The notes beneath the pieces are model-generated. The model was given only the letters and a program-made list of their open reading frames with translations, had not been told where the DNA came from and searched no databases. The translations under genes were made by a program, and so were the position numbers. Source: Alloscardovia omnicolens DSM 21503 (GTDB lineage: Bacteria > Actinomycetota > Actinomycetes > Actinomycetales > Bifidobacteriaceae). Taken from it: a stretch of DNA of 54,642 nucleotides. Below, in pieces: positions 1 to 54,642 of the stretch. The stretch spans positions 1-54,642 of the forward strand of contig NZ_ATVB01000012.1 in assembly GCF_000420505.1 (NCBI RefSeq), read 5' to 3'. Each line of letters begins with the position of its first letter. Position 1 is the stretch's first letter.

Positions 1-1197
1 TGAATGTGCATCGCAGTGCTCGTTTGAAGGATTCGACGGTGATTTATATTTTGTCGGAGTCTTTCTCGGATCCCTCTCGTGTGCCGGGGTTGAAGGTGAG
101 TAAAGATGTGATGCCTTTTGTGCGTGAGCTTAAATCGAAGACGACGTCTGGTTTGATGTTGTCGTCTGGTTATGGTGGTGGTACGGCTAATTTGGAGTAT
201 ATGGCGTTGACGGGTTTGTCGATGAGTAATTTTGCTCCGTCTTTGAGTTCTCCGTATCAGCAGTTGGTTCCTACGCAAAAGTGGTCGGCGAGTGTGAACC
301 AGTTGTGGGGAGAGCAAGAATCCTTGGCATACCACCCATACTATTCGAATATGTATTCCCGTAATAGCGTATATAACAATTTCGAATTCTCACATTTTTA
401 TTCGTTGAGTGATCCAGAATATATTAATCCTAATTTTAGTCTCGGATCGTCGTTTTATGCAGCCGATAACGCAACCTATCTTGCAGTTCTTAATTCCTTA
501 AAAGAATCTAGTCAAGGCTCCCAATTTTATCATGCAAAACCACATGCCATACTATGCCTACTATCCGGATAATAATATCGAAATTAGTCCCGCAGAAGGA
601 TTTCTGTTAAAGGATAAGGAACAAGAAGCTATTCGTAATTATTCTAAAGGAATCGAATATACTGATCAATTTACGAGAGACTTTCTTAATGAACTTGATC
701 CTCTAGATAAGCCTGTAACTGTGGTATTCTATGGTGACCACTTACTTGGCATTTATCAGACTGCTTCTGATGATCCTGATAATTCTGTGGCTTTGCATGA
801 GACTGATTATTTTATTTGGTCGAATAAAGCGTCTGGTGTGGATAATGCGCAGGCTGCTCAAACGGCTACGAATAGTGCGTATACGTCTCCTAATTTCTTT
901 ACGGCTTAGTTGGCTGAACATCTCAACGCTAAGGTGAGCCCTTATATTGCGTTCTTAACAGCTCTACACGCCAAAGTTCCTGCCATGGAGCCTAAAGCTA
1001 GCTTTATGGTTCAAGGAGCATTAGATACACCTGATGGTCAGGCTTTGTACTTGGATAATGAGGATAATTATTTGGATGTGTCACAGGCTGATGAACAAAC
1101 CAAGCAGCTTTTGGACGATTACAAGCTGATTCAATACGATATTACGGCTGGAAAGAATTACTTAAAAAATACTGGTTTTATGAAGATATACGAATAA
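1..1197 (+). pseudogene. Broken LTA-synthase-like sulfatase (LtaS family), 5' end outside window
   Basis: The reading frame is open to the left edge, so the membrane-spanning N-terminal part presumably lies upstream. What is visible is an extracellular sulfatase-fold domain: a metal-binding ILSES motif, a GGGTANLE segment that probably carries the nucleophilic Thr, MQNHMPYY, and a YGDH metal site. LtaS-type enzymes transfer glycerol phosphate or related groups to envelope polymers. The gene is broken twice. A frameshift lies just before base 532, where frame 3 (ending SQFYH) gives way to frame 1 (MQNHMPYY). An in-frame TAG stop at 907-909 then splits the C-terminal part, which resumes at once in the same frame and ends at 1197. 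About the first 290 bases are GT-rich with different codon use from the rest, suggesting a mosaic origin. The pseudogene call is firm unless these are sequencing errors. Confidence 0.8.
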
Positions 1198-1308
1198 TAG
1201 CCGTATTTAGCTATTTGATGAGTGCACTCGGTTGTTGAAGAGAGAAATCCTCTGTTATAAGAAGAAATCTAGGAAGTGAAGGGCTCTCATTCCATCTTTC
1301 AATCCGAT

Positions 1309-1358
1309 ACACAATAGCTTGACCCCTGTTAACTTTAACAGGGGTCAAGCTATTGTGT
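1309..1358. terminator. Bidirectional terminator hairpin
   Basis: A perfect 22-bp inverted repeat (arms 1309-1330 and 1337-1358) with a six-base AACTTT loop lies between the converging sulfatase pseudogene and the GtrII gene. No long T tract follows on either side, but position and symmetry suit a shared terminator. Confidence 0.7.
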
Positions 1359-1370
1359 AGTTAGTGTATT

Positions 1371-3053
1371 TTAGAAGTTAACGATAATTATCCCATTGAT
1401 TTTTTGCACGCTTCCTTGAGCAGGCCAATGTGGCATAGATTGCGCGACTTTTTCTGCCTCCTTCTCTTGCTGGGCGTTTGGTAGCGCAAAGCTATAACCT
1501 TGGGTTCCCATAAATTGATTCTTGATCGAATCTCCATGCATTGTACTGAATGAAATTTCCATCACGGATCTACCGATGAGATCTAAATCATTACTCTTGT
1601 AAGTATCTGCATTGCCAGTGGCAGTATGAGTACCGATGTAGACAACTGGTTCTGAAGGATGCTCTGTATTAGCAACCTCTCCGATACGCTCAGCAAGTTG
1701 AGCGGCTAATCGTACATCTTGTTCGTAAATAACTTGTTCTGTGTAGAAAATTCGATTTGAGACTGAACCTTGCACGAAACCTACAGAAAATAACAATATC
1801 CAAGATATAACAGCAACAGTCTTAGGTGCACGTAATGTTGATTGAGTTGCAATTTCATAGGCAGTCATGAAGAAGAACCCGAAGGCATAAGCATAAACAT
1901 ACTCAGTACGAATGCTTGATATGCCACCTAACAAGACGTTCATTAGCAATGGAGAAATAAAAAGGGGTAGTGCAATAAGAGCAACTGAAGCAGGGGTTTT
2001 CTTTAGTATGAATCTAATCCATAATCCAATAAGGACAAAGGCGGCTAAGCATGTAAAAGCTACAGAATAATAAATTCTTTCGCCCAAATACATGCTTTGA
2101 GCATGGTGAATAATATTTCTTGCTATAACTCTGAGCCCATCTTTTCCCCAACGTATTTGGTCTTTCACATAGTCACTTGTTTCTGTGTGATAGTAGAAGA
2201 GCGCCAGTTTATTGACAAGAGCATACAGAAGGTATCCCAGAATACATAACACGGCTGGGACAATAATAAAGTTACGAATAGAATGTTCTTGCTTTCGAGT
2301 ATTCTGTTCCGATTCGTAGAAGTAATATACAAAAACCATCGCTACAGCTGAAATGAATAATGACAATTGTGCTGTATAAAGGCTAAAAGCAGCGCCAAGA
2401 AGAACTACTGCTGCTAAATAATAAATTGTAATAATTACTTTCTTATCTAGTTTTAAGAGATTTGAGAATAACGGATCTATCTCTAGCCGTTTCTGTGTAT
2501 TATGGCTAGTTGATAACAGGAAGGATGCATTAACATAAGCCATCACTGCAAAGGCGGTTATAGTCATACCAATGCATACGGAAGGAGATTGCAAAAGAAA
2601 ACCTAATTGTTCAGCCATAACAGGAGAAACAAAAATAGGAATTGCAAAAAAGGCAATATGCCATTGCTTTTTATGGTGTGAAATCTCATAAAATACATAA
2701 CCCCAGATAAAAACTGTAAGGGCGAAGAGAACAACAGTTAAGAAACCAGACAAAGCATTGTTATACCAATATGTTCCGGCTATTTTTTTTAGCCAAACAA
2801 AGCCGTAACGACTTAATTGAATCCAGGATTTGTAGAGTGCATCATGATTTTGAATAATCGCTTGGGTGTCAATAGAGAGAGTATTAGAGAATAGCTTTTG
2901 CCCAAAAGATGCAAGGAGAAATAGGAGCGAAAGCGAAAATTCCCAACGAATAGTCCATGCATAACTTTTAAATCCACTCCATGAGTAGTGTGCAGGACGG
3001 CTAACGCCTTCGCTGATTTTAGGTACGGAATGCGTGTTCGTTGTGTACGTCAT
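1371..3053 (-). CDS. GtrII-type membrane glucosyltransferase
   Basis: A 560-residue polytopic protein with about ten to twelve hydrophobic segments. Its N-terminal third has the pattern of the Glucos_trans_II (GtrII) family: a hydrophobic helix, a SIDTQAII stretch likely to face outside and hold acidic catalytic residues, SRYGFVWLK, then PVMAEQLGF. GtrII proteins are GT-C-like enzymes that move glucose from a polyprenyl-phosphate donor onto exported polysaccharide outside the membrane. They work with a GtrB donor-making transferase and a GtrA flippase, and both types occur elsewhere in this window (18239 and 35170). It is divergent from the RgpF-like gene across a 97-bp spacer. Family is fairly sure; the sugar and acceptor are inferred. 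Confidence 0.75.
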   Translation of the reverse strand: MTYTTNTHSVPKISEGVSRPAHYSWSGFKSYAWTIRWEFSLSLLFLLASFGQKLFSNTLSIDTQAIIQNHDALYKSWIQLSRYGFVWLKKIAGTYWYNNALSGFLTVVLFALTVFIWGYVFYEISHHKKQWHIAFFAIPIFVSPVMAEQLGFLLQSPSVCIGMTITAFAVMAYVNASFLLSTSHNTQKRLEIDPLFSNLLKLDKKVIITIYYLAAVVLLGAAFSLYTAQLSLFISAVAMVFVYYFYESEQNTRKQEHSIRNFIIVPAVLCILGYLLYALVNKLALFYYHTETSDYVKDQIRWGKDGLRVIARNIIHHAQSMYLGERIYYSVAFTCLAAFVLIGLWIRFILKKTPASVALIALPLFISPLLMNVLLGGISSIRTEYVYAYAFGFFFMTAYEIATQSTLRAPKTVAVISWILLFSVGFVQGSVSNRIFYTEQVIYEQDVRLAAQLAERIGEVANTEHPSEPVVYIGTHTATGNADTYKSNDLDLIGRSVMEISFSTMHGDSIKNQFMGTQGYSFALPNAQQEKEAEKVAQSMPHWPAQGSVQKINGIIIVNF

Positions 3054-3150
3054 TGATATTCTTCTTTCTTCATTTTATGAAGTGTTCATAGAGGAGTCAT
3101 ACACTGGTATAGTTATTTTATTGATTCTAGCGCACACTATGGGAGTATTT

Positions 3151-5055
3151 ATGTTATTACCGCAGACTGACGGTGTGAATCGTTTGGGAATTTTCTTTTT
3201 TTACGATGGACAAGGTGTGGTAGATGATTATGTATCTACATTACTCGCGGGTTTTCAGCCATTTTTCGCGGACCTTACTGTGGTAGTTAACGGCAAGCTC
3301 AACGACGAAGGTAAGGCTAAACTTGAAAAGTTTTCCCACAAGATTATTGTGCGTGAAAATAAAGGCTTAGACGTATGGGCTTATAAAACAGCACTTGATA
3401 GTTACGGCTGGGATAAGCTAGCGGATTTTGACGAAATTGTTTTATTTAACGCCACAATTATGGGTCCAGTTTATCCCTTTGCTGAAATGTTTAACGCTAT
3501 GGGGCAGAAAGACTTAGACTTCTGGGGTATTACAAAATTCCATAAAGTAGATGGAGATCCTTTCGGATACAGTCCTTTTGGCTATTTGCCAGAGCATATT
3601 CAGTCACATTTCCATGCATATAGGAAATCTTTGCACACATCGGAGGCATTTAAGAATTACTGGGATAACTTGCCAGAAATTAAAGACTACACACAATCAG
3701 TAGGAATGCACGAATCATTATTTACTAAGCGCTTTGCTGACCTTGGTTTTACATGGGATGTATATGTAGATACCTCAGATATGGAAGGCTTCTCTTATGG
3801 ACCTGTGACTTTTGCAGCTAAAGAACTCATTGAAAAAAAGCGTATGCCTATTTTCAAGCGTCGTTCTTTCTTCCATCCGTATTCCGATAGTATGACGCAG
3901 TCTGCTGGCACAGCAGCCTTGGAACTATTCGAGTATTTGCGTGATTACACTAATTTTGATACCGATCTCATTTGGGAAAATGCACTTCGTAGCATGAATA
4001 TGGCTGATATTCACAAGAATTTGCACTTGGATTTTGTGCTTCCAGATCAGCTAGCCGTGTCTTTGCCTGAGAATAAAAAATATGCTTTGGTCATGCATAT
4101 ATACTACCCAGATTTAGTAGATCAAACCTTACACTATGCTTATGCAATGCCAGAAGGATCAGACCTCATTTTAACGGTGGGATCCCAAGAGCTCATCGAT
4201 TTACTTACTGATAAGACGAAAGATATGCCGTATAACGTAGATATTCGTCGTATTGAAAATCGTGGTCGAGATGTCTCTGCTTTCCTAGTAGGAGCTGGAA
4301 AAGATTTAATAGCATACGATTATGTAGCTTTCATGCATGATAAGAAAGTAACGCAACTGACTCCCGGCACTAAGGGTGATGGTTTCCGTATTAAATGCTT
4401 TGAAAATATGTTAGCGTCAAAAGCATACGTATCACAGGTGATCCATTTATTCGAGTCTAATCCGCGCCTCGGTATGGCTATGCCTACGGGACCAAATCAT
4501 GCCGAGTATTTCCCAGGCTTTACCTTTAACTGGGGGCCGAATTTTGAAGGCACAAAGAAATTTATGGAAGACACACTCTCCATGAAAGTGCCATTAGATG
4601 AAGGTAAAGAAGTTGTTGCTCCGTTAGGTACAATGTTCTGGTTTAGACCTGAAGCGCTACATGGTTTGCTCGACCGTGATTGGAATTACGAGGATTTCCC
4701 TGCAGAACCTAATGGCATTGATGGCACTTTATTACATTTTATTGAACGTGCATATGGTTATGTACCTCAAGCTAACGGTTTTTTCACAGCGTATATCTTC
4801 TCCCAACGATTCGCGCGTGTAGAGATAACCAATCTGGAGTACGAAGTACGCGAATTGACAAAAGCAATTTCTAGCCCATGGATTCGTCCTGATTTGTATC
4901 AAACAACGCAAGCAATTTATGGGGGAAAAAGTTTCCGCGGCCATCTACGTACTTTGGTGGTGCTTAATCTTAAGCGAATTGCTAAGGCAATTCCAGGTGT
5001 ACGGGGCATTGCTCGACGCTTGTATAATCAGCGTAAACGACGCCAAGCGAAATAA
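3151..5055 (+). CDS. RgpF-like rhamnan synthesis glycosyltransferase
   Basis: A protein of about 634 residues of the rhamnan synthesis F (RgpF) family, which extends or decorates rhamnose-containing cell-wall polysaccharide in the cytoplasm using dTDP-rhamnose. Family signs are the N-terminal RLGIFFFYDGQG, the NKGLDVWAYK segment, the related NRGRDVSAFLVG in the second half, and DKKVTQL. The frame opens at 3034, but ATG at 3151 is preferred: it has GGGAG five bases upstream and gives the family's usual short N-terminus. ATG 3139 is the alternative. The acyltransferase gene follows after 15 bases, and the rml and exporter genes nearby supply precursor and export. The C-terminus is very basic. 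Confidence 0.82.
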   Translation: MLLPQTDGVNRLGIFFFYDGQGVVDDYVSTLLAGFQPFFADLTVVVNGKLNDEGKAKLEKFSHKIIVRENKGLDVWAYKTALDSYGWDKLADFDEIVLFNATIMGPVYPFAEMFNAMGQKDLDFWGITKFHKVDGDPFGYSPFGYLPEHIQSHFHAYRKSLHTSEAFKNYWDNLPEIKDYTQSVGMHESLFTKRFADLGFTWDVYVDTSDMEGFSYGPVTFAAKELIEKKRMPIFKRRSFFHPYSDSMTQSAGTAALELFEYLRDYTNFDTDLIWENALRSMNMADIHKNLHLDFVLPDQLAVSLPENKKYALVMHIYYPDLVDQTLHYAYAMPEGSDLILTVGSQELIDLLTDKTKDMPYNVDIRRIENRGRDVSAFLVGAGKDLIAYDYVAFMHDKKVTQLTPGTKGDGFRIKCFENMLASKAYVSQVIHLFESNPRLGMAMPTGPNHAEYFPGFTFNWGPNFEGTKKFMEDTLSMKVPLDEGKEVVAPLGTMFWFRPEALHGLLDRDWNYEDFPAEPNGIDGTLLHFIERAYGYVPQANGFFTAYIFSQRFARVEITNLEYEVRELTKAISSPWIRPDLYQTTQAIYGGKSFRGHLRTLVVLNLKRIAKAIPGVRGIARRLYNQRKRRQAK

Positions 5056-5070
5056 TTGAGGAGAGTAGAA

Positions 5071-6123
5071 GTGAGCCAAACAGTGCAATCACGCCGACCA
5101 CGGTTATTTTACCTAGATGCTGTGCGCGCTTTTGCAGCTATATTGATTGTTATTACGCATTTTAATAATCCTTTTTTGGTAACTCGTCCAGTTTTTGCAA
5201 ACTCGCCATTTGGAATTTATATTGGAGGATTAGGCGTTTCCCTATTTCTGATTATTTCCGGTGCTGCACTCATGTACACGCAAGGAGATAAGGAAAAGCT
5301 TAATCTGAGAACTTTTTACTCTAAAAGAGCATTAACGATTTACCCTATGTTCTGGATTGCTTTTCTAGTGGCGAACCTATTCCATTTGTGGCGTAGCGGA
5401 TGGCAATTTGGGCAAACCCCATGGTGGAGAATAATTTTCTCAGTTTTTGCGGTGGATGGTTATGTTGCTAATATGCATGTGTCTACTTTCTACACTCTAG
5501 GTGAGTGGTTCTTAGGTTTTATTCTTATTTTTTACGCGATCTTCCCGCTACTTCGAGTAGGAGTGAAAAAATATCCTGTACCAACTGCAGTTATTGTAGG
5601 TATTCTTTATGTCGTGACTATTCTGAGCAGTTTTACTGTTCTGCAATTACCTCAAGATTTACTCTTGACTGTGCGTCTTCCTGAGATTATTTTTGGTATG
5701 TATTTTGTGCGTTACATAAAGCACGTATCACATGCTGTGGGTGTTGGTTCTATGATCTTCTTGATATTGCAACAGTGGAAAGAGTTCTTGTCTGGGCCAT
5801 TAGCAGTTACCTTTGTAGGAATTGCATTCTTCTTAGCACTTGTATGGCTCTGCCAGCTTATTGGACAACCATCGAAGGTTATTGAATATCCAGTCAACTG
5901 GGTATCCAAATTCTCCTATGCGATTTTCCTAACGCATCATGTAATTATTGTGGATGTATTCGCATTGTTCTCCGACTATATGCACTGGTCTCAATTACAC
6001 ATATACGGTTTATTCCTGCTTGATTACGTGATTATTGCTATAGCATCCGTTGTTTTGTTCTACGTAGAAAAGTTTATTGTACGAGGCGGAACAGCAATAG
6101 GGAGGGTTCTCACTAAGAGTTGA
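5071..6123 (+). CDS. Acyltransferase-3 family membrane protein (polysaccharide O-acetylation)
   Basis: About 350 residues with roughly ten membrane segments and the acyltransferase 3 (OafA/NodX-like) opening: FYLDAVRAFAAILIVITHF with the conserved Arg and His, then GVSLFLIISGAAL and SKRALTIYP. Such proteins use cytoplasmic acyl-CoA to acetylate sugars of surface polysaccharides. GTG at 5071 is chosen as start because GAGGAGA sits six bases before it; the open frame begins 15 bases earlier at a TTG with no such site. It follows the RgpF-like gene almost directly, so it probably modifies the same rhamnan polymer. A long palindrome ends the transcription unit. Confidence 0.82.
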   Translation: MSQTVQSRRPRLFYLDAVRAFAAILIVITHFNNPFLVTRPVFANSPFGIYIGGLGVSLFLIISGAALMYTQGDKEKLNLRTFYSKRALTIYPMFWIAFLVANLFHLWRSGWQFGQTPWWRIIFSVFAVDGYVANMHVSTFYTLGEWFLGFILIFYAIFPLLRVGVKKYPVPTAVIVGILYVVTILSSFTVLQLPQDLLLTVRLPEIIFGMYFVRYIKHVSHAVGVGSMIFLILQQWKEFLSGPLAVTFVGIAFFLALVWLCQLIGQPSKVIEYPVNWVSKFSYAIFLTHHVIIVDVFALFSDYMHWSQLHIYGLFLLDYVIIAIASVVLFYVEKFIVRGGTAIGRVLTKS

Positions 6124-6139
6124 CCATAGAAAATACAAA

Positions 6140-6177
6140 TTGAGGCTCAGTAATCCATATGGATTACTGAGCCTCAA
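6140..6177. terminator. Bidirectional terminator palindrome
   Basis: A perfect 38-bp palindrome (19 bp per arm, centre CCATATGG) lies between the converging acyltransferase and epimerase genes. It would form a stable stem on either strand, with short A/T stretches outside the arms. Confidence 0.75.
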
Positions 6178-6199
6178 TACAAAGAAAAAGAGTTACGCT

Positions 6200-7033
6200 T
6201 TATGCCCCAAGAATGTCATGAATTTTAGTGGCATCTCCCCACACGCCTGGAGAATCATAAGGGCGATCTGGGAAAGCACCATAGTCGAGAATAATACTGA
6301 GATTATTATCGTGAATATACTGTTCTACGCGGTCAGCCAAACTCATTGGCTGACCAGTGCAACAATTAATAACGCCATTAATCTTATTTTGACCTACTGT
6401 TGCAGCGATTTGACGCGCTAGCTCATCTACATCAATAAAATCATATTTATTCTTACCAGTAGTGAAAGGGAACTTGTCTTTTCCCTCGTGAGCAGCCTGA
6501 TATAGTTTGGAGAAAATGGAATTACCATGGACATCATCTCCAACAATATAGTAAGCGCGAATCCACTGGAAAGTGGCATCGTAACGTTCAGCTAGACGTT
6601 TCGTAGCTTCGCGTAGAGCATTTTTGGCAATACCGTACATGGAAGCGGGGGCGCATGGTGTATTTTCATCGATGGCGCCCTCCCAGTAGCCGACTTCGTG
6701 CATCGAGCCCATTACTGCAATCTGCTTCAAACCTGCATTCAGCAGAGTTTCAATAAATGAATAGTGGCTGGAAAGATCTGCTAAATGAGCGTCAGAGTCA
6801 TGCTTAAAGCCATCACGCCATGCCATATGAAGGCACACATCTGGAGACCCTAACTTTTCAAAAATGTTATCCTGCGATTCAAAAAGATTAAACTGAATCT
6901 TTGTTGCCCTGTCGTCAATTCCTTCGGTGCGAATATCTGCTGCAACAACATCATGTCCTGCATCCAGAAGTGCAGTTACTACATGACGTCCAATGTATCC
7001 GCCTGCTCCTGTAACCAAAATTTTCTTTGTCAT
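6200..7033 (-). CDS. NAD-dependent sugar epimerase/dehydratase family protein
   Basis: A 277-residue extended short-chain dehydrogenase. It has the Rossmann nucleotide loop GAGGYIG at residues 8-14, an acidic residue at the end of the second strand (VVAADIRT), and the catalytic Y-x-x-x-K as YGIAK after an MGSMHEVGY strand carrying the Ser. It is shorter than RmlB or GalE (about 330 residues), which fits reductase or epimerase members acting on nucleotide-linked deoxysugars. Its place inside a rhamnan cluster suggests it makes or modifies a further nucleotide sugar, but the substrate cannot be read from sequence. It is divergent from the exporter operon. Confidence 0.75.
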   Translation of the reverse strand: MTKKILVTGAGGYIGRHVVTALLDAGHDVVAADIRTEGIDDRATKIQFNLFESQDNIFEKLGSPDVCLHMAWRDGFKHDSDAHLADLSSHYSFIETLLNAGLKQIAVMGSMHEVGYWEGAIDENTPCAPASMYGIAKNALREATKRLAERYDATFQWIRAYYIVGDDVHGNSIFSKLYQAAHEGKDKFPFTTGKNKYDFIDVDELARQIAATVGQNKINGVINCCTGQPMSLADRVEQYIHDNNLSIILDYGAFPDRPYDSPGVWGDATKIHDILGA

Positions 7034-7125
7034 AATTTCCTAGTCTAGCAGTGGTATATGTACCTTGAGCTAAACTATATGGAGTAAAGTTGCGTTTTCA
7101 CGCAAAATCTACAGAAAGGTTCCCC

Positions 7126-7989
7126 GTGGCAGGTACTTCTGAAATTGTTTCACAACCGGGTAGGAGCCGGGGCATTTTCGATGTTTCGCGCTATCGTTAT
7201 CTACTTGATTTACTTGTCCAGAAAGAAGTGCGGGTACGTTACCGCGGATCATGGCTGGGCATGGTGTGGACGTATGTGAAGCCTCTTACGCAGTTCATTG
7301 TTTTTTATGTTGCCATGGGAATCTTCTTAGGTATCGGGCGTGGAGGCGGTATACAAAATTACCCCGTCTATCTTTTTGCAGGCATTATTGTCACAAATTT
7401 CTTTACAGAAGCTTTTATGAGTGGCACGATGAGTGTTGTGTCTAATGCGGGGCTGATTAAGAAAATATATATGCCTCGAGAGCTTTTTCCTCTAGCGTCC
7501 TTGCGCGTTTCTTTAGTGCATTTCTTTCCTCAGTGGTTGGTTCTCGTTGGGGGTTCTATTCTTCTGGGATGGAAAGCAGACTTAGCGGGTCTTGTAGTGG
7601 CCTTAGTTGCTTTTATATCTTTAACTATGTTTGCTTTTGGTTTGGGTCTCTTCTTTGGCTCCGTTAATGTTTTCTTCCGAGACGCCCAAAATGTTACTGA
7701 TTTAGTCGCTATGGTTGCAATGTGGTTAGCTCCTAGTTTCTATACGTGGCATCAAGTGGCAAGTCAAGTTCCAGGGTGGGCGTTCCAGATATATATGGCA
7801 AATCCTATTGCTATTGCTGTTGAGGCATTCCATCGTGGTTTCTGGTGGGGGGCAACAGACGGAAGCTTTACTTTTGCGCATGGTTGGACAGTGAGTTTAA
7901 TTGCCAGTCTAGTTATTTCTATGATTGCGCTCATTATTGGTGAAATAACATTCCGTAAGCTTGAAGGCAATTTTGCCCAGGAAATGTAG
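7126..7989 (+). CDS. ABC-2 type polysaccharide exporter, permease subunit (Wzm/RgpC-like)
   Basis: About 287 residues with six membrane helices and the ABC-2 polysaccharide permease signature near the N-terminus: LLVQKEVRVRYRGSWLGMVWTYVKPL, where the VRYRGSxLG segment is the amphipathic entry helix. With the ATPase encoded next it forms the transporter moving lipid-linked polysaccharide from the inner to the outer face of the membrane. GTG 7126 is preferred because AGAAAGG lies six bases upstream. TTG 7090, with a GGAG five bases upstream, is possible and would add 12 residues. The stop is followed directly by the ATPase gene. Confidence 0.85.
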   Translation: MAGTSEIVSQPGRSRGIFDVSRYRYLLDLLVQKEVRVRYRGSWLGMVWTYVKPLTQFIVFYVAMGIFLGIGRGGGIQNYPVYLFAGIIVTNFFTEAFMSGTMSVVSNAGLIKKIYMPRELFPLASLRVSLVHFFPQWLVLVGGSILLGWKADLAGLVVALVAFISLTMFAFGLGLFFGSVNVFFRDAQNVTDLVAMVAMWLAPSFYTWHQVASQVPGWAFQIYMANPIAIAVEAFHRGFWWGATDGSFTFAHGWTVSLIASLVISMIALIIGEITFRKLEGNFAQEM

Positions 7990-7998
7990 GTGATAGTA

Positions 7999-8754
7999 GT
8001 GGCAGATAATGTACTTCCTGATGATGTATCTGTTCGTGTATCCGATGTATCTAAACGCTTCCACTTTCGAGTGAATCGTTCAATTAAAGAAGCGATTGTT
8101 AAGGCTTTTACGCCAAAATCGAAGCGTCGTCCTAACGAGACTTTTACTGCTTTAGATCATGTTAATTTTGATATTAAACGTGGTGAAACCGTTGGCTTGA
8201 TTGGTGTGAATGGCTCTGGAAAATCCACTCTCCTTAAATTAATGTCGGGTGTTATGCAACCTGATGATGGTGAGGTTTTGGTGCGTGGCACTATTGCAGG
8301 TTTGATTGAAGTGGGTGCAGGTTTTTCGCCAGATTTAACAGGTCGCGAAAATGTTTACCTCAATGGTGCGATTTTAGGAATGTCTAAAGAAGAAATCGAC
8401 GCCAAATATGATGACATTGTCGCGTTTAGCGAGATTGAACCTTTTATGGATACAGAGGTTAAGTTTTATTCCTCAGGTATGTTTTTGCGCTTAGCTTTTG
8501 CTGTTGCTGTACATTCTGATCCTGATGTGTTCTTAATTGATGAAATTTTAGCTGTGGGGGATGAAGCTTTCCAGCATAAGTGCATTATGCGATTAAAGGA
8601 GCAGCAAAAGCAAGGTCAAACCATGGTGTTGGTTTCTCATAGCGAAGATCAGATTAAGGCGCTTGCTGATCGATGCATTGTGATTTCTAAATCGCATCAG
8701 ATTTTTGATGGTAAACCTGATGAAGCTTTTGAAGTAATGCGCGCGCATCTATAA
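7999..8754 (+). CDS. ABC polysaccharide exporter, ATP-binding subunit (Wzt/RgpD-like)
   Basis: About 251 residues containing one ABC ATPase domain: Walker A GVNGSGKST near residue 70, GAGFSPDLTGREN as in teichoic-acid and O-antigen exporters, signature YSSGMFLRL, Walker B PDVFLIDE, D-loop AVGD, and the switch His in LVSHS. It powers the permease encoded just upstream. There is no long C-terminal sugar-recognition domain, so it resembles the short RgpD/TagH-core form rather than long Wzt proteins that read a terminal cap. GTG 7999 has AGGTGAT at suitable distance; GTG 7990, directly abutting the previous stop, is the alternative. Confidence 0.9.
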   Translation: MADNVLPDDVSVRVSDVSKRFHFRVNRSIKEAIVKAFTPKSKRRPNETFTALDHVNFDIKRGETVGLIGVNGSGKSTLLKLMSGVMQPDDGEVLVRGTIAGLIEVGAGFSPDLTGRENVYLNGAILGMSKEEIDAKYDDIVAFSEIEPFMDTEVKFYSSGMFLRLAFAVAVHSDPDVFLIDEILAVGDEAFQHKCIMRLKEQQKQGQTMVLVSHSEDQIKALADRCIVISKSHQIFDGKPDEAFEVMRAHL

Positions 8755-8758
8755 ATAA

Positions 8759-9796
<1,038 letters not shown>

Positions 9797-9814
9797 GGTC
9801 TAGGGGAATTACGC

Positions 9815-11257
9815 ATGGTATTAGAATTTTCGAAAGAGCTCAAAGCGACACAAACTAATATTCCGGGTTTAGTTGTTTTTGATTTACCTGTACACGGCGA
9901 TAATCGTGGATGGTTTAAGGAAAATTGGCAACGCGCCAAAATGACAGAAATAGGTCTGCCGGATTTTGGTCCTGTACAAAATAATATTAGTTTTAATACC
10001 ATGCGTGGTGTAACTCGAGGTATTCATGCAGAGCCTTGGGATAAATATATTTCCATTGCTACCGGTGAAGTATTCGGTGCATGGGTGGATTTGCGTCCTG
10101 GTAAGAGCTTTGGTGAAGTATTTACCACTCGCTTAGACCCATCTAAAGCTATCTTCGTGCCACGTGGTGTGGGCAACTCGTTCCAAACATTAGTTGATGG
10201 CACTGCTTATACCTATTTAGTCAATGCTCACTGGAGTATGGAGCAGAAAAAGACTTATACCTTTGTTAATCTTGCGGATCCAGAATTAAACATTCAATGG
10301 CCTATACCGTTGGAAGAGACTGAGCGATCTGAAGCTGATTTGAATCATCCTATGCTTAAGGATGTTATTCCCATGATGCCTAAGCGCACGCTGGTATTAG
10401 GATCTCATGGTCAGTTAGGCACCTCTATTTCTAAATATGTTCAAGAAAAAGGTCTGACTGGGTACGAGTTTGCAGATGCAGATACATTTGATATTGCAGA
10501 TTCAGCAGCCTATGAGAACTATGATTGGGATTTATACGGCACCATTATTAACGCAGCAGCATTTACCTCTGTAGATAAAGCTGAGACTTCTGAGGGGCGC
10601 AAAGCTGCGTGGAGAGTTAATGTGGCTGGTGTTGCTAATTTAGCCAAAATAGCAGCTGAGCATAAGATTACCCTCGTTCATATTTCCAGTGATTATGTAT
10701 TTGATGGAACAAGAGAAGAACATAACGAAACAGAAGCTTTTGCTCCATTGGGTGTGTATGGTCAGACAAAAGCTGCAGGCGATGCGATTGTATCGAATGT
10801 TCCTCGCCACTATATTGTGCGCTCTAGCTGGATTGTAGGTGAAGGAAAGAACTTCGTCTCGCGCATGGTATCGTTAGCGCAGGAATCTAAACAAAATGGT
10901 ATAACAACTGCTCAGGCTCCTGCTGATCAATTTGGACGCTTAACTTTTGTCGATGAGCTTACAAATGGTATTTTCCACTTGCTCAATGAGAATGCTCCAT
11001 ATGGAACGTACAATTTAACGGGGTCTGGAGATAGTGCTTCGTGGTATGGCATTGCAGTGAGTATTTTCAATCAGGTCGGGGCTGATAGCTCATTAATTGA
11101 TCGGAATTCGGTTGAAGAATATGCGAAGACAACGGGCGGAGCAATGCGACCTCGTTTCTGTACTTTGGATTTATCTAAGCTAGTGGCTACTGGTTTTACA
11201 CCGCAGCCATGGCAAGATAATCTGACTGCCTACATTCATCATCTTTTAGAGAGGTAA
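9815..11257 (+). CDS. Fused dTDP-4-dehydrorhamnose 3,5-epimerase / 4-reductase (RmlC-RmlD)
   Basis: A 480-residue two-domain enzyme. Residues 1 to about 185 form an RmlC-type cupin with [11 protein letters not shown] and the active-site-like [12 protein letters not shown], where the usual RGLHYQ is replaced. Residues from about 192 onward form an RmlD-type reductase with [26 protein letters not shown] (Tyr/Lys pair) and SSWIVGEG. Together they turn the RmlB product into dTDP-L-rhamnose. Such fusions are familiar in bifidobacteria and relatives, where no separate rmlC and rmlD are present. It lies 18 bases after rmlB and 10 before rmlA. The domain calls are firm. Confidence 0.93.
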
Positions 11258-11267
11258 AGAGGCTTTC

Positions 11268-12158
11268 ATGAAAGGTATTATTCTAGCTGGTGGCTCGGGT
11301 ACGCGCTTGTACCCCTTAACCACAGTAACATCGAAGCAGCTTCTCCCTGTTTATGATAAGCCGATGGTATATTATCCGTTGAGCGTGCTTATGATGGCAG
11401 GAATCCGCGATATTCTTATTATCTCTACTCCACATGATTTGCCTAATTTTGAGCGCTTATTGGGAACAGGTGAACAATTTGGAGTGCATTTCCAATACAA
11501 AGTACAGCCCTCTCCAGATGGTTTATCGCAAGCATTTATTCTAGGTGAGGAGTTCATTGATGGGGATTCCTGTGCTTTGGTTTTGGGAGATAATATTTTC
11601 TATGGAAACGGTCTGACCCAAGTACTGAAAAAAGCTGCATCTCTTGAACATGGAGCTCGTGTTTTCGGTTATTTTGTTGATGACCCAGAGCGTTACGGCG
11701 TCGTAGAATTTGATGAAAATCATAAGGCAATCTCTATTGTAGAAAAACCGAAGAATCCAAAGACTAATTATGCAGTAACAGGTTTGTATTTCTACGATAA
11801 TCGAGTAACTGAATTCGCCAAGCAAGTGAAGCCTTCTGCTCGTGGGGAATTAGAGATTACTGATCTTAATAAGATGTATTTAGATGACGGATCTCTCACC
11901 GTTCAAACACTAGGACGTGGCTTTGCGTGGCTAGATACGGGCACAATGGATTCTTTGTATGAAGCAGGGGAATTTGTGCGCACTGTGGAACGCGCTCAGG
12001 GTATGCCTATTGCCATCTTGGAAGAAATCGCTTATGAGCATGGATGGATTTCTAAGGAACAGTTACTCGAAGCGGCTGAACATTATGGAAAGAGTCCGTA
12101 TGGAGCTCATTTGAAATCTGTGGCAGATAACAAGTTTATTGTTACTGGCGAGGATTAG
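11268..12158 (+). CDS. rmlA: Glucose-1-phosphate thymidylyltransferase
   Basis: A 296-residue nucleotidyltransferase making dTDP-glucose from glucose 1-phosphate and dTTP, the first step of the rhamnose precursor route. The N-terminus [16 protein letters not shown] is the nucleotide-binding signature; [26 protein letters not shown] with the metal-binding Asp, [19 protein letters not shown] and [10 protein letters not shown] are all RmlA-specific. Length is typical. It is last in the rml group, ten bases after rmlCD, and is followed by a hairpin terminator. Confidence 0.95.
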
Positions 12159-12177
12159 AAAGTAAAATAAACGTTTT

Positions 12178-12217
12178 ATGGGTGTTCTTTTCCCTATGAG
12201 GAGAAAAGAACACCCAT
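12178..12217. terminator. Bidirectional terminator
   Basis: Perfect 15-bp arms (12178-12192 and 12203-12217) with a ten-base loop between the converging rmlA and glycosyltransferase genes. Confidence 0.75.
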
Positions 12218-12232
12218 TATGCTGTACGAATA

Positions 12233-13534
12233 CTATCTATGAAGTATCAATTTAGCTAAACGGCGAGCCAAACCTCTGCGATGAGTTCCTAGAGGAATAA
12301 ACTTGTCAAAATAATATCGAGCTTTTGTTCCCGTTTTGAAAATACGGAGTGATTCTTCATATATGACACGTTGACGCTCTGCTTCTCGCTGAGCAGTCCG
12401 TGTACGAATTTGTTCAAGAATATAGAGTGTGCTGGCGTGTGTTGCTTGCTCCTCCTCACTCAGCTCAAGATGAGTCTCGGCTATTGCTTCGGAAAAAAGG
12501 TCTGACCAGAGCGCAAAGTTTGCTGTGGGAGGGAAAGCATCCTTGGTAAGTTCGTCATATAAATGAGAGTTGATGTGATAATGAAGGGCAAGATAAGCAT
12601 CGTTCTTTCCCCATGTTATTTGTAGAATTCGTAATCCCTCTGAATAATCATTTGACGCTAAACGCTCTACAAAATCATCACCGACGATTTTTAGTGCTCG
12701 TGCGTGGAAATTCCGGGCAGCAGAATTAATTTCAGTTGAACTGTAATGAGTCGAAAAAGCCTGAACCTCCTGATCCACTTCCCAAGCGCTATGCTGATCT
12801 CGATCAAAAATATCTAAACTTGCGGTGGTGCGGCTGGAAATCCCTCGCCCAAAATGATAATTTAACCCTCGATATTCAACATAGGAATATAATTTATGAC
12901 TCAATGAGCAAATTGCTAGATATTCGTAGCCATCCTCGATTTTATTGAGTCTTGTAACTGAAAGATTTTTGAATGCTTCTTGAATAAGTGATGTCTTGAA
13001 GAAAGCAGTTATTATGTTCCAAGGCACCCATGCCGCAAAAGGTGGGCTAAATGATGCCTGGAGGATTTGTGCATGGCTGCAGTCTCCAAGAGTTGCATTA
13101 AATAAACTTTCAACTCTGGTTTCCAAGGAAGAATCTTCTGTATCCGCTACTTCTACATGTGCACCATAACGGATTATATCTGCGTCAGGTCTTGATGAAG
13201 CAAAGTTATATAGGGTTTCGCAAGCGGTGAGTGCCAGCGTGTCATCGGCGTCAAGAAACATTGTATAAAGTCCTGAAGCTCGGGCAACTCCTGTGAGGCG
13301 AGTGGTATGCAGTCCTTTATTAACGCCATGCGCGAGATGAATAATACGAGAATCACTGTGCGCATAATCAGAAATAATAGCACTCGTATTATCTGTGCTG
13401 CCATCATCAACAACAATAATTTCAATAGTATTCAAAGTCTGTTGAACGGCGCTGTCCAAACAAGCTCCAATATATTTTTCTTTATTATAAGCAGGAATAA
13501 TAATCGAAACTGTAGGTTGAGCTGTGCTGGTCAT
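12233..13534 (-). CDS. Family 2 glycosyltransferase
   Basis: About 433 residues. The N-terminal GT-A domain begins TVSIIIPAYNKEKYIGACLDSA, with VVDDGSTDNT binding the nucleotide and FLDADDTL giving the D-x-D metal site. The rest is a long mostly helical extension without membrane segments, ending in a basic amphipathic tail that may touch the membrane. The enzyme probably adds a sugar to the surface polysaccharide in the cytoplasm; donor and acceptor are unknown. The frame is open to 13756, but that would run through tRNA-Ser. ATG ending at 13534 has GGAGGG just upstream and starts at the normal family position. Confidence 0.85.
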   Translation of the reverse strand: MTSTAQPTVSIIIPAYNKEKYIGACLDSAVQQTLNTIEIIVVDDGSTDNTSAIISDYAHSDSRIIHLAHGVNKGLHTTRLTGVARASGLYTMFLDADDTLALTACETLYNFASSRPDADIIRYGAHVEVADTEDSSLETRVESLFNATLGDCSHAQILQASFSPPFAAWVPWNIITAFFKTSLIQEAFKNLSVTRLNKIEDGYEYLAICSLSHKLYSYVEYRGLNYHFGRGISSRTTASLDIFDRDQHSAWEVDQEVQAFSTHYSSTEINSAARNFHARALKIVGDDFVERLASNDYSEGLRILQITWGKNDAYLALHYHINSHLYDELTKDAFPPTANFALWSDLFSEAIAETHLELSEEEQATHASTLYILEQIRTRTAQREAERQRVIYEESLRIFKTGTKARYYFDKFIPLGTHRRGLARRLAKLILHR

Positions 13535-13612
13535 ACACCCTCCTTTGTAACTTATGCACATTATAGAGGAGGGTACAAGAAAAAAGCACTCTTCATGAGA
13601 AGAGCGCTTGAG

Positions 13613-13700
13613 TGGCGGAGAATACGAGATTCGAACTCGTGAGGGCGTTAACCCAACACGCTTTCCAAGCGTGCGCCATAGACCACTAGGCGAATTCTCC
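13613..13700 (-). tRNA. tRNA-Ser (GGA anticodon)
   Basis: On the minus strand an 88-base cloverleaf: acceptor GGAGAAT paired with ATTCTCC, anticodon loop TTGGAAA closed by CACGC/GCGTG, a long variable arm as expected for serine, a GTTCGAATC T-loop, and an encoded CCA end at 13613. The GGA anticodon reads UCC and UCU. Confidence 0.95.
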
Positions 13701-13936
13701 ACTGTGTTCAAAGAACAACGGAGTTCATAATAGCACGGGGGAAAGAAATATGTCAAATATGGCTCGAGGCGTGTTTATATAAAAAGGACTTGTAAAGAAT
13801 TGGCATAGATAAGGTATTAGAGGTGTGAAAAAGGCTAAAGAATACAATCTTTTATTACTTTTCCAGTAATCTTGAAAATATCTCATTATCGGATTTCATT
13901 GATGAGTGACAATTTTTAAGACCAAGAGGAGAGACA

Positions 13937-16594
13937 GTGAGAGTATTTTTTGCTGTACTAACTAGCCTAGCTACCATATTTTCCCCTCAACTTTCGTCTC
14001 AAGTTCAAACATACGTATCGAATACTTCGACAATACATACCGTAGCAGAACAAGCTGATGCTACGCGAGAACATGATATTGTTGAAGCGCAGGCTCAGGA
14101 GCAGAAACTTCCTGAAGATATTGCTGATTCGATTAGCAATGGAGATACTGTTGTATCGAGTGAATACGTTGCTAAAGACGACGGTACTTTAGTGTATGCC
14201 CAGACTGGGGAAAAAGTAACTGATCCTAAGATAGTAGGCACGCAGGAGGAGGTTCCGGATCCCTTAGCGCGTACTAATGGTGAATCTTTTATTCCTGTGT
14301 CGGTAGAAGCTGCGCGCGAAATTATTGACGACGCTGATACTTCTGAAGAAGAGATTCCTCAACAGGAAGATACGCCTCAGAATCCAGACAGAGAAAATAG
14401 TGCTCAGCAAGATGACCCAACCCAGTTGCAAGCTAGTTCAGCTGCGTATATAGCAAGTGCGCCATCGGTTCGTTCTGTAGGCAACTGGTCAAGTAACTAT
14501 GGTGCTAAGTGGGGTAGTTATAACGGGCAGCAGGCATTTTTCGAGGGAGATGGTTCTCTGTTTGTGGTGCCTGCGAGCAAGGTAATTGACGTGTCTGAAT
14601 GGCAGGGTGATATTAACTGGGACGCAGTTAAAGCTGATGGTGTTCAGGGCGCTATTATTCGTATTGGCTATGGTACTGATGCAACTGATAAAAAAGCTTT
14701 GCGTAACCTTCGTGAGGTTCAACGAGTGGGACTGCCTTTTGGCGTCTATCTGTATTCGTACGCGAGTAACTGGTCAGAAGCATGGGCTGAAGGTTCTAAT
14801 GTTGTCAGTATCTTAAAGAAGGCTGGGATAACTAGTTCCAAGCAAATGAGTATGCCAATTTTTTATGATTTAGAGAATTGGACTTACGCCGGGCATAAGC
14901 ATCCCACAAGTCCGGCAGTGTACGACACTATTGTGAATAATTTCTTTATGAGCGTACAACTCAGCGGCTATGGAAAAGTTAGCGTGTACTCATATACAAG
15001 TTTCCTAAAATCCGTACTGAATACCTCTAATATTCACTCACGTACTAGTTGGGTAGCTTCGTACGGATCATCACCGCGTTTTGTCATTAACTCCTACGAA
15101 AAGGGGTGGCAGTATACCTCTACTGGATCTGTGAACGGTATTAGCGGGAATGTTGATTTGAATGCATATCGATTTAACGTTCAAAATACTAGTAACTTAA
15201 ACGGTACAAAGCCAAAAACTTCGCCATCGTCTTCTGCTTTTCAAGCTTCTTCATTAACGAAGGTGACGGTTCCTGATGGAGAATACTACATAAATTCGAG
15301 CATGTTGGATGTAGCATCTATCGATACTTATAATCAGTCTCTTAATCAGAACAATTCAATTGTGCTACATCGATACGCACACGCAAAGTCTCAAAAGTAT
15401 CGTTTCGTGAAGCAGTCTGATGGATCATATACCATTATTAATTCTGCTTCGGGATTAGCATTAGATGTTCAGTCTGGCCAAGCGCGCAATAATGCTCGTG
15501 TTATTCTATGGTCTCCAAACGGCGGCAACAATCAGCGGTGGTTTATACGTGATGCAGGAAATGGATACATCATCCAAAGTGCTTTGGGTAATTTTGTTCT
15601 GGATGTTCAATCTGCGGGCAAATCTGATAATACACCAATTATTTTGTATGAACCTGGACATAGCAATATGAATCAGCGATTCATATTGTCTTCTACGAGA
15701 GCTTTGCCTACTGGTTTAGATGTAACAATTCGTTCGGTTCTTAATGGCAACATGACTGTTTCTGCTGCATCTGGCAAAGCTACATTGGGCGCCCAACTCA
15801 AATTGGGCAACTATAAATCTAGCGCAGATCAGAAATATAAGTTGTTTGAAGTTGGTAATGGTATATATACCATACAGAATTCTAGCACTGGGTATGTCGT
15901 AGATATTTATGGTGCGTCCCGAGCCGTATCCACACCGGTAGACTTGTACGCGAATAAATCAAGTGCTTGGCAACGTTGGGCAGCAATCTTTAATGCGAAC
16001 AATCAGGTGGCGTTTTCCTCCGTCTTATCGGCCAAGAATATTGAAGTCTACGGCGGTCGTGCATACCAAGATACAAGTATTCGTACTGCTGATCCGTCCT
16101 TTGCATCACACCAATTCTGGGCAGTCTATCCTGAAAATCAGGATGTTATCCCTAATGGTATATATAGCATTCAAAACAATACTCACAGAAATATTACGCT
16201 TGATGTGTATGGTGCATTTAAAAATGATGCCACAGCTGTAGACGTTTATACAGCAAGGAATGGTTCAAAGAATCAGCAATGGCGTGTTGTTAATCAGAAG
16301 AATGGGTATATAAAGTTATTTGATGTAAATTCAGGTAAACCATTAGATGTATATGGAGAGTTTTCTCGCGCAGGTACCGATACAATTATTTATTCTGACC
16401 GTCAAGATGCGAGGAACCAATTATGGAAACCTGTAAAGCAAGCCAATGGTTCATTTACGATAGAGTCCGCTTTGTCAAGTAGTTTAGTTCTAGATATTTA
16501 CGGTGGTCACGTTCAGTCTGGTACCAAGGTGATTGTTTATACTAAAGCACCTTATGCCGGAAATCAGCAATGGTATTTTAAAAGAATATCTTAA
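13937..16594 (+). CDS. Secreted GH25 muramidase with ricin-B-like lectin repeats
   Basis: An 885-residue secreted protein. A short signal-peptide-like N-terminus is followed by an acidic, low-complexity linker to about residue 200. A glycoside hydrolase family 25 domain then spans about 215-410, with IDVSEWQGDINW (catalytic Asp near 218) and FYDLENW (Asp 311 and Glu 313), and should cut the N-acetylmuramyl-beta-1,4 bonds of peptidoglycan. The C-terminal half holds nine imperfect repeats of the form LDVYG...NQQW, i.e. three beta-trefoil ricin-type modules likely to bind carbohydrate. It starts at GTG 13937 with GAGGAGAGAC upstream. There is no sortase or membrane anchor, so it is probably held at the surface by the lectin modules. 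Set among wall-polysaccharide genes, it is a candidate wall-remodelling enzyme. Confidence 0.88.
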   Translation: MRVFFAVLTSLATIFSPQLSSQVQTYVSNTSTIHTVAEQADATREHDIVEAQAQEQKLPEDIADSISNGDTVVSSEYVAKDDGTLVYAQTGEKVTDPKIVGTQEEVPDPLARTNGESFIPVSVEAAREIIDDADTSEEEIPQQEDTPQNPDRENSAQQDDPTQLQASSAAYIASAPSVRSVGNWSSNYGAKWGSYNGQQAFFEGDGSLFVVPASKVIDVSEWQGDINWDAVKADGVQGAIIRIGYGTDATDKKALRNLREVQRVGLPFGVYLYSYASNWSEAWAEGSNVVSILKKAGITSSKQMSMPIFYDLENWTYAGHKHPTSPAVYDTIVNNFFMSVQLSGYGKVSVYSYTSFLKSVLNTSNIHSRTSWVASYGSSPRFVINSYEKGWQYTSTGSVNGISGNVDLNAYRFNVQNTSNLNGTKPKTSPSSSAFQASSLTKVTVPDGEYYINSSMLDVASIDTYNQSLNQNNSIVLHRYAHAKSQKYRFVKQSDGSYTIINSASGLALDVQSGQARNNARVILWSPNGGNNQRWFIRDAGNGYIIQSALGNFVLDVQSAGKSDNTPIILYEPGHSNMNQRFILSSTRALPTGLDVTIRSVLNGNMTVSAASGKATLGAQLKLGNYKSSADQKYKLFEVGNGIYTIQNSSTGYVVDIYGASRAVSTPVDLYANKSSAWQRWAAIFNANNQVAFSSVLSAKNIEVYGGRAYQDTSIRTADPSFASHQFWAVYPENQDVIPNGIYSIQNNTHRNITLDVYGAFKNDATAVDVYTARNGSKNQQWRVVNQKNGYIKLFDVNSGKPLDVYGEFSRAGTDTIIYSDRQDARNQLWKPVKQANGSFTIESALSSSLVLDIYGGHVQSGTKVIVYTKAPYAGNQQWYFKRIS

Positions 16595-16609
16595 ACCGTA
16601 ATGAATAAA

Positions 16610-16645
16610 AGTATGGCAGTGCTTGAATAAAAGTGCTGCCATACT
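16610..16645. terminator. Bidirectional terminator
   Basis: Ten-bp arms AGTATGGCAG (16610-16619) and CTGCCATACT (16636-16645) lie between the converging muramidase and UDP-glucose pyrophosphorylase genes. Confidence 0.65.
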
Positions 16646-16656
16646 CATTATATTGA

Positions 16657-18090
16657 TTAATGGAGCCACTCATTAGGTTCAATACCATGTTGACCAATGT
16701 ATTCGCCATTGGGGACGTAGGAGGCTTGACCTAAATCTTGAAGATGAGCTCTACCAAAACAATGTGTATCTTGTCCGAAAGTCCAATCTCCTTCAATTGT
16801 TACACTTGCGGCCGCAGCCAGAGATGGAACACCATAAGGAAAACGCTCGTTAAAATCTTGAATATTTTTATAGTAGCGCTGGTCCAAGGAAATATTAGGA
16901 AAAATATAATTTCCGTCCTCTAACTCATAGGAATCAGTTAAATGGAAGCGGTCAGATCGTAGAATAAAAAGATCCTCAGTCGTTTTTACCGGTAAGAATC
17001 GTGACCTATCTACTTCGATACAGGTGGAATTCTCGAAGAGGCTAATAGCAGCACCCATAGCTGTTTCTAGTTGTACGATATGAGCGCTAGAAGGGTTTGT
17101 AGGGTCAACATTCTTATTATTACGTATAACAGGCAGGGGAAGAACCCCCTTGTATTTTTTGAGGATTTTTTTCAGAGCGCTAATGCGTATCCAAATATTA
17201 TTGGTGTTAAAATATGGGTGAATATTTTCATCTAAGGCTTGAATTTTATCGTCTGGATGGACTTGGCTCATTTCACGAAGATTAAGGCGATTACTTTGTT
17301 TATTAATAACAAAATGTCCGCCTTTTCTATCGGCGGGTGTCTTTTTTGATACTTCCACCATGAAATCAGTCTTAGACTGGGCAAAATGCCCTGCAATAAT
17401 ACTAGAGGGGCGTGCGCCTAGATTATCTGAGTTAGAAATGAAGATGTATTCAATGCCGTGCGACTGTAATACATCGAGGATACCTGATTCCCACAACGTG
17501 GAATATACATCGCCATGGCCTGGCGGACACCATTCCAAATCTGGTTGTGAATCAAAGGTAACGGGCTTGCCGTTGTGAGAAATAATTTTTGGTTGTTGGT
17601 GCTGAATAATCTCTATTGGTATATCAGATTGGTGGAAACGACGATTATGATTCACAACATTCAAAGATTCTTTTGAAGTGCGGAAAGAATTCATAAAGAG
17701 TAACGGCAACTGAACCTTATCTTGTTCGCGTTTACTAATAACTTGTCCGAGAATAATATCAATAAAACGCATGCGACGAGCTTTATGCCTGCGTACAGGG
17801 AGAAGAGATTTGGGACCATCTAGCCCCATGGAAGTACCTAATCCACCGTTAAGCTTAATGATTGCCGTTTTTGCTAATGCCGAATGAGCAACATGCGATG
17901 GCATAGAGTCATAAATATCTGACACGGCAGGAACATTTGTAAGACTTAAAGGAAGGAAATCCTCTTCACGCATCCAGCCAGCATCATCTTCTTGCCAAAC
18001 TTTATACATCCTCTCAAATTGCATAATAGCTGTATCGCTACAATTGTTTTCATGCATCTTATTTATGCATGTATTAAGATTGTCTTGCAT
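16657..18090 (-). CDS. UTP--glucose-1-phosphate uridylyltransferase (UDPGP family)
   Basis: A 477-residue enzyme of the eukaryotic-type UDP-glucose pyrophosphorylase family rather than the bacterial GalU type. The nucleotide-binding loop reads IKLNGGLGTSMGLDGPKSLL, followed by LFMNSFRTS, WCPPGHGDVY, FISNSDNLGA and the later lysine-rich VKTTEDLFILRSD. It makes UDP-glucose, which feeds glycosyl donors and, through UDP-galactose, the mutase encoded nearby. Bifidobacteria use this protein type in galactose metabolism. It is transcribed alone and is divergent from the GtrB-like gene. Confidence 0.9.
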   Translation of the reverse strand: MQDNLNTCINKMHENNCSDTAIMQFERMYKVWQEDDAGWMREEDFLPLSLTNVPAVSDIYDSMPSHVAHSALAKTAIIKLNGGLGTSMGLDGPKSLLPVRRHKARRMRFIDIILGQVISKREQDKVQLPLLFMNSFRTSKESLNVVNHNRRFHQSDIPIEIIQHQQPKIISHNGKPVTFDSQPDLEWCPPGHGDVYSTLWESGILDVLQSHGIEYIFISNSDNLGARPSSIIAGHFAQSKTDFMVEVSKKTPADRKGGHFVINKQSNRLNLREMSQVHPDDKIQALDENIHPYFNTNNIWIRISALKKILKKYKGVLPLPVIRNNKNVDPTNPSSAHIVQLETAMGAAISLFENSTCIEVDRSRFLPVKTTEDLFILRSDRFHLTDSYELEDGNYIFPNISLDQRYYKNIQDFNERFPYGVPSLAAAASVTIEGDWTFGQDTHCFGRAHLQDLGQASYVPNGEYIGQHGIEPNEWLH

Positions 18091-18238
18091 AACAACTCTT
18101 TCTTGAATCTAAGTCTGAGGAAATGTTACTATTCAATATATTTTACTGGTAAGTGTGAAATTAGATTACATCGACTTGATATAGTTGGAACAAGGCAAAA
18201 GAATTTATATTCCATGTAAGGGAGTAATTGGCGACGTC

Positions 18239-19234
18239 ATGGAGAAGGAAAAGCAAAATATTGCACCGATTTGCGTAATCGTTGTGCCGTGTTTTAACGA
18301 GTCCGAGGTTATCGATGAGAGTGCCCGTGTCTTAGTAAGTAAGATTGCACAGCTACGCAATAAAAAGAAAATTCATGCGCGGAGTAGGGTGCTTTTTGTT
18401 GATGATGGATCTCGAGATGATACTTGGGAGAAAGTGAAAACTCTAGAAAAAACATATAAGCATGACATTGCAGGGATTAAGTTTGCCCATAATAAAGGGC
18501 ATCAGAATGCCGTGTATGCAGGACTAATGCAGGCGAAAGATTTCGGATGTGACTGTGCAATCTCTATAGACGCAGATTTGCAAGATGATGCAGAAGCAAT
18601 TGAATCGATGATTGATGCTTATCACGAAGGTGTAGATATTGTATATGGTGTTCGTAATAATCGTGACACTGATACGGCATTTAAACGTGGAACTGCGCAT
18701 ATGTTTTATCGAATGATGTCGTGGTTGGGAACGCAAACTATTCCTGATCATGCCGATTTTAGATTGATGAGTGCACCTGTTATTAGTGCATTATCCCAGT
18801 ATCAGGAATCTAATTTGTTCTTGCGCGGTTTAGTGCCAGATTTAGGATTTAACTCAGCTCGAGTATTCTATAAGCGTGCTGCCCGTCAAGCTGGTGAATC
18901 CAAATATCCGTTAGGTAAAATGATTGCGTTTGCACTAGAGGGAGTTACTTCTTTCTCAGTTAAGCCAATACGCTTAATTTCGTGTTTGGGTGTTCTATCA
19001 TTTTTTGTCTCTATTATTGCTCTGATATATACGATTACATCCGTTTTTGAAGGGAAAGCTGTTGCTGGTTGGGGATCAATAATGGCATCTGTCTGGCTGC
19101 TAGGAAGCTGTATCCTTTTTGCCTTAGGTATATTGGGGGAGTACATTGGTAAAATTTACACGGAAGTTAAACATCGTCCACGTTATATCATTGAGGAACA
19201 GATTGGTCTGAGTGAAAATCCTATCGCTCAGTAA
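18239..19234 (+). CDS. GtrB/DPM1-like polyprenyl-phosphate glycosyltransferase
   Basis: About 331 residues. A GT-A family 2 domain (VVPCFNESEV, FVDDGSRDDTW, D-x-D region SIDADLQDD, DFRLMS) is followed by two C-terminal membrane helices and a cytoplasmic tail, the layout of GtrB and bactoprenol glucosyltransferases. These move glucose or another sugar from UDP- or dTDP-sugar to undecaprenyl phosphate, making the donor for a GT-C enzyme outside the cell. The GtrII protein at 1371 and the GtrA protein at 35170 are plausible partners. ATG 18239 is chosen because homology begins right after it; the frame is open to 18185, and GGGAG at 18220-18224 is rather far upstream. Confidence 0.82.
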   Translation: MEKEKQNIAPICVIVVPCFNESEVIDESARVLVSKIAQLRNKKKIHARSRVLFVDDGSRDDTWEKVKTLEKTYKHDIAGIKFAHNKGHQNAVYAGLMQAKDFGCDCAISIDADLQDDAEAIESMIDAYHEGVDIVYGVRNNRDTDTAFKRGTAHMFYRMMSWLGTQTIPDHADFRLMSAPVISALSQYQESNLFLRGLVPDLGFNSARVFYKRAARQAGESKYPLGKMIAFALEGVTSFSVKPIRLISCLGVLSFFVSIIALIYTITSVFEGKAVAGWGSIMASVWLLGSCILFALGILGEYIGKIYTEVKHRPRYIIEEQIGLSENPIAQ

Positions 19235-19254
19235 TATGATAGTGTGTACTCGTA

Positions 19255-19300
19255 AAAAAGTCCTCGTATTTTTCAGGAATGAAAGATACGAGGACTTTTT
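19255..19300. terminator. Intrinsic bidirectional terminator
   Basis: Perfect 15-bp arms AAAAAGTCCTCGTAT (19255-19269) and its complement (19286-19300) end in T5 and start with A5, so the hairpin works for both converging genes. Confidence 0.85.
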
Positions 19301-19316
19301 CTGTATTTCGTAGTTT

Positions 19317-20522
19317 TTATGCGTTGAGTAAAGGCTCTACCTGTTTCTCAAAAGCAATCAAAGCAGTGTTAATCACCTGATGCATATCGTAGTAAGCGTA
19401 GGTTCCTAAACGACCGCCAAAGACCACAGATGGCTCATCTTCTGCCTTAGCTTTATACTGAGCATACAGTTGCTTATCGGCTTCGGTGTTGATTGGGTAG
19501 TATGGCTCGTCATCCTTGTTAGCAAAGCGCGAGTATTCTTCCCAGACTACGGTCTTATGAGGATTCTGCTGGTCGCGACGTTCTGGATTAAAATTCTTAA
19601 ACTCAATAGCGCGAGTGTATGGAACATCTGAATCAGCATAGTTCATTACTGGAACACCGAAGTGGTCAGCTTCATCGTAACGCTGTTCCTTAAAATCAAC
19701 TGTACGCCACTTAAGCTCACCTAGCTCATAGTTGAAGTACTTATCAACTGGGCCAGTGTAGATAACAGGAACCGTTCCTACCAAAGCAGCCTTGTTATAT
19801 GGCTGGTTCTCGTCGAAGAAGTCAACGCCTAAGGTCACAGTAATACGTGGATCATCAATCATGCGCTCAAACCAAGCGGTATAACCGTCCTTAGGTAAGC
19901 CTTCCCAGGTGTCCTTAAAGTAACGGTTGTCGTAATTAAAACGTACAGGCAAGCGGCGAATAATACTGGCTGGTAACTCGCTAGGGTCGGTCTGCCACTG
20001 CTTGCCGGTGTAGTTGCGAATAAACGCGTTGTACAACGGCTCGCCGATAAGCTTCTTGCCCTGCTCATCCAAATTTTTCGGCTCAATATGCGCGAACTCG
20101 CCAGCCTGCTCCTCAATCACTCTCTGAGCCTGAGCCGGCGTATACGCGGCGCGGAAGAACTGATTAATCGTGCCCAAATTTACCGGCAGCGGGAAAACCT
20201 CGCCCTTGTGCGTGGTGTAGACGCGATGCACATAATCGGTGAACTCAGTAAAGCGGTTCACATAATTCCATACGCGCTCGTTCGAGGTGTGGAAGAGGTG
20301 TGCGCCGTACTTGTGAATTTCTGCTCCTGTTTCCTTGTCAAAGTAGGAGTAAGCGTTACCGCCAATATGGTCACGAATATCAATAATATGAACGGTTTTA
20401 TCGGTGTGCTCAATAATCTGCTGAGCTGTAACCAAACCGAATAAGCCAGCGCCAACAATAACAACATCGGCTTGAAGTGGCGTGTTTTCGCTGAGCTCGG
20501 CAGCTTTACGAATCTGAACCAT
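19317..20522 (-). CDS. glf: UDP-galactopyranose mutase
   Basis: A 401-residue flavoenzyme converting UDP-galactopyranose to UDP-galactofuranose for cell-surface galactan or furanose side chains. The FAD-binding start is VVIVGAGLFGLVTAQ; also present are RDHIGGNAYSY, IHKYGAHLFHTSN, FIRNYTGKQW, RLPVRFNYDNRYF and the C-terminal GRLGTYAYYDMHQV. All are mutase hallmarks. The start at 20522 has AAAGGA eight bases upstream; the frame extends to 20648 but without homology. No galactofuranosyltransferase with recognisable motifs lies beside it, so the Galf acceptor is unknown. Confidence 0.95.
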   Translation of the reverse strand: MVQIRKAAELSENTPLQADVVIVGAGLFGLVTAQQIIEHTDKTVHIIDIRDHIGGNAYSYFDKETGAEIHKYGAHLFHTSNERVWNYVNRFTEFTDYVHRVYTTHKGEVFPLPVNLGTINQFFRAAYTPAQAQRVIEEQAGEFAHIEPKNLDEQGKKLIGEPLYNAFIRNYTGKQWQTDPSELPASIIRRLPVRFNYDNRYFKDTWEGLPKDGYTAWFERMIDDPRITVTLGVDFFDENQPYNKAALVGTVPVIYTGPVDKYFNYELGELKWRTVDFKEQRYDEADHFGVPVMNYADSDVPYTRAIEFKNFNPERRDQQNPHKTVVWEEYSRFANKDDEPYYPINTEADKQLYAQYKAKAEDEPSVVFGGRLGTYAYYDMHQVINTALIAFEKQVEPLLNA

Positions 20523-20635
20523 TGTCTTGTCCTTTGCATGAGCACATGTATTGAGAAAGTAGTATATGTGAAGTACATATGAACATTTCCCATGTTTTAG
20601 TGTATAGGGACGTGCAACAAAATGCACTTTTGCGC

Positions 20636-20641
20636 TACAGT
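20636..20641 (+). promoter_or_regulatory. Candidate -10 box for a leaderless start
   Basis: TACAGT lies eight bases before ATG 20650, and no ribosome binding site is present in between. This suits a leaderless mRNA, though no convincing -35 hexamer is seen. Confidence 0.35.
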
Positions 20642-20649
20642 GGTGCATT

Positions 20650-21516
20650 ATGGCTCAGAAAACTTCGACCTTGTCCTCTAAGTCTGCTCACACCCTTGCC
20701 TTATGGTGTTTCGCGGCAGCACTCATCTGCGCTCTCGCGTTTGGCTTGTCAAAGCTTATCGCGTGGCAGCAAGCGGTCGAACGAGCACAAAACTCACAAA
20801 CCGCGTTGTACACTAAATACAGTTTCGACCCCGGCTACATTATTTCAGACGAGCAGTTTTTTGATTCCGACTCCATGACGACTGCAGAAATACAGTCTTT
20901 CCTTGAGGAGAAAGGCGCGAACTGCAGCGGAGATTTGTGCTTAAAAAATTTAACGGTACCTGTTACGTCACAAAATGCCGATAACGAGTGCTCCGCATAT
21001 ACAGCCCCTGACTCAGGTACTGCTTCGGTTGCTCAGATTATCGATGCGTCCGCGCGTGCCTGCGGAATCAGTCAAAAAGTTTTGCTGACCATTCTTCAAA
21101 AAGAACAAAACCTTATTAGCAAAACTTCTGTTACTCAGGAAGAGCTGGATAAAGCGCTCGGACTATCGTGCCCAGATACCGAGGCATGCGACGTGAACTA
21201 TGCCGGCTTCTTTAAGCAGGTCTATGGCGCCGCTCACCGTTTTAAGTACTATCTCAACCATGAAAAGCAATATAATTATCACGCCGGAACGCTCAACTCT
21301 GTGCGGTACTCGCCGAACGAGGCATGCGGTGCAAGCGACGTGTATATTTACAATGACGCTACAGCAGTGCTCTACATTTACACGCCTTATCAGCCGAATG
21401 CAGCCGCTTTAGCTGCAGGAACAGGTACGGGAGACGAGTGCTCGTCATACGGAAACCGTAACTTTATGATTATTTATACGAGTTATTTCGGCTCGCCAAC
21501 CGTGAAGCAGGAGTAG
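20650..21516 (+). CDS. Secreted actinobacterial envelope protein, possibly lysozyme-fold
   Basis: A 288-residue protein with one N-terminal membrane anchor or uncleaved signal (about residues 13-35) and a Cys-rich extracellular part. It carries a pattern I recall from many actinobacterial surface proteins, often annotated only as hypothetical or hemagglutinin: FDPGYIISDEQFFD, MTTAEIQSFLEEKGANC, ACGISQKVLLTILQKEQNLI, YAGFFKQVYGAAHRFKYY, YTPYQPNAAAL and GDECSSYGNRNFM. The conserved Lys-Glu-Gln after a hydrophobic helix resembles the catalytic Glu region of lytic transglycosylases, but that is inference only. Eight or so cysteines suggest disulfides. It lies divergent from glf; function is not established. 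Confidence 0.7.
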   Translation: MAQKTSTLSSKSAHTLALWCFAAALICALAFGLSKLIAWQQAVERAQNSQTALYTKYSFDPGYIISDEQFFDSDSMTTAEIQSFLEEKGANCSGDLCLKNLTVPVTSQNADNECSAYTAPDSGTASVAQIIDASARACGISQKVLLTILQKEQNLISKTSVTQEELDKALGLSCPDTEACDVNYAGFFKQVYGAAHRFKYYLNHEKQYNYHAGTLNSVRYSPNEACGASDVYIYNDATAVLYIYTPYQPNAAALAAGTGTGDECSSYGNRNFMIIYTSYFGSPTVKQE

Positions 21517-21537
21517 CGAGGTTGGAGCAGGTACGAG

Positions 21538-22647
21538 GTGCCAAGTGCGCTCGTTTACTTCTGCAGATACAATGCAAGAGTGCGGTCAAAGAAAGTAAGC
21601 ATTAGCGATGTTGCTCGTCACTGCGGTGTGGCGGTTAGTACGGTATCGTACGTTATTAACGGAAACCGTTCGATTAGTAAGGAAACGCGCGCTCGCGTTC
21701 TTGATACAGCAAAAAAGCTCGGCTATGTGCCGAAAAACCGTATAATTGCTCAACAGTTAGGCTTGTTGGATTCATCGTCCTCGAAACCTACGAAAGTGAT
21801 TGCGCTCAGTTCGCCAGTTCATCGGTATACGGATTACACGAATTATGCCGTATTTTTCTTTGCTTTAGCGCAGCACGCTCGCCGTTACGGCTACGATATT
21901 TTATTGCTTATGCATGAAAGCGGCGATGCAGAAATGTATCGTGTAGTTGAAAACAATATGGTTGACGGTATTTTACTGCTTGATGTTTTGCTGTCTGACT
22001 CGCGTGCAGAGATTGCTAAAAATTTGCCAGTTCCTGTGGTAGCTGTGGGGTATCCGAATAATACGGAAAATATTTGGGCTGTTGATTTGGATTTTGAGCA
22101 GCTGGGACGTGATTCTGTGATAAAAGTGCATGAACTTGGTCATACACATGCTTTGATTTTAGGCGGTGTAGATAGTGCGTTTGAAGATGGATCGAATTAT
22201 CTTGTACGTTACCGCGACGCAGCAGAAAAGTGTGGTGCTGATTTAGGTGTGCATGTTAGTTTTGAAAGTTTGAGTGGGTATTCGAAAACAGAAATTGAGC
22301 ACTCTCTTGACCTGGGACTTGCGCGAGACCCTCAGATTTCAGCCATTTTTTGGCAGGGTAGCACAGCTGGCGCAGGCATGCTCATGGATATTTTGCATCA
22401 ACGCAGCATCGGTGTGCCAGCAGATATGTCTGTTATTTCTGCCTGTACAAATGGGGCTTCACGCTTGCCTCAGCCCATCGACGAGTTTCCTATGGATCCA
22501 GCAGCCGCCTGCAAACGCGCGGTAGATGTTCTTATGGAAGTTTTGCAACATCAGCGCGATGATGTGGGATCGGTGGAACTTATTCATGGGGAATACATGC
22601 CGATGGGCACGCTTGGCCCGGTTCCTTTGGAAAAACGTAAGGTATAA
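21538..22647 (+). CDS. LacI-family transcriptional regulator
   Basis: About 369 residues. The N-terminal helix-turn-helix reads VSISDVARHCGVAVSTVSYVINGNR with the hinge ARVLDTAKKLGYVPK, followed by a periplasmic-binding-protein-like effector domain. It should repress or control the downstream sugar ABC and alpha-xylosidase genes in response to a sugar. GTG 21538 has GGAG seven bases upstream; GTG 21580, which would start at VRSKK, is nearer the family norm. It is co-oriented with its probable targets. A perfect inverted repeat at 22754-22769 is a possible operator. Confidence 0.88.
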   Translation: MPSALVYFCRYNARVRSKKVSISDVARHCGVAVSTVSYVINGNRSISKETRARVLDTAKKLGYVPKNRIIAQQLGLLDSSSSKPTKVIALSSPVHRYTDYTNYAVFFFALAQHARRYGYDILLLMHESGDAEMYRVVENNMVDGILLLDVLLSDSRAEIAKNLPVPVVAVGYPNNTENIWAVDLDFEQLGRDSVIKVHELGHTHALILGGVDSAFEDGSNYLVRYRDAAEKCGADLGVHVSFESLSGYSKTEIEHSLDLGLARDPQISAIFWQGSTAGAGMLMDILHQRSIGVPADMSVISACTNGASRLPQPIDEFPMDPAAACKRAVDVLMEVLQHQRDDVGSVELIHGEYMPMGTLGPVPLEKRKV

Positions 22648-22650
22648 ACC

Positions 22651-22671
22651 CATCGAAATTTATCGAAATTA
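22651..22671 (+). repeat. Tandem repeat, possible regulator site
   Basis: Two copies of ATCGAAATT are spaced eleven bases apart between the LacI regulator and the sugar operon. They could be helically phased half-sites, but no exact dyad is seen, so the regulatory role is only a suggestion. Confidence 0.3.
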
Positions 22672-22753
22672 TATTGCTCTCCTTGCACTGTTCTCCGTAC
22701 GCTATTACTACATGATTGTTCGACTCGAAGATGAGGACGAGAAGACAATCAGA

Positions 22754-22769
22754 ACCACATAGATGTGGT
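22754..22769. promoter_or_regulatory. Candidate LacI-type operator
   Basis: ACCACAT-AG-ATGTGGT is a perfect 7-bp inverted repeat with a two-base centre, about 35 bases upstream of the binding-protein start and just after the LacI regulator gene. Confidence 0.45.
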
Positions 22770-22803
22770 GAGAGTTAAGAAGGACATCGTCGAAGGAGAC
22801 GAC

Positions 22804-24108
22804 ATGAAAACGCTATCCAAACTTGTAGCTGCAGGCGTAGCTGTTGCTGCTCTCTTCTCTGTTGCTGGCTGCGGCTCGCAAAGCACTCAGCAGGAGAAAG
22901 ATCCTAAAACGCTCAAGGTCTGGCATTATGAGGAATCAAGTGGTGCTCAGGGTAAGGCTTGGGATAAAGCTATCGAAATTTTTGAGAAGAAGTACGGTGT
23001 AAAGGTTGAGTTCGAGAAGAAGTCTTTCGAACAGATTCGTCAGAATGCTTCGCAAATTCTCAATTCCGATCAGGTTCCAGACGTTATGGAATACAACAAG
23101 GGCAATGCAACAGCTGGTTTGCTTGCAAGTCAGGGATTGCTTACTGATTTGGGCGATTACGTAAAGGAATACGGCTGGGATAAGAAGATTTCCGGCAGCC
23201 TGGCAGCCACCGGAAAATACGATGACAAGGGCATTATGGGCTCTGGTAACTGGTACGGCATCACCAATTACGGTGAAGATGTGGTGATGTACTACAACCA
23301 GGACATGTTCAACAAGTACGGCATCCAAATTCCAAAGACTTATGACGAACTGGAAGCTGCAATGCAAAAGTTCGTAGATAATGGCGTAACTCCACTGTCC
23401 GAAGGTGTAGCAGAATATCCATTGCAGCACCTGTGGTGGCAGCTGGCTCTGAGTAAGGCAGATAACAAGTTTATCGATGCCTACGAAATGTATAAGGGCG
23501 ATGTCGATTGGAGTGACGAAGAGCTCACCTATGCTACCCAAACTATTGCTGATTGGGTAAAGAAAGGCTACATTTCTAAGGACTCCACTGGTGTGAAGGC
23601 AGAAGATGCAGGTCAGGCCTTTATGAATGGTACCTACCCGATGTTCTTCTCGGGAACCTGGTGGTTTGGTCGCTTCCAGACTGAAATTCCAGACACGAAC
23701 TGGACCTTCTCTACCTTCCCGGACAGTAAGAAGGTTGTGGGCTCGTCCGGCAACATTTGGGTTGTTCCAGAACGCTCCACACGCAAGGATTTGGCTGCTA
23801 AGTTTATCGACATTACTCTTAGCACAGAAGTGCAAAACCTTATGGGCAACGCAGGTGGTTTGCCAATTGCTGCAGATCCAGATGCTATTACCGATGAAAA
23901 GTCTAAGGAACTCATCGAATCCTTTAACACTGTTCTTAAAGATGATGGTTTGGGATTCTACCCAGACTGGCCAACATCCACTTTCTACGATGAGCTTAAT
24001 GCATCTCTCCAAGAGCTGGTTAATGGCACATCTGATGTAAAGAAGACGCTGGAACAGATGAAGTCTAATTATGACAAGGGTGTTGCAGACGCTGGCGTTA
24101 AAGAATAA
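22804..24108 (+). CDS. Sugar ABC transporter substrate-binding lipoprotein
   Basis: About 434 residues of the extracellular solute-binding protein family 1. The N-terminus is a lipoprotein signal: basic MKTLSK, a hydrophobic stretch, and the lipobox VAGC, where Cys would be lipid-modified. It is followed by TLKVWHYEESSG and aromatic-rich ligand-binding segments (WYGITNYGEDVVMYYNQDMF, HLWWQ, FFSGTWWFGRF). ATG 22804 has GAAGGAG at ideal spacing. The protein captures an oligosaccharide for the two permeases; the operon's alpha-xylosidase points to an alpha-xyloside such as isoprimeverose. No ATPase is encoded here, so a shared MsmK/MalK-type ATPase elsewhere is probably used. Confidence 0.9.
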   Translation: MKTLSKLVAAGVAVAALFSVAGCGSQSTQQEKDPKTLKVWHYEESSGAQGKAWDKAIEIFEKKYGVKVEFEKKSFEQIRQNASQILNSDQVPDVMEYNKGNATAGLLASQGLLTDLGDYVKEYGWDKKISGSLAATGKYDDKGIMGSGNWYGITNYGEDVVMYYNQDMFNKYGIQIPKTYDELEAAMQKFVDNGVTPLSEGVAEYPLQHLWWQLALSKADNKFIDAYEMYKGDVDWSDEELTYATQTIADWVKKGYISKDSTGVKAEDAGQAFMNGTYPMFFSGTWWFGRFQTEIPDTNWTFSTFPDSKKVVGSSGNIWVVPERSTRKDLAAKFIDITLSTEVQNLMGNAGGLPIAADPDAITDEKSKELIESFNTVLKDDGLGFYPDWPTSTFYDELNASLQELVNGTSDVKKTLEQMKSNYDKGVADAGVKE

Positions 24109-24138
24109 AAAGACACCTTCACAAAATCCAATAACTAT

Positions 24139-24188
24139 GCGTGCGGGGAAGCCGTTTTCTCCCCGGCAAGACCCCGCGCGCTCTTTTT
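24139..24188 (+). terminator. Intergenic attenuator/terminator inside sugar operon
   Basis: A two-part hairpin: outer arms GCGTGCGGGG (24139-24148) and CCCCGCGCGC (24172-24181) pair fully with one G-U, and an inner GCCG/CGGC extends the stem. TCTTTTT follows directly. It sits between the binding-protein gene and the first permease, so partial termination would give more binding protein than permease. Confidence 0.8.
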
Positions 24189-24250
24189 CGGCAACCAACA
24201 GCACCAGCAGCACGCGCGTGCAATCTCGCGCACAATCAGTGGAGTACACA

Positions 24251-25207
24251 ATGAGTACATCAAAGAAATCACATAAATCAGGAACGCGCACAGCTGAAGC
24301 CTCGCGTATCCCGGGCAGTCCATCCAACAGGTTCTGGCTCTACCTTATTCCGGGCTTTATTATGTTGCTGTGGATTATCGTTATCCCAGCCATCTGGAAT
24401 CTCTATCTGAGCTTTACCACATACCGTGGCATTAAACCGCCGGTATGGGCGGGGCTTAAAAACTGGCAGAAACTCATGACTGATGCCACGTTCTGGGCCT
24501 CGTTTAGAAACTCTATTTGGATGATTATCGCTATGGTAATTATTCCTATTTTGATTGGCTTGGTTCTGTCGGCACTTATGTTCGATGTTGTGCAAAAGAA
24601 GTTCGGTGCGAAAGCAGCCTCCACTTTCCGAGCAATCTACTACTTCCCTCAGCTTCTGCCGATTTCTGTGGCAGCGTTGGTGATGGGATGGATTTTCCGT
24701 CCAGAAAACGGTGCACTCAACGCGGTTCTTAAGGTAATTGGTTTGGGAGCTCTGCAGCATGACTGGTTAGGAAAGCCAGATACAGCACTCATCTTCCTTA
24801 TGCTTATTATGATTTGGATTCAAATTGGTTACCCGCTCATTATCTTTATGTCTGGCCTGCAGCGCGTCGATCCAGAACTGTATGAAGCAGCCAGCTTAGA
24901 TGGCGCAAACTGGTGGCAACGCTTTACCGCCATTACTCTGCCGTCCATTCGCCCAGAAATTTTCGTGGTTGCTCTTACCTGCACCATTGCAGCACTTAAG
25001 GTATTCGGGCCAGTCTACATGCTTACTCGAGGCGGTCCAGGTACCTCCACTATCGTTCCGTCCTACTATTCCTACACACAGTTCTTCCAATCGCAACAAG
25101 TTGGTTACGGTGCAACAATTGCAACCGCACTCACCATTGTGGTTGTTATCGTATCCGTAATTTTCACCACCCTTCAGGAGAAGGTTGCAAAGGAAGATGA
25201 GGCATAA
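24251..25207 (+). CDS. Sugar ABC transporter permease (MalF/UgpA type)
   Basis: About 318 residues with six membrane helices after a charged N-terminal tail. The EAA motif EAASLDGANWWQRFTAITLPSIRP, which contacts the ATPase, is intact near the C-terminus. It pairs with the next gene product to form the channel of the importer. ATG 24251 is chosen because GGAG lies six bases upstream; the open frame reaches back to 24071 inside the binding-protein gene, but that part runs through the attenuator hairpin and lacks family character. Confidence 0.9.
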   Translation: MSTSKKSHKSGTRTAEASRIPGSPSNRFWLYLIPGFIMLLWIIVIPAIWNLYLSFTTYRGIKPPVWAGLKNWQKLMTDATFWASFRNSIWMIIAMVIIPILIGLVLSALMFDVVQKKFGAKAASTFRAIYYFPQLLPISVAALVMGWIFRPENGALNAVLKVIGLGALQHDWLGKPDTALIFLMLIMIWIQIGYPLIIFMSGLQRVDPELYEAASLDGANWWQRFTAITLPSIRPEIFVVALTCTIAALKVFGPVYMLTRGGPGTSTIVPSYYSYTQFFQSQQVGYGATIATALTIVVVIVSVIFTTLQEKVAKEDEA

Positions 25208-25208
25208 A

Positions 25209-26078
25209 ATGGCTACCTCAACACGTATATCAACATGTATTCCTCGCGCTCGCAAAATTCGCACCGGCGGAGATTGGCTTATTCTTGCCTTCCTTATTGT
25301 GGGTGGATTGGTTATGCTCTTCCCATTTATTGTGTTGCTGCTCAATGCGTTTAAAACAACAGCGCAATACAATAGCTCTGGGCCATTAAGCATTCCGACC
25401 GAGCTCCAATTCGATGGCCTTATGAAGTTCTGGAACCGCGTGAATTATCCAGAAAAGCTCTGGAATAGCGTATGGACTTCCGGTCTGGTGGCAGTGCTGG
25501 CTGTTATTTTGTCGATGTTCAACGCTTTCGCCTTAGGAATCGGCCGTGTTAAGGGGCGTCGCTGGATTATTCTGCTCATTATGTTGGCGAATATGCTTCC
25601 ACAAGAAGCAATGCTCTATCCGCTCTACATTATGTTCAAGGAAATTGGCCTGTACAACTCACAGTGGGCAGTGGTTATTATCTTCACCGTTATTCAAAGC
25701 GCATTTGGAACTTACTTGCTCTCTAGCGTGTATGGCACATTCCCTTCAGCAATTCTGGAAGCAGCTACCATCGATGGTGCAAACAGGTGGACTATCTTTA
25801 CCAAGATTGTGTACCCAATTTCTAAGCCAACACTGTCGGTTATGCTCGTCTTCTTCTTCATCTGGACCTGGAATGAGTACATGATTCCAATGGCATTCTT
25901 GATCGACAACAATACGCAAACAATTCCAATTGCAGTGGCATCGCTGTCGGGCGACCGCCTGATGGATGTTACTACTATCGCCGCCGCCTCGCTTATTAGC
26001 ATTGTGCCAACCTTGGTGTTCTACCTTATCTTCCAGCGCACACTGGCTCGAGGTATTACCACCGGCGCGGTCAAGTAA
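25209..26078 (+). CDS. Sugar ABC transporter permease (MalG/UgpE type)
   Basis: About 289 residues, six predicted membrane helices, with the EAA loop LEAATIDGANRWTIFTKIVYPISKP. Together with the preceding permease it forms the heterodimeric membrane channel. ATG 25209 starts one base after the previous stop, with GATGAGG inside the upstream gene as ribosome site, indicating coupled translation. The frame is open 24 bases further upstream. Length and topology are normal for the family. Confidence 0.9.
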   Translation: MATSTRISTCIPRARKIRTGGDWLILAFLIVGGLVMLFPFIVLLLNAFKTTAQYNSSGPLSIPTELQFDGLMKFWNRVNYPEKLWNSVWTSGLVAVLAVILSMFNAFALGIGRVKGRRWIILLIMLANMLPQEAMLYPLYIMFKEIGLYNSQWAVVIIFTVIQSAFGTYLLSSVYGTFPSAILEAATIDGANRWTIFTKIVYPISKPTLSVMLVFFFIWTWNEYMIPMAFLIDNNTQTIPIAVASLSGDRLMDVTTIAAASLISIVPTLVFYLIFQRTLARGITTGAVK

Positions 26079-26119
26079 TACAATCAAACCAACAAAAACG
26101 AAACGGAGAAGGATAAACA

Positions 26120-28537
26120 ATGAAGTTTACGAACGGCTACTGGCTCCTGCGAGACGGAGTAAGCGCTATCTATGCGCGCGAAGCGTATGAGCTGCATCCG
26201 GATACAGAGCGTAAAGAAGTAAATATCGTCGCGACATCCATGAAAGTCAACGATCGTGCGAACACGCTCAACCTGCCAATTTTCGACGTAACCCTCAGCT
26301 CCCCAGCAGAAGGCGTTATCCGCGTGCGATCCGAGCATTGGTCAGGAGCTACGCAGTATCCAGGCTTCCCGCTCAACGAGGAAGATGTGCACAACAATCC
26401 ACGCGTGTCGGTAGAGGCTCAGGGCAACGGCGATGGTGAGGCAGGCGAGGACGGAGCGAGCGTTACGCTCACCTCGGGCGAGCTGTCTGCCCGCGTAGTC
26501 AAGGGTGCTCCGTGGAACTTGAGTTTTGAGGCGCGTGGCGAGGAGCTCACCAGTTCGGCGGGTAAGTCTCTGGCTCATTTCGCGCTGGCTGAGGGAGCTG
26601 CTGTGTCGGCTCAGCCAGCGGGCGAGTTTGGCGTGTCGCTCGACGGAACGGCGCGCGATGAGTCTGAGGTTTTTAGCTCTATCCAGCTGCATCTGGGCGT
26701 GGGCGAGCAGGTGTATGGCTTCGGCGAGCGCTTCGGCACGTATATTAAGAACGGCCAGAGCATCGATATTTGGAACGAGGACGGCGGCGCCGCTTCCGAG
26801 CAGGGCTACAAGGATATTCCGTTCTATATGACCTCACGTGGCTATGGCGTGCTCGTGAACAATCGCGGTCACGTTTCGTATGAGGTGGGTAGCGAAAATA
26901 CTGAGGCTGTGCAGTTCTCGGTTCCGGGAGAAGCGCTTGATTTCTGCATTATTTACGGTCCGACACCAAAAGAAATTTTGGAGCGCTACACGGCGCTGAC
27001 CGGCCGCCCAACCCGCGTTCCGACCTGGAGTTACGGTTTGTGGCTCACCACCTCTTTTACCACCAAGTACGACGAAAAGACCGTAAACAGTTTTGTTGAT
27101 GGTATGGCTGAGCGCAATATTCCGCTAAGCGCTTTTCATTACGACTGCTATTGGATGCGTGAATTCCAGTGGACTGATTTCGAGTTCGATGAGCGTTTCT
27201 TCGGCACGATTGACCAGGTGGAGAAGAGCTTGCGCAGTCTGCACGGAGACAAGGGATTGCATGTGTGCGTATGGCTTAACCCGTATCTGGGTCAGCGCGG
27301 TTCGGCGTTTAAGGAAGCTTTAGAGCGCGGATATCTCGTGAAGAAGCCAAATGGTGAGGTCTGGCAGACTGATTTTTGGCAAGCAGGCATGGGATTGGTT
27401 GATTTTACGAATCCGGATGCGCGCGCGTGGTATAAGAGTAAAGTTAAGGCTCTGCTCGCTCATGGCGTAGACGCGATTAAGACTGATTTTGGTGAGCGTA
27501 TTCCTCGAGACGTTGTGTGGGCGGATGGTTCTCCTAAGCTGTCGATGCATAACTGGTATACGCAACTGTATAATCAGACGGTTTTCGAGGGACTCGAAGA
27601 AACCTATGGCAAGGGTAAGGCTTGCTTGTATGCGCGTTCTGCCACGGTGGGCGGTCAAATGCAGCCAGTGCATTGGGGTGGTGACTGCGAATCTACCTTT
27701 AACGGCATGGCTCAAAGCTTGCGTGCAGGATTGTCGCTCACATCGTCGGGCTTCGGCTTCTGGAGTCACGATATTGGTGGCTTCGAAGGTGCTTTCCCAG
27801 ACCCAGCGGTGTACAAGCGTTGGATTGCCTTTGGTATGCTCGGCTCCCACTCGCGTTTGCATGGTTCGACTGTGTATCGCGTGCCATGGTTGTTCGACGA
27901 AGAAGATGAGAAGAACGGCGTAATCAATGCACCTGGTCAGAGCGCTGTCGACGTGCTGCGTCAGTTTACCTTGCTCAAGCTGGAACTGATGCCGTACCTG
28001 TTCGAATTGGGATTGCAACCAGAAGCGCATGGAACGCCAGTGATGCGCTCGATGTTCTTGGAATTCCCAGAAGATCCAACAGCGCGTGTGCTGGATCGCC
28101 AGTACATGTTCGGCCCATCCCTGCTGGTCGCGCCAGTATTTAGCTACAGTGGAGATGTGGAATATTATCTGCCAGCGGGCACGTGGACGAACTGGTTTAC
28201 CGGCGAAAAAGCGGAGTCTGAGCATGGCGTGTGGCGCAAGGAAAACCACGCGTTCGATACAGTACCACTGTGGGTGTGTGATGGCAGTATTATTCCAACG
28301 CATCCAGGCGCAACCTCGCCTGAATATGAGTATGGTAAGGATGCTGTTTTGGCTGTATTTGGCGAAGCGCAGGTGCGTGTAAGTGAAGAAGACGGCAGCT
28401 CGGTTGTGTTTTCGTCTCGTGTTCTCGAAGATGGTCGCACAGAAGTGACCAGCTCGGACGGTCGTGACTTCCGTGCTCGCTTGGGTGTGGACGGCGAGCT
28501 CGTAGCCTCAACGCACGGTGTTGCAGTGCTCGAATAA
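26120..28537 (+). CDS. GH31 alpha-xylosidase (YicI-like)
   Basis: An 805-residue glycoside hydrolase family 31 enzyme. The N-terminal FTNGYWLL and the catalytic segment DAIKTDFGERIPRDVVW match alpha-xylosidases such as E. coli YicI rather than alpha-glucosidases. The nucleophile should be Asp 456 and the acid/base Asp 522 in HWGGDCE; the 66-residue spacing equals that of YicI. No signal peptide is present, so it acts in the cytoplasm on sugars brought in by the ABC importer encoded just upstream. Likely substrates are isoprimeverose or other alpha-xylosides from xyloglucan. It starts with GGAGAAGG upstream and ends the operon before a terminator. The codon use is GC-richer than in the polysaccharide region. 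Confidence 0.92.
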   Translation: MKFTNGYWLLRDGVSAIYAREAYELHPDTERKEVNIVATSMKVNDRANTLNLPIFDVTLSSPAEGVIRVRSEHWSGATQYPGFPLNEEDVHNNPRVSVEAQGNGDGEAGEDGASVTLTSGELSARVVKGAPWNLSFEARGEELTSSAGKSLAHFALAEGAAVSAQPAGEFGVSLDGTARDESEVFSSIQLHLGVGEQVYGFGERFGTYIKNGQSIDIWNEDGGAASEQGYKDIPFYMTSRGYGVLVNNRGHVSYEVGSENTEAVQFSVPGEALDFCIIYGPTPKEILERYTALTGRPTRVPTWSYGLWLTTSFTTKYDEKTVNSFVDGMAERNIPLSAFHYDCYWMREFQWTDFEFDERFFGTIDQVEKSLRSLHGDKGLHVCVWLNPYLGQRGSAFKEALERGYLVKKPNGEVWQTDFWQAGMGLVDFTNPDARAWYKSKVKALLAHGVDAIKTDFGERIPRDVVWADGSPKLSMHNWYTQLYNQTVFEGLEETYGKGKACLYARSATVGGQMQPVHWGGDCESTFNGMAQSLRAGLSLTSSGFGFWSHDIGGFEGAFPDPAVYKRWIAFGMLGSHSRLHGSTVYRVPWLFDEEDEKNGVINAPGQSAVDVLRQFTLLKLELMPYLFELGLQPEAHGTPVMRSMFLEFPEDPTARVLDRQYMFGPSLLVAPVFSYSGDVEYYLPAGTWTNWFTGEKAESEHGVWRKENHAFDTVPLWVCDGSIIPTHPGATSPEYEYGKDAVLAVFGEAQVRVSEEDGSSVVFSSRVLEDGRTEVTSSDGRDFRARLGVDGELVASTHGVAVLE

Positions 28538-28562
28538 TGGACAGCCTTGCTTCAATAGTTTG

Positions 28563-28603
28563 AAGCCGCTACGTATACCGATGAGTATGCGTAGCGGCTT
28601 TAT
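28563..28603 (+). terminator. Intrinsic terminator after alpha-xylosidase
   Basis: Arms AAGCCGCTACG (28563-28573) and CGTAGCGGCTT (28590-28600) pair perfectly; GTATAC/GTATGC bases extend the stem. The T tract is weak. Confidence 0.7.
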
Positions 28604-28702
28604 ACATGCTCCATGCGCTCTGTTATCGTGTGCATCAGATGCAGTAGTTTTTATTATTAGTCATCGCATTTACTCGTAACCTAACCTCTTACAGAAAGCT
28701 GC

Positions 28703-29728
28703 ATGAGCATGACTACGCCTTCGCCAGCATTTTCTCGTTCCTTAGGAGCATTACAAGGCCTCGCGCTGGGGGATGCCTTAGGTATGCCCACGCAAAGCAT
28801 GAGCGCTGAGTGGATTAAGCAAGCGTACGGCACTATCGATGGTTTGCGCGATGCCATTGCCGACCAGCCTATTGCTCCGAACATGCCTGCCGGCTCGGTC
28901 ACAGACGATACCGAACAAGCGCTTATCGTAGCGCGCTTAATTATTAACGGCAAAGGGCATATTGATGCGCTCGCTTTAGCTCACGAACTGCTCGATTGGG
29001 AAGACGATATGCGGGCGCGAGGCTCGCATGATCTGCTTGGACCTTCTACCAAACTTGCTCTCGAACACATTCGAAACGGTGCAGATGGTCGCACTACCGG
29101 GCGCACAGGAACAACCAACGGTGCGGCCATGCGCGTTACTCCTGTAGGTATAGCGAATCCGTCGAGTGATGTGCGCCGTTTAGCTGAACGCGTGCATGAA
29201 TCCTGCAAAGTAACGCATAACACGGTGCATGGTTTTACTTCCGCGGCGCTTGTTGCAGCCGCGGTGAGTTTCGGTATTGACGGTGCGAATACCCGCGATG
29301 CTCTTGAAGAGGCAGTGCAGTGCATTACGCGCATGCGCGACTTTATCGCCGATTTCGACTGTGCCTGGAGCGCAAAAGCAGACGTTGTAGCTCGCACAGA
29401 AGTGGCGCTCAATGCCGCCAGCCATGCTACCGATACAGAGTTTGAACACTTCCTGCACAATGTGTGTGGCACTTCTGTTGAATCCAACGAATCGATTCCA
29501 GCAGCTTTCGCGCTGGCCTGGCGATTCGCTGACGAACCATTTGTCGCACTCTGCGAAGCTGTATCGCTCGGAGGAGATACCGACACTATTGCAGCCATGT
29601 GCGGCGCCATTCTCGGCGCAAGCGGAGCGGCGAACGCATTCCCTGAGCACGTCATCGCCACCATCACTCAGGTTTCGCGCCTGAACTTAGAGCCCCTTGC
29701 TCAACAGTTATGCGCTCTACGCGGCTAA
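28703..29728 (+). CDS. ADP-ribosylglycohydrolase (DraG/ARH) family protein
   Basis: A 341-residue all-helical hydrolase of the ADP-ribosylglycohydrolase family. The three dinuclear-metal motifs are intact: GLALGDALGMPTQ near residues 15-27, SVTDDTEQAL near 72-81, and LGGDTDTIAAMCG near the C-terminus. Classical members remove ADP-ribose from proteins, but no ADP-ribosyltransferase is nearby. Instead the gene leads an apparent operon with a nucleobase permease and a PfkB sugar kinase, so an N-glycosidase acting on a nucleoside-like small molecule is a reasonable inference. The start has AGAAAG five bases upstream; ATG 28709 is an alternative. The family is sure, the substrate is not. Confidence 0.88.
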   Translation: MSMTTPSPAFSRSLGALQGLALGDALGMPTQSMSAEWIKQAYGTIDGLRDAIADQPIAPNMPAGSVTDDTEQALIVARLIINGKGHIDALALAHELLDWEDDMRARGSHDLLGPSTKLALEHIRNGADGRTTGRTGTTNGAAMRVTPVGIANPSSDVRRLAERVHESCKVTHNTVHGFTSAALVAAAVSFGIDGANTRDALEEAVQCITRMRDFIADFDCAWSAKADVVARTEVALNAASHATDTEFEHFLHNVCGTSVESNESIPAAFALAWRFADEPFVALCEAVSLGGDTDTIAAMCGAILGASGAANAFPEHVIATITQVSRLNLEPLAQQLCALRG

Positions 29729-29782
29729 ACGCGCGGTGAGCATGTTGAGCGAGACAAAAAGAGAAAAGGAGAAAGAAAAATT

Positions 29783-31225
29783 ATGGCTGAAAATTCGTCA
29801 AAGCAATCGTACATGCTCACCAAAGTTGAGCAACGCGGTTTGGAACCAGTTCCCGACGATCAGCGCAACGGTACGCCCGGTCAGCTGTTTTGGGTGTGGT
29901 TCGCCGCCAATATTTCCATTTTGGGCATCCCACTGGGAGCAACGCTCATTTCGTTGGGCTTGAACGTCTGGCAGTCCGTGCTCGTTACGGCTATCGGATC
30001 GTTCGGATCCTTCGCCCTCGTCGGCATTATTTCTGTTGCCGGTCGCCGCGGAGGAGCGCCATCGCTCGGTTTATCGCGCGCCATTTTCGGTGTGCGCGGA
30101 AACATCGGTCCGGCAGTTGTTGCCTTGTGTAGCCGTTTAGGCTGGGAAACCGTTAATACGATTACCGGCGCTTTCGCACTGCTCTCTCTGTGGGCAATCA
30201 TCTTTAAGACGCCGGTTACCGCGAAAGAAGCGCCAGGCTTAGTCCTCGCTTTTATCCTCATTTTCGTGGTCCTCACGATTATTGTGGCCGTGGCCGGTCA
30301 CGGTTTTATCCTCAAAATCCAAAAATGGGCAACCTGGATTTTCGGTGCTCTCACGCTACTGGTCGCTGGCTATTTGGCTGCAACCGTTGATTGGTCGCTC
30401 GTTCTGTCCGGCAAGCCTGGCTCACTGAGCGCTGTACTGATTGGCATCGGCACGATTGCTGCGGGAACAGGTATTGGCTGGGTGAACTCGGGCGCGGATA
30501 TGGCACGTTACCAGAAGAAAGACGTAAAAACCAGCTCGCTCATCTGGTCTGCCGCTGCCGGCGCAGGCATTCCGCTCGTTCTCGTTATTACCGTTGGCGC
30601 GATTTTAACCGCCGGTGGCTCCGGTATCGCTTCTGCTGCCGACCCAGTGATTGCTGTGCGCGATCAGCTTCCAGCTTGGGTTTCTGTGCCATACTTGATT
30701 TCCGCTTTCGCAGGTCTGCTCATGTGCAACAGTCAGTCCGTGTATTCCGCAGGTTTAGCCACGCTGGCTACCGGCATTCGCATTCCACGCACGGTGGCAG
30801 TGGTCGTCGACGTCGTTGTGACCACGGCAGGCGCGCTCTACTTTACGCTCGGTTTCGACGGATTCTATGGCCCGTTCATCACCTTCATTTCGCTACTTTC
30901 CGTTCCGCTCGCCGCGTGGACAGGTATTTTCCTTGTCGATATGATTGACCGCCGCACCTATGATGGCGATTCCCTCGTCGATCTTTCCCCTCGTTCGCGC
31001 TACTGGTACGCCGCCGGCTTTAACGTGTCTGGCTGCGTCAGCTGGGTTGTTGCGTTTATTGTCGGCTACCTGTTCGTTACCGCACGCGTTTCGGCCGATG
31101 AAGTCTGGTTCTCCGGTCCGCTCGCCGGCACGTTTATCGGCAAGAACGGTTTGGCGTGGCTCGTCACCATGCTTTTGGCCGCCGGCATTTACGCCGCGTG
31201 GGGCGGCGCTCGCTCGAAGGAGTAG
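29783..31225 (+). CDS. NCS1-family nucleobase permease (CodB-like)
   Basis: A 480-residue protein with about twelve membrane helices. The N-terminal RNGTPGQLFWVWFAANISILGIPLGA is typical of the cytosine/purine/allantoin (NCS1) transporters, which import nucleobases or related compounds with a cation. GRRGGAPSLGLSRAIFGVRGN also fits the family. It has AAAGGAGAAAG before its ATG. It lies 54 bases after the ADP-ribosylglycohydrolase gene and two bases before the PfkB kinase, implying one operon that imports and breaks down a base-containing compound. The exact substrate cannot be told. Confidence 0.87.
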   Translation: MAENSSKQSYMLTKVEQRGLEPVPDDQRNGTPGQLFWVWFAANISILGIPLGATLISLGLNVWQSVLVTAIGSFGSFALVGIISVAGRRGGAPSLGLSRAIFGVRGNIGPAVVALCSRLGWETVNTITGAFALLSLWAIIFKTPVTAKEAPGLVLAFILIFVVLTIIVAVAGHGFILKIQKWATWIFGALTLLVAGYLAATVDWSLVLSGKPGSLSAVLIGIGTIAAGTGIGWVNSGADMARYQKKDVKTSSLIWSAAAGAGIPLVLVITVGAILTAGGSGIASAADPVIAVRDQLPAWVSVPYLISAFAGLLMCNSQSVYSAGLATLATGIRIPRTVAVVVDVVVTTAGALYFTLGFDGFYGPFITFISLLSVPLAAWTGIFLVDMIDRRTYDGDSLVDLSPRSRYWYAAGFNVSGCVSWVVAFIVGYLFVTARVSADEVWFSGPLAGTFIGKNGLAWLVTMLLAAGIYAAWGGARSKE

Positions 31226-31227
31226 CT

Positions 31228-32157
31228 ATGGCGCGCGTACTGCATTTTGGTCAAGTTATTATTGACTTTACTTTGCTCATTGACGCTCTACCCGAGTCGG
31301 GCGGCGATGTCTTCGCTTCTGACTCAGGCGTTCACGCGGGCGGCGGCTATAACGTGCTGTACGCGGCCAAACAGATGGGTGCGGATGCTGTGTATGTCGG
31401 CGCTGTAGGAGAAGGACCAATGGCTCAGCTGGCTCTCAAGGCGCTCGATGAGATTGGCATTGTGTTCTGCGGTGCGCGCGTTCCTAGCATGGATACTGGC
31501 ATCTGTGTTGCTATGACCGATTCCAGTGGTGAACGCACTTTTGTGTCTACCCGCGGAGCTGAAACGCACGTTCCTCATGACTTCTACGAAAACCTCGAAG
31601 TAGCCGATGACGATGTTGTGTATCTCTCGGGCTACTCTTTCGCTCACACGGATAACCGTATTGCTCTGGAACGCTTTGCTCGCGCTCATGCAGGGCGTAG
31701 CGGTTTTACGCTTTTCGATGTCGGTCCTATGGTTGGCTCTATCGAACAGAGCAGTCTCGACGCGGTAGCCAATCTCAACCCGTTATGGTCGCTTAACGAA
31801 CGTGAAAGCGCGATCTTGTGCGGGCGCCTCGCAGTCAGCGCTTCGGACGACCTTGCCGAGCGTTGCACAAACTTGGCTCAAGCGCTATCTGCGCGTGTTT
31901 TGCTGCGGGCAGGAGAGCAGGGCGCTTGGCTGAGTGAAGGCGCGGCCTATATTCCAACGCCCACGGTCAGCGTGGTGGATACGAACGGAGCAGGAGACGC
32001 ACATGCGGGTGTTCTATGCGCAGCCATGCTTGAGGGAATGAGCCTCGAGGAAGCGCTCAAACTGGCCAATTGTGCGGGCGCATTGTCTACGCAAAAGTTC
32101 GGTCCGTCTACCTGTCCGAGCCGAGCGGAACTCGAGGAAGCGTATCGTGCGCTCTAA
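31228..32157 (+). CDS. PfkB-family sugar/nucleoside kinase
   Basis: About 309 residues of the ribokinase/PfkB family. It has the substrate-side HAGGGYNVLYAAKQMGADAVYVG and the ATP/catalytic signature VVDTNGAGDAHAGVL with the catalytic Asp. The start ATG 31228 has GAAGGAG just upstream, overlapping the end of the permease gene; the open frame reaching back to 31156 overlaps the permease. Family members phosphorylate ribose, nucleosides, pseudouridine and other sugars. Co-transcription with a probable N-glycosidase and a base transporter suggests it phosphorylates either the released sugar or the imported nucleoside. Confidence 0.88.
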   Translation: MARVLHFGQVIIDFTLLIDALPESGGDVFASDSGVHAGGGYNVLYAAKQMGADAVYVGAVGEGPMAQLALKALDEIGIVFCGARVPSMDTGICVAMTDSSGERTFVSTRGAETHVPHDFYENLEVADDDVVYLSGYSFAHTDNRIALERFARAHAGRSGFTLFDVGPMVGSIEQSSLDAVANLNPLWSLNERESAILCGRLAVSASDDLAERCTNLAQALSARVLLRAGEQGAWLSEGAAYIPTPTVSVVDTNGAGDAHAGVLCAAMLEGMSLEEALKLANCAGALSTQKFGPSTCPSRAELEEAYRAL

Positions 32158-32199
32158 CTTGCTCTCGTCGGGTGGCGCGAGTATCCTAGAAGAGTTGTC

Positions 32200-32228
32200 T
32201 TGACGCGGATTGCGTCAAACATAGAGTA
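32200..32228 (+). promoter_or_regulatory. Promoter with overlapping inverted repeat upstream of rpsF
   Basis: TTGACG (32200-32205) and TAGAGT (32222-32227) form a -35/-10 pair with 16-base spacing. TTGACGC-GGATT-GCGTCAA (32200-32218) is a perfect 7-bp inverted repeat covering the -35, so a repressor could bind here. Confidence 0.5.
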
Positions 32229-32236
32229 AACACATT

Positions 32237-32280
32237 CTCCTGCTGCAGAAGGTCTGCAGCCGATAAGTCCGAAGGAGGTG
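32237..32280 (+). ncRNA. Structured rpsF leader, possible S6:S18 binding RNA
   Basis: The leader holds a CTGCAG-AAGGT-CTGCAG hairpin (32243-32259) followed by CCG, and CTCCT (32237-32241) can pair with AGGAG of the ribosome site (32273-32277). Known S6:S18 leader RNAs in bacteria use a CCG-containing stem and repress rpsF. The match here is by eye only. Confidence 0.4.
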
Positions 32281-32284
32281 GGTG

Positions 32285-32581
32285 ATGTCTGCTCACAAGT
32301 ATGAACTCATGCTCATTGCTGATCCTGAACTGGATGAACGCGCAGTGAAGAAGTTGGTTGATACCTATCTGGAAACAGTCACCAACGAAAAGGGTACCGT
32401 CGACAATGTTGACGTGTGGGGCCGCCGCAAGTTGGCTTACGAAATCGAAGGCAAGACCGAAGGTAACTACGCTGTAGTGAACTACACTGCCGAGCCAGCA
32501 ACAAGCGACGAACTTGATCGTTTGCTGAACCTCAACGAGTCCATCGTTCGCACGAAGATTCTTCGTACCGACGCTGAGTAA
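32285..32581 (+). CDS. rpsF: 30S ribosomal protein S6
   Basis: A 98-residue ribosomal protein of the small-subunit platform, where it pairs with S18. KYELMLIADPELDERAVKKLV, WGRRKLAYEIEGKTEGNYAVVNY and ILRTD are typical S6 segments, and length is normal. ATG 32285 has the strong AAGGAGGTG site six bases upstream; the preceding GTG at 32282 is less likely. It is first in the conserved rpsF-ssb-rpsR-rplI operon. Confidence 0.97.
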   Translation: MSAHKYELMLIADPELDERAVKKLVDTYLETVTNEKGTVDNVDVWGRRKLAYEIEGKTEGNYAVVNYTAEPATSDELDRLLNLNESIVRTKILRTDAE

Positions 32582-32690
32582 ATCGTTGTTATCCGCGCTC
32601 GCTTGCTTTGCTTAAGCCGGGCGAACGCGATCGAAAAAATAAAGTAAACGTAAAACTTTAGATTTTACTTTCCAATTAACGGAGATAGTC

Positions 32691-33305
32691 ATGGCTGGAG
32701 AAACCGTCATTACTGTAGTGGGTAATCTCACTGCCGATCCTGAGTTGCGTACCACAGGAAATGGAAGCCGCGTAGTGAACTTCACTATTGCATCCACTCC
32801 TCGTACATACAATCGCTCTACAGGTCAGTTCGAAGACGGTGAAGCGCTCTTTATGCGTTGCAGCTGCTGGGATTCCCAGTACACCACCATGGCCAGCAAT
32901 ATTGCACAGTCCCTCACGAAGGGTATGCGCGTTATTGCACAGGGCAACCTCGTTCAGCGCTCCTACCAAACGCAGCAGGGCGAAAGCCGTACTGTGGTGG
33001 AATTGCGTGTTACCGATATTGGTCCATCCTTGTTGCGTGCGACTGCCTCCGTGAACCGCATTTCTTCTGGTGCTGGTAACTCAGGAAACTTCTCTGCTCC
33101 TCGAGCACAGAACTCTCCAGCTGGTAATGGTGGATTCCAGGGCGGAGCATCGGCTCCAAACTACTCGAACGGTGCAAGCTATAACGCTGCATCTGCTCCA
33201 TCAACAGATCCATGGAGTGCATCCGATGACTCTGCAGACTCCTTCGGCGGAGGTTCTAGTTTCGGTGGATCACCTGATTTCGGTTCTGACGAGATTTCTT
33301 TCTAA
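32691..33305 (+). CDS. ssb: Single-stranded DNA-binding protein
   Basis: A 204-residue SSB. The N-terminal OB fold (about 1-115) contains [28 protein letters not shown] and [10 protein letters not shown] Gly/Asn/Ser-rich disordered linker follows, and the acidic tip is DFGSDEISF, where the usual DDEIPF is slightly altered. The tip recruits replication and repair partners. It has CGGAG before ATG and lies between rpsF and rpsR as in other actinobacteria. Confidence 0.96.
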
Positions 33306-33366
33306 CAGATAGATATAAGAAGCACGAAGAAAGCGCATCTAAAGTTAAATTTTTAAGGAGTGTGAC

Positions 33367-33615
33367 ATGTCACGCAAAAGGCCTCAGCCACCAGTAAAGC
33401 CTTTCAAGAAGAAGCCAAACCCATTGAAGGCTGCAAAGATTACCGAAATTGATTACAAGGACGTTGCATTGCTGCGCAAGTTCATCTCTGACCGCGGCAA
33501 GATTCGCTCCCGTCGTATTACCGGCGTAACCGTACAGGAACAGCGTAAGATCGCACGCGCTATTAAGAACGCACGCGAAATGGCTTTGCTTCCATACGCA
33601 ACCAACGGTCGCTAA
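33367..33615 (+). CDS. rpsR: 30S ribosomal protein S18
   Basis: An 82-residue basic protein that pairs with S6. [49 protein letters not shown] covers the conserved core. The SD AAGGAG lies eight bases before the ATG. No zinc-binding Cys pair is present, so this is the Cys-minus S18 type. Confidence 0.97.
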
Positions 33616-33633
33616 AGAAAGAGGGATAATACC

Positions 33634-34086
33634 ATGGCAAAGAACACTAAGGTTATTCTCCTTGATTCTGTGAACGGTCTCGGTCAGTCCGGTGACGTTG
33701 TAGAAGTTTCTGCAGGTTATGCACGTAACTTCCTAATTCCACAGGGCTATGCTTTCACATGGACCAAGCGTGCAGCAGCACAGATTGAGCAGCTTCAGCG
33801 TGCTCGCCGTGCGCAGGCTCTTGCTTCCCGTGAAGATGCAGTTGCAGCTAAAGAAGCTATTGAAGGTACTACAGTAGAAATTACTGCTAAGGTATCTGAA
33901 TCCGGCAAGCTCTTCGGTGCAATCTCTGCTCCAGAAGTTGCTAAGGCTCTCAGTGCTAAGGGTAATGCAGTTTCTGCTAAGGCTATTACTGTAGACAACA
34001 TTAAGACCACTGGTGATTTCACTGCAACCGTACAGTTGCACCCAGAAATCTCCGCACAGTTCACTGTGAAGGTTGTTGCTGAGTAA
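33634..34086 (+). CDS. rplI: 50S ribosomal protein L9
   Basis: A 150-residue protein. The N-terminal domain [35 protein letters not shown] is the L9 signature; a long helix ([25 protein letters not shown]) links it to the C-terminal rRNA-binding domain with [16 protein letters not shown]. It binds 23S rRNA near the L1 stalk. It is last in the operon and followed by a strong terminator. Confidence 0.97.
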
Positions 34087-34115
34087 GCTTTAGGCTTGTA
34101 AAAGCATTTAAAATC

Positions 34116-34159
34116 AATCGTCCCATTGCTTTTGATTGGAAAGTGATGGGACGATTTTT
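34116..34159 (+). terminator. Intrinsic terminator of ribosomal operon
   Basis: Arms AATCGTCCCAT (34116-34126) and ATGGGACGATT (34146-34156) pair perfectly and are followed by T5. Confidence 0.88.
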
Positions 34160-34452
34160 GTGTTTTGGCGGAACGGATGCCCAGGCTGGCGCTAATCATG
34201 CCAATGTTGAGTAGAAGTTGCTAAATATCGGTTACTGCAAGCCGATGCCTTTCTCACCTTCCTTCCATGCTGATGAACGGTATTATGTCCATATCGTTCA
34301 TCAGCATTTTTATGAACTTTGCTCCTCACGTTATAACCTCAGGTTGAGAGCATGTTATTAATAAATAATATAAATTTTTTCTCAAAATAATTAAAAAAAT
34401 ACGAGGTGAAGCGCTACATTATAAATAGCGCACAATAAGCAGGTGATTCTTT
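34160..34452. other. Non-coding AT-rich stretch
   Basis: About 290 bases without a gene. It becomes very AT-rich at 34350-34440, including runs of A and T around AATAATATAAATTTTTT. A short repeat of ATGAACGGTATTATG/ATATCGTTCATCAGCAT type (34273-34310) is weakly dyadic. The AT-rich part may be the former promoter of the decayed transporter that follows. Confidence 0.5.
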
Positions 34453-35123
34453 GTGATATCGGTTAAAGATTTTACGTATGATTTCATGCAGCTTATTCTT
34501 GGTAAAAGTTTTCTTAATATCGCTGATAGTTTTACGCTGCGGCAGTAACTATTGGTTTAGTTAAGGTGGATAACATCGAGGCGAGTTCGCTGTCTTTATT
34601 CGTGCTTGTATCCATGATTCCAACGATGTTCAGCTTTTTGTATGGTCATATCATTGACCGCATAAATCATAAAAAGCTTTATCTCGTCATCTTCCAAATA
34701 TCTTTTATTGTTCTCGTTATACTCATTATTACCTGCTTAACCTGGTGATGGCATGTTACAGCTCTTTTTGCGATTAACTTTGTTTTCAACCTCGTCAGCA
34801 CTGTTATGAGTGCTTTAGAAATGAGCTTTGTTCCTATAGTCCTGGATGATAACGAAGAACTTATCGAAAAGTCCGTAGACGTGCAATGTCTTACAGGTAA
34901 CGTGCTCAATATCGCCTCAAACTTCATCGCATCCGTGTTACTCGGTGTTGTAACCTATATCTTCGTTCTCAATGTGAGCTTGCCCTTCTTCGTAGCAGGA
35001 GTATATTTCTTCTGCAAAATACACGTACAAGTTTCTACTGACCATGACAATAATATCCAGATACCTTCAGGTAACAGTTATGCGCAGAACATGAAACATT
35101 TGTGCAGGCTCGGTCAATTCTGA
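34453..35123 (+). pseudogene. Decayed MFS transporter
   Basis: Remnants of a major-facilitator transporter in pieces. GTG 34453 opens a frame reading VKDFTYDFMQLILGKSFLNIADSF and soon stops; a +1/-1 shift near 34530-34550 moves to the frame AVTIGLVKVDNIEASSLSLF...MIPTMFSFLYGHIIDRINHKK, which is typical MFS (helix 2 and loop with IIDRxN). A TGA at 34746-34748 interrupts it, and the same frame resumes through MSALEMSFVPIVL and VAGVYFF to a stop at 35123. The second half of a normal MFS protein is missing. Original substrate unknown. Confidence 0.75.
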
Positions 35124-35156
35124 TTAAATTCCTAGTAAACGTTCCAATGGGCGCGG

Positions 35157-35162
35157 TTTAAT
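35157..35162 (+). promoter_or_regulatory. Candidate -10 box for a leaderless start (gtrA)
   Basis: TTTAAT lies seven bases before ATG 35170 with no ribosome binding site between, consistent with a leaderless mRNA. Confidence 0.35.
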
Positions 35163-35169
35163 AGACAGA

Positions 35170-35661
35170 ATGAAGAACCTTATTGCTCAAATTGCTAAAT
35201 TCGGTATTGTCGGTGTTATTGCTGCTGTTCTAGACTTCGGCATTCTTAACGTTTTAGTAGCAACCTTGCATATGAATGCTACTGTCGCAGGAACAATTTC
35301 TTTCTGTTTGTCGTTAATTTTTAACTACCTTGCCAGCATGAAGTTTGTTTTTGTTCATCGTAACGACATGGCTCGCTGGATGGAGATGACTATTTTTATC
35401 TTCTCTGCAGTAGTCGGTCTGCTCATTAACTTTGCCATCTTGTGGTTTGCTACTGAAGTGATGCTTCCAGCAGGTGCTAAGCCAGGAGATGCTACCTATG
35501 CTCTCTATACAAACGGTGGAAAGATTACAGCTACAGTTGTTGTTGCAGTGTGGAACTTCGTTATCCGTAAATGGTTGCTGGACGCACCTAAAGACGGTTC
35601 TATCGATGAAAACTCTTTCTCTCATAAACTGGGCGTGTGGTCATTGAAATATGGTAAATAG
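35170..35661 (+). CDS. GtrA-family membrane protein
   Basis: A 163-residue protein with four membrane helices and the GtrA pattern: FGIVGVIAAVLDFGILNVLV in helix 1, FCLSLIFNYLASMKFVF in helix 2, and a C-terminal VWNFVIRKWLL. GtrA proteins are thought to flip undecaprenyl-phosphate-linked sugars, or help attach them, for side-chain glucosylation of surface polymers. In classic systems gtrA, gtrB and a specific transferase are adjacent; here the GtrB-like and GtrII-like genes are 16 and 32 kb away. It is a single-gene unit with a possible leaderless start. Confidence 0.85.
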   Translation: MKNLIAQIAKFGIVGVIAAVLDFGILNVLVATLHMNATVAGTISFCLSLIFNYLASMKFVFVHRNDMARWMEMTIFIFSAVVGLLINFAILWFATEVMLPAGAKPGDATYALYTNGGKITATVVVAVWNFVIRKWLLDAPKDGSIDENSFSHKLGVWSLKYGK

Positions 35662-35714
35662 ACGCAGAGAAAAGCTACAATAGAACGAGAACTTCAAGAA
35701 AGACGAGGGTTATT

Positions 35715-36065
35715 ATGCCAGTTATCCATACACACGTCAGCGTAGGAACCACGCAAAATCAGCGCGAGGAACTGAAAACTATCTACGGTCAAGCTATTAC
35801 TGCTATTCCTGGAAAATCCGAAACATGGCTTATGTGTCCGTTTGAAGATAATATGCCTATTTATTTTGGCGGCGATGATTCTGAGCCGGCTGCCTATGTG
35901 GAAGTTAATGTGTTGGGACGTAATCAAATCGCCCGCGAGTCTTGGGAATCCTTAACTGAACAGATTATGGCAGCGCTCCACTCGGTTCTTGGCATCGCCC
36001 AAGATCATATCTACATTCGTTACACTGCTACAGCTGACTGGGGCTGGAACGGATCGAACTTCTAA
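35715..36065 (+). CDS. MIF-like tautomerase superfamily protein
   Basis: A 116-residue small protein resembling the macrophage migration inhibitory factor branch of the tautomerase superfamily. Met-Pro-Val at the start would leave the catalytic Pro at the N-terminus after Met removal. AAYVEVNVLG is the central strand, and the C-terminal IYIRYTATADWGWNGSNF resembles the MIF ending with GWNxSxF. MIF proteins act as phenylpyruvate or dopachrome tautomerases; the bacterial role is uncertain. It has GAGGG before ATG and its stop is one base before the next gene, so it heads a three-gene operon. Confidence 0.8.
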   Translation: MPVIHTHVSVGTTQNQREELKTIYGQAITAIPGKSETWLMCPFEDNMPIYFGGDDSEPAAYVEVNVLGRNQIARESWESLTEQIMAALHSVLGIAQDHIYIRYTATADWGWNGSNF

Positions 36066-36066
36066 T

Positions 36067-36732
36067 ATGACAGAGCGCACATACACAACGGTTCATCTTA
36101 TCCGTCACGGCGAGGTCTATAACCCCGAGCACGTGCTCTACGAGCGTTTACCGGGTTTTCATCTGTCTGAGCGCGGTATGCGCATGGCTCACGAAACCGG
36201 ACGTTATCTAGCCAACAAAGCAGAAACAAAAAATCCAACCGCTATCTTTTCCTCACCTCTCGACCGCACAATCGACACAGTTACTGCTATCGTTGAGGAG
36301 CTCGGAAAGATGCCGCAGAGCGGAAATATTTACGACGTTATAACCACAGACGAGCGTATTATCGAGGCGCGTAACGAGTTTCGAGGTAAACGTATCGGTT
36401 ATGGTGAAGGCGCGCTATGGAAAAACGGTAACTGGAAGCTCGTGCAAAATTTATGGCGTCCTAGCTGGGGAGAGAGCTATCAGGAGATAGCTACGCGCGT
36501 GCAGGATTTCGTCTTCGAAAAAGTAGACGAATACCCAGAAGGAAACGTTCTTGCTGTCATGCATGAGTCGCCTATCTGGTCGTTCCGCTGTCTGATGGAA
36601 AAAGGCCGTCCGGAGCATAATATGCTGTTGCGCAAAACGGCGCTTGCCTCGGTAACAAGTTTTACTTTCGAAGTGGGAACGCACAAACTGGCGAGTATTG
36701 AATACGCAGACCCAGCCGCTGACGTACAATAA
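36067..36732 (+). CDS. Histidine phosphatase (phosphoglycerate mutase-like)
   Basis: About 221 residues of the histidine phosphatase superfamily. LIRHGEV carries the phospho-accepting His and RHG motif, FSSPLDRTIDT the second Arg, and AVMHESPIW the late catalytic His. Such enzymes remove phosphate from small molecules or proteins; true phosphoglycerate mutase activity is not implied. ATG 36067 directly follows the stop of the tautomerase gene. The frame is open to 35989 but would overlap that gene. Confidence 0.88.
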   Translation: MTERTYTTVHLIRHGEVYNPEHVLYERLPGFHLSERGMRMAHETGRYLANKAETKNPTAIFSSPLDRTIDTVTAIVEELGKMPQSGNIYDVITTDERIIEARNEFRGKRIGYGEGALWKNGNWKLVQNLWRPSWGESYQEIATRVQDFVFEKVDEYPEGNVLAVMHESPIWSFRCLMEKGRPEHNMLLRKTALASVTSFTFEVGTHKLASIEYADPAADVQ

Positions 36733-36761
36733 ACGAGGAACAAGCTCAACGAGGAGATACG

Positions 36762-37610
36762 ATGGTTCAGTCAACGCGCAATATTCCAGCGGTTCTTCTG
36801 GAACAGGCTCATGCAGCCGCGGCACGTTTGGAGTCTCTATGGCCGCTGACGGATGCTCAGCAGCTCGATAATGACGTACATTTTGGCGATAATATGCAGG
36901 TTCGTCAGACCTTTGAGATTGCCAAACTGCTGCTGGGCTTAGATAGCCCTGAGGCTGCAGACCTGACTATTGCGGATGCTGAGTATGTTTTTGAGGGAGC
37001 AGAAGAGATCCCTGGGCGCAACCAGGTGCTTGTAGATGCTCTGTTGGCTGCAAATGATGCGTTTGAGCAGGCTCACGAGATTCAGGAGACTGGGGAAGCA
37101 ATAGCGATTGTTCAGGCAGCTGCATGTTTGGCTAACGGAGGCGCTGTATCTGCTGATTTGGGGACGATTGAAGCGCTGCTTGACGCTGACGATGCTCAGG
37201 CTTCTGAAGAGGGTGAGGGTGATGATGTTGCGAACCTTGTGCGCGGTTTTAGGCTTGCTGCTTCTGTAGCAAAAGTGATTGTTGATGGTTCGGAAGATCT
37301 GGTAAGCGGTCCGGCTCTGATGATTTTGATTGCCAACGAATACTTGGATTCTTGCGATACGCCGCGTACTTTTGCTCGCGCTGAGCAATTGGTTACTGTG
37401 TATGAGTCAGGTGTGGATGATTCCGCTGCTATTCAATTGGTAGAGACTGCGGCTCAGCACTGGCAGTATCGTCACGATGAAATTTTGTGGGATAAAGATG
37501 AGGCAAAGCGTTTGGCTAAGGAAGAGGATGAGCGCAAGAGTAAAGCGGCTTTGGCTGAGAAGTTTGCCCATATTAAGGACGATCCGAATAAGGAAGAAGT
37601 AGAGCTGTAG
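36762..37610 (+). CDS. Conserved-looking acidic hypothetical protein
   Basis: A 282-residue, very acidic, mostly helical and Ala-rich protein that I do not recognise. There is no signal peptide or membrane helix. An acidic linker (ASEEGEGDD) divides two halves, and the C-terminal part (KDEAKRLAKEEDERKSKAALAEKF) should be a charged coiled-coil-like helix. It is translated from an ATG with GAGGAG upstream, 29 bases after the histidine phosphatase, so it is the third gene of that operon. Codon use matches neighbours, and the long frame makes it a real gene; function unknown. Confidence 0.75.
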   Translation: MVQSTRNIPAVLLEQAHAAAARLESLWPLTDAQQLDNDVHFGDNMQVRQTFEIAKLLLGLDSPEAADLTIADAEYVFEGAEEIPGRNQVLVDALLAANDAFEQAHEIQETGEAIAIVQAAACLANGGAVSADLGTIEALLDADDAQASEEGEGDDVANLVRGFRLAASVAKVIVDGSEDLVSGPALMILIANEYLDSCDTPRTFARAEQLVTVYESGVDDSAAIQLVETAAQHWQYRHDEILWDKDEAKRLAKEEDERKSKAALAEKFAHIKDDPNKEEVEL

Positions 37611-37646
37611 GGCTGTGGTGATGTGGTGCTGTGGCGTGCACAATCA

Positions 37647-37790
37647 GACTTCAAACTGCGTTAAATTCGAAGAGTTCTTACTCTCACACATTCTGCTTAA
37701 CCGATTAATACACCTGTTATGCCAGTTTTGATGCGCAAAAATGGCTTCAAAACTGGCATAACGGTTGCGCGTATCGACTTCACGCATGAA
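37647..37790 (+). repeat. Dispersed repeat element, copy 1
   Basis: One of three copies of an intergenic element. The best-conserved part is 37678-37790: CTTAACCGATTAATACACC, a 16-bp perfect stem (37716-37731 / 37747-37762) with a 15-base loop, then GGTTGCGCGTATCGACTTCACGC. It lies between the converging hypothetical and DUF805 genes and may also serve as their terminator. Copies 2 and 3 are at 43211-43356 and 54533-54642. Confidence 0.9.
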
Positions 37791-37869
37791 GCCAAACCAC
37801 ATTCACATCGAGGCGATGTATTTTAGGCAACGTCCTCTTCTAAGACCCACTAAAATCCCCAAGAGCTGT

Positions 37870-38514
37870 TTAAGCTTGATACGAGGATGGAACTGGAGCA
37901 GGGTTTTGCGCAAACTGTCCAGGTGCATATGCTGCTGGCGCTGGTACTGCTATAGGAATCACCGTGCGAATTACGTCAAAACGCACACCCTTATCTACGC
38001 TTGACTTAGCCATCAGCATAACAAAAGCAATCCAACACAAAACAGACGCCAAAACGAGCAGAATCAAAATAAAAGCGGTGAAAAATGCAGGCAGAGAAGC
38101 AGTCATATTTCTCATCGTCACAATCATCACAGCTATGCCAATAATAAAGCATACATACAGGCCAATCGTGCTGGCTCCCAGCAGTAGCCATAGCCATTTA
38201 CCGGATAAATTCACGTCATGCATACGTCGGGTTGCTACAGCAAAAAATGGAGTAATTGAGCCAATAAAAAGAATCCCGTCAATAACAGCTGCAGGAATTT
38301 CCAGAGGCGGAATAATAAAACTGATAATGTTCAAAGCTTGCATAATAAGCCAGATGAGGAAAAGTGGCCACCAAAACTCACTGCGGGAAGCGCGACCGGT
38401 AAAAGTCGCGTATTTCGTAAAGAAACGCTTCGCGGCTTGCAACGGATTAGCGCCATAATATGGTTGATGCTTGGGCGGCTCACCGAAAGCAGGTGAATAC
38501 GTTATCGTTGCCAT
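37870..38514 (-). CDS. DUF805 membrane protein
   Basis: A 214-residue protein with four membrane helices and the DUF805 marks: FFTKYATFTGRASRSEFWWPLFL at the start and ATRRMHDVNLSGKWLWLLL between helices 2 and 3. Function is not known for the family. A Pro/Ala-rich cytoplasmic tail (VPAPAAYAPGQF) ends the protein. It is transcribed alone from 38514 on the minus strand. Confidence 0.88.
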   Translation of the reverse strand: MATITYSPAFGEPPKHQPYYGANPLQAAKRFFTKYATFTGRASRSEFWWPLFLIWLIMQALNIISFIIPPLEIPAAVIDGILFIGSITPFFAVATRRMHDVNLSGKWLWLLLGASTIGLYVCFIIGIAVMIVTMRNMTASLPAFFTAFILILLVLASVLCWIAFVMLMAKSSVDKGVRFDVIRTVIPIAVPAPAAYAPGQFAQNPAPVPSSYQA

Positions 38515-38563
38515 ATTAACTCCTCACATGCGACTCGTTTTATTGTAAAACATGGTTGCGGGC

Positions 38564-39493
38564 TTAATCAATTAAATCTTGCTCAGGGTCGCCCAGCATA
38601 ATGCGTTCGGTTGCAACAATAACCAGCATGAGAATGCCGGTGAGAAGAGCGATGGATAACGTGCACGCCCAGACGAGAGGCGCTTGGAAAGAGTTATAGG
38701 CTGACTGCAGGAAAATACCGATACCTCGACGACTTCCCATATATTCCGCGGTGGCAGCCGTGCCTAAGGTGTAGGTGCCGGCAATGCGAATGCCACTAAA
38801 AATTTGGCGCGTAGCCACGCGGATTAGAACATGCCATAACGTCCACGAGCGAGTAGCGCCACAGGTGAGCGCAACGTCAGCAAAATATTGAGGAACGGCA
38901 CGCAGTCCGCGCGAAGTTTGGATGGCAATAGGGAAGGCGCCAAAAACGGCAACGAGCACAATCTTGCCAATTTCGTCAAAACCAAACCACCACAGCACAA
39001 AAGGCGTAATTGAGATAAGCGGCAATGTTTGGATTGTGGTGAGGATGGGCATAAAAGCTGCGTTAGCAAGTGACCACAAATACAGCGCCACGCCCAGAAG
39101 TATGCCGATAACGACGGCGAGCGCAAAACCCCATGCGGCCTCGAAAATAGTAACGCTCAAATGCATGGTGAGCGTGGGCCAGTTGAGACGAACTGCTTCA
39201 ATGATGGCGCTTGGTGAAGCGAAAGCGCGCGCAACGGTTGGGTTTTTGTCTGCGCTGATTTGCCACGCTGTGCAGACAATAGCTAGGACGATGATGGTGG
39301 GAGCTGCGTGGGTGAGAGCGGTGGTGAGAGGGGTGGTGAGAGCGGTGAGCGTGTTTATGATTTGCGAAGATGACTTACTGTAATCCTGCGCCTGCGAGGA
39401 AAGAGGGGAAGATGCAGTTTGCTGTTGTGCTGTTTTCGATGAACCGCTTGTTGCGTTTTTTCTTCTCGTATTACCTGTTTTTAAGGATGCCAT
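38564..39493 (-). CDS. Orphan ABC importer permease (SsuC/ThiX-like)
   Basis: A 309-residue binding-protein-dependent permease. A low-complexity Ser/Thr-rich N-terminal tail precedes six membrane helices; FGAFPIAIQTSRGLRAVPQYFADVALTCGATRSWTLWHVLIRVATRQIFSGIRIA includes the EAA-type loop, and TAEYMGSRRGIGIFLQSA is typical of the taurine/sulfonate/nitrate/HMP permeases. The binding protein and ATPase that should accompany it are not beside it; the next gene downstream is DUF805 and upstream is gltX in the other direction. Substrate unknown. Confidence 0.82.
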   Translation of the reverse strand: MASLKTGNTRRKNATSGSSKTAQQQTASSPLSSQAQDYSKSSSQIINTLTALTTPLTTALTHAAPTIIVLAIVCTAWQISADKNPTVARAFASPSAIIEAVRLNWPTLTMHLSVTIFEAAWGFALAVVIGILLGVALYLWSLANAAFMPILTTIQTLPLISITPFVLWWFGFDEIGKIVLVAVFGAFPIAIQTSRGLRAVPQYFADVALTCGATRSWTLWHVLIRVATRQIFSGIRIAGTYTLGTAATAEYMGSRRGIGIFLQSAYNSFQAPLVWACTLSIALLTGILMLVIVATERIMLGDPEQDLID

Positions 39494-39734
39494 AAAAGCT
39501 TCTACCTACTCACTCACTATTACTCAGTTTTGTGTGCTGCTTTTGCCTCTTGCTGCCACCCGTGGCTTCCTACAGCATTACGGACTGTATGTGTGCGGTC
39601 ATGCTCGCATACGTTGCATGGTCGCGCGGTCTCTTGCCCGTCTCGCAGTTGCGCGGTCATGCTCTTGTAAGCCTGCTCGCACGAAGTAGTGTCCCGCGCG
39701 TCACGCAAAAAACGCGTTCATACAGCCTCCTACC

Positions 39735-39740
39735 TACAAT
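39735..39740 (+). promoter_or_regulatory. Candidate -10 box for a leaderless start (gltX)
   Basis: TACAAT ends seven bases before ATG 39748; no ribosome binding site lies between, and an A at the predicted transcription start coincides with the ATG. Confidence 0.45.
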
Positions 39741-39747
39741 AGTCCCT

Positions 39748-41343
39748 ATGACACAAGACACTGAAACAAATGTGAATAATACCGCAGCTGTAGCAAGCGG
39801 TGCAATAAGTGATACGGCAAGCGATGCAGCAGCAACTTCTAAGCCAGAACTGCCAGAAAACGTGCGCGTGCGTTTCTGCCCATCGCCAACAGGAACTCCT
39901 CACGTAGGCATGGTGCGTACCGCTTTGTTTAACTGGGCTGAAGCGCGCCACACCAAGGGCACTTTCGTTTTCCGTATTGAAGATACCGATGCTCAGCGCG
40001 ATTCTCAGGAATCCTACGAGCAGATTCTCGAAGCCTTGCGTTGGCTTGGTCTGGACTGGGATGAGGGTATCGATGTGGGCGGTCCTCACGGTCCATACCG
40101 TCAGAGCCAGCGCGGCGATATTTACAAGGATGTAGCGTCTAAGCTGCTCGAGGCTGGCTATGCGTACGAGTCCTTCTCCACCTCTGAGGAGATTGAAGCG
40201 CGTAACTTGGCTGCTGGTCGTCCAGCTGCTTTCGGTTACGACGGCTACGACCGCAACCTCACCGAAGAGCAGAAAGAAGCTTTCCGTGCCGAAGGTCGCA
40301 AGCCCGCTATCCGCATTAAGATGCCAGACGAGAACATTAGCTTTAACGATTTGATTCGTGGTGAGATTGAGTTCAAGGCCGGCAGTGTTCCAGATTATGT
40401 AATCGTGCGTCCAAATGGTGACCCGCTCTACACGCTCACCAATCCTGTCGACGATGCCATGATGGATATTAACGTTGTTTTGCGCGGTGAAGATCTGCTC
40501 AGCTCTACACCTCGTCAGATTGTTTTGTATCGTTACTTGATTGAGTTGGGTATTGCTCAGCAAGTGCCTTTGTTCGGTCATATGCCTTATGTGATGGGCG
40601 AGGGAAAGAAGAAGCTGTCCAAGCGCGATCCAGAGTCCAACCTCTTCTTGCACCGCGAGAACGGTTTTATTCGCGAAGGTTTGCTTAACTATTTGGCCGG
40701 TTTGGGCTGGTCTATTGCAGCTGACCGCGACGTCTTTAGCATGGACGAGATGATTGAAAACTTCGACGTGCGCGACGTAAAGGCTAACCCAGCGCACTTC
40801 GATTTGGATAAGGCGATTGCCATTAATGCCGAACACATCCGTATGCTCGAGCCTGCTGACTTCCTGCGTCGCTCGGTACCGTACTTGTTTAAGGACGGTG
40901 TTGTGTCTGCTGATTCTTGGGATGCTTTGACGGATCGTGAGCGCGAGATTTTGACTGACTCCGTCGAACTGGTACAGCCACGTGTGCGCTTGCTGGGCGA
41001 AGTATCTGGCATGGTGGGCAGCCTGCTGTCGACCGAAGAATATATTGAGCCGGAGAAGGATGCTCGTAAGCAGCTGAAAGAATCTGCAGGTGAGGTTCTG
41101 GATATGGCTGTGAAAACAATGCAGGATATTCCAGCTGAAGATTTCAAGGCAGAACATGTGCATGAGGTGTTGACTCAGGTACTCGTTGAAGACGCTGGTA
41201 TTAAGCCTCGCTTGGCCTTCGGGCCAGTGCGTGTTGCTGTGTCTGGTCGCCGCGTATCTCCTCCTCTTTTCGAGTCTATGGAGATTCTCGGAAAAGACCT
41301 GAGCATTGCGCGACTCGCCGAGTTGCGCAAGCATTTGGATTAG
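39748..41343 (+). CDS. gltX: Glutamyl-tRNA synthetase
   Basis: About 531 residues. A disordered Thr/Ala/Ser-rich N-terminus of about 35 residues precedes the class I catalytic domain: [25 protein letters not shown] (HIGH motif as HVGM), [11 protein letters not shown], and KKLSKRD (KMSKS motif). It attaches glutamate to tRNA-Glu. If the organism lacks GlnRS, as most actinobacteria do, it also mischarges tRNA-Gln for amidation by GatCAB. Both tRNA genes follow directly. The frame is open to 39532, but ATG 39748 sits at a -10-like box and gives normal length. Confidence 0.94.
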
Positions 41344-41397
41344 TGTATTGTAAGTATCCGTTGCGTTGGCAGTAGTCAAAAGTAACGGATAACTTAA

Positions 41398-41470
41398 GCC
41401 CCCATCGTCTAGCGGTCTAGGACGTCGCCCTCTCACGGCGGTAACATGGGTTCAAATCCCATTGGGGGTA
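41398..41470 (+). tRNA. tRNA-Glu (CTC anticodon)
   Basis: A 73-base cloverleaf: GCCCCCA pairs with TGGGGGT, the D arm has TAGCGGTCTAGGA, the anticodon loop CCCTCTCAC holds CTC (reads GAG), and the T loop is GTTCAAATC. CCA is not encoded. Confidence 0.95.
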
Positions 41471-41519
41471 CGAAGTGCCTTTCATGTTGCACATTGTGCA
41501 CATTCAAGACACGCCATAT

Positions 41520-41591
41520 TGGGATATGGTGTAATTGGCAACACAGCTGATTCTGGTTCAGCCGTTCTTGGTTCGAGTCCAGGTATCCCAG
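41520..41591 (+). tRNA. tRNA-Gln (CTG anticodon)
   Basis: A 72-base cloverleaf: TGGGATA pairs with TATCCCA, the D arm has GTGTAATTGGCAACAC, the anticodon loop TTCTGGTT contains CTG (reads CAG), and the T loop is GTTCGAGTC. CCA is not encoded. It lies 49 bases after tRNA-Glu. Confidence 0.95.
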
Positions 41592-41597
41592 CGATTA

Positions 41598-41630
41598 AAT
41601 CTCTCAGTCAGGTGACTTGAGAGATTTTTT
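41598..41630 (+). terminator. Intrinsic terminator after tRNA genes
   Basis: AATCTCTCA (41598-41606) pairs with TGAGAGATT (41618-41626); GTCA/TGAC extends the stem and T6 follows. Confidence 0.85.
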
Positions 41631-41661
41631 GTTTCTCAGGCAAAACGTAAGCTGCCTGCCG

Positions 41662-41667
41662 TATGCT
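41662..41667 (+). promoter_or_regulatory. Candidate -10 box for a leaderless start
   Basis: TATGCT ends six bases before ATG 41674. A rival start, ATG 41692, has GTGAGGG upstream. Confidence 0.3.
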
Positions 41668-41673
41668 TAATTC

Positions 41674-43014
41674 ATGGGTAGTGAGGGTCATATGCAGAAA
41701 CACACGCAGAAAAAAACGCAAACATCGCACAATGACGGCGAGCAGTCTGAATCAAACGCAATCTCAGCGTCAACGTCTGTATCCGCGCGTTTAGGACAGC
41801 TTCAGTTTCATGCGTCCGGTAAGTTTCGCATCTTACAGATAAGCGATATTCAAGACGGTCCAAAAGTATCGAAAGATACCGTCAAACTTATTGCTGCGTC
41901 TTGCGATGCGTCTCGTCCTGATCTTGTTATCTTTACAGGTAATCAAATCGCGGGCTATGATGCCGCGTATTCTCCAACTTTTATCAAGCGCCGCTGGCTT
42001 GACCGCGCAGCCGAGCCGAACTCTGCAGAAAAAGAGCGAACCCGTCAAATCGTTCGTGGAACTTTAACGCAGTTCTTGCAACCGCTTGTTGATCGTCGTA
42101 TTCCTTTTGCTGTAACTTTCGGTAATCATGATTTTCAGTGCGGTTTGAGCCTCGAAGAGCTTACAGATATTTACCGCGAATTTTCGGGCTGTATTAATCC
42201 TTCTCTTCGTGCTGACGAAGAGGAAAAGCCGTCGTCACTTGAAAATCAGCAAGTACTTAACTCAGGTGAAGCGGGAACTTTTGCGCTACCTGTGCGAGAT
42301 GAATATAACAGCAGCAATCTTTTAGGCATAACTATTATTAATTCAGGCGATTATGCGCGTGAAGGCGGTTACGCTCAGCCGAGCGTGCGCGCTATGCAAT
42401 TTTTGAAGCATGCAGTACGTCAGATGAATGTGCGTGCTATAGCGTTCCAGCACATGCCAGTACAGAAATACTATGATTTACTACACTCGGTACCAGCAAC
42501 GACGGTTAACGCTATTCAGGGATATCGCGCTTTCGAAAACCATAGCTATGTGCTTGATGAGAAACGAACACTACCAGGAAGTTATTTGGGTGAGGGGATT
42601 AGCTGTCCGGATAAAGACAGTGGGGAATTCCGTTTCTTGCAAGAGCATAACTATTTTGCGTTGTCTGCTGCGCATGATCACCGCAACGCTTTGGCGGGTG
42701 TGGTTGATGGTTTGCTGTTAACGAGCACGCCGACCGCAGGATTTAGTACTTACGGACCAAACCCTGAAAAGCGCGCGACGCGATTATTCGAGTTCGATGT
42801 GCGGCATCCTTTTGAACCGCGCACGCAGCTGTTGGAATTTGGTGATTTAGTGGGCAAGCCATCGGGTAATAAGGCGTATGCATTGGCGAGCACATATATG
42901 CCAAATAATACGGGAGAAGCCATTAATTTACTGCGTAAACCGAAGGTGTTGGCGAGCGTTGCTGCTGTTGTGGCGGGGATTGTGTCGCTGATGACTTTTA
43001 GGAGGAAGAAGTAG
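41674..43014 (+). CDS. Calcineurin-like metallophosphoesterase, membrane-anchored
   Basis: About 446 residues. A phosphoesterase domain contains FRILQISDIQDGP, DLVIFTGNQIAGYD, VTFGNHDFQ, FQHMPVQKYY and LSAAHDHRNALAG. The C-terminus has one membrane helix (VLASVAAVVAGIVSLMTF) before a basic RRKK end. Two usual metal ligands are changed: the DxH His is Gln (DIQ) and the Asp of GDxx is Asn (GNQI), although GNHD and the later histidines remain. Some purple-acid-phosphatase-like relatives also carry DxQ. The substrate is unknown. The start may be ATG 41674 or ATG 41692. Confidence 0.82.
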   Translation: MGSEGHMQKHTQKKTQTSHNDGEQSESNAISASTSVSARLGQLQFHASGKFRILQISDIQDGPKVSKDTVKLIAASCDASRPDLVIFTGNQIAGYDAAYSPTFIKRRWLDRAAEPNSAEKERTRQIVRGTLTQFLQPLVDRRIPFAVTFGNHDFQCGLSLEELTDIYREFSGCINPSLRADEEEKPSSLENQQVLNSGEAGTFALPVRDEYNSSNLLGITIINSGDYAREGGYAQPSVRAMQFLKHAVRQMNVRAIAFQHMPVQKYYDLLHSVPATTVNAIQGYRAFENHSYVLDEKRTLPGSYLGEGISCPDKDSGEFRFLQEHNYFALSAAHDHRNALAGVVDGLLLTSTPTAGFSTYGPNPEKRATRLFEFDVRHPFEPRTQLLEFGDLVGKPSGNKAYALASTYMPNNTGEAINLLRKPKVLASVAAVVAGIVSLMTFRRKK

Positions 43015-43835
43015 GGTAGGGCTGTTGTGCTGTGGGGCTGTGGACGGCTAGTTGCAGGGCAGTGGGCGTTGAGCGCTCACAATCTGCACGCTGACTCAAC
43101 CTATAAACCCCTGCTAAGTCCGATGAACTGTTATGTCTCATGGGATTTTAGGGGGTTTTGGAGGTTGGTGGGGTTTGCAGGTGCATAGCTTGTAGCTGTT
43201 TCGTACAACCAGTCTTTACACTGTGTTCAATTCGAGGGTTTTTTACTCTCTCGCATTCTGCTTAACCGATTCATACACCTGTTATGCCAGTTTTGATGCG
43301 CAAAAATGGCTTCACGCGTGGCATATCGGTTGCGCGTATCGACTTCACGCATGAACGCGGATTTCAATCACTCTTAAAAGTGGACGCTAGCAACTTTCGC
43401 GCACTTGTAACCTACACACCTCGCTAAGTCCGAAGAACTAGTTTGCTGTATTATTCATCGTTGTGATTAGCTATGAATGATACAGCCAAATGGGCTTCTA
43501 CTTTCGCGTGGTAAAAGCTTTACCACGTAACGCTAACTGGTAGGTACGAACGATACAGCACGCTCTAAAACGTATACCGTCGAGCTTATCTGTGCTCGGT
43601 AAAACTTTTCCAAGACTGATTTGAAGTGCGGACAGCTTTAACGCGGAACGTTATCGATAGCTGTAAGCGGTTCGCCATATGGATAAAAAACACGTTGATT
43701 TGGTGGGCGCAGGAGCTTGTTCAACTGTGTGAGGCTCAAGAACTAAGAGTTAGCTGCCAGAAATCTCTCAAGTCTTCAAGCTGTGTGTTAGGAATCGCTT
43801 AAGTCTCTACCTGCTTCAAAAATCACCATATCACA
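43015..43835. other. Long non-coding stretch with palindromes and repeat copy 2
   Basis: No credible gene in about 820 bases. Besides repeat copy 2 it holds two copies of a GCTAAGTCCGAnGAACT sequence (near 43114 and 43422). It also holds a 13-bp imperfect stem CTGTATTATTCAT/ATGAATGATACAG (43446-43458 / 43473-43485) and a perfect 9-bp palindrome CGTGGTAAA-AGC-TTTACCACG (43507-43527). The start is GT-rich, the rest of average composition. It may be decayed DNA between converging genes. Confidence 0.6.
43211..43356 (+). repeat. Dispersed repeat element, copy 2
   Basis: Matches copy 1 over its length, including TTCTGCTTAACCGATT, CCTGTTATGCCAGTTTTGATGCGC and GGTTGCGCGTATCGACTTCACGC. The second stem arm is partly lost here (TTCACGCGTGGCAT), so the central hairpin is weaker. 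It lies between converging genes, as does copy 1. Confidence 0.88.
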
Positions 43836-43874
43836 CAAAAAGCGGTGTGAGGGATATTCTCAACCTCACACCGC
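43836..43874 (-). terminator. Intrinsic terminator of IclR gene
   Basis: Read on the minus strand, GCGGTGTGAGG and CCTCACACCGC (43842-43852 / 43864-43874) form an 11-bp stem followed by T5. Confidence 0.82.
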
Positions 43875-43938
43875 AGGCATATTCTATTTTGCTCTATTTA
43901 CTGCTCCATTTACCTGAACATGTAAAAAATATTATAAG

Positions 43939-44715
43939 TTATACTGATTTCGCGCGCGACATCGCTTCGCTGAGGTAACGACCGGCTTTCATAACCAGCG
44001 GAGCGTAGTGGCGTCCAGGCGAAATACCCATACGGTCAACTGGACCCGAAATAGAAATCGCAGCAATCACATGTCCAGCAGCGTTGCGAATCGGAGCGGA
44101 GACAGAACAAACACCCTTTTCTCGCTCGTTGATCGACTCGCTCCATCCGCGCCTACGCACAGTGTTCAAAGTCTGCGCAGTGAACTGAGCGTGCCGCAGC
44201 CCTTGATGCATGTGTTCATTATCTTCCCACGCAAGCAAAATATGAGCGGCAGATCCAGCTTCCATCGACAGCATAGCCCCCACTGGAATCGAATCACGCA
44301 ATCCACTTGTGCGCTCCACAGCCGCAATGCACACGCGCTGATCGCCCTGACGTCGGTAAATCTGCGCCGATTCCCCAGTGCGCTCTAGCAAAGTCTGCAA
44401 AATTGGCTCAGCAGAAGCAAGCAAACGGTCTTCACCAGCGGCGGTTGCCAACTCTGCGAAACGGGAGCCCACTGTAAAACGCCCTTGCTGGTCTCGAGAA
44501 ATAAAACGATGGCGTTCCAACGCAATGGCCAAGCGGTGTGTAGTTGGTCGAGCTAAACCAGTGGCATTCACCAACTGAGCAAGCGAGCATGGCTCTTTCT
44601 CGAGCGTGTCGAGAATCAGAGCAGCTTTGTCGAGAACACCCACGCCAGACTTTACAATTTCAGGCTTTGCAGGGCTACTGTTCGTATTGTGGATACTGAT
44701 TTGCTCATTCGTCAT
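43939..44715 (-). CDS. IclR-family regulator, LtbR-like
   Basis: About 258 residues. An N-terminal winged helix-turn-helix ([40 protein letters not shown]) is followed by the IclR ligand domain with [38 protein letters not shown] and [23 protein letters not shown]. It is divergent from leuCD across 72 bases. The corresponding C. glutamicum regulator LtbR represses leucine and tryptophan genes, so control of leuCD is a strong inference. The start at 44715 follows a -10 box by six bases, giving a likely leaderless mRNA; the open frame to 44826 lies over the leuC side. Confidence 0.88.
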
Positions 44716-44750
44716 ATAAGTATTATGGCATCTCAATATGTGACATGCAA
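44715..44750 (-). promoter_or_regulatory. Promoter of IclR gene, leaderless start
   Basis: On the minus strand TTGCAT (44750-44745) and CATAAT (44727-44722) are 17 bases apart, and the ATG begins six bases after the -10 box. No ribosome binding site is present. Confidence 0.55.
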
Positions 44751-44775
44751 ACACGGACAATCCCACCGTGTCGCG

Positions 44776-44781
44776 CACAAT
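44776..44781 (+). promoter_or_regulatory. Candidate -10 box for a leaderless start (leuC)
   Basis: CACAAT ends six bases before ATG 44788 without a ribosome site. ATG 44800 is an alternative start. Confidence 0.35.
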
Positions 44782-44787
44782 AGTTAC

Positions 44788-46230
44788 ATGGGAAAAACGA
44801 TGGCAGAAAAAGTGTGGCAAGACCACCTCGTTCGCACAGGCGAAGATGGTGCTCCTGACCTCATTTATATTGATTTACAGCTGATGCATGAAGTAACAAG
44901 TCCTCAGGCATTTGAAGGTTTGCGCCTAGCTGGTCGCCAGCTGCGTCACACCGAGTTGACTCTTGCCACCGAGGATCACAATACTCCAACTTTTAATATC
45001 GACAAGGTCTCTCCAGACGAGACAAGCGCTAAGCAGATTTCCACGCTGGAAGCCAACTGTAAAGAATTTGGCGTGCGTCTGCATCCTCTTGGCGATGCTG
45101 ACCAAGGTATTGTGCATGCAATGGGGCCACAGTTAGGCGTTACTCAGCCTGGCATGACCATTGTGTGCGGTGACTCGCACACCTCCACGCACGGTGCTTT
45201 TGGTGCTCTTGCTTTCGGTATTGGTACGTCTGAAGTAGAGCATGTTATGGCTACGCAGACTTTGAGTTTGAAGCCATTTAAGACCATGGCTATTAATGTG
45301 GAAGGCGAACTCTCGCCAGACGTAACCTCTAAAGACATTATTCTCGCAATTATTGCCAAAATTGGTATTGGCGGCGGTCAGGGCTACGTCTTCGAATATC
45401 GCGGTGAAGCCATCCGCAAGCTGTCTATGGAAGCGCGCATGACCATCTGCAATATGTCTATTGAAGGTGGCGCTCGTGCGGGCATGATTGCTCCAGACGA
45501 AACAACTTTCGAATACCTCAAGGGACGTCCACATGCGCCTAAGGGCGAGATGTGGGATAAAGCAGTTGAATACTGGAAGTCTCTCGTAACCGATGATGAC
45601 GCTGTTTTCGATAAGGAAATTACCCTTCGCGCCGATGAGCTGTCTCCATTCGTTACATGGGGAACGAACCCGGGACAGGGCATTCCGCTCAACGATTCCG
45701 TTCCATCGCCAGAAGATTTCGCGGACTCGACCGATAAGGCTGCCGCCGAGTCCGCGCTTAAATACATGGGTCTCAAGGCTGGCACTCCAATGCGCGATAT
45801 TGCAGTAGATACTGTTTTCATCGGTTCGTGCACGAATGGACGCATCGAAGATCTGCGTGCTGCTGCCGCAATCATGAAGGGACGTCATAAGGCGGAGAAC
45901 CTTCACCGCGTGCTCGTTGTTCCAGCTTCCTCGCGCGCACGTCTGCAGGCAGAAAAAGAAGGTCTCGATAAGATTTTCCTTGACTTTGGTGCTGAATGGC
46001 GTAATGCTGGATGTTCCATGTGCTTAGGTATGAATCAAGATCAAATGGTTGCGCATGAGCGAGCAGTATCTACCTCCAACCGCAACTTTGAAGGACGTCA
46101 GGGTAAGGGAAGCCGCACTCACTTGGCTTCTCCTCTCGTTGCTGCAGCTACGGCTGTGCGCGGAACTATTAGCTCTCCAAGTGATTTGGAACCGCTGAAT
46201 GACGCACAAAATATAGCAGCAATAGCCTAG
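44788..46230 (+). CDS. leuC: 3-isopropylmalate dehydratase large subunit
   Basis: About 480 residues. An aconitase-family enzyme that isomerises 2- to 3-isopropylmalate in leucine synthesis together with Leu[55 protein letters not shown] and CSMCLGMN show the active site and the three Cys that hold the 4Fe-4S cluster. ATG 44788 or 44800 can start it; the former sits six bases after a -10-like box. leuD follows after 89 bases. Control by the divergent IclR regulator is likely. Confidence 0.95.
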
Positions 46231-46319
46231 GCACAGGCTCTAAAACTGAAAGGTTTTAAAACTAAAGCTTTGCGGGCTGCAGGTTTTACTGACGGACAAC
46301 AAGTAAGGGATTTCAAGAC

Positions 46320-46997
46320 ATGGAAAAGCTGACTGTTTTTACAGGAACAGGCGTGCCGCTGAAACGTTCAAGCGTGGATACTGACCAGATTATTCCTGCA
46401 GTATTTTTGAAGCGCGTTACCCGTACGGGATTTGAGGACGCTCTGTTTTACGCATGGCGTCGCGATCCGAACTTTATTTTGAACCAGGAATCTTACCGTA
46501 ACGGCTCGGTTCTCGTTACCGGCCCTGACTTTGGTATTGGTTCTTCGCGTGAACATGCTGTTTGGGCTTTGCATGACTACGGTTTCCGCGTAGTTATTGC
46601 TCCTCGTTTCGCGGATATTTTCTACGGGAATACGGCAAAAAATGGCGTACTTGCTGCTTTGATGCCTATGGAATCAATTGAACTGCTGTGGAAGCTCTTG
46701 GAAGAAGAACCAGGACTGTCGATTACTGTGAACTTAGATGAGCGCACGGTAACCTGTGCAGATGTTACGCTTCCGTTTGAAGTTGATGATTACGTGCGTT
46801 GGCGTCTGATGAACGGTTACGACGATATTGATTTGACTCTTCAGTACGAAGACGATATTGAGGCGTATGAAAAGATGCGTGCTGTAAAGTATCCGTTTAA
46901 GCCAAAGACCATTCCTGCTTTTACCACGGCAACCGAAAAGGTTTCGTCTGCTCCTGAAGTAGTCGTGCCATGGGATGGACCGCTTTCAGATAGATAA
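46320..46997 (+). CDS. leuD: 3-isopropylmalate dehydratase small subunit
   Basis: A 225-residue swivel-domain partner of Leu[33 protein letters not shown] and the substrate-binding [40 protein letters not shown] are the LeuD hallmarks. The C-terminus is somewhat longer than the E. coli protein. A weak AAGGGATTT lies upstream of the ATG. It follows leuC in the same unit, and no leuB is next to it. Confidence 0.95.
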
Positions 46998-47089
46998 CTT
47001 CGGCTCTGCATAGGTTTTCTGGGATTTCACGTGCTCGTGCAGACAACGGCGCCTCGCCCTGCACGTGATAACTCAATATGACTTGCCAC

Positions 47090-47144
47090 AAGCAAGAAGT
47101 GGTTGGCTGTGCTCATCACAAGTGAGTGCAGCCGCTTTGCTTTT
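47090..47144 (+). terminator. Probable terminator of leuCD
   Basis: GGCTGTGCTCA (47105-47115) pairs with TGAGTGCAGCC (47123-47133) using two G-U pairs; outer AAGCAA/TTGCTT extends it and T4 ends the structure. Confidence 0.55.
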
Positions 47145-47457
47145 GATGGTGAGTGGGGGGGGAGATTCCTCGTGAGCGTTTTATTGTTGGCTTTGACAGT
47201 ACATGGTGGTGTGCTGTTTCGCCTTTACTAAGAATGCTTTGAAGGTCCTGACTATTGTGAGTTATGACGCGTTGATGAACTGCGTTCCGATTCTTGGATT
47301 GGGGAATTTATGTTTAAGGAACGGGAGGATTTTTATTGGTGGCAACGCAGGGGGCCTGATTGCGTCGTGGTGTTGACGGGTGACGTGCTTGTGTGCACTA
47401 TACGACGGATGTGACCGTTGGCACGTTTGTTCATACCTCAGTTCTGCTAATCGGCAT

Positions 47458-47498
47458 GTGATGAGACAAGACACGTTGAACGCTCCTTGTCTCATCAC
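47458..47498. repeat. Hairpin repeat family, complete copy A
   Basis: Perfect 13-bp arms GTGATGAGACAAG (47458-47470) and CTTGTCTCATCAC (47486-47498) enclose a 15-base loop ACACGTTGAACGCTC. Related sequence occurs at 54308-54347 and, in part, at 47547-47572, 47770-47795 and 47949-47978. Confidence 0.65.
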
Positions 47499-47637
47499 GC
47501 GATTGAGGCTCATTATTGCCCATTTTCATGGTATAGCTTAGGGCATGTCGAACGTGCCTTGTGAGGGTGTCAGGGCTTTTGTGTAGATGGTGGGTTGCCC
47601 TATGGTGAGCTATTTTTGGTTCATCGCACAGTTGATT

Positions 47638-47678
47638 AAAAAAAGGTTAGCCAGTGTGTTGTGCACACCATAACCTTT
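47638..47678 (-). terminator. Minus-strand intrinsic terminator without an obvious gene
   Basis: Read on the minus strand, AAAGGTTA/TAACCTTT arms (47678-47671 / 47649-47642) with an inner GTGTG/CACAC stem are followed by seven T (47644-47638). No minus-strand gene is seen just before it. Confidence 0.6.
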
Positions 47679-48242
47679 CGTTGTTCTCGTGCAGCACACA
47701 CAACCATAAGAAGTATTGCTCTTCTTTAAGAGTGCTACATGGCAACACACTGCTCCCAATCAGGCTGCGTTGAACACGTCATGTCTGGGAACATACGAAT
47801 CCGCTAAAACCCCACAGAAGAACCTCGCTCATCAAGTGGCACCTCACGGGTATGACTTACCGAAAGACCATGTCACTTACACTCAGTTACATAATCAAGC
47901 CCTGCTCCAGCGAGCCAGATCCAACAAAAACCACATACACACAAAACCTGACACGTCCTGCCTTGTCTCACAACATGCAGAACCCTCACAGCAAGCGTAG
48001 TCAACCAACCAGCACTAAACAAACAAGACCAATCCCAGGGGTGAATAAAATCACCGTAGTGAACCCCACCACTTACACAAACCCCGAACACCCTCCATCT
48101 TCACCCGCAGTTCTCAACAATCACCACCTTTCCCATAAAATCATGCATATCGCTACACTTAAGAGATAAGTGCAGTGGCATGCAAAAAGATACGTAACTT
48201 TTGCATAAAAAACCAAAGCGCGAGGTCTGCGATAGGAGAACA

Positions 48243-49379
48243 ATGGAAGCAACGCCTTTTTACGATGTAAATCTCACGTATGAAGACAACTATGAACGCG
48301 GACCATTTGGTGACTTCGCTGGCGAGGCGTTAAACAAGCTCGATACGCAAGCCATCCAAGCCACTCAAGAGCAGAGCCGCGAGCTTTTTGATTTCTTTGG
48401 TCAACCAGTATTCTCACCTTTCGGCATTCCGGCAGGTCCTCTGCTCAACGAGCACTTTACCACCGCGGCTTTGCGCGCTGGATTTGATATTGCTACCTAT
48501 AAAACAGTGCGTTCTCGCGCGTGGGGATGCAATCCTTTCCCAAACGTGCTGTCTGTACACCCAACAAGCGCAGATGGAACTCTTACTCCGAACTCTGAAG
48601 AAACGCAAAACGGTTTGCTTGCCGACACAAACTTTGGTGAACCAAGCAGTATTTCTATTTCCAATTCTTTTGGCGTGCCAAGCCAAGATCCTGATGTGTG
48701 GCAGCCAGATATGCAGCGCGCAATCCACAACGCCCACAACGCACAAGTGCTACTGGCCAGTTTCCAAGGCTCACGCACCCCAGGGATGAACGAAGATCAG
48801 TACATTGCCGATCACGTCACCACAGCCAAGTTAGTCCTAGAAACAGGCGCTCGCGTCTTAGAAATGAATACAAGTTGCCCAAACGAGGGGCATGGTCGCC
48901 TGCTGTGCCATAACGCGGAACTGGTAGGGCGCATAACGGAAGCGGTCAAGAACGAAATTGGCGATATTCCGCTGATCATCAAGCTGGCATTTATGCCTAA
49001 CGATGAAAGCGTAGAAACAATGCTTCAGCACACGGCAGCTCGCGGGACGGTTCAGGGCTTTGCCGCCATCAACACGATTTCTGCGAAACTGGTAGATAAG
49101 AACGGCAATCAGGCTCTGCCAGGCGAAGGGCGAGAAACCTCGGGAGTGTGTGGGGCAGCGATTAAATCTGCAGGATTAGAGATGGTTGAGCGCGTGCGTC
49201 GCGTACAGCATAATCTAGGAATATCGGATGATACTTTCCATGTTATTGGCGTAGGTGGTGTTACCTCGGCAGCTGATTACTTAAGTTACCGTAACAGCGG
49301 AGCCAGCGCGGTTATGAGTGCAACGGGAGCTATGTGGAACGCTCGTTTGGGCTTGGATGTTCGAGCAACCGGACGCTAA
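48243..49379 (+). CDS. Dihydroorotate dehydrogenase family protein
   Basis: A 378-residue TIM-barrel flavoenzyme of the dihydroorotate dehydrogenase family. SPFGIPAGPLLN, TYKTVRSR, EMNTSCPNEG with the catalytic Cys (class 1 type rather than the Ser of class 2), PLIIKLAF, AINTISAKL, and GVGGVTSAADYLSYRNSGASAVMSATGAMW near the FMN phosphate are visible. It lies apart from any pyrimidine gene, so it may be a stand-alone PyrD or a paralogue acting on another substrate. ATG 48243 has TAGGAG upstream. Confidence 0.85.
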   Translation: MEATPFYDVNLTYEDNYERGPFGDFAGEALNKLDTQAIQATQEQSRELFDFFGQPVFSPFGIPAGPLLNEHFTTAALRAGFDIATYKTVRSRAWGCNPFPNVLSVHPTSADGTLTPNSEETQNGLLADTNFGEPSSISISNSFGVPSQDPDVWQPDMQRAIHNAHNAQVLLASFQGSRTPGMNEDQYIADHVTTAKLVLETGARVLEMNTSCPNEGHGRLLCHNAELVGRITEAVKNEIGDIPLIIKLAFMPNDESVETMLQHTAARGTVQGFAAINTISAKLVDKNGNQALPGEGRETSGVCGAAIKSAGLEMVERVRRVQHNLGISDDTFHVIGVGGVTSAADYLSYRNSGASAVMSATGAMWNARLGLDVRATGR

Positions 49380-49520
49380 GTAACAAAAACAAGCGAACCA
49401 AACGCAACAAGCTGTTCGCTCAGAACGTGTATTCACACCTCGCGCACAATAGGTATGACACACTAGAATAAGTAAGACTACTTTGAAGACTTTCAAAGAC
49501 CGTAAAGAGAAAGCATAAAA

Positions 49521-50843
49521 ATGACACGCGAAGACGATGTATTGCATGTTGTAGGCGGTAAGCCTCTCGGCGGTGAAATTAAAGTGCGTGGCGCAAAAAA
49601 TCTTGTGTCCAAGGCAATGGTCGCCGCTTTGTTAGCTCCGAGTACGTCGGTGCTGAAGAATGTGCCGGAAATTCGCGATGTGCAAGTGGTATCCGACTTG
49701 CTGCGTTTGCATGGTGTAGACACCACTGTCGATGGTAAGAAGGGCATTGTAACCATTGATGCTTCGCATGTGGAGATGCCAGCTGTATCCGATGTAGAAA
49801 CGCTGTCTGGTTCTTCGCGCATTCCAATTTTGTTCTCTGGGCCGCTCCTGCATCGTTTAGGCGAGGCTTTTATTCCTAGTTTGGGTGGCTGCCGTATTGG
49901 AGATCGTCCGATTGATTATCACTTGGAAACCTTGCGCAAGCTTGGCGCTGAGGTAGATAAAGAGCATGAAGACGGCATTCATATTACTGCTCCGCACGGT
50001 TTGAAGGGTACGAAGATTCATTTGCCGTACCCTTCTGTGGGTGCAACAGAGCAGACTCTTCTTGCTGCTGTGCTTGCTGAGGGCAAGACTGAGCTGTCGG
50101 GTGCTGCTATTGAGCCAGAAATTATGGATTTGATTGCTATTTTGCAGAAGATGGGTGCCATTATTTCTGTTGATGTCGATCGCACTATTCGCATCGAAGG
50201 CGTCAAGCAGCTTAAGGGCTATACGCATACTGCTTTGACCGACCGTATTGAAGCTGCTTCTTGGGCAGCTGCTGCGCTGGCTACGCGCGGAGATATTTTC
50301 GTTAAGGGTGCTACTCAGCCAGAAATGATGACTTTCTTGAATGTTTACCGCAAGATTGGTGGCGAGTTTAACGTTACTGATGAGGGCATTCGCTTCTGGC
50401 ATCCAGGTGGAGATTTGAAGCCAGTTGCTATTGAAACGGATGTTCATCCAGGATTTATGACTGACTGGCAGCAGCCTTTGGTAGTCGCTTTAACGCAGGC
50501 GAAAGGCTTGTCGATTGTGCACGAAACTGTGTACGAGAACCGTTTCGGCTTTACTGAACCTTTGGTGAAGATGGGCGCAACCATTCAGTTATACCGTGAA
50601 TGCTTGGGGTCTTTGCCATGCCGTTTTGAGCAGCACAACTTTGAGCATTCTGCTGTTATTTTCGGTCAGACTCCTTTGGAAGGTCGAGATATTGATGTTC
50701 CTGATTTGCGTGGCGGCTTCTCGCATTTGATTGCTGCTTTAACTGCAACAGGCGAATCAAATGTTCGCGGTATTTCTCTGATTGACCGCGGATACGCTGA
50801 TTTCCGAGGCAAACTTACTGCTTTAGGAGCAGACTTTAACTAA
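49521..50843 (+). CDS. murA: UDP-N-acetylglucosamine 1-carboxyvinyltransferase
   Basis: A 440-residue enzyme adding enolpyruvate to UDP-GlcNAc, the first committed step of peptidoglycan synthesis. GGKPLGGEIKVRGAKNLVSKAMVAALL is the N-terminal signature, and the loop GGCRIGDRPIDYHLETLRKLGAEV holds the catalytic Cys targeted by fosfomycin. TALTDRIEAASW and the C-terminal PDLRGGFSHLIAALTATG are typical. The usual KNAALP is KNLVSKA here. A hairpin follows, so it is probably separate from plsC. Confidence 0.95.
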   Translation: MTREDDVLHVVGGKPLGGEIKVRGAKNLVSKAMVAALLAPSTSVLKNVPEIRDVQVVSDLLRLHGVDTTVDGKKGIVTIDASHVEMPAVSDVETLSGSSRIPILFSGPLLHRLGEAFIPSLGGCRIGDRPIDYHLETLRKLGAEVDKEHEDGIHITAPHGLKGTKIHLPYPSVGATEQTLLAAVLAEGKTELSGAAIEPEIMDLIAILQKMGAIISVDVDRTIRIEGVKQLKGYTHTALTDRIEAASWAAAALATRGDIFVKGATQPEMMTFLNVYRKIGGEFNVTDEGIRFWHPGGDLKPVAIETDVHPGFMTDWQQPLVVALTQAKGLSIVHETVYENRFGFTEPLVKMGATIQLYRECLGSLPCRFEQHNFEHSAVIFGQTPLEGRDIDVPDLRGGFSHLIAALTATGESNVRGISLIDRGYADFRGKLTALGADFN

Positions 50844-50855
50844 AATATTTGCGTT

Positions 50856-50894
50856 AACGCTCAGTGAGTCGTATCAGGCTTACTGAGCGTTTAT
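50856..50894 (+). terminator. Terminator after murA
   Basis: Arms AACGCTCAGT (50856-50865) and ACTGAGCGTT (50882-50891) pair perfectly; TTTAT follows. Confidence 0.7.
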
Positions 50895-50908
50895 GTTGCC
50901 CTCCAGTA

Positions 50909-50914
50909 TAGAAT
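50909..50914 (+). promoter_or_regulatory. Candidate -10 box for a leaderless start (plsC)
   Basis: TAGAAT ends seven bases before ATG 50922, and no ribosome site is present. It lies directly after the murA terminator. Confidence 0.45.
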
Positions 50915-50921
50915 AAAGTCT

Positions 50922-51860
50922 ATGGTATCTCGCGGCAAACCAAGTCCAGGAAAATCTGTGCCAGCTTTGAGCAATGCTCAAGTACGTAAACTCGCACAGA
51001 AACATCATCTCAGCGACCCTTTTACATACTTACCAACCGGTGTTCAGCGTAAAAATAATGATGCAGAAATAGCTTCTCAGCAGCCTAAAAAAGCCAAGCG
51101 TCTGCTCGACATGATTTCGTGGGTAGCGCATACCCGCATGAAAGCGTATTCCTGGGGGCTCGAAAATGTTCCCGAAGAAAGCGTTTTTATTACCGCAGCA
51201 ACGCATGTTACGCAGTTCGATGTTTTCGTACCTATGTGCGGTCTGTTCCATCAAGGACGTCGTCCGCGCTATATGGCTAAAGCGGAAATGGCGAACTGGC
51301 CAATCATCGGTAACTGGTTCAAAACAGTGGGTATGCAGCCAGTGCCACGTCGCAGTGGCAAGGCAGAAGCTATTATCCACGAATCTGTGAGCATCCTAAC
51401 CGAGGATAATCGTCCTCTCAGTATTTGGCCGGAAGGTACGGTTACGCGCGACCCTCAAAAATGGCCGATGAGTCTTAAACCCGGTCTCGCTGTCATTGCT
51501 CTCGAAGCCTCGCGCAAACTCGGACATCAAATCCCTCTGTTTGTTTCAGTAACGTGGGGAGCAGCCAGTATTAATCATGTGTTCCCGTGGCCGCGCAAAA
51601 ACGTTGTTATGGCATACGATACAGCTCTCGACTATGCGGACTTACTTAAGGGTAGCGAAAACTGGGGTGAGTACGGAGCACCGCAGTCAGCAATAGACGA
51701 GCTGACCGAGCGTGTAGCTAACCGCATGGAAGAGCTGATGGAAGAAATTCGCGGCGAAGAACGACCAACTTGGGGACGCTGGGATTTCCGCTCGATGAGC
51801 CGTAAACCGCGACCATCGCAAATAGATAAGCATAACGATAATCAGGAAGTAGAGGAGTAA
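50922..51860 (+). CDS. 1-acylglycerol-3-phosphate acyltransferase family (PlsC-like)
   Basis: A 312-residue acyltransferase. After a basic N-terminal region, the catalytic His-x4-Asp reads THVTQFDVF, followed by PRYMAKAEMANWPIIGNWFKTVG and the acceptor-binding PEGTVTRDP. Such enzymes make phosphatidic acid for membrane lipids. gpsA, which makes glycerol 3-phosphate, starts two bases after its stop, so both supply the same pathway. The C-terminal tail is charged. The frame begins at ATG 50922 just after a -10-like box. Confidence 0.88.
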   Translation: MVSRGKPSPGKSVPALSNAQVRKLAQKHHLSDPFTYLPTGVQRKNNDAEIASQQPKKAKRLLDMISWVAHTRMKAYSWGLENVPEESVFITAATHVTQFDVFVPMCGLFHQGRRPRYMAKAEMANWPIIGNWFKTVGMQPVPRRSGKAEAIIHESVSILTEDNRPLSIWPEGTVTRDPQKWPMSLKPGLAVIALEASRKLGHQIPLFVSVTWGAASINHVFPWPRKNVVMAYDTALDYADLLKGSENWGEYGAPQSAIDELTERVANRMEELMEEIRGEERPTWGRWDFRSMSRKPRPSQIDKHNDNQEVEE

Positions 51861-51862
51861 GT

Positions 51863-52861
51863 GTGGCACAGGTAACTGTTTTAGGTGCAGGAGCGTGGGG
51901 AACAGCATTCGGTCAAGTTGTGGCCGATGCTGGCAACGATGTGATGATGTGGGGCATCGAGCCAGAAATTATCGATGCTATTAACACGAAGCATACGAAT
52001 CCTGTGCGTTTGCCTGTGGTCAAGGAACTTCCTCACTCCATGCGCGCAACTTTAGACCGTGCAGAAGTAGTGAAAGACGCTGAGATCATTATTGTGGCTA
52101 TCGCTGCGCAGTTTGCACGTCAAGCATTAGAAGAATTTGCGGGCTTAATTCCATCGAATGCTATCGTGGTCTCGCTCATGAAAGGTATTGAGCGCAGCAC
52201 AGACAAGCGCATGGATGAAGTGGTCACCGAAGCACTGAACCTGCCTATGGAACGTTTTGCTGCTGTATCTGGTCCAAACCTGTCGAAAGAAGTAGCACAG
52301 CGCCAGCCAGCAGCAGCAGTAGTTGCATCGGTTAACCGTCAGGCTGCGGAAAAAGTTGCAGCAGCAGCAACCAACGATTACTTTAAGATGTTCGTAACCG
52401 ATGACGTTGTTGGCGTAGAAATGTGCGGATCGTTAAAGAACGTAACCGCGCTCGCCGTAGGTATGGCTCGTGGCGCAGGATACGGAGAAAATACTGCCGC
52501 TATGATTGAAACGCGCGGTTTAGCAGAACTAACTGCTTTGGGTGAAGCTTTGGGCGCTAACCCTCGCACGTTCTCCGGATTAGCAGGCGTAGGCGATTTG
52601 ATTGCTACCTGTGGATCTCCGCTCAGCCGTAACTATACTTTCGGCGCTAACCTCGGTAAGGGAATGAGCGTGGAAGAAGCTACCGCAGCATCTAATGGCG
52701 TGGCGGAAGGCGTGCCAACAACAGCAGCAGTTGTAGCCTTAGGCAAGCAGTACGGTGTGCCAACCCCTTTGGCAAGCGCTATGAATAACGTACTTGAACA
52801 GGGTATTTCCTGCGCAGAAATGCTCAGCCAACTTTTTGCTGACGGTTCTATTGAAGAGTAA
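51863..52861 (+). CDS. gpsA: Glycerol-3-phosphate dehydrogenase [NAD(P)+]
   Basis: A 332-residue enzyme reducing dihydroxyacetone phosphate to sn-glycerol 3-phosphate for lipid synthesis. It has the dinucleotide loop VLGAGAWGTAFG at residues 5-16, VSLMKGIE, SGPNLSKEVAQRQPAAAVVA, and the substrate segment CGSLKNVTALAVGMARGAGYGENT with the catalytic Lys, plus SRNYTFG. GTG 51863 is used, with GAGGAG inside the end of plsC. It forms an operon with plsC and probably ddl. Confidence 0.96.
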   Translation: MAQVTVLGAGAWGTAFGQVVADAGNDVMMWGIEPEIIDAINTKHTNPVRLPVVKELPHSMRATLDRAEVVKDAEIIIVAIAAQFARQALEEFAGLIPSNAIVVSLMKGIERSTDKRMDEVVTEALNLPMERFAAVSGPNLSKEVAQRQPAAAVVASVNRQAAEKVAAAATNDYFKMFVTDDVVGVEMCGSLKNVTALAVGMARGAGYGENTAAMIETRGLAELTALGEALGANPRTFSGLAGVGDLIATCGSPLSRNYTFGANLGKGMSVEEATAASNGVAEGVPTTAAVVALGKQYGVPTPLASAMNNVLEQGISCAEMLSQLFADGSIEE

Positions 52862-52939
52862 AGTTTCGTTCAAGCTAGGGTAGCTACTAATGCAGTTGCG
52901 AAGCGCGAACTGACGAGATACATGCATAAGGAGAAGCAG

Positions 52940-54082
52940 ATGACAGATAAGAAAAATATCGTATTTCTTTATGGCGGTAAAGCAGATGAACACTCTATTT
53001 CCTGCATTTCTACAGCCGGAGTATTAAACGCTCTCGACACAGAAAAATTTAACGCTATTCCCGTGGGTATAACGCGCGAAGGCGAATGGATTATCGGCAG
53101 TGAAGACCCGCGCGCATGGTCACTTGACGAGGCACAGCAGTCCGGAAGTATGCCGCAGGTGCGTGCAAGCGAAACAAGTCGGCGCGTTGTGATTGATCCA
53201 GCAGGCGGGCACGAAGGTTTCTTCGCTCTGCAGACGGATGGAAGCTTGCAATCGCTGGGATACATTGATGCCGTATTCCCTGTGCTTCACGGTCCTTATG
53301 GAGAGGACGGCACAGTGCAAGGTCTGCTCGAAATGATGGGTATTCCTTATGTGGGATGCGGCGTTTTGGCGTCTTCGGCTTGCATGGATAAGCATTATAC
53401 GAAGGAATTATTGCGTCAGGCGGGCATTGGTGTGGCAGAAGGCTTCAGCATTGACGCTCGTAAAGCTTCGGAGCGTGATGGCGCTTGGTTGCGCGCTCGC
53501 GTTGTGGAAGAAAAGCTCAGCTATCCGCTGTTTGTGAAGCCATCGCGTGCAGGATCTTCTTTTGGTGTAACGCGCGTTGACTGGGTAACAGATGCGGCAG
53601 AGCAAGAACAGTTGCTTCAGGCTGCTGTTGAAGAAGCGGCATCACACGATTGGCGTGTGCTTATTGAGCAGGGTGTGAACGGTCGAGAGATTGAATGCGC
53701 GGTTTTGGCGCCTCGCAGCGGTGATGAGCCACGCACATCTTGGCCGGGTGAAGTGGTTATTGATTCTGCGAATACCACTGAATTCTATGATTTCGACAGC
53801 AAATACATGGATAGCGAAGCCTCTCACGTAGAAGTTCCTGCTGACTTACTTCCAGAATTACTGGTTAAAGTGCAAGACGTAGCTGCCCGAGCATTTACTG
53901 CTGTGGATGGTGCAGGATTGAGTCGCGTAGATACCTTCGTTACTGCTGAAGGTGATGTGCTGGTCAACGAAATTAACACTTTGCCAGGATTTACGCCGAT
54001 TTCCATGTATTCCAAGGCGTGGGAAGCAAGCGGGTTGCCATACTCTGAGTTGATTACTCAGTTGATTGAAGGTGTGCTCTAA
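52940..54082 (+). CDS. ddl: D-alanine--D-alanine ligase
   Basis: About 380 residues. An ATP-grasp ligase joining two D-Ala for peptidoglycan precursors. FLYGGKADEHSISCIS, PVLHGPYGEDGTVQGLLEMMGIPYVGCGVLASSACMDKHYTKELL, PLFVKPSRAGSSFGVTRV, DTFVTAEGDVLVNEINTLPGFTPISMY are the family motifs. The Tyr-or-Phe position of the active-site loop reads EFYDFDSKYMD, typical of D-Ala:D-Ala rather than D-Ala:D-lactate enzymes. ATG 52940 has AAGGAG six bases upstream; ATG 52922 would overlap that site. Confidence 0.95.
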   Translation: MTDKKNIVFLYGGKADEHSISCISTAGVLNALDTEKFNAIPVGITREGEWIIGSEDPRAWSLDEAQQSGSMPQVRASETSRRVVIDPAGGHEGFFALQTDGSLQSLGYIDAVFPVLHGPYGEDGTVQGLLEMMGIPYVGCGVLASSACMDKHYTKELLRQAGIGVAEGFSIDARKASERDGAWLRARVVEEKLSYPLFVKPSRAGSSFGVTRVDWVTDAAEQEQLLQAAVEEAASHDWRVLIEQGVNGREIECAVLAPRSGDEPRTSWPGEVVIDSANTTEFYDFDSKYMDSEASHVEVPADLLPELLVKVQDVAARAFTAVDGAGLSRVDTFVTAEGDVLVNEINTLPGFTPISMYSKAWEASGLPYSELITQLIEGVL

Positions 54083-54532
54083 CAGAGGGCGGGGTGCGCT
54101 GAGCGTGCGGGCTACGCTGAGCGCGGGTGCTTAGAACTTCTACGTATCTGCGAGTTCTCTCTCAATTATGCTAAGCAACCCTATCTATTGCTGAATCTAC
54201 AGCAGTTTGTGGGATTTTAGTGTGGGGTTTGGTTTGTTTGGGCTGTTTAACGTGGCTTGGCAGTAACCGATACGTGAGACTTGTGCTTTAACATGTGGGT
54301 TATGCTTATTCACGTGTTGTGAGCGAGGTGTGTTGAACGTGTCCTTGCTCACAACGGTTAGAACTTGCAAAATGATGTAATAAAAAAGGGTACTGATTTT
54401 TGATCGGGCGAGGTTGTATATTCGAAGGCTTTCGGGAGCTAGTGGGGCTTAGGGGAGAATGTTGCCCATTAGGCTCCAGTTGGTTCTTCCTAATGTTATG
54501 TGTTAAGACTGCAGTGTGAATGTGTTTATTTT
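54083..54532. other. Non-coding GT-rich stretch
   Basis: About 450 bases after ddl without a gene. It includes a TGGGATTTTAG sequence (near 54210) also seen near 43140, and copy B of the TTGAACG hairpin family at 54308-54347. Composition is GT-rich on the plus strand, as in the other non-coding stretches. Confidence 0.55.
54308..54347. repeat. Hairpin repeat family, copy B
   Basis: GTTGTGAGCGAGG pairs with CCTTGCTCACAAC (one G-U) around the loop TGTGTTGAACGTGT, matching copy A at 47458 in loop and overall shape although the stem bases differ. Confidence 0.65.
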
Positions 54533-54642
54533 ATGCGTGAAGTCGATACGCGCAACCGATATGCCAGTTTTGAAGCCATTTTTGCGCATCAAAACTGGCA
54601 TAACAGGTATATTAATCGGTTAAGCAGAATGCGTGAGAGTAA
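54533..54642 (-). repeat. Dispersed repeat element, copy 3 (inverted, runs to window edge)
   Basis: The reverse complement matches copies 1 and 2: TTCTGCTTAACCGATTAATA, the 13-bp perfect stem (54561-54573 / 54589-54601), GGTTGCGCGTATCGACTTCACGC. It may continue beyond the window, since copies 1 and 2 begin about 30 bases further out. Confidence 0.88.

Follow-up and report, generated by a model that had tools for sequence, protein, structure and literature searches.

A hydrolase–permease–kinase operon in Alloscardovia omnicolens with a probable role in riboside salvage, possibly of nicotinamide or nicotinate

In the PsuK/PsuG and RihC/RbsK pathways, a PfkB-family kinase works with an enzyme that cleaves the bond between ribose and base. 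RbsR, together with RihC and RbsK, has been described in a regulon study of Bifidobacterium (PMC4746261), the accessible text of which does not contain the term "ADP-ribosyl". A gene unit joining an ADP-ribosylglycohydrolase-family protein, a transporter and a PfkB kinase is known in print only as annotation, as far as the accessible parts of the sources go: from E. coli yegTUV, where the functions are described as unknown (PMC10819704), and from the staphylococcal SCC islands. The gene set that the first-pass annotation had put forward as possibly new already exists, in E. coli with another transporter and in the staphylococcal SCC trio. Within the open-licence PMC literature, covered mostly at the level of listings, we found neither a substrate assignment for the cassette nor a link of the ADP-ribosylglycohydrolase–PfkB pair to nicotinamide riboside. 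The term "ADP-ribosyl" is absent from the text of the mutant-fitness papers PMC9007349 and PMC6365646, and the accessible parts of PMC10434189 and PMC12506659 hold nothing on cassette function. The yegU gene itself is near-universal in E. coli: with yegU of Pantoea as query, matches were obtained in 5372 of 5426 complete genomes.

Here we have analysed a unit of this kind in a 54,642-nucleotide stretch of Alloscardovia omnicolens DNA (the window). We propose, with a probability of about 0.5, that it is a riboside salvage operon in which the kinase acts first and the hydrolase second, and in which the base is most likely nicotinamide or nicotinate.

The operon and its three proteins

The three adjoining ORFs are located as first annotated (Table 1). 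They lie head to tail with gaps of 54 bases (hydrolase/permease) and 2 bases (permease/kinase), and an AAGGAG-type ribosome site precedes both the permease gene and the kinase gene. In the ORF list the kinase frame is extended to a GTG at 31156, but the ATG at 31228 is likely the true start. The hairpin upstream of the hydrolase gene, which a simple terminator scan did not pick up, is possibly the end of the preceding transcription unit.

Table 1. Coordinates of the operon and its sequence features in the window
Feature	Position	Strand	Remarks
Hairpin between the GH31 gene (upstream) and the hydrolase gene	about 28561..28602	. (unspecified)	folding, 18 pairs
ADP-ribosylglycohydrolase-family hydrolase gene	28703..29728	+	341 aa, Gln31 (window) type; PF03747, 200.8 bits, E 4.8e-59
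Gln31 codon of hydrolase	28793..28795	+	site of the catalytic/metal Glu in ARH/DraG enzymes and YegU
Metal motif TDDT, hydrolase residues 67-70	28901..28912	+	invariant in 31-row alignment
Metal motif DTDT, hydrolase residues 292-295	29576..29587	+	invariant in 31-row alignment
NCS1-family permease gene	29783..31225	+	480 aa; PF02133, 180.8 bits (cut-off 23.5), E 5.2e-53
PfkB-family kinase gene	31228..32157	+	309 aa; PF00294, 144.4 bits, E 6.4e-42
Short sugar-site loop GGGYN of kinase	31339..31353	+	covaries with hydrolase Gln31
Kinase motif GAGDAH, catalytic Asp inside	31987..32004	+	18-row alignment: Asp257 invariant, His259 nearly invariant

The hydrolase belongs to the ARH/DraG group by fold and by its ADP_ribosyl_GH domain (PF03747), which was its sole match at E 0.001; an IU_nuc_hydro (IunH) domain was absent. 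The structure nearest to its AlphaFold model (mean pLDDT 95) is MJ1187 (1t5j, Z 38.9), followed by ARH3 (36.4) and DraG (35.5). The ARH family pattern has been given as E..[T/S]DDT..DTDT (PMC6309922, accessible part). Of the metal motifs that were first read as fully kept, TDDT and DTDT are indeed present, but the Glu, which aligns in DraG and MJ1187 with position 31, is replaced by Gln in the window enzyme and in all 95 distinct window-type sequences having a letter at this site. YegU-type hydrolases carry Glu at the equivalent position (18/18 distinct sequences).

The fold and the metal motifs would also suit a role linked to ADP-ribose or ADP-glucose, that is, protein de-ADP-ribosylation or the ADP-glucose handling proposed for yegTUV via GgaR. 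According to the accessible part of PMC10819704, yegTUV is repressed by GgaR (YegW), a sensor of ADP-glucose, cells without ggaR contain more glycogen, a yegV deletion is listed as lowering glycogen, and NupC and NupG are reported as ADP-glucose importers. However, the window hydrolase scores only 76.8 bits with the DraG equivalog model TIGR02662 (cut-off 337.05) and 60.5 bits with the Tri1 equivalog NF041672 (cut-off 490). The adenosine-holding Ser134/Tyr135 of ARH3 align with its Gly136/Thr137, a comparison specific to ARH3 as ARH1 holds adenosine in another way. Protein de-ADP-ribosylation is also hard to reconcile with a permease and a kinase, and we know of no case of sugar nucleotide uptake by an NCS1 protein. 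We therefore consider such a role very unlikely.

The kinase is a PfkB member by its domain and by the catalytic Asp in GAGD; the His in its GAGDAH motif is unusual. The best-scoring named model is the ribokinase model TIGR02152 and the closest solved chains are also ribokinases, while the score of 104.3 bits is far under the RbsK equivalog cut-off of 299.65. The pseudouridine kinase model gives 19.8 bits (cut-off 540). Compared with ribokinase, the loop that carries Lys43 there has one residue fewer, and the region around Glu143 also differs. We propose that this protein is a riboside or ribose 5-kinase.

The permease has the Transp_cyt_pur domain of the NCS1 family and scores 87.4 bits with TIGR00800, under the cut-off of 353.1; a PDB sequence search with it gave no match at E 0.001. 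We propose it to be the riboside importer.

Conservation of the hydrolase–kinase pair and the order of steps

We kept 80 related loci out of the 258 found. The hydrolase–PfkB pairing, part of the three-gene co-occurrence that the first-pass annotation had wanted checked in other genomes, holds in all 80, spread over two phyla, with the kinase gene downstream on the same strand, adjoining or one gene on. The refuting context, a hydrolase gene without the kinase, was found in none of the window-type relatives read with a long enough stretch. Among 22 other hydrolase loci of the phylum, one has a PfkB kinase; the search used 7 kinases as queries with a threshold of E 1e-6, so that a diverged kinase could escape, and several of the stretches are short (e.g. 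L138, L146, L148, L168). The association of the hydrolase with a PfkB kinase is far above chance.

The two proteins also covary. Gln in the hydrolase occurs with a five-residue kinase loop in 90/90 distinct pairs, and Glu with a six-residue loop in 17/17. The first counts, which included repeats, were 100/100 rows for Gln and 22/22 rows for Glu (96 and 21 pairs), and removal of repeats at 99% identity collapsed 10 of 152 rows. L133 (Ala, long loop) lies outside both types, L093 is not scorable, and L132, one of the 22 Glu-type rows, has no kinase in its stretch. The two types form two tree branches (supports 0.954 and 0.881, with L093, which has no letter at the site, and L019 falling inside), so that the covariation is essentially one event and not 107. 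Both share one clade with YegU (support 0.994-0.996) and the yegTUVW-type linkage; where the kinase-linked set is rooted has no support (0.101).

The gene order hydrolase–NCS1–kinase is found in 59 of the 80 loci. Across the wider set of units the kind of transporter is swapped, nucleoside types being among those used. The Pantoea unit has a Nuc_H_symport protein (PF03825, 514.7 bits), YegT matches the nucleoside permease model TIGR00889, one actinobacterial unit has a PnrA-like Bmp ABC transporter, and an SBP_bac_8/6 ABC transporter occurs in alphaproteobacteria; NCS1, NupG-type and two ABC types thus serve in this place. The hydrolase–kinase unit is probably a salvage pathway of old origin whose transporters are interchangeable, and the three genes of the window very probably serve the salvage of a small riboside.

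A PTS gene lies immediately before the hydrolase gene in Enterococcus raffinosus and Listeria, and no PfkB relative was found in the 14.9 kb and 10.9 kb read. These PTS-linked hydrolases nest within the kinase-linked clade (support 0.996), and a phosphorylating PTS takes the place of both permease and kinase. As the PTS would deliver a phosphorylated substrate, phosphorylation before hydrolysis is favoured, and we think it probable that the kinase acts before the hydrolase. The first-pass annotation had envisaged import, N-glycosidic cleavage and sugar phosphorylation outside the IunH, PNP and MTA families; these activities fit our findings, but the PTS variants favour the reverse order for the last two.

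The opposite order, in which an unphosphorylated nucleoside is split and the kinase then phosphorylates free ribose as in RihC/RbsK, would agree with the closeness of the kinase to ribokinases. It also has a non-homologous parallel in the same genome, where one of three IunH genes located elsewhere adjoins a ribokinase-like gene. Besides the PTS variants, which have no kinase gene nearby, the low ribokinase score and the altered Lys43-equivalent loop and Glu143 region argue against this order. Moreover, known ARH substrates bear a phosphate on the 5-position of the ribose concerned. We regard the hydrolase-first order as unlikely.

In the kinase-first pathway, the NCS1 permease would bring in the unphosphorylated riboside, and the kinase would phosphorylate its 5-hydroxyl (riboside + ATP -> 5-phospho-riboside). 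The Mg2+-dependent ADP-ribosylglycohydrolase-fold enzyme would then cut the ribose–base bond to give the base and ribose-5-phosphate. The released base, most likely nicotinamide or nicotinate, could feed NAD through PncA and PncB in Alloscardovia.

Gene neighbourhoods and the nature of the base

The nicotinate idea was formed on Glu-type loci and then tested on window-type loci. In Lactiplantibacillus (Glu-type), the NAD salvage genes NrtR (PF21906)–PncB–PncA adjoin hydrolase–NCS1–kinase. This case is one locus type seen in two records, and the NAD genes are absent from 4 other lactobacillus records with hydrolases at least 99% alike, two of which show about 1.1 kb upstream only. The Glu-type Pantoea unit is adjoined by nicotinate-degradation genes, including an annotated 2,5-dihydroxypyridine dioxygenase; in Pantoea soli, no nic genes occur within the stretch read.

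Among window-type loci, relatives of nicT,F,E,D,C,X,R,A,B directly follow hydrolase–NCS1–kinase in Pseudomonas oryzihabitans, and nic relatives adjoin and surround hydrolase–kinase in Halomonas salipaludis. NicX is present in 17 of 33 such window-type genomes; in 2 it lies about 16 kb or less from the operon, against an expected 0.084 (Poisson P 0.003, with the 16-kb limit chosen after the distances were known). In the other 31, NicX was not found at E 1e-40, was on another contig or was far from the operon. The NAD/nicotinate gene panel found nothing about 6 kb either side of the Bifidobacteriaceae and other actinobacterial copies, nor within 6-9 kb of 3 more Pseudomonadales loci and Pseudomonas marginalis. 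In a further 22 loci used for contrast, it gave no NAD or nicotinate gene save three weak alpha/beta-hydrolase matches (24-31%). The Alloscardovia genome gave no match for NadA or PnuC, but it has an NAPRTase, and one of its ORFs carries nicotinamidase-like motifs.

These neighbours in some relatives suggest nicotinate or nicotinamide riboside as the substrate. For the family, a pyridine base appears slightly favoured; for the window's own copy, the odds of the same base fall a little short of even.

The same machinery could act on another base, e.g. a thiazolium or alpha-ribazole-type riboside or one with a modified purine or pyrimidine, in which case the nicotinate neighbours would be coincidental or specific to sub-lineages. 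This would accord with the 78 of 80 window-type loci in which no nicotinate gene was found in the stretch read. It would also accord with thiMD, which adjoins the yegTUV copies of E. coli, Salmonella and three further genomes. However, all units seen with thiMD beside them share 65% or more identity with E. coli yegTUV in each of the three genes, as expected from shared ancestry, whereas nicotinate-related neighbours occur in four genera, with both enzyme types and for two different pathways. An isochorismatase-fold protein is encoded downstream of the Gardnerella-type operon in 6/6 loci with room, which would again be in line with another base. As a candidate nicotinamidase it was rejected: it is without the Asp-His-His metal motif present in Lactiplantibacillus PncA, and a separate PncA relative (52%) lies elsewhere in that Gardnerella genome. 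We judge another base rather unlikely.

If the base is a pyridine, the anomer handled may, by analogy with the ARH fold, which is alpha-specific in its known members, be alpha. A beta substrate would be awkward, because kinase-first hydrolysis of beta-NMN would destroy an NAD precursor. In favour of the pyridine reading, human ARH3 rapidly cleaves the N-glycosidic (nicotinamide–ribose) bond of alpha-NAD+; against it, the E41A variant of ARH3 is severely impaired (PMC8319183, accessible part), and window-type enzymes have lost the Glu. A dedicated route for alpha-anomer pyridine ribosides is a doubtful extension: the enzyme would be an alpha-(phospho)ribosyl-nicotinate/-nicotinamide hydrolase, and in the Glu-to-Gln branch the cationic pyridine leaving group would need no acid/base help, the kinase having changed to match. 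Damaged or conjugated material useless to beta-specific enzymes would thereby yield vitamin B3 and ribose-5-phosphate, and the beta-NMN pool would be left untouched.

If the proposed salvage pathway is right, nucleoside salvage gains another enzyme class, a family read as serving protein de-ADP-ribosylation gains a small-molecule role, and a vitamin B3 source is provided for a bacterium in which NadA and PnuC were not found. Gene sets such as yegTUV would also acquire a testable role, with the neighbourhoods narrowing the substrates to a short list.

Comparison with described systems

E. coli yegTUVW (ggaR) has an adjoining hydrolase and PfkB kinase, which share 34% and 29% identity with their window counterparts over nearly full length, and likewise a transporter. 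This is a nucleoside:H+ symporter (NupG-type), whereas the window has NCS1. YegU has Glu at 31 and YegV a longer loop, in contrast to the Gln31 and short loop of the window proteins. yegTUVW itself includes a GntR/UTRA-type regulator nearby; no GntR-type regulator matched anywhere in the window.

The staphylococcal trio ADP-ribosylglycohydrolase/permease/ribokinase (SERP2218-2216) has the three families and the order of the window. It is annotation only in the accessible parts of PMC3637587, PMC3321955 and PMC3900703, and was compared by description. Cassettes of the same kind are on lactobacillus plasmids and, according to reports, on staphylococcal SCC islands. STM3547/RikA was considered as a counterpart and set aside: it is a ribose kinase, and an ADP-ribosylglycohydrolase is not among the neighbours described in the accessible part of PMC13432705.

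Human ARH3 shares the fold (Z about 36) and the TDDT and DTDT motifs, but acts on ADP-ribosyl substrates with a catalytic Glu; the window enzyme has Gln, is by alignment without the ARH3-type adenosine clamp, and stands in a permease–kinase operon. In PsuK/PsuG and RihC/RbsK, the cleaving enzymes come from families unrelated to the window hydrolase. The ARG-centred neighbourhoods described in "Apprehending the NAD+-ADPr-Dependent Systems in the Virus World" share the hydrolase superfamily and have Nudix or WYL regulators. They differ in that phosphatases occur in a little over 55%, they are read as countering viral ADP-ribosylation, and a permease–kinase pair is not mentioned in the accessible text (PMC9503650), whereas this pair accompanies the hydrolase in the window.

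Conservation of the hydrolase–transporter–kinase unit

The genes of the window operon are separated by gaps of 54 and 2 bases, and a hairpin is located 5′ of the first of them (see the table). A search of the window gave no GntR match. The region upstream (22765-28537) has a GH31 glycosidase gene and genes likely to encode a sugar ABC transporter (PF00528 for the one permease tested); together these probably constitute a distinct glycoside utilisation operon.

Coordinates of the features in the window and in the compared loci
Feature	Position	Strand	Remark
ADP-ribosylglycohydrolase-family gene	window 28703-29728	+	
NCS1 permease gene	window 29783-31225	+	
PfkB kinase gene	window 31228-32157	+	
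Hairpin	window 28561-28602		5′ of hydrolase gene
PRD regulator, PTS permease, ADP-ribosylglycohydrolase	L108:4086-7927; L204:2132-5975		consecutive; Enterococcus raffinosus and Listeria
GntR match, YegU-type hydrolase, PnrA-like lipoprotein, ABC transporter genes	L132:5225-11839		no kinase found in stretch
Isochorismatase-fold protein	L041:9823-10380; L022:9605-10177; L080:10889-11401		
IunH-type nucleoside hydrolase gene, adjacent ribokinase-like PfkB gene	G000 C3 106063-109941 (L171)		A. omnicolens genome

From the relatives of the window hydrolase in named genomes, we retained the best 80 of 258. In all 80, the hydrolase gene was followed by a PfkB gene in the same orientation, the orders being hydrolase-NCS1-kinase (59), hydrolase-kinase (14) and hydrolase-kinase-NCS1 (7); the genera include Bifidobacterium, Gardnerella, Actinomyces, Micromonospora, Pseudomonas, Caballeronia and Halomonas. 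Of the 77 loci with room, 51 have a GntR/UTRA gene immediately 5′ of the unit, and the other 26 belong to Bifidobacterium, Gardnerella and Actinomyces, plus one Rhodococcus locus. The contrast set comprised 22 other hydrolase loci (E 1e-30) from 198 genomes of the phylum; one (L133) had a PfkB relative, and none was found in the stretches examined of the remaining 21. One of these 21, L132, is of the Glu type and has a GntR match and genes of a PnrA-like nucleoside ABC transporter alongside, so not every member of the clade has a kinase as its neighbour. The divergence of the hydrolase tracks that of the kinase (r 0.93, for 60 loci drawn from 119), a pattern that common descent by itself would also give. 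We concluded that this is an old, conserved unit: a widespread, probable salvage cassette that is known from annotation rather than from its function.

Split matches in L093 (ADPRGH 6001-6983, PfkB 7052-7973), L021 (NCS1 7137-8541) and L002 (NCS1 2851-4003) suggest operon decay or sequencing errors in some Bifidobacteriaceae. In Gardnerella-type operons, an isochorismatase-fold protein that lacks the PncA metal motif came after a second NCS1 type (6/6 with room), and the same was seen 3′ of this NCS1 type in an Amycolatopsis MAG. On a Thermoanaerobacterium plasmid, an ADP-ribosylglycohydrolase gene (L130:5989-6942) precedes a hypothetical gene and one for a Uma2-family endonuclease, with neither a kinase nor a permease present.

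Hydrolase types and exchange of transporters

Hydrolase position 31 is the site of the catalytic Glu in ARH enzymes. We observed Gln there in 95/95 distinct window-type sequences with a letter at this position and Glu in 18/18 distinct YegU-type sequences; among 27 hydrolases outside both types, 26 had Glu and one Asp. A five-residue kinase loop (mostly GGGFN or GGGYN) was paired with the Gln hydrolase (90/90) and a six-residue loop (GG[CS]AxN) with the Glu hydrolase (17/17). The two enzymes, differing together, may share a substrate, but this covariation is one split on the tree.

The transporter is interchangeable between lineages: NCS1 in the window, a NupG-type nucleoside symporter in E. 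coli, Salmonella, Pantoea and Vibrio, an SBP_bac_8/6 ABC transporter in Mesorhizobium, Rhizobium, Paracoccus and six further genomes, and elsewhere a Bmp ABC transporter beside the hydrolase. Enterococcus raffinosus and Listeria have a PTS gene directly 5′ of the hydrolase gene, and the stretches examined there gave no PfkB relative. Their hydrolases are 67% identical, Glu-type, and sisters within the kinase-linked clade. At these two loci, an ADP-ribosylglycohydrolase-family enzyme occupies the place where a phospho-glycosidase is expected. The PTS phosphorylates its cargo, and therefore this hydrolase should meet a phosphorylated glycoside. The PTS variants thus lend support to a kinase-first order in the three-gene units, which we infer.

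Nicotinate and NAD genes near the unit

In Lactiplantibacillus, the unit sits after NrtR (PF21906, 41.7 bits), a nicotinate phosphoribosyltransferase and a nicotinamidase-like hydrolase; a second record has identical protein accessions, and four other lactobacillus records have the unit without these NAD genes beside it. Two Pantoea records place the unit next to a set that includes an annotated 2,5-dihydroxypyridine 5,6-dioxygenase, an FAD monooxygenase, an alpha/beta hydrolase, an Asp/Glu racemase, an isochorismatase-family protein, an MFS transporter, a MarR regulator and a molybdenum hydroxylase, which from its composition we take to be nic genes; NCBIfam equivalogs confirmed none of the four candidates tested. 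The P. soli unit, from a third Pantoea, lacked nic genes in the stretch examined. All these units are Glu-type.

The link having been formed on Glu-type units, window-type loci were then probed with the Pantoea nic proteins. Relatives were near 2 of the 80 loci (best 80 of 258), at 0/13 further window-type loci and at no actinobacterial locus. In Pseudomonas oryzihabitans, hydrolase, NCS1 and kinase are followed by NicT, F, E, D, C, X, MarR, A and B relatives (60-84% identity, within 11 kb). In Halomonas salipaludis, hydrolase and kinase are followed by a NicB relative (56%) and a MarR gene (53%), and further along by NicF, E, D, C, A, B and X relatives (41-79%). NicX was present in 17/33 such genomes and lay ≤16 kb from the operon in 2, against 0.084 expected (P 0.003). 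No nic genes were found within 6-9 kb of three further Pseudomonadales loci and P. marginalis. The nicotinate link is confined to a minority of loci, yet spans both hydrolase types and two pathways; as far as our literature searches go, it is new.

Hydrolase chemistry and possible salvage routes in A. omnicolens

The predicted structure of the window hydrolase (pLDDT 95) matched MJ1187, ARH3, DraG and ARH1 in structure comparison. ARH3 cleaves alpha-NAD+ quickly. In that reaction Glu41 would be displaced by nicotinamide, and the authors regard an initial nucleophilic attack as superfluous for cutting this N-glycosidic bond; E41A was nonetheless severely impaired (PMC8319183). Gln31 would thus be compatible, by analogy, with a cationic pyridine leaving group.

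The A. omnicolens genome (1.85 Mb, 98% complete) gave no match to NadA or PnuC. It has NAPRTase and one isochorismatase-family ORF, whose motifs we presume to be nicotinamidase-like; nicotinamide, if released, would have a path to NAD. The operon is not the sole nucleosidase route, because the genome has three IunH genes, one adjoining a ribokinase-like gene. The latter pair (L171) is the classical counterpart, in the same genome, of the hydrolase–kinase unit.
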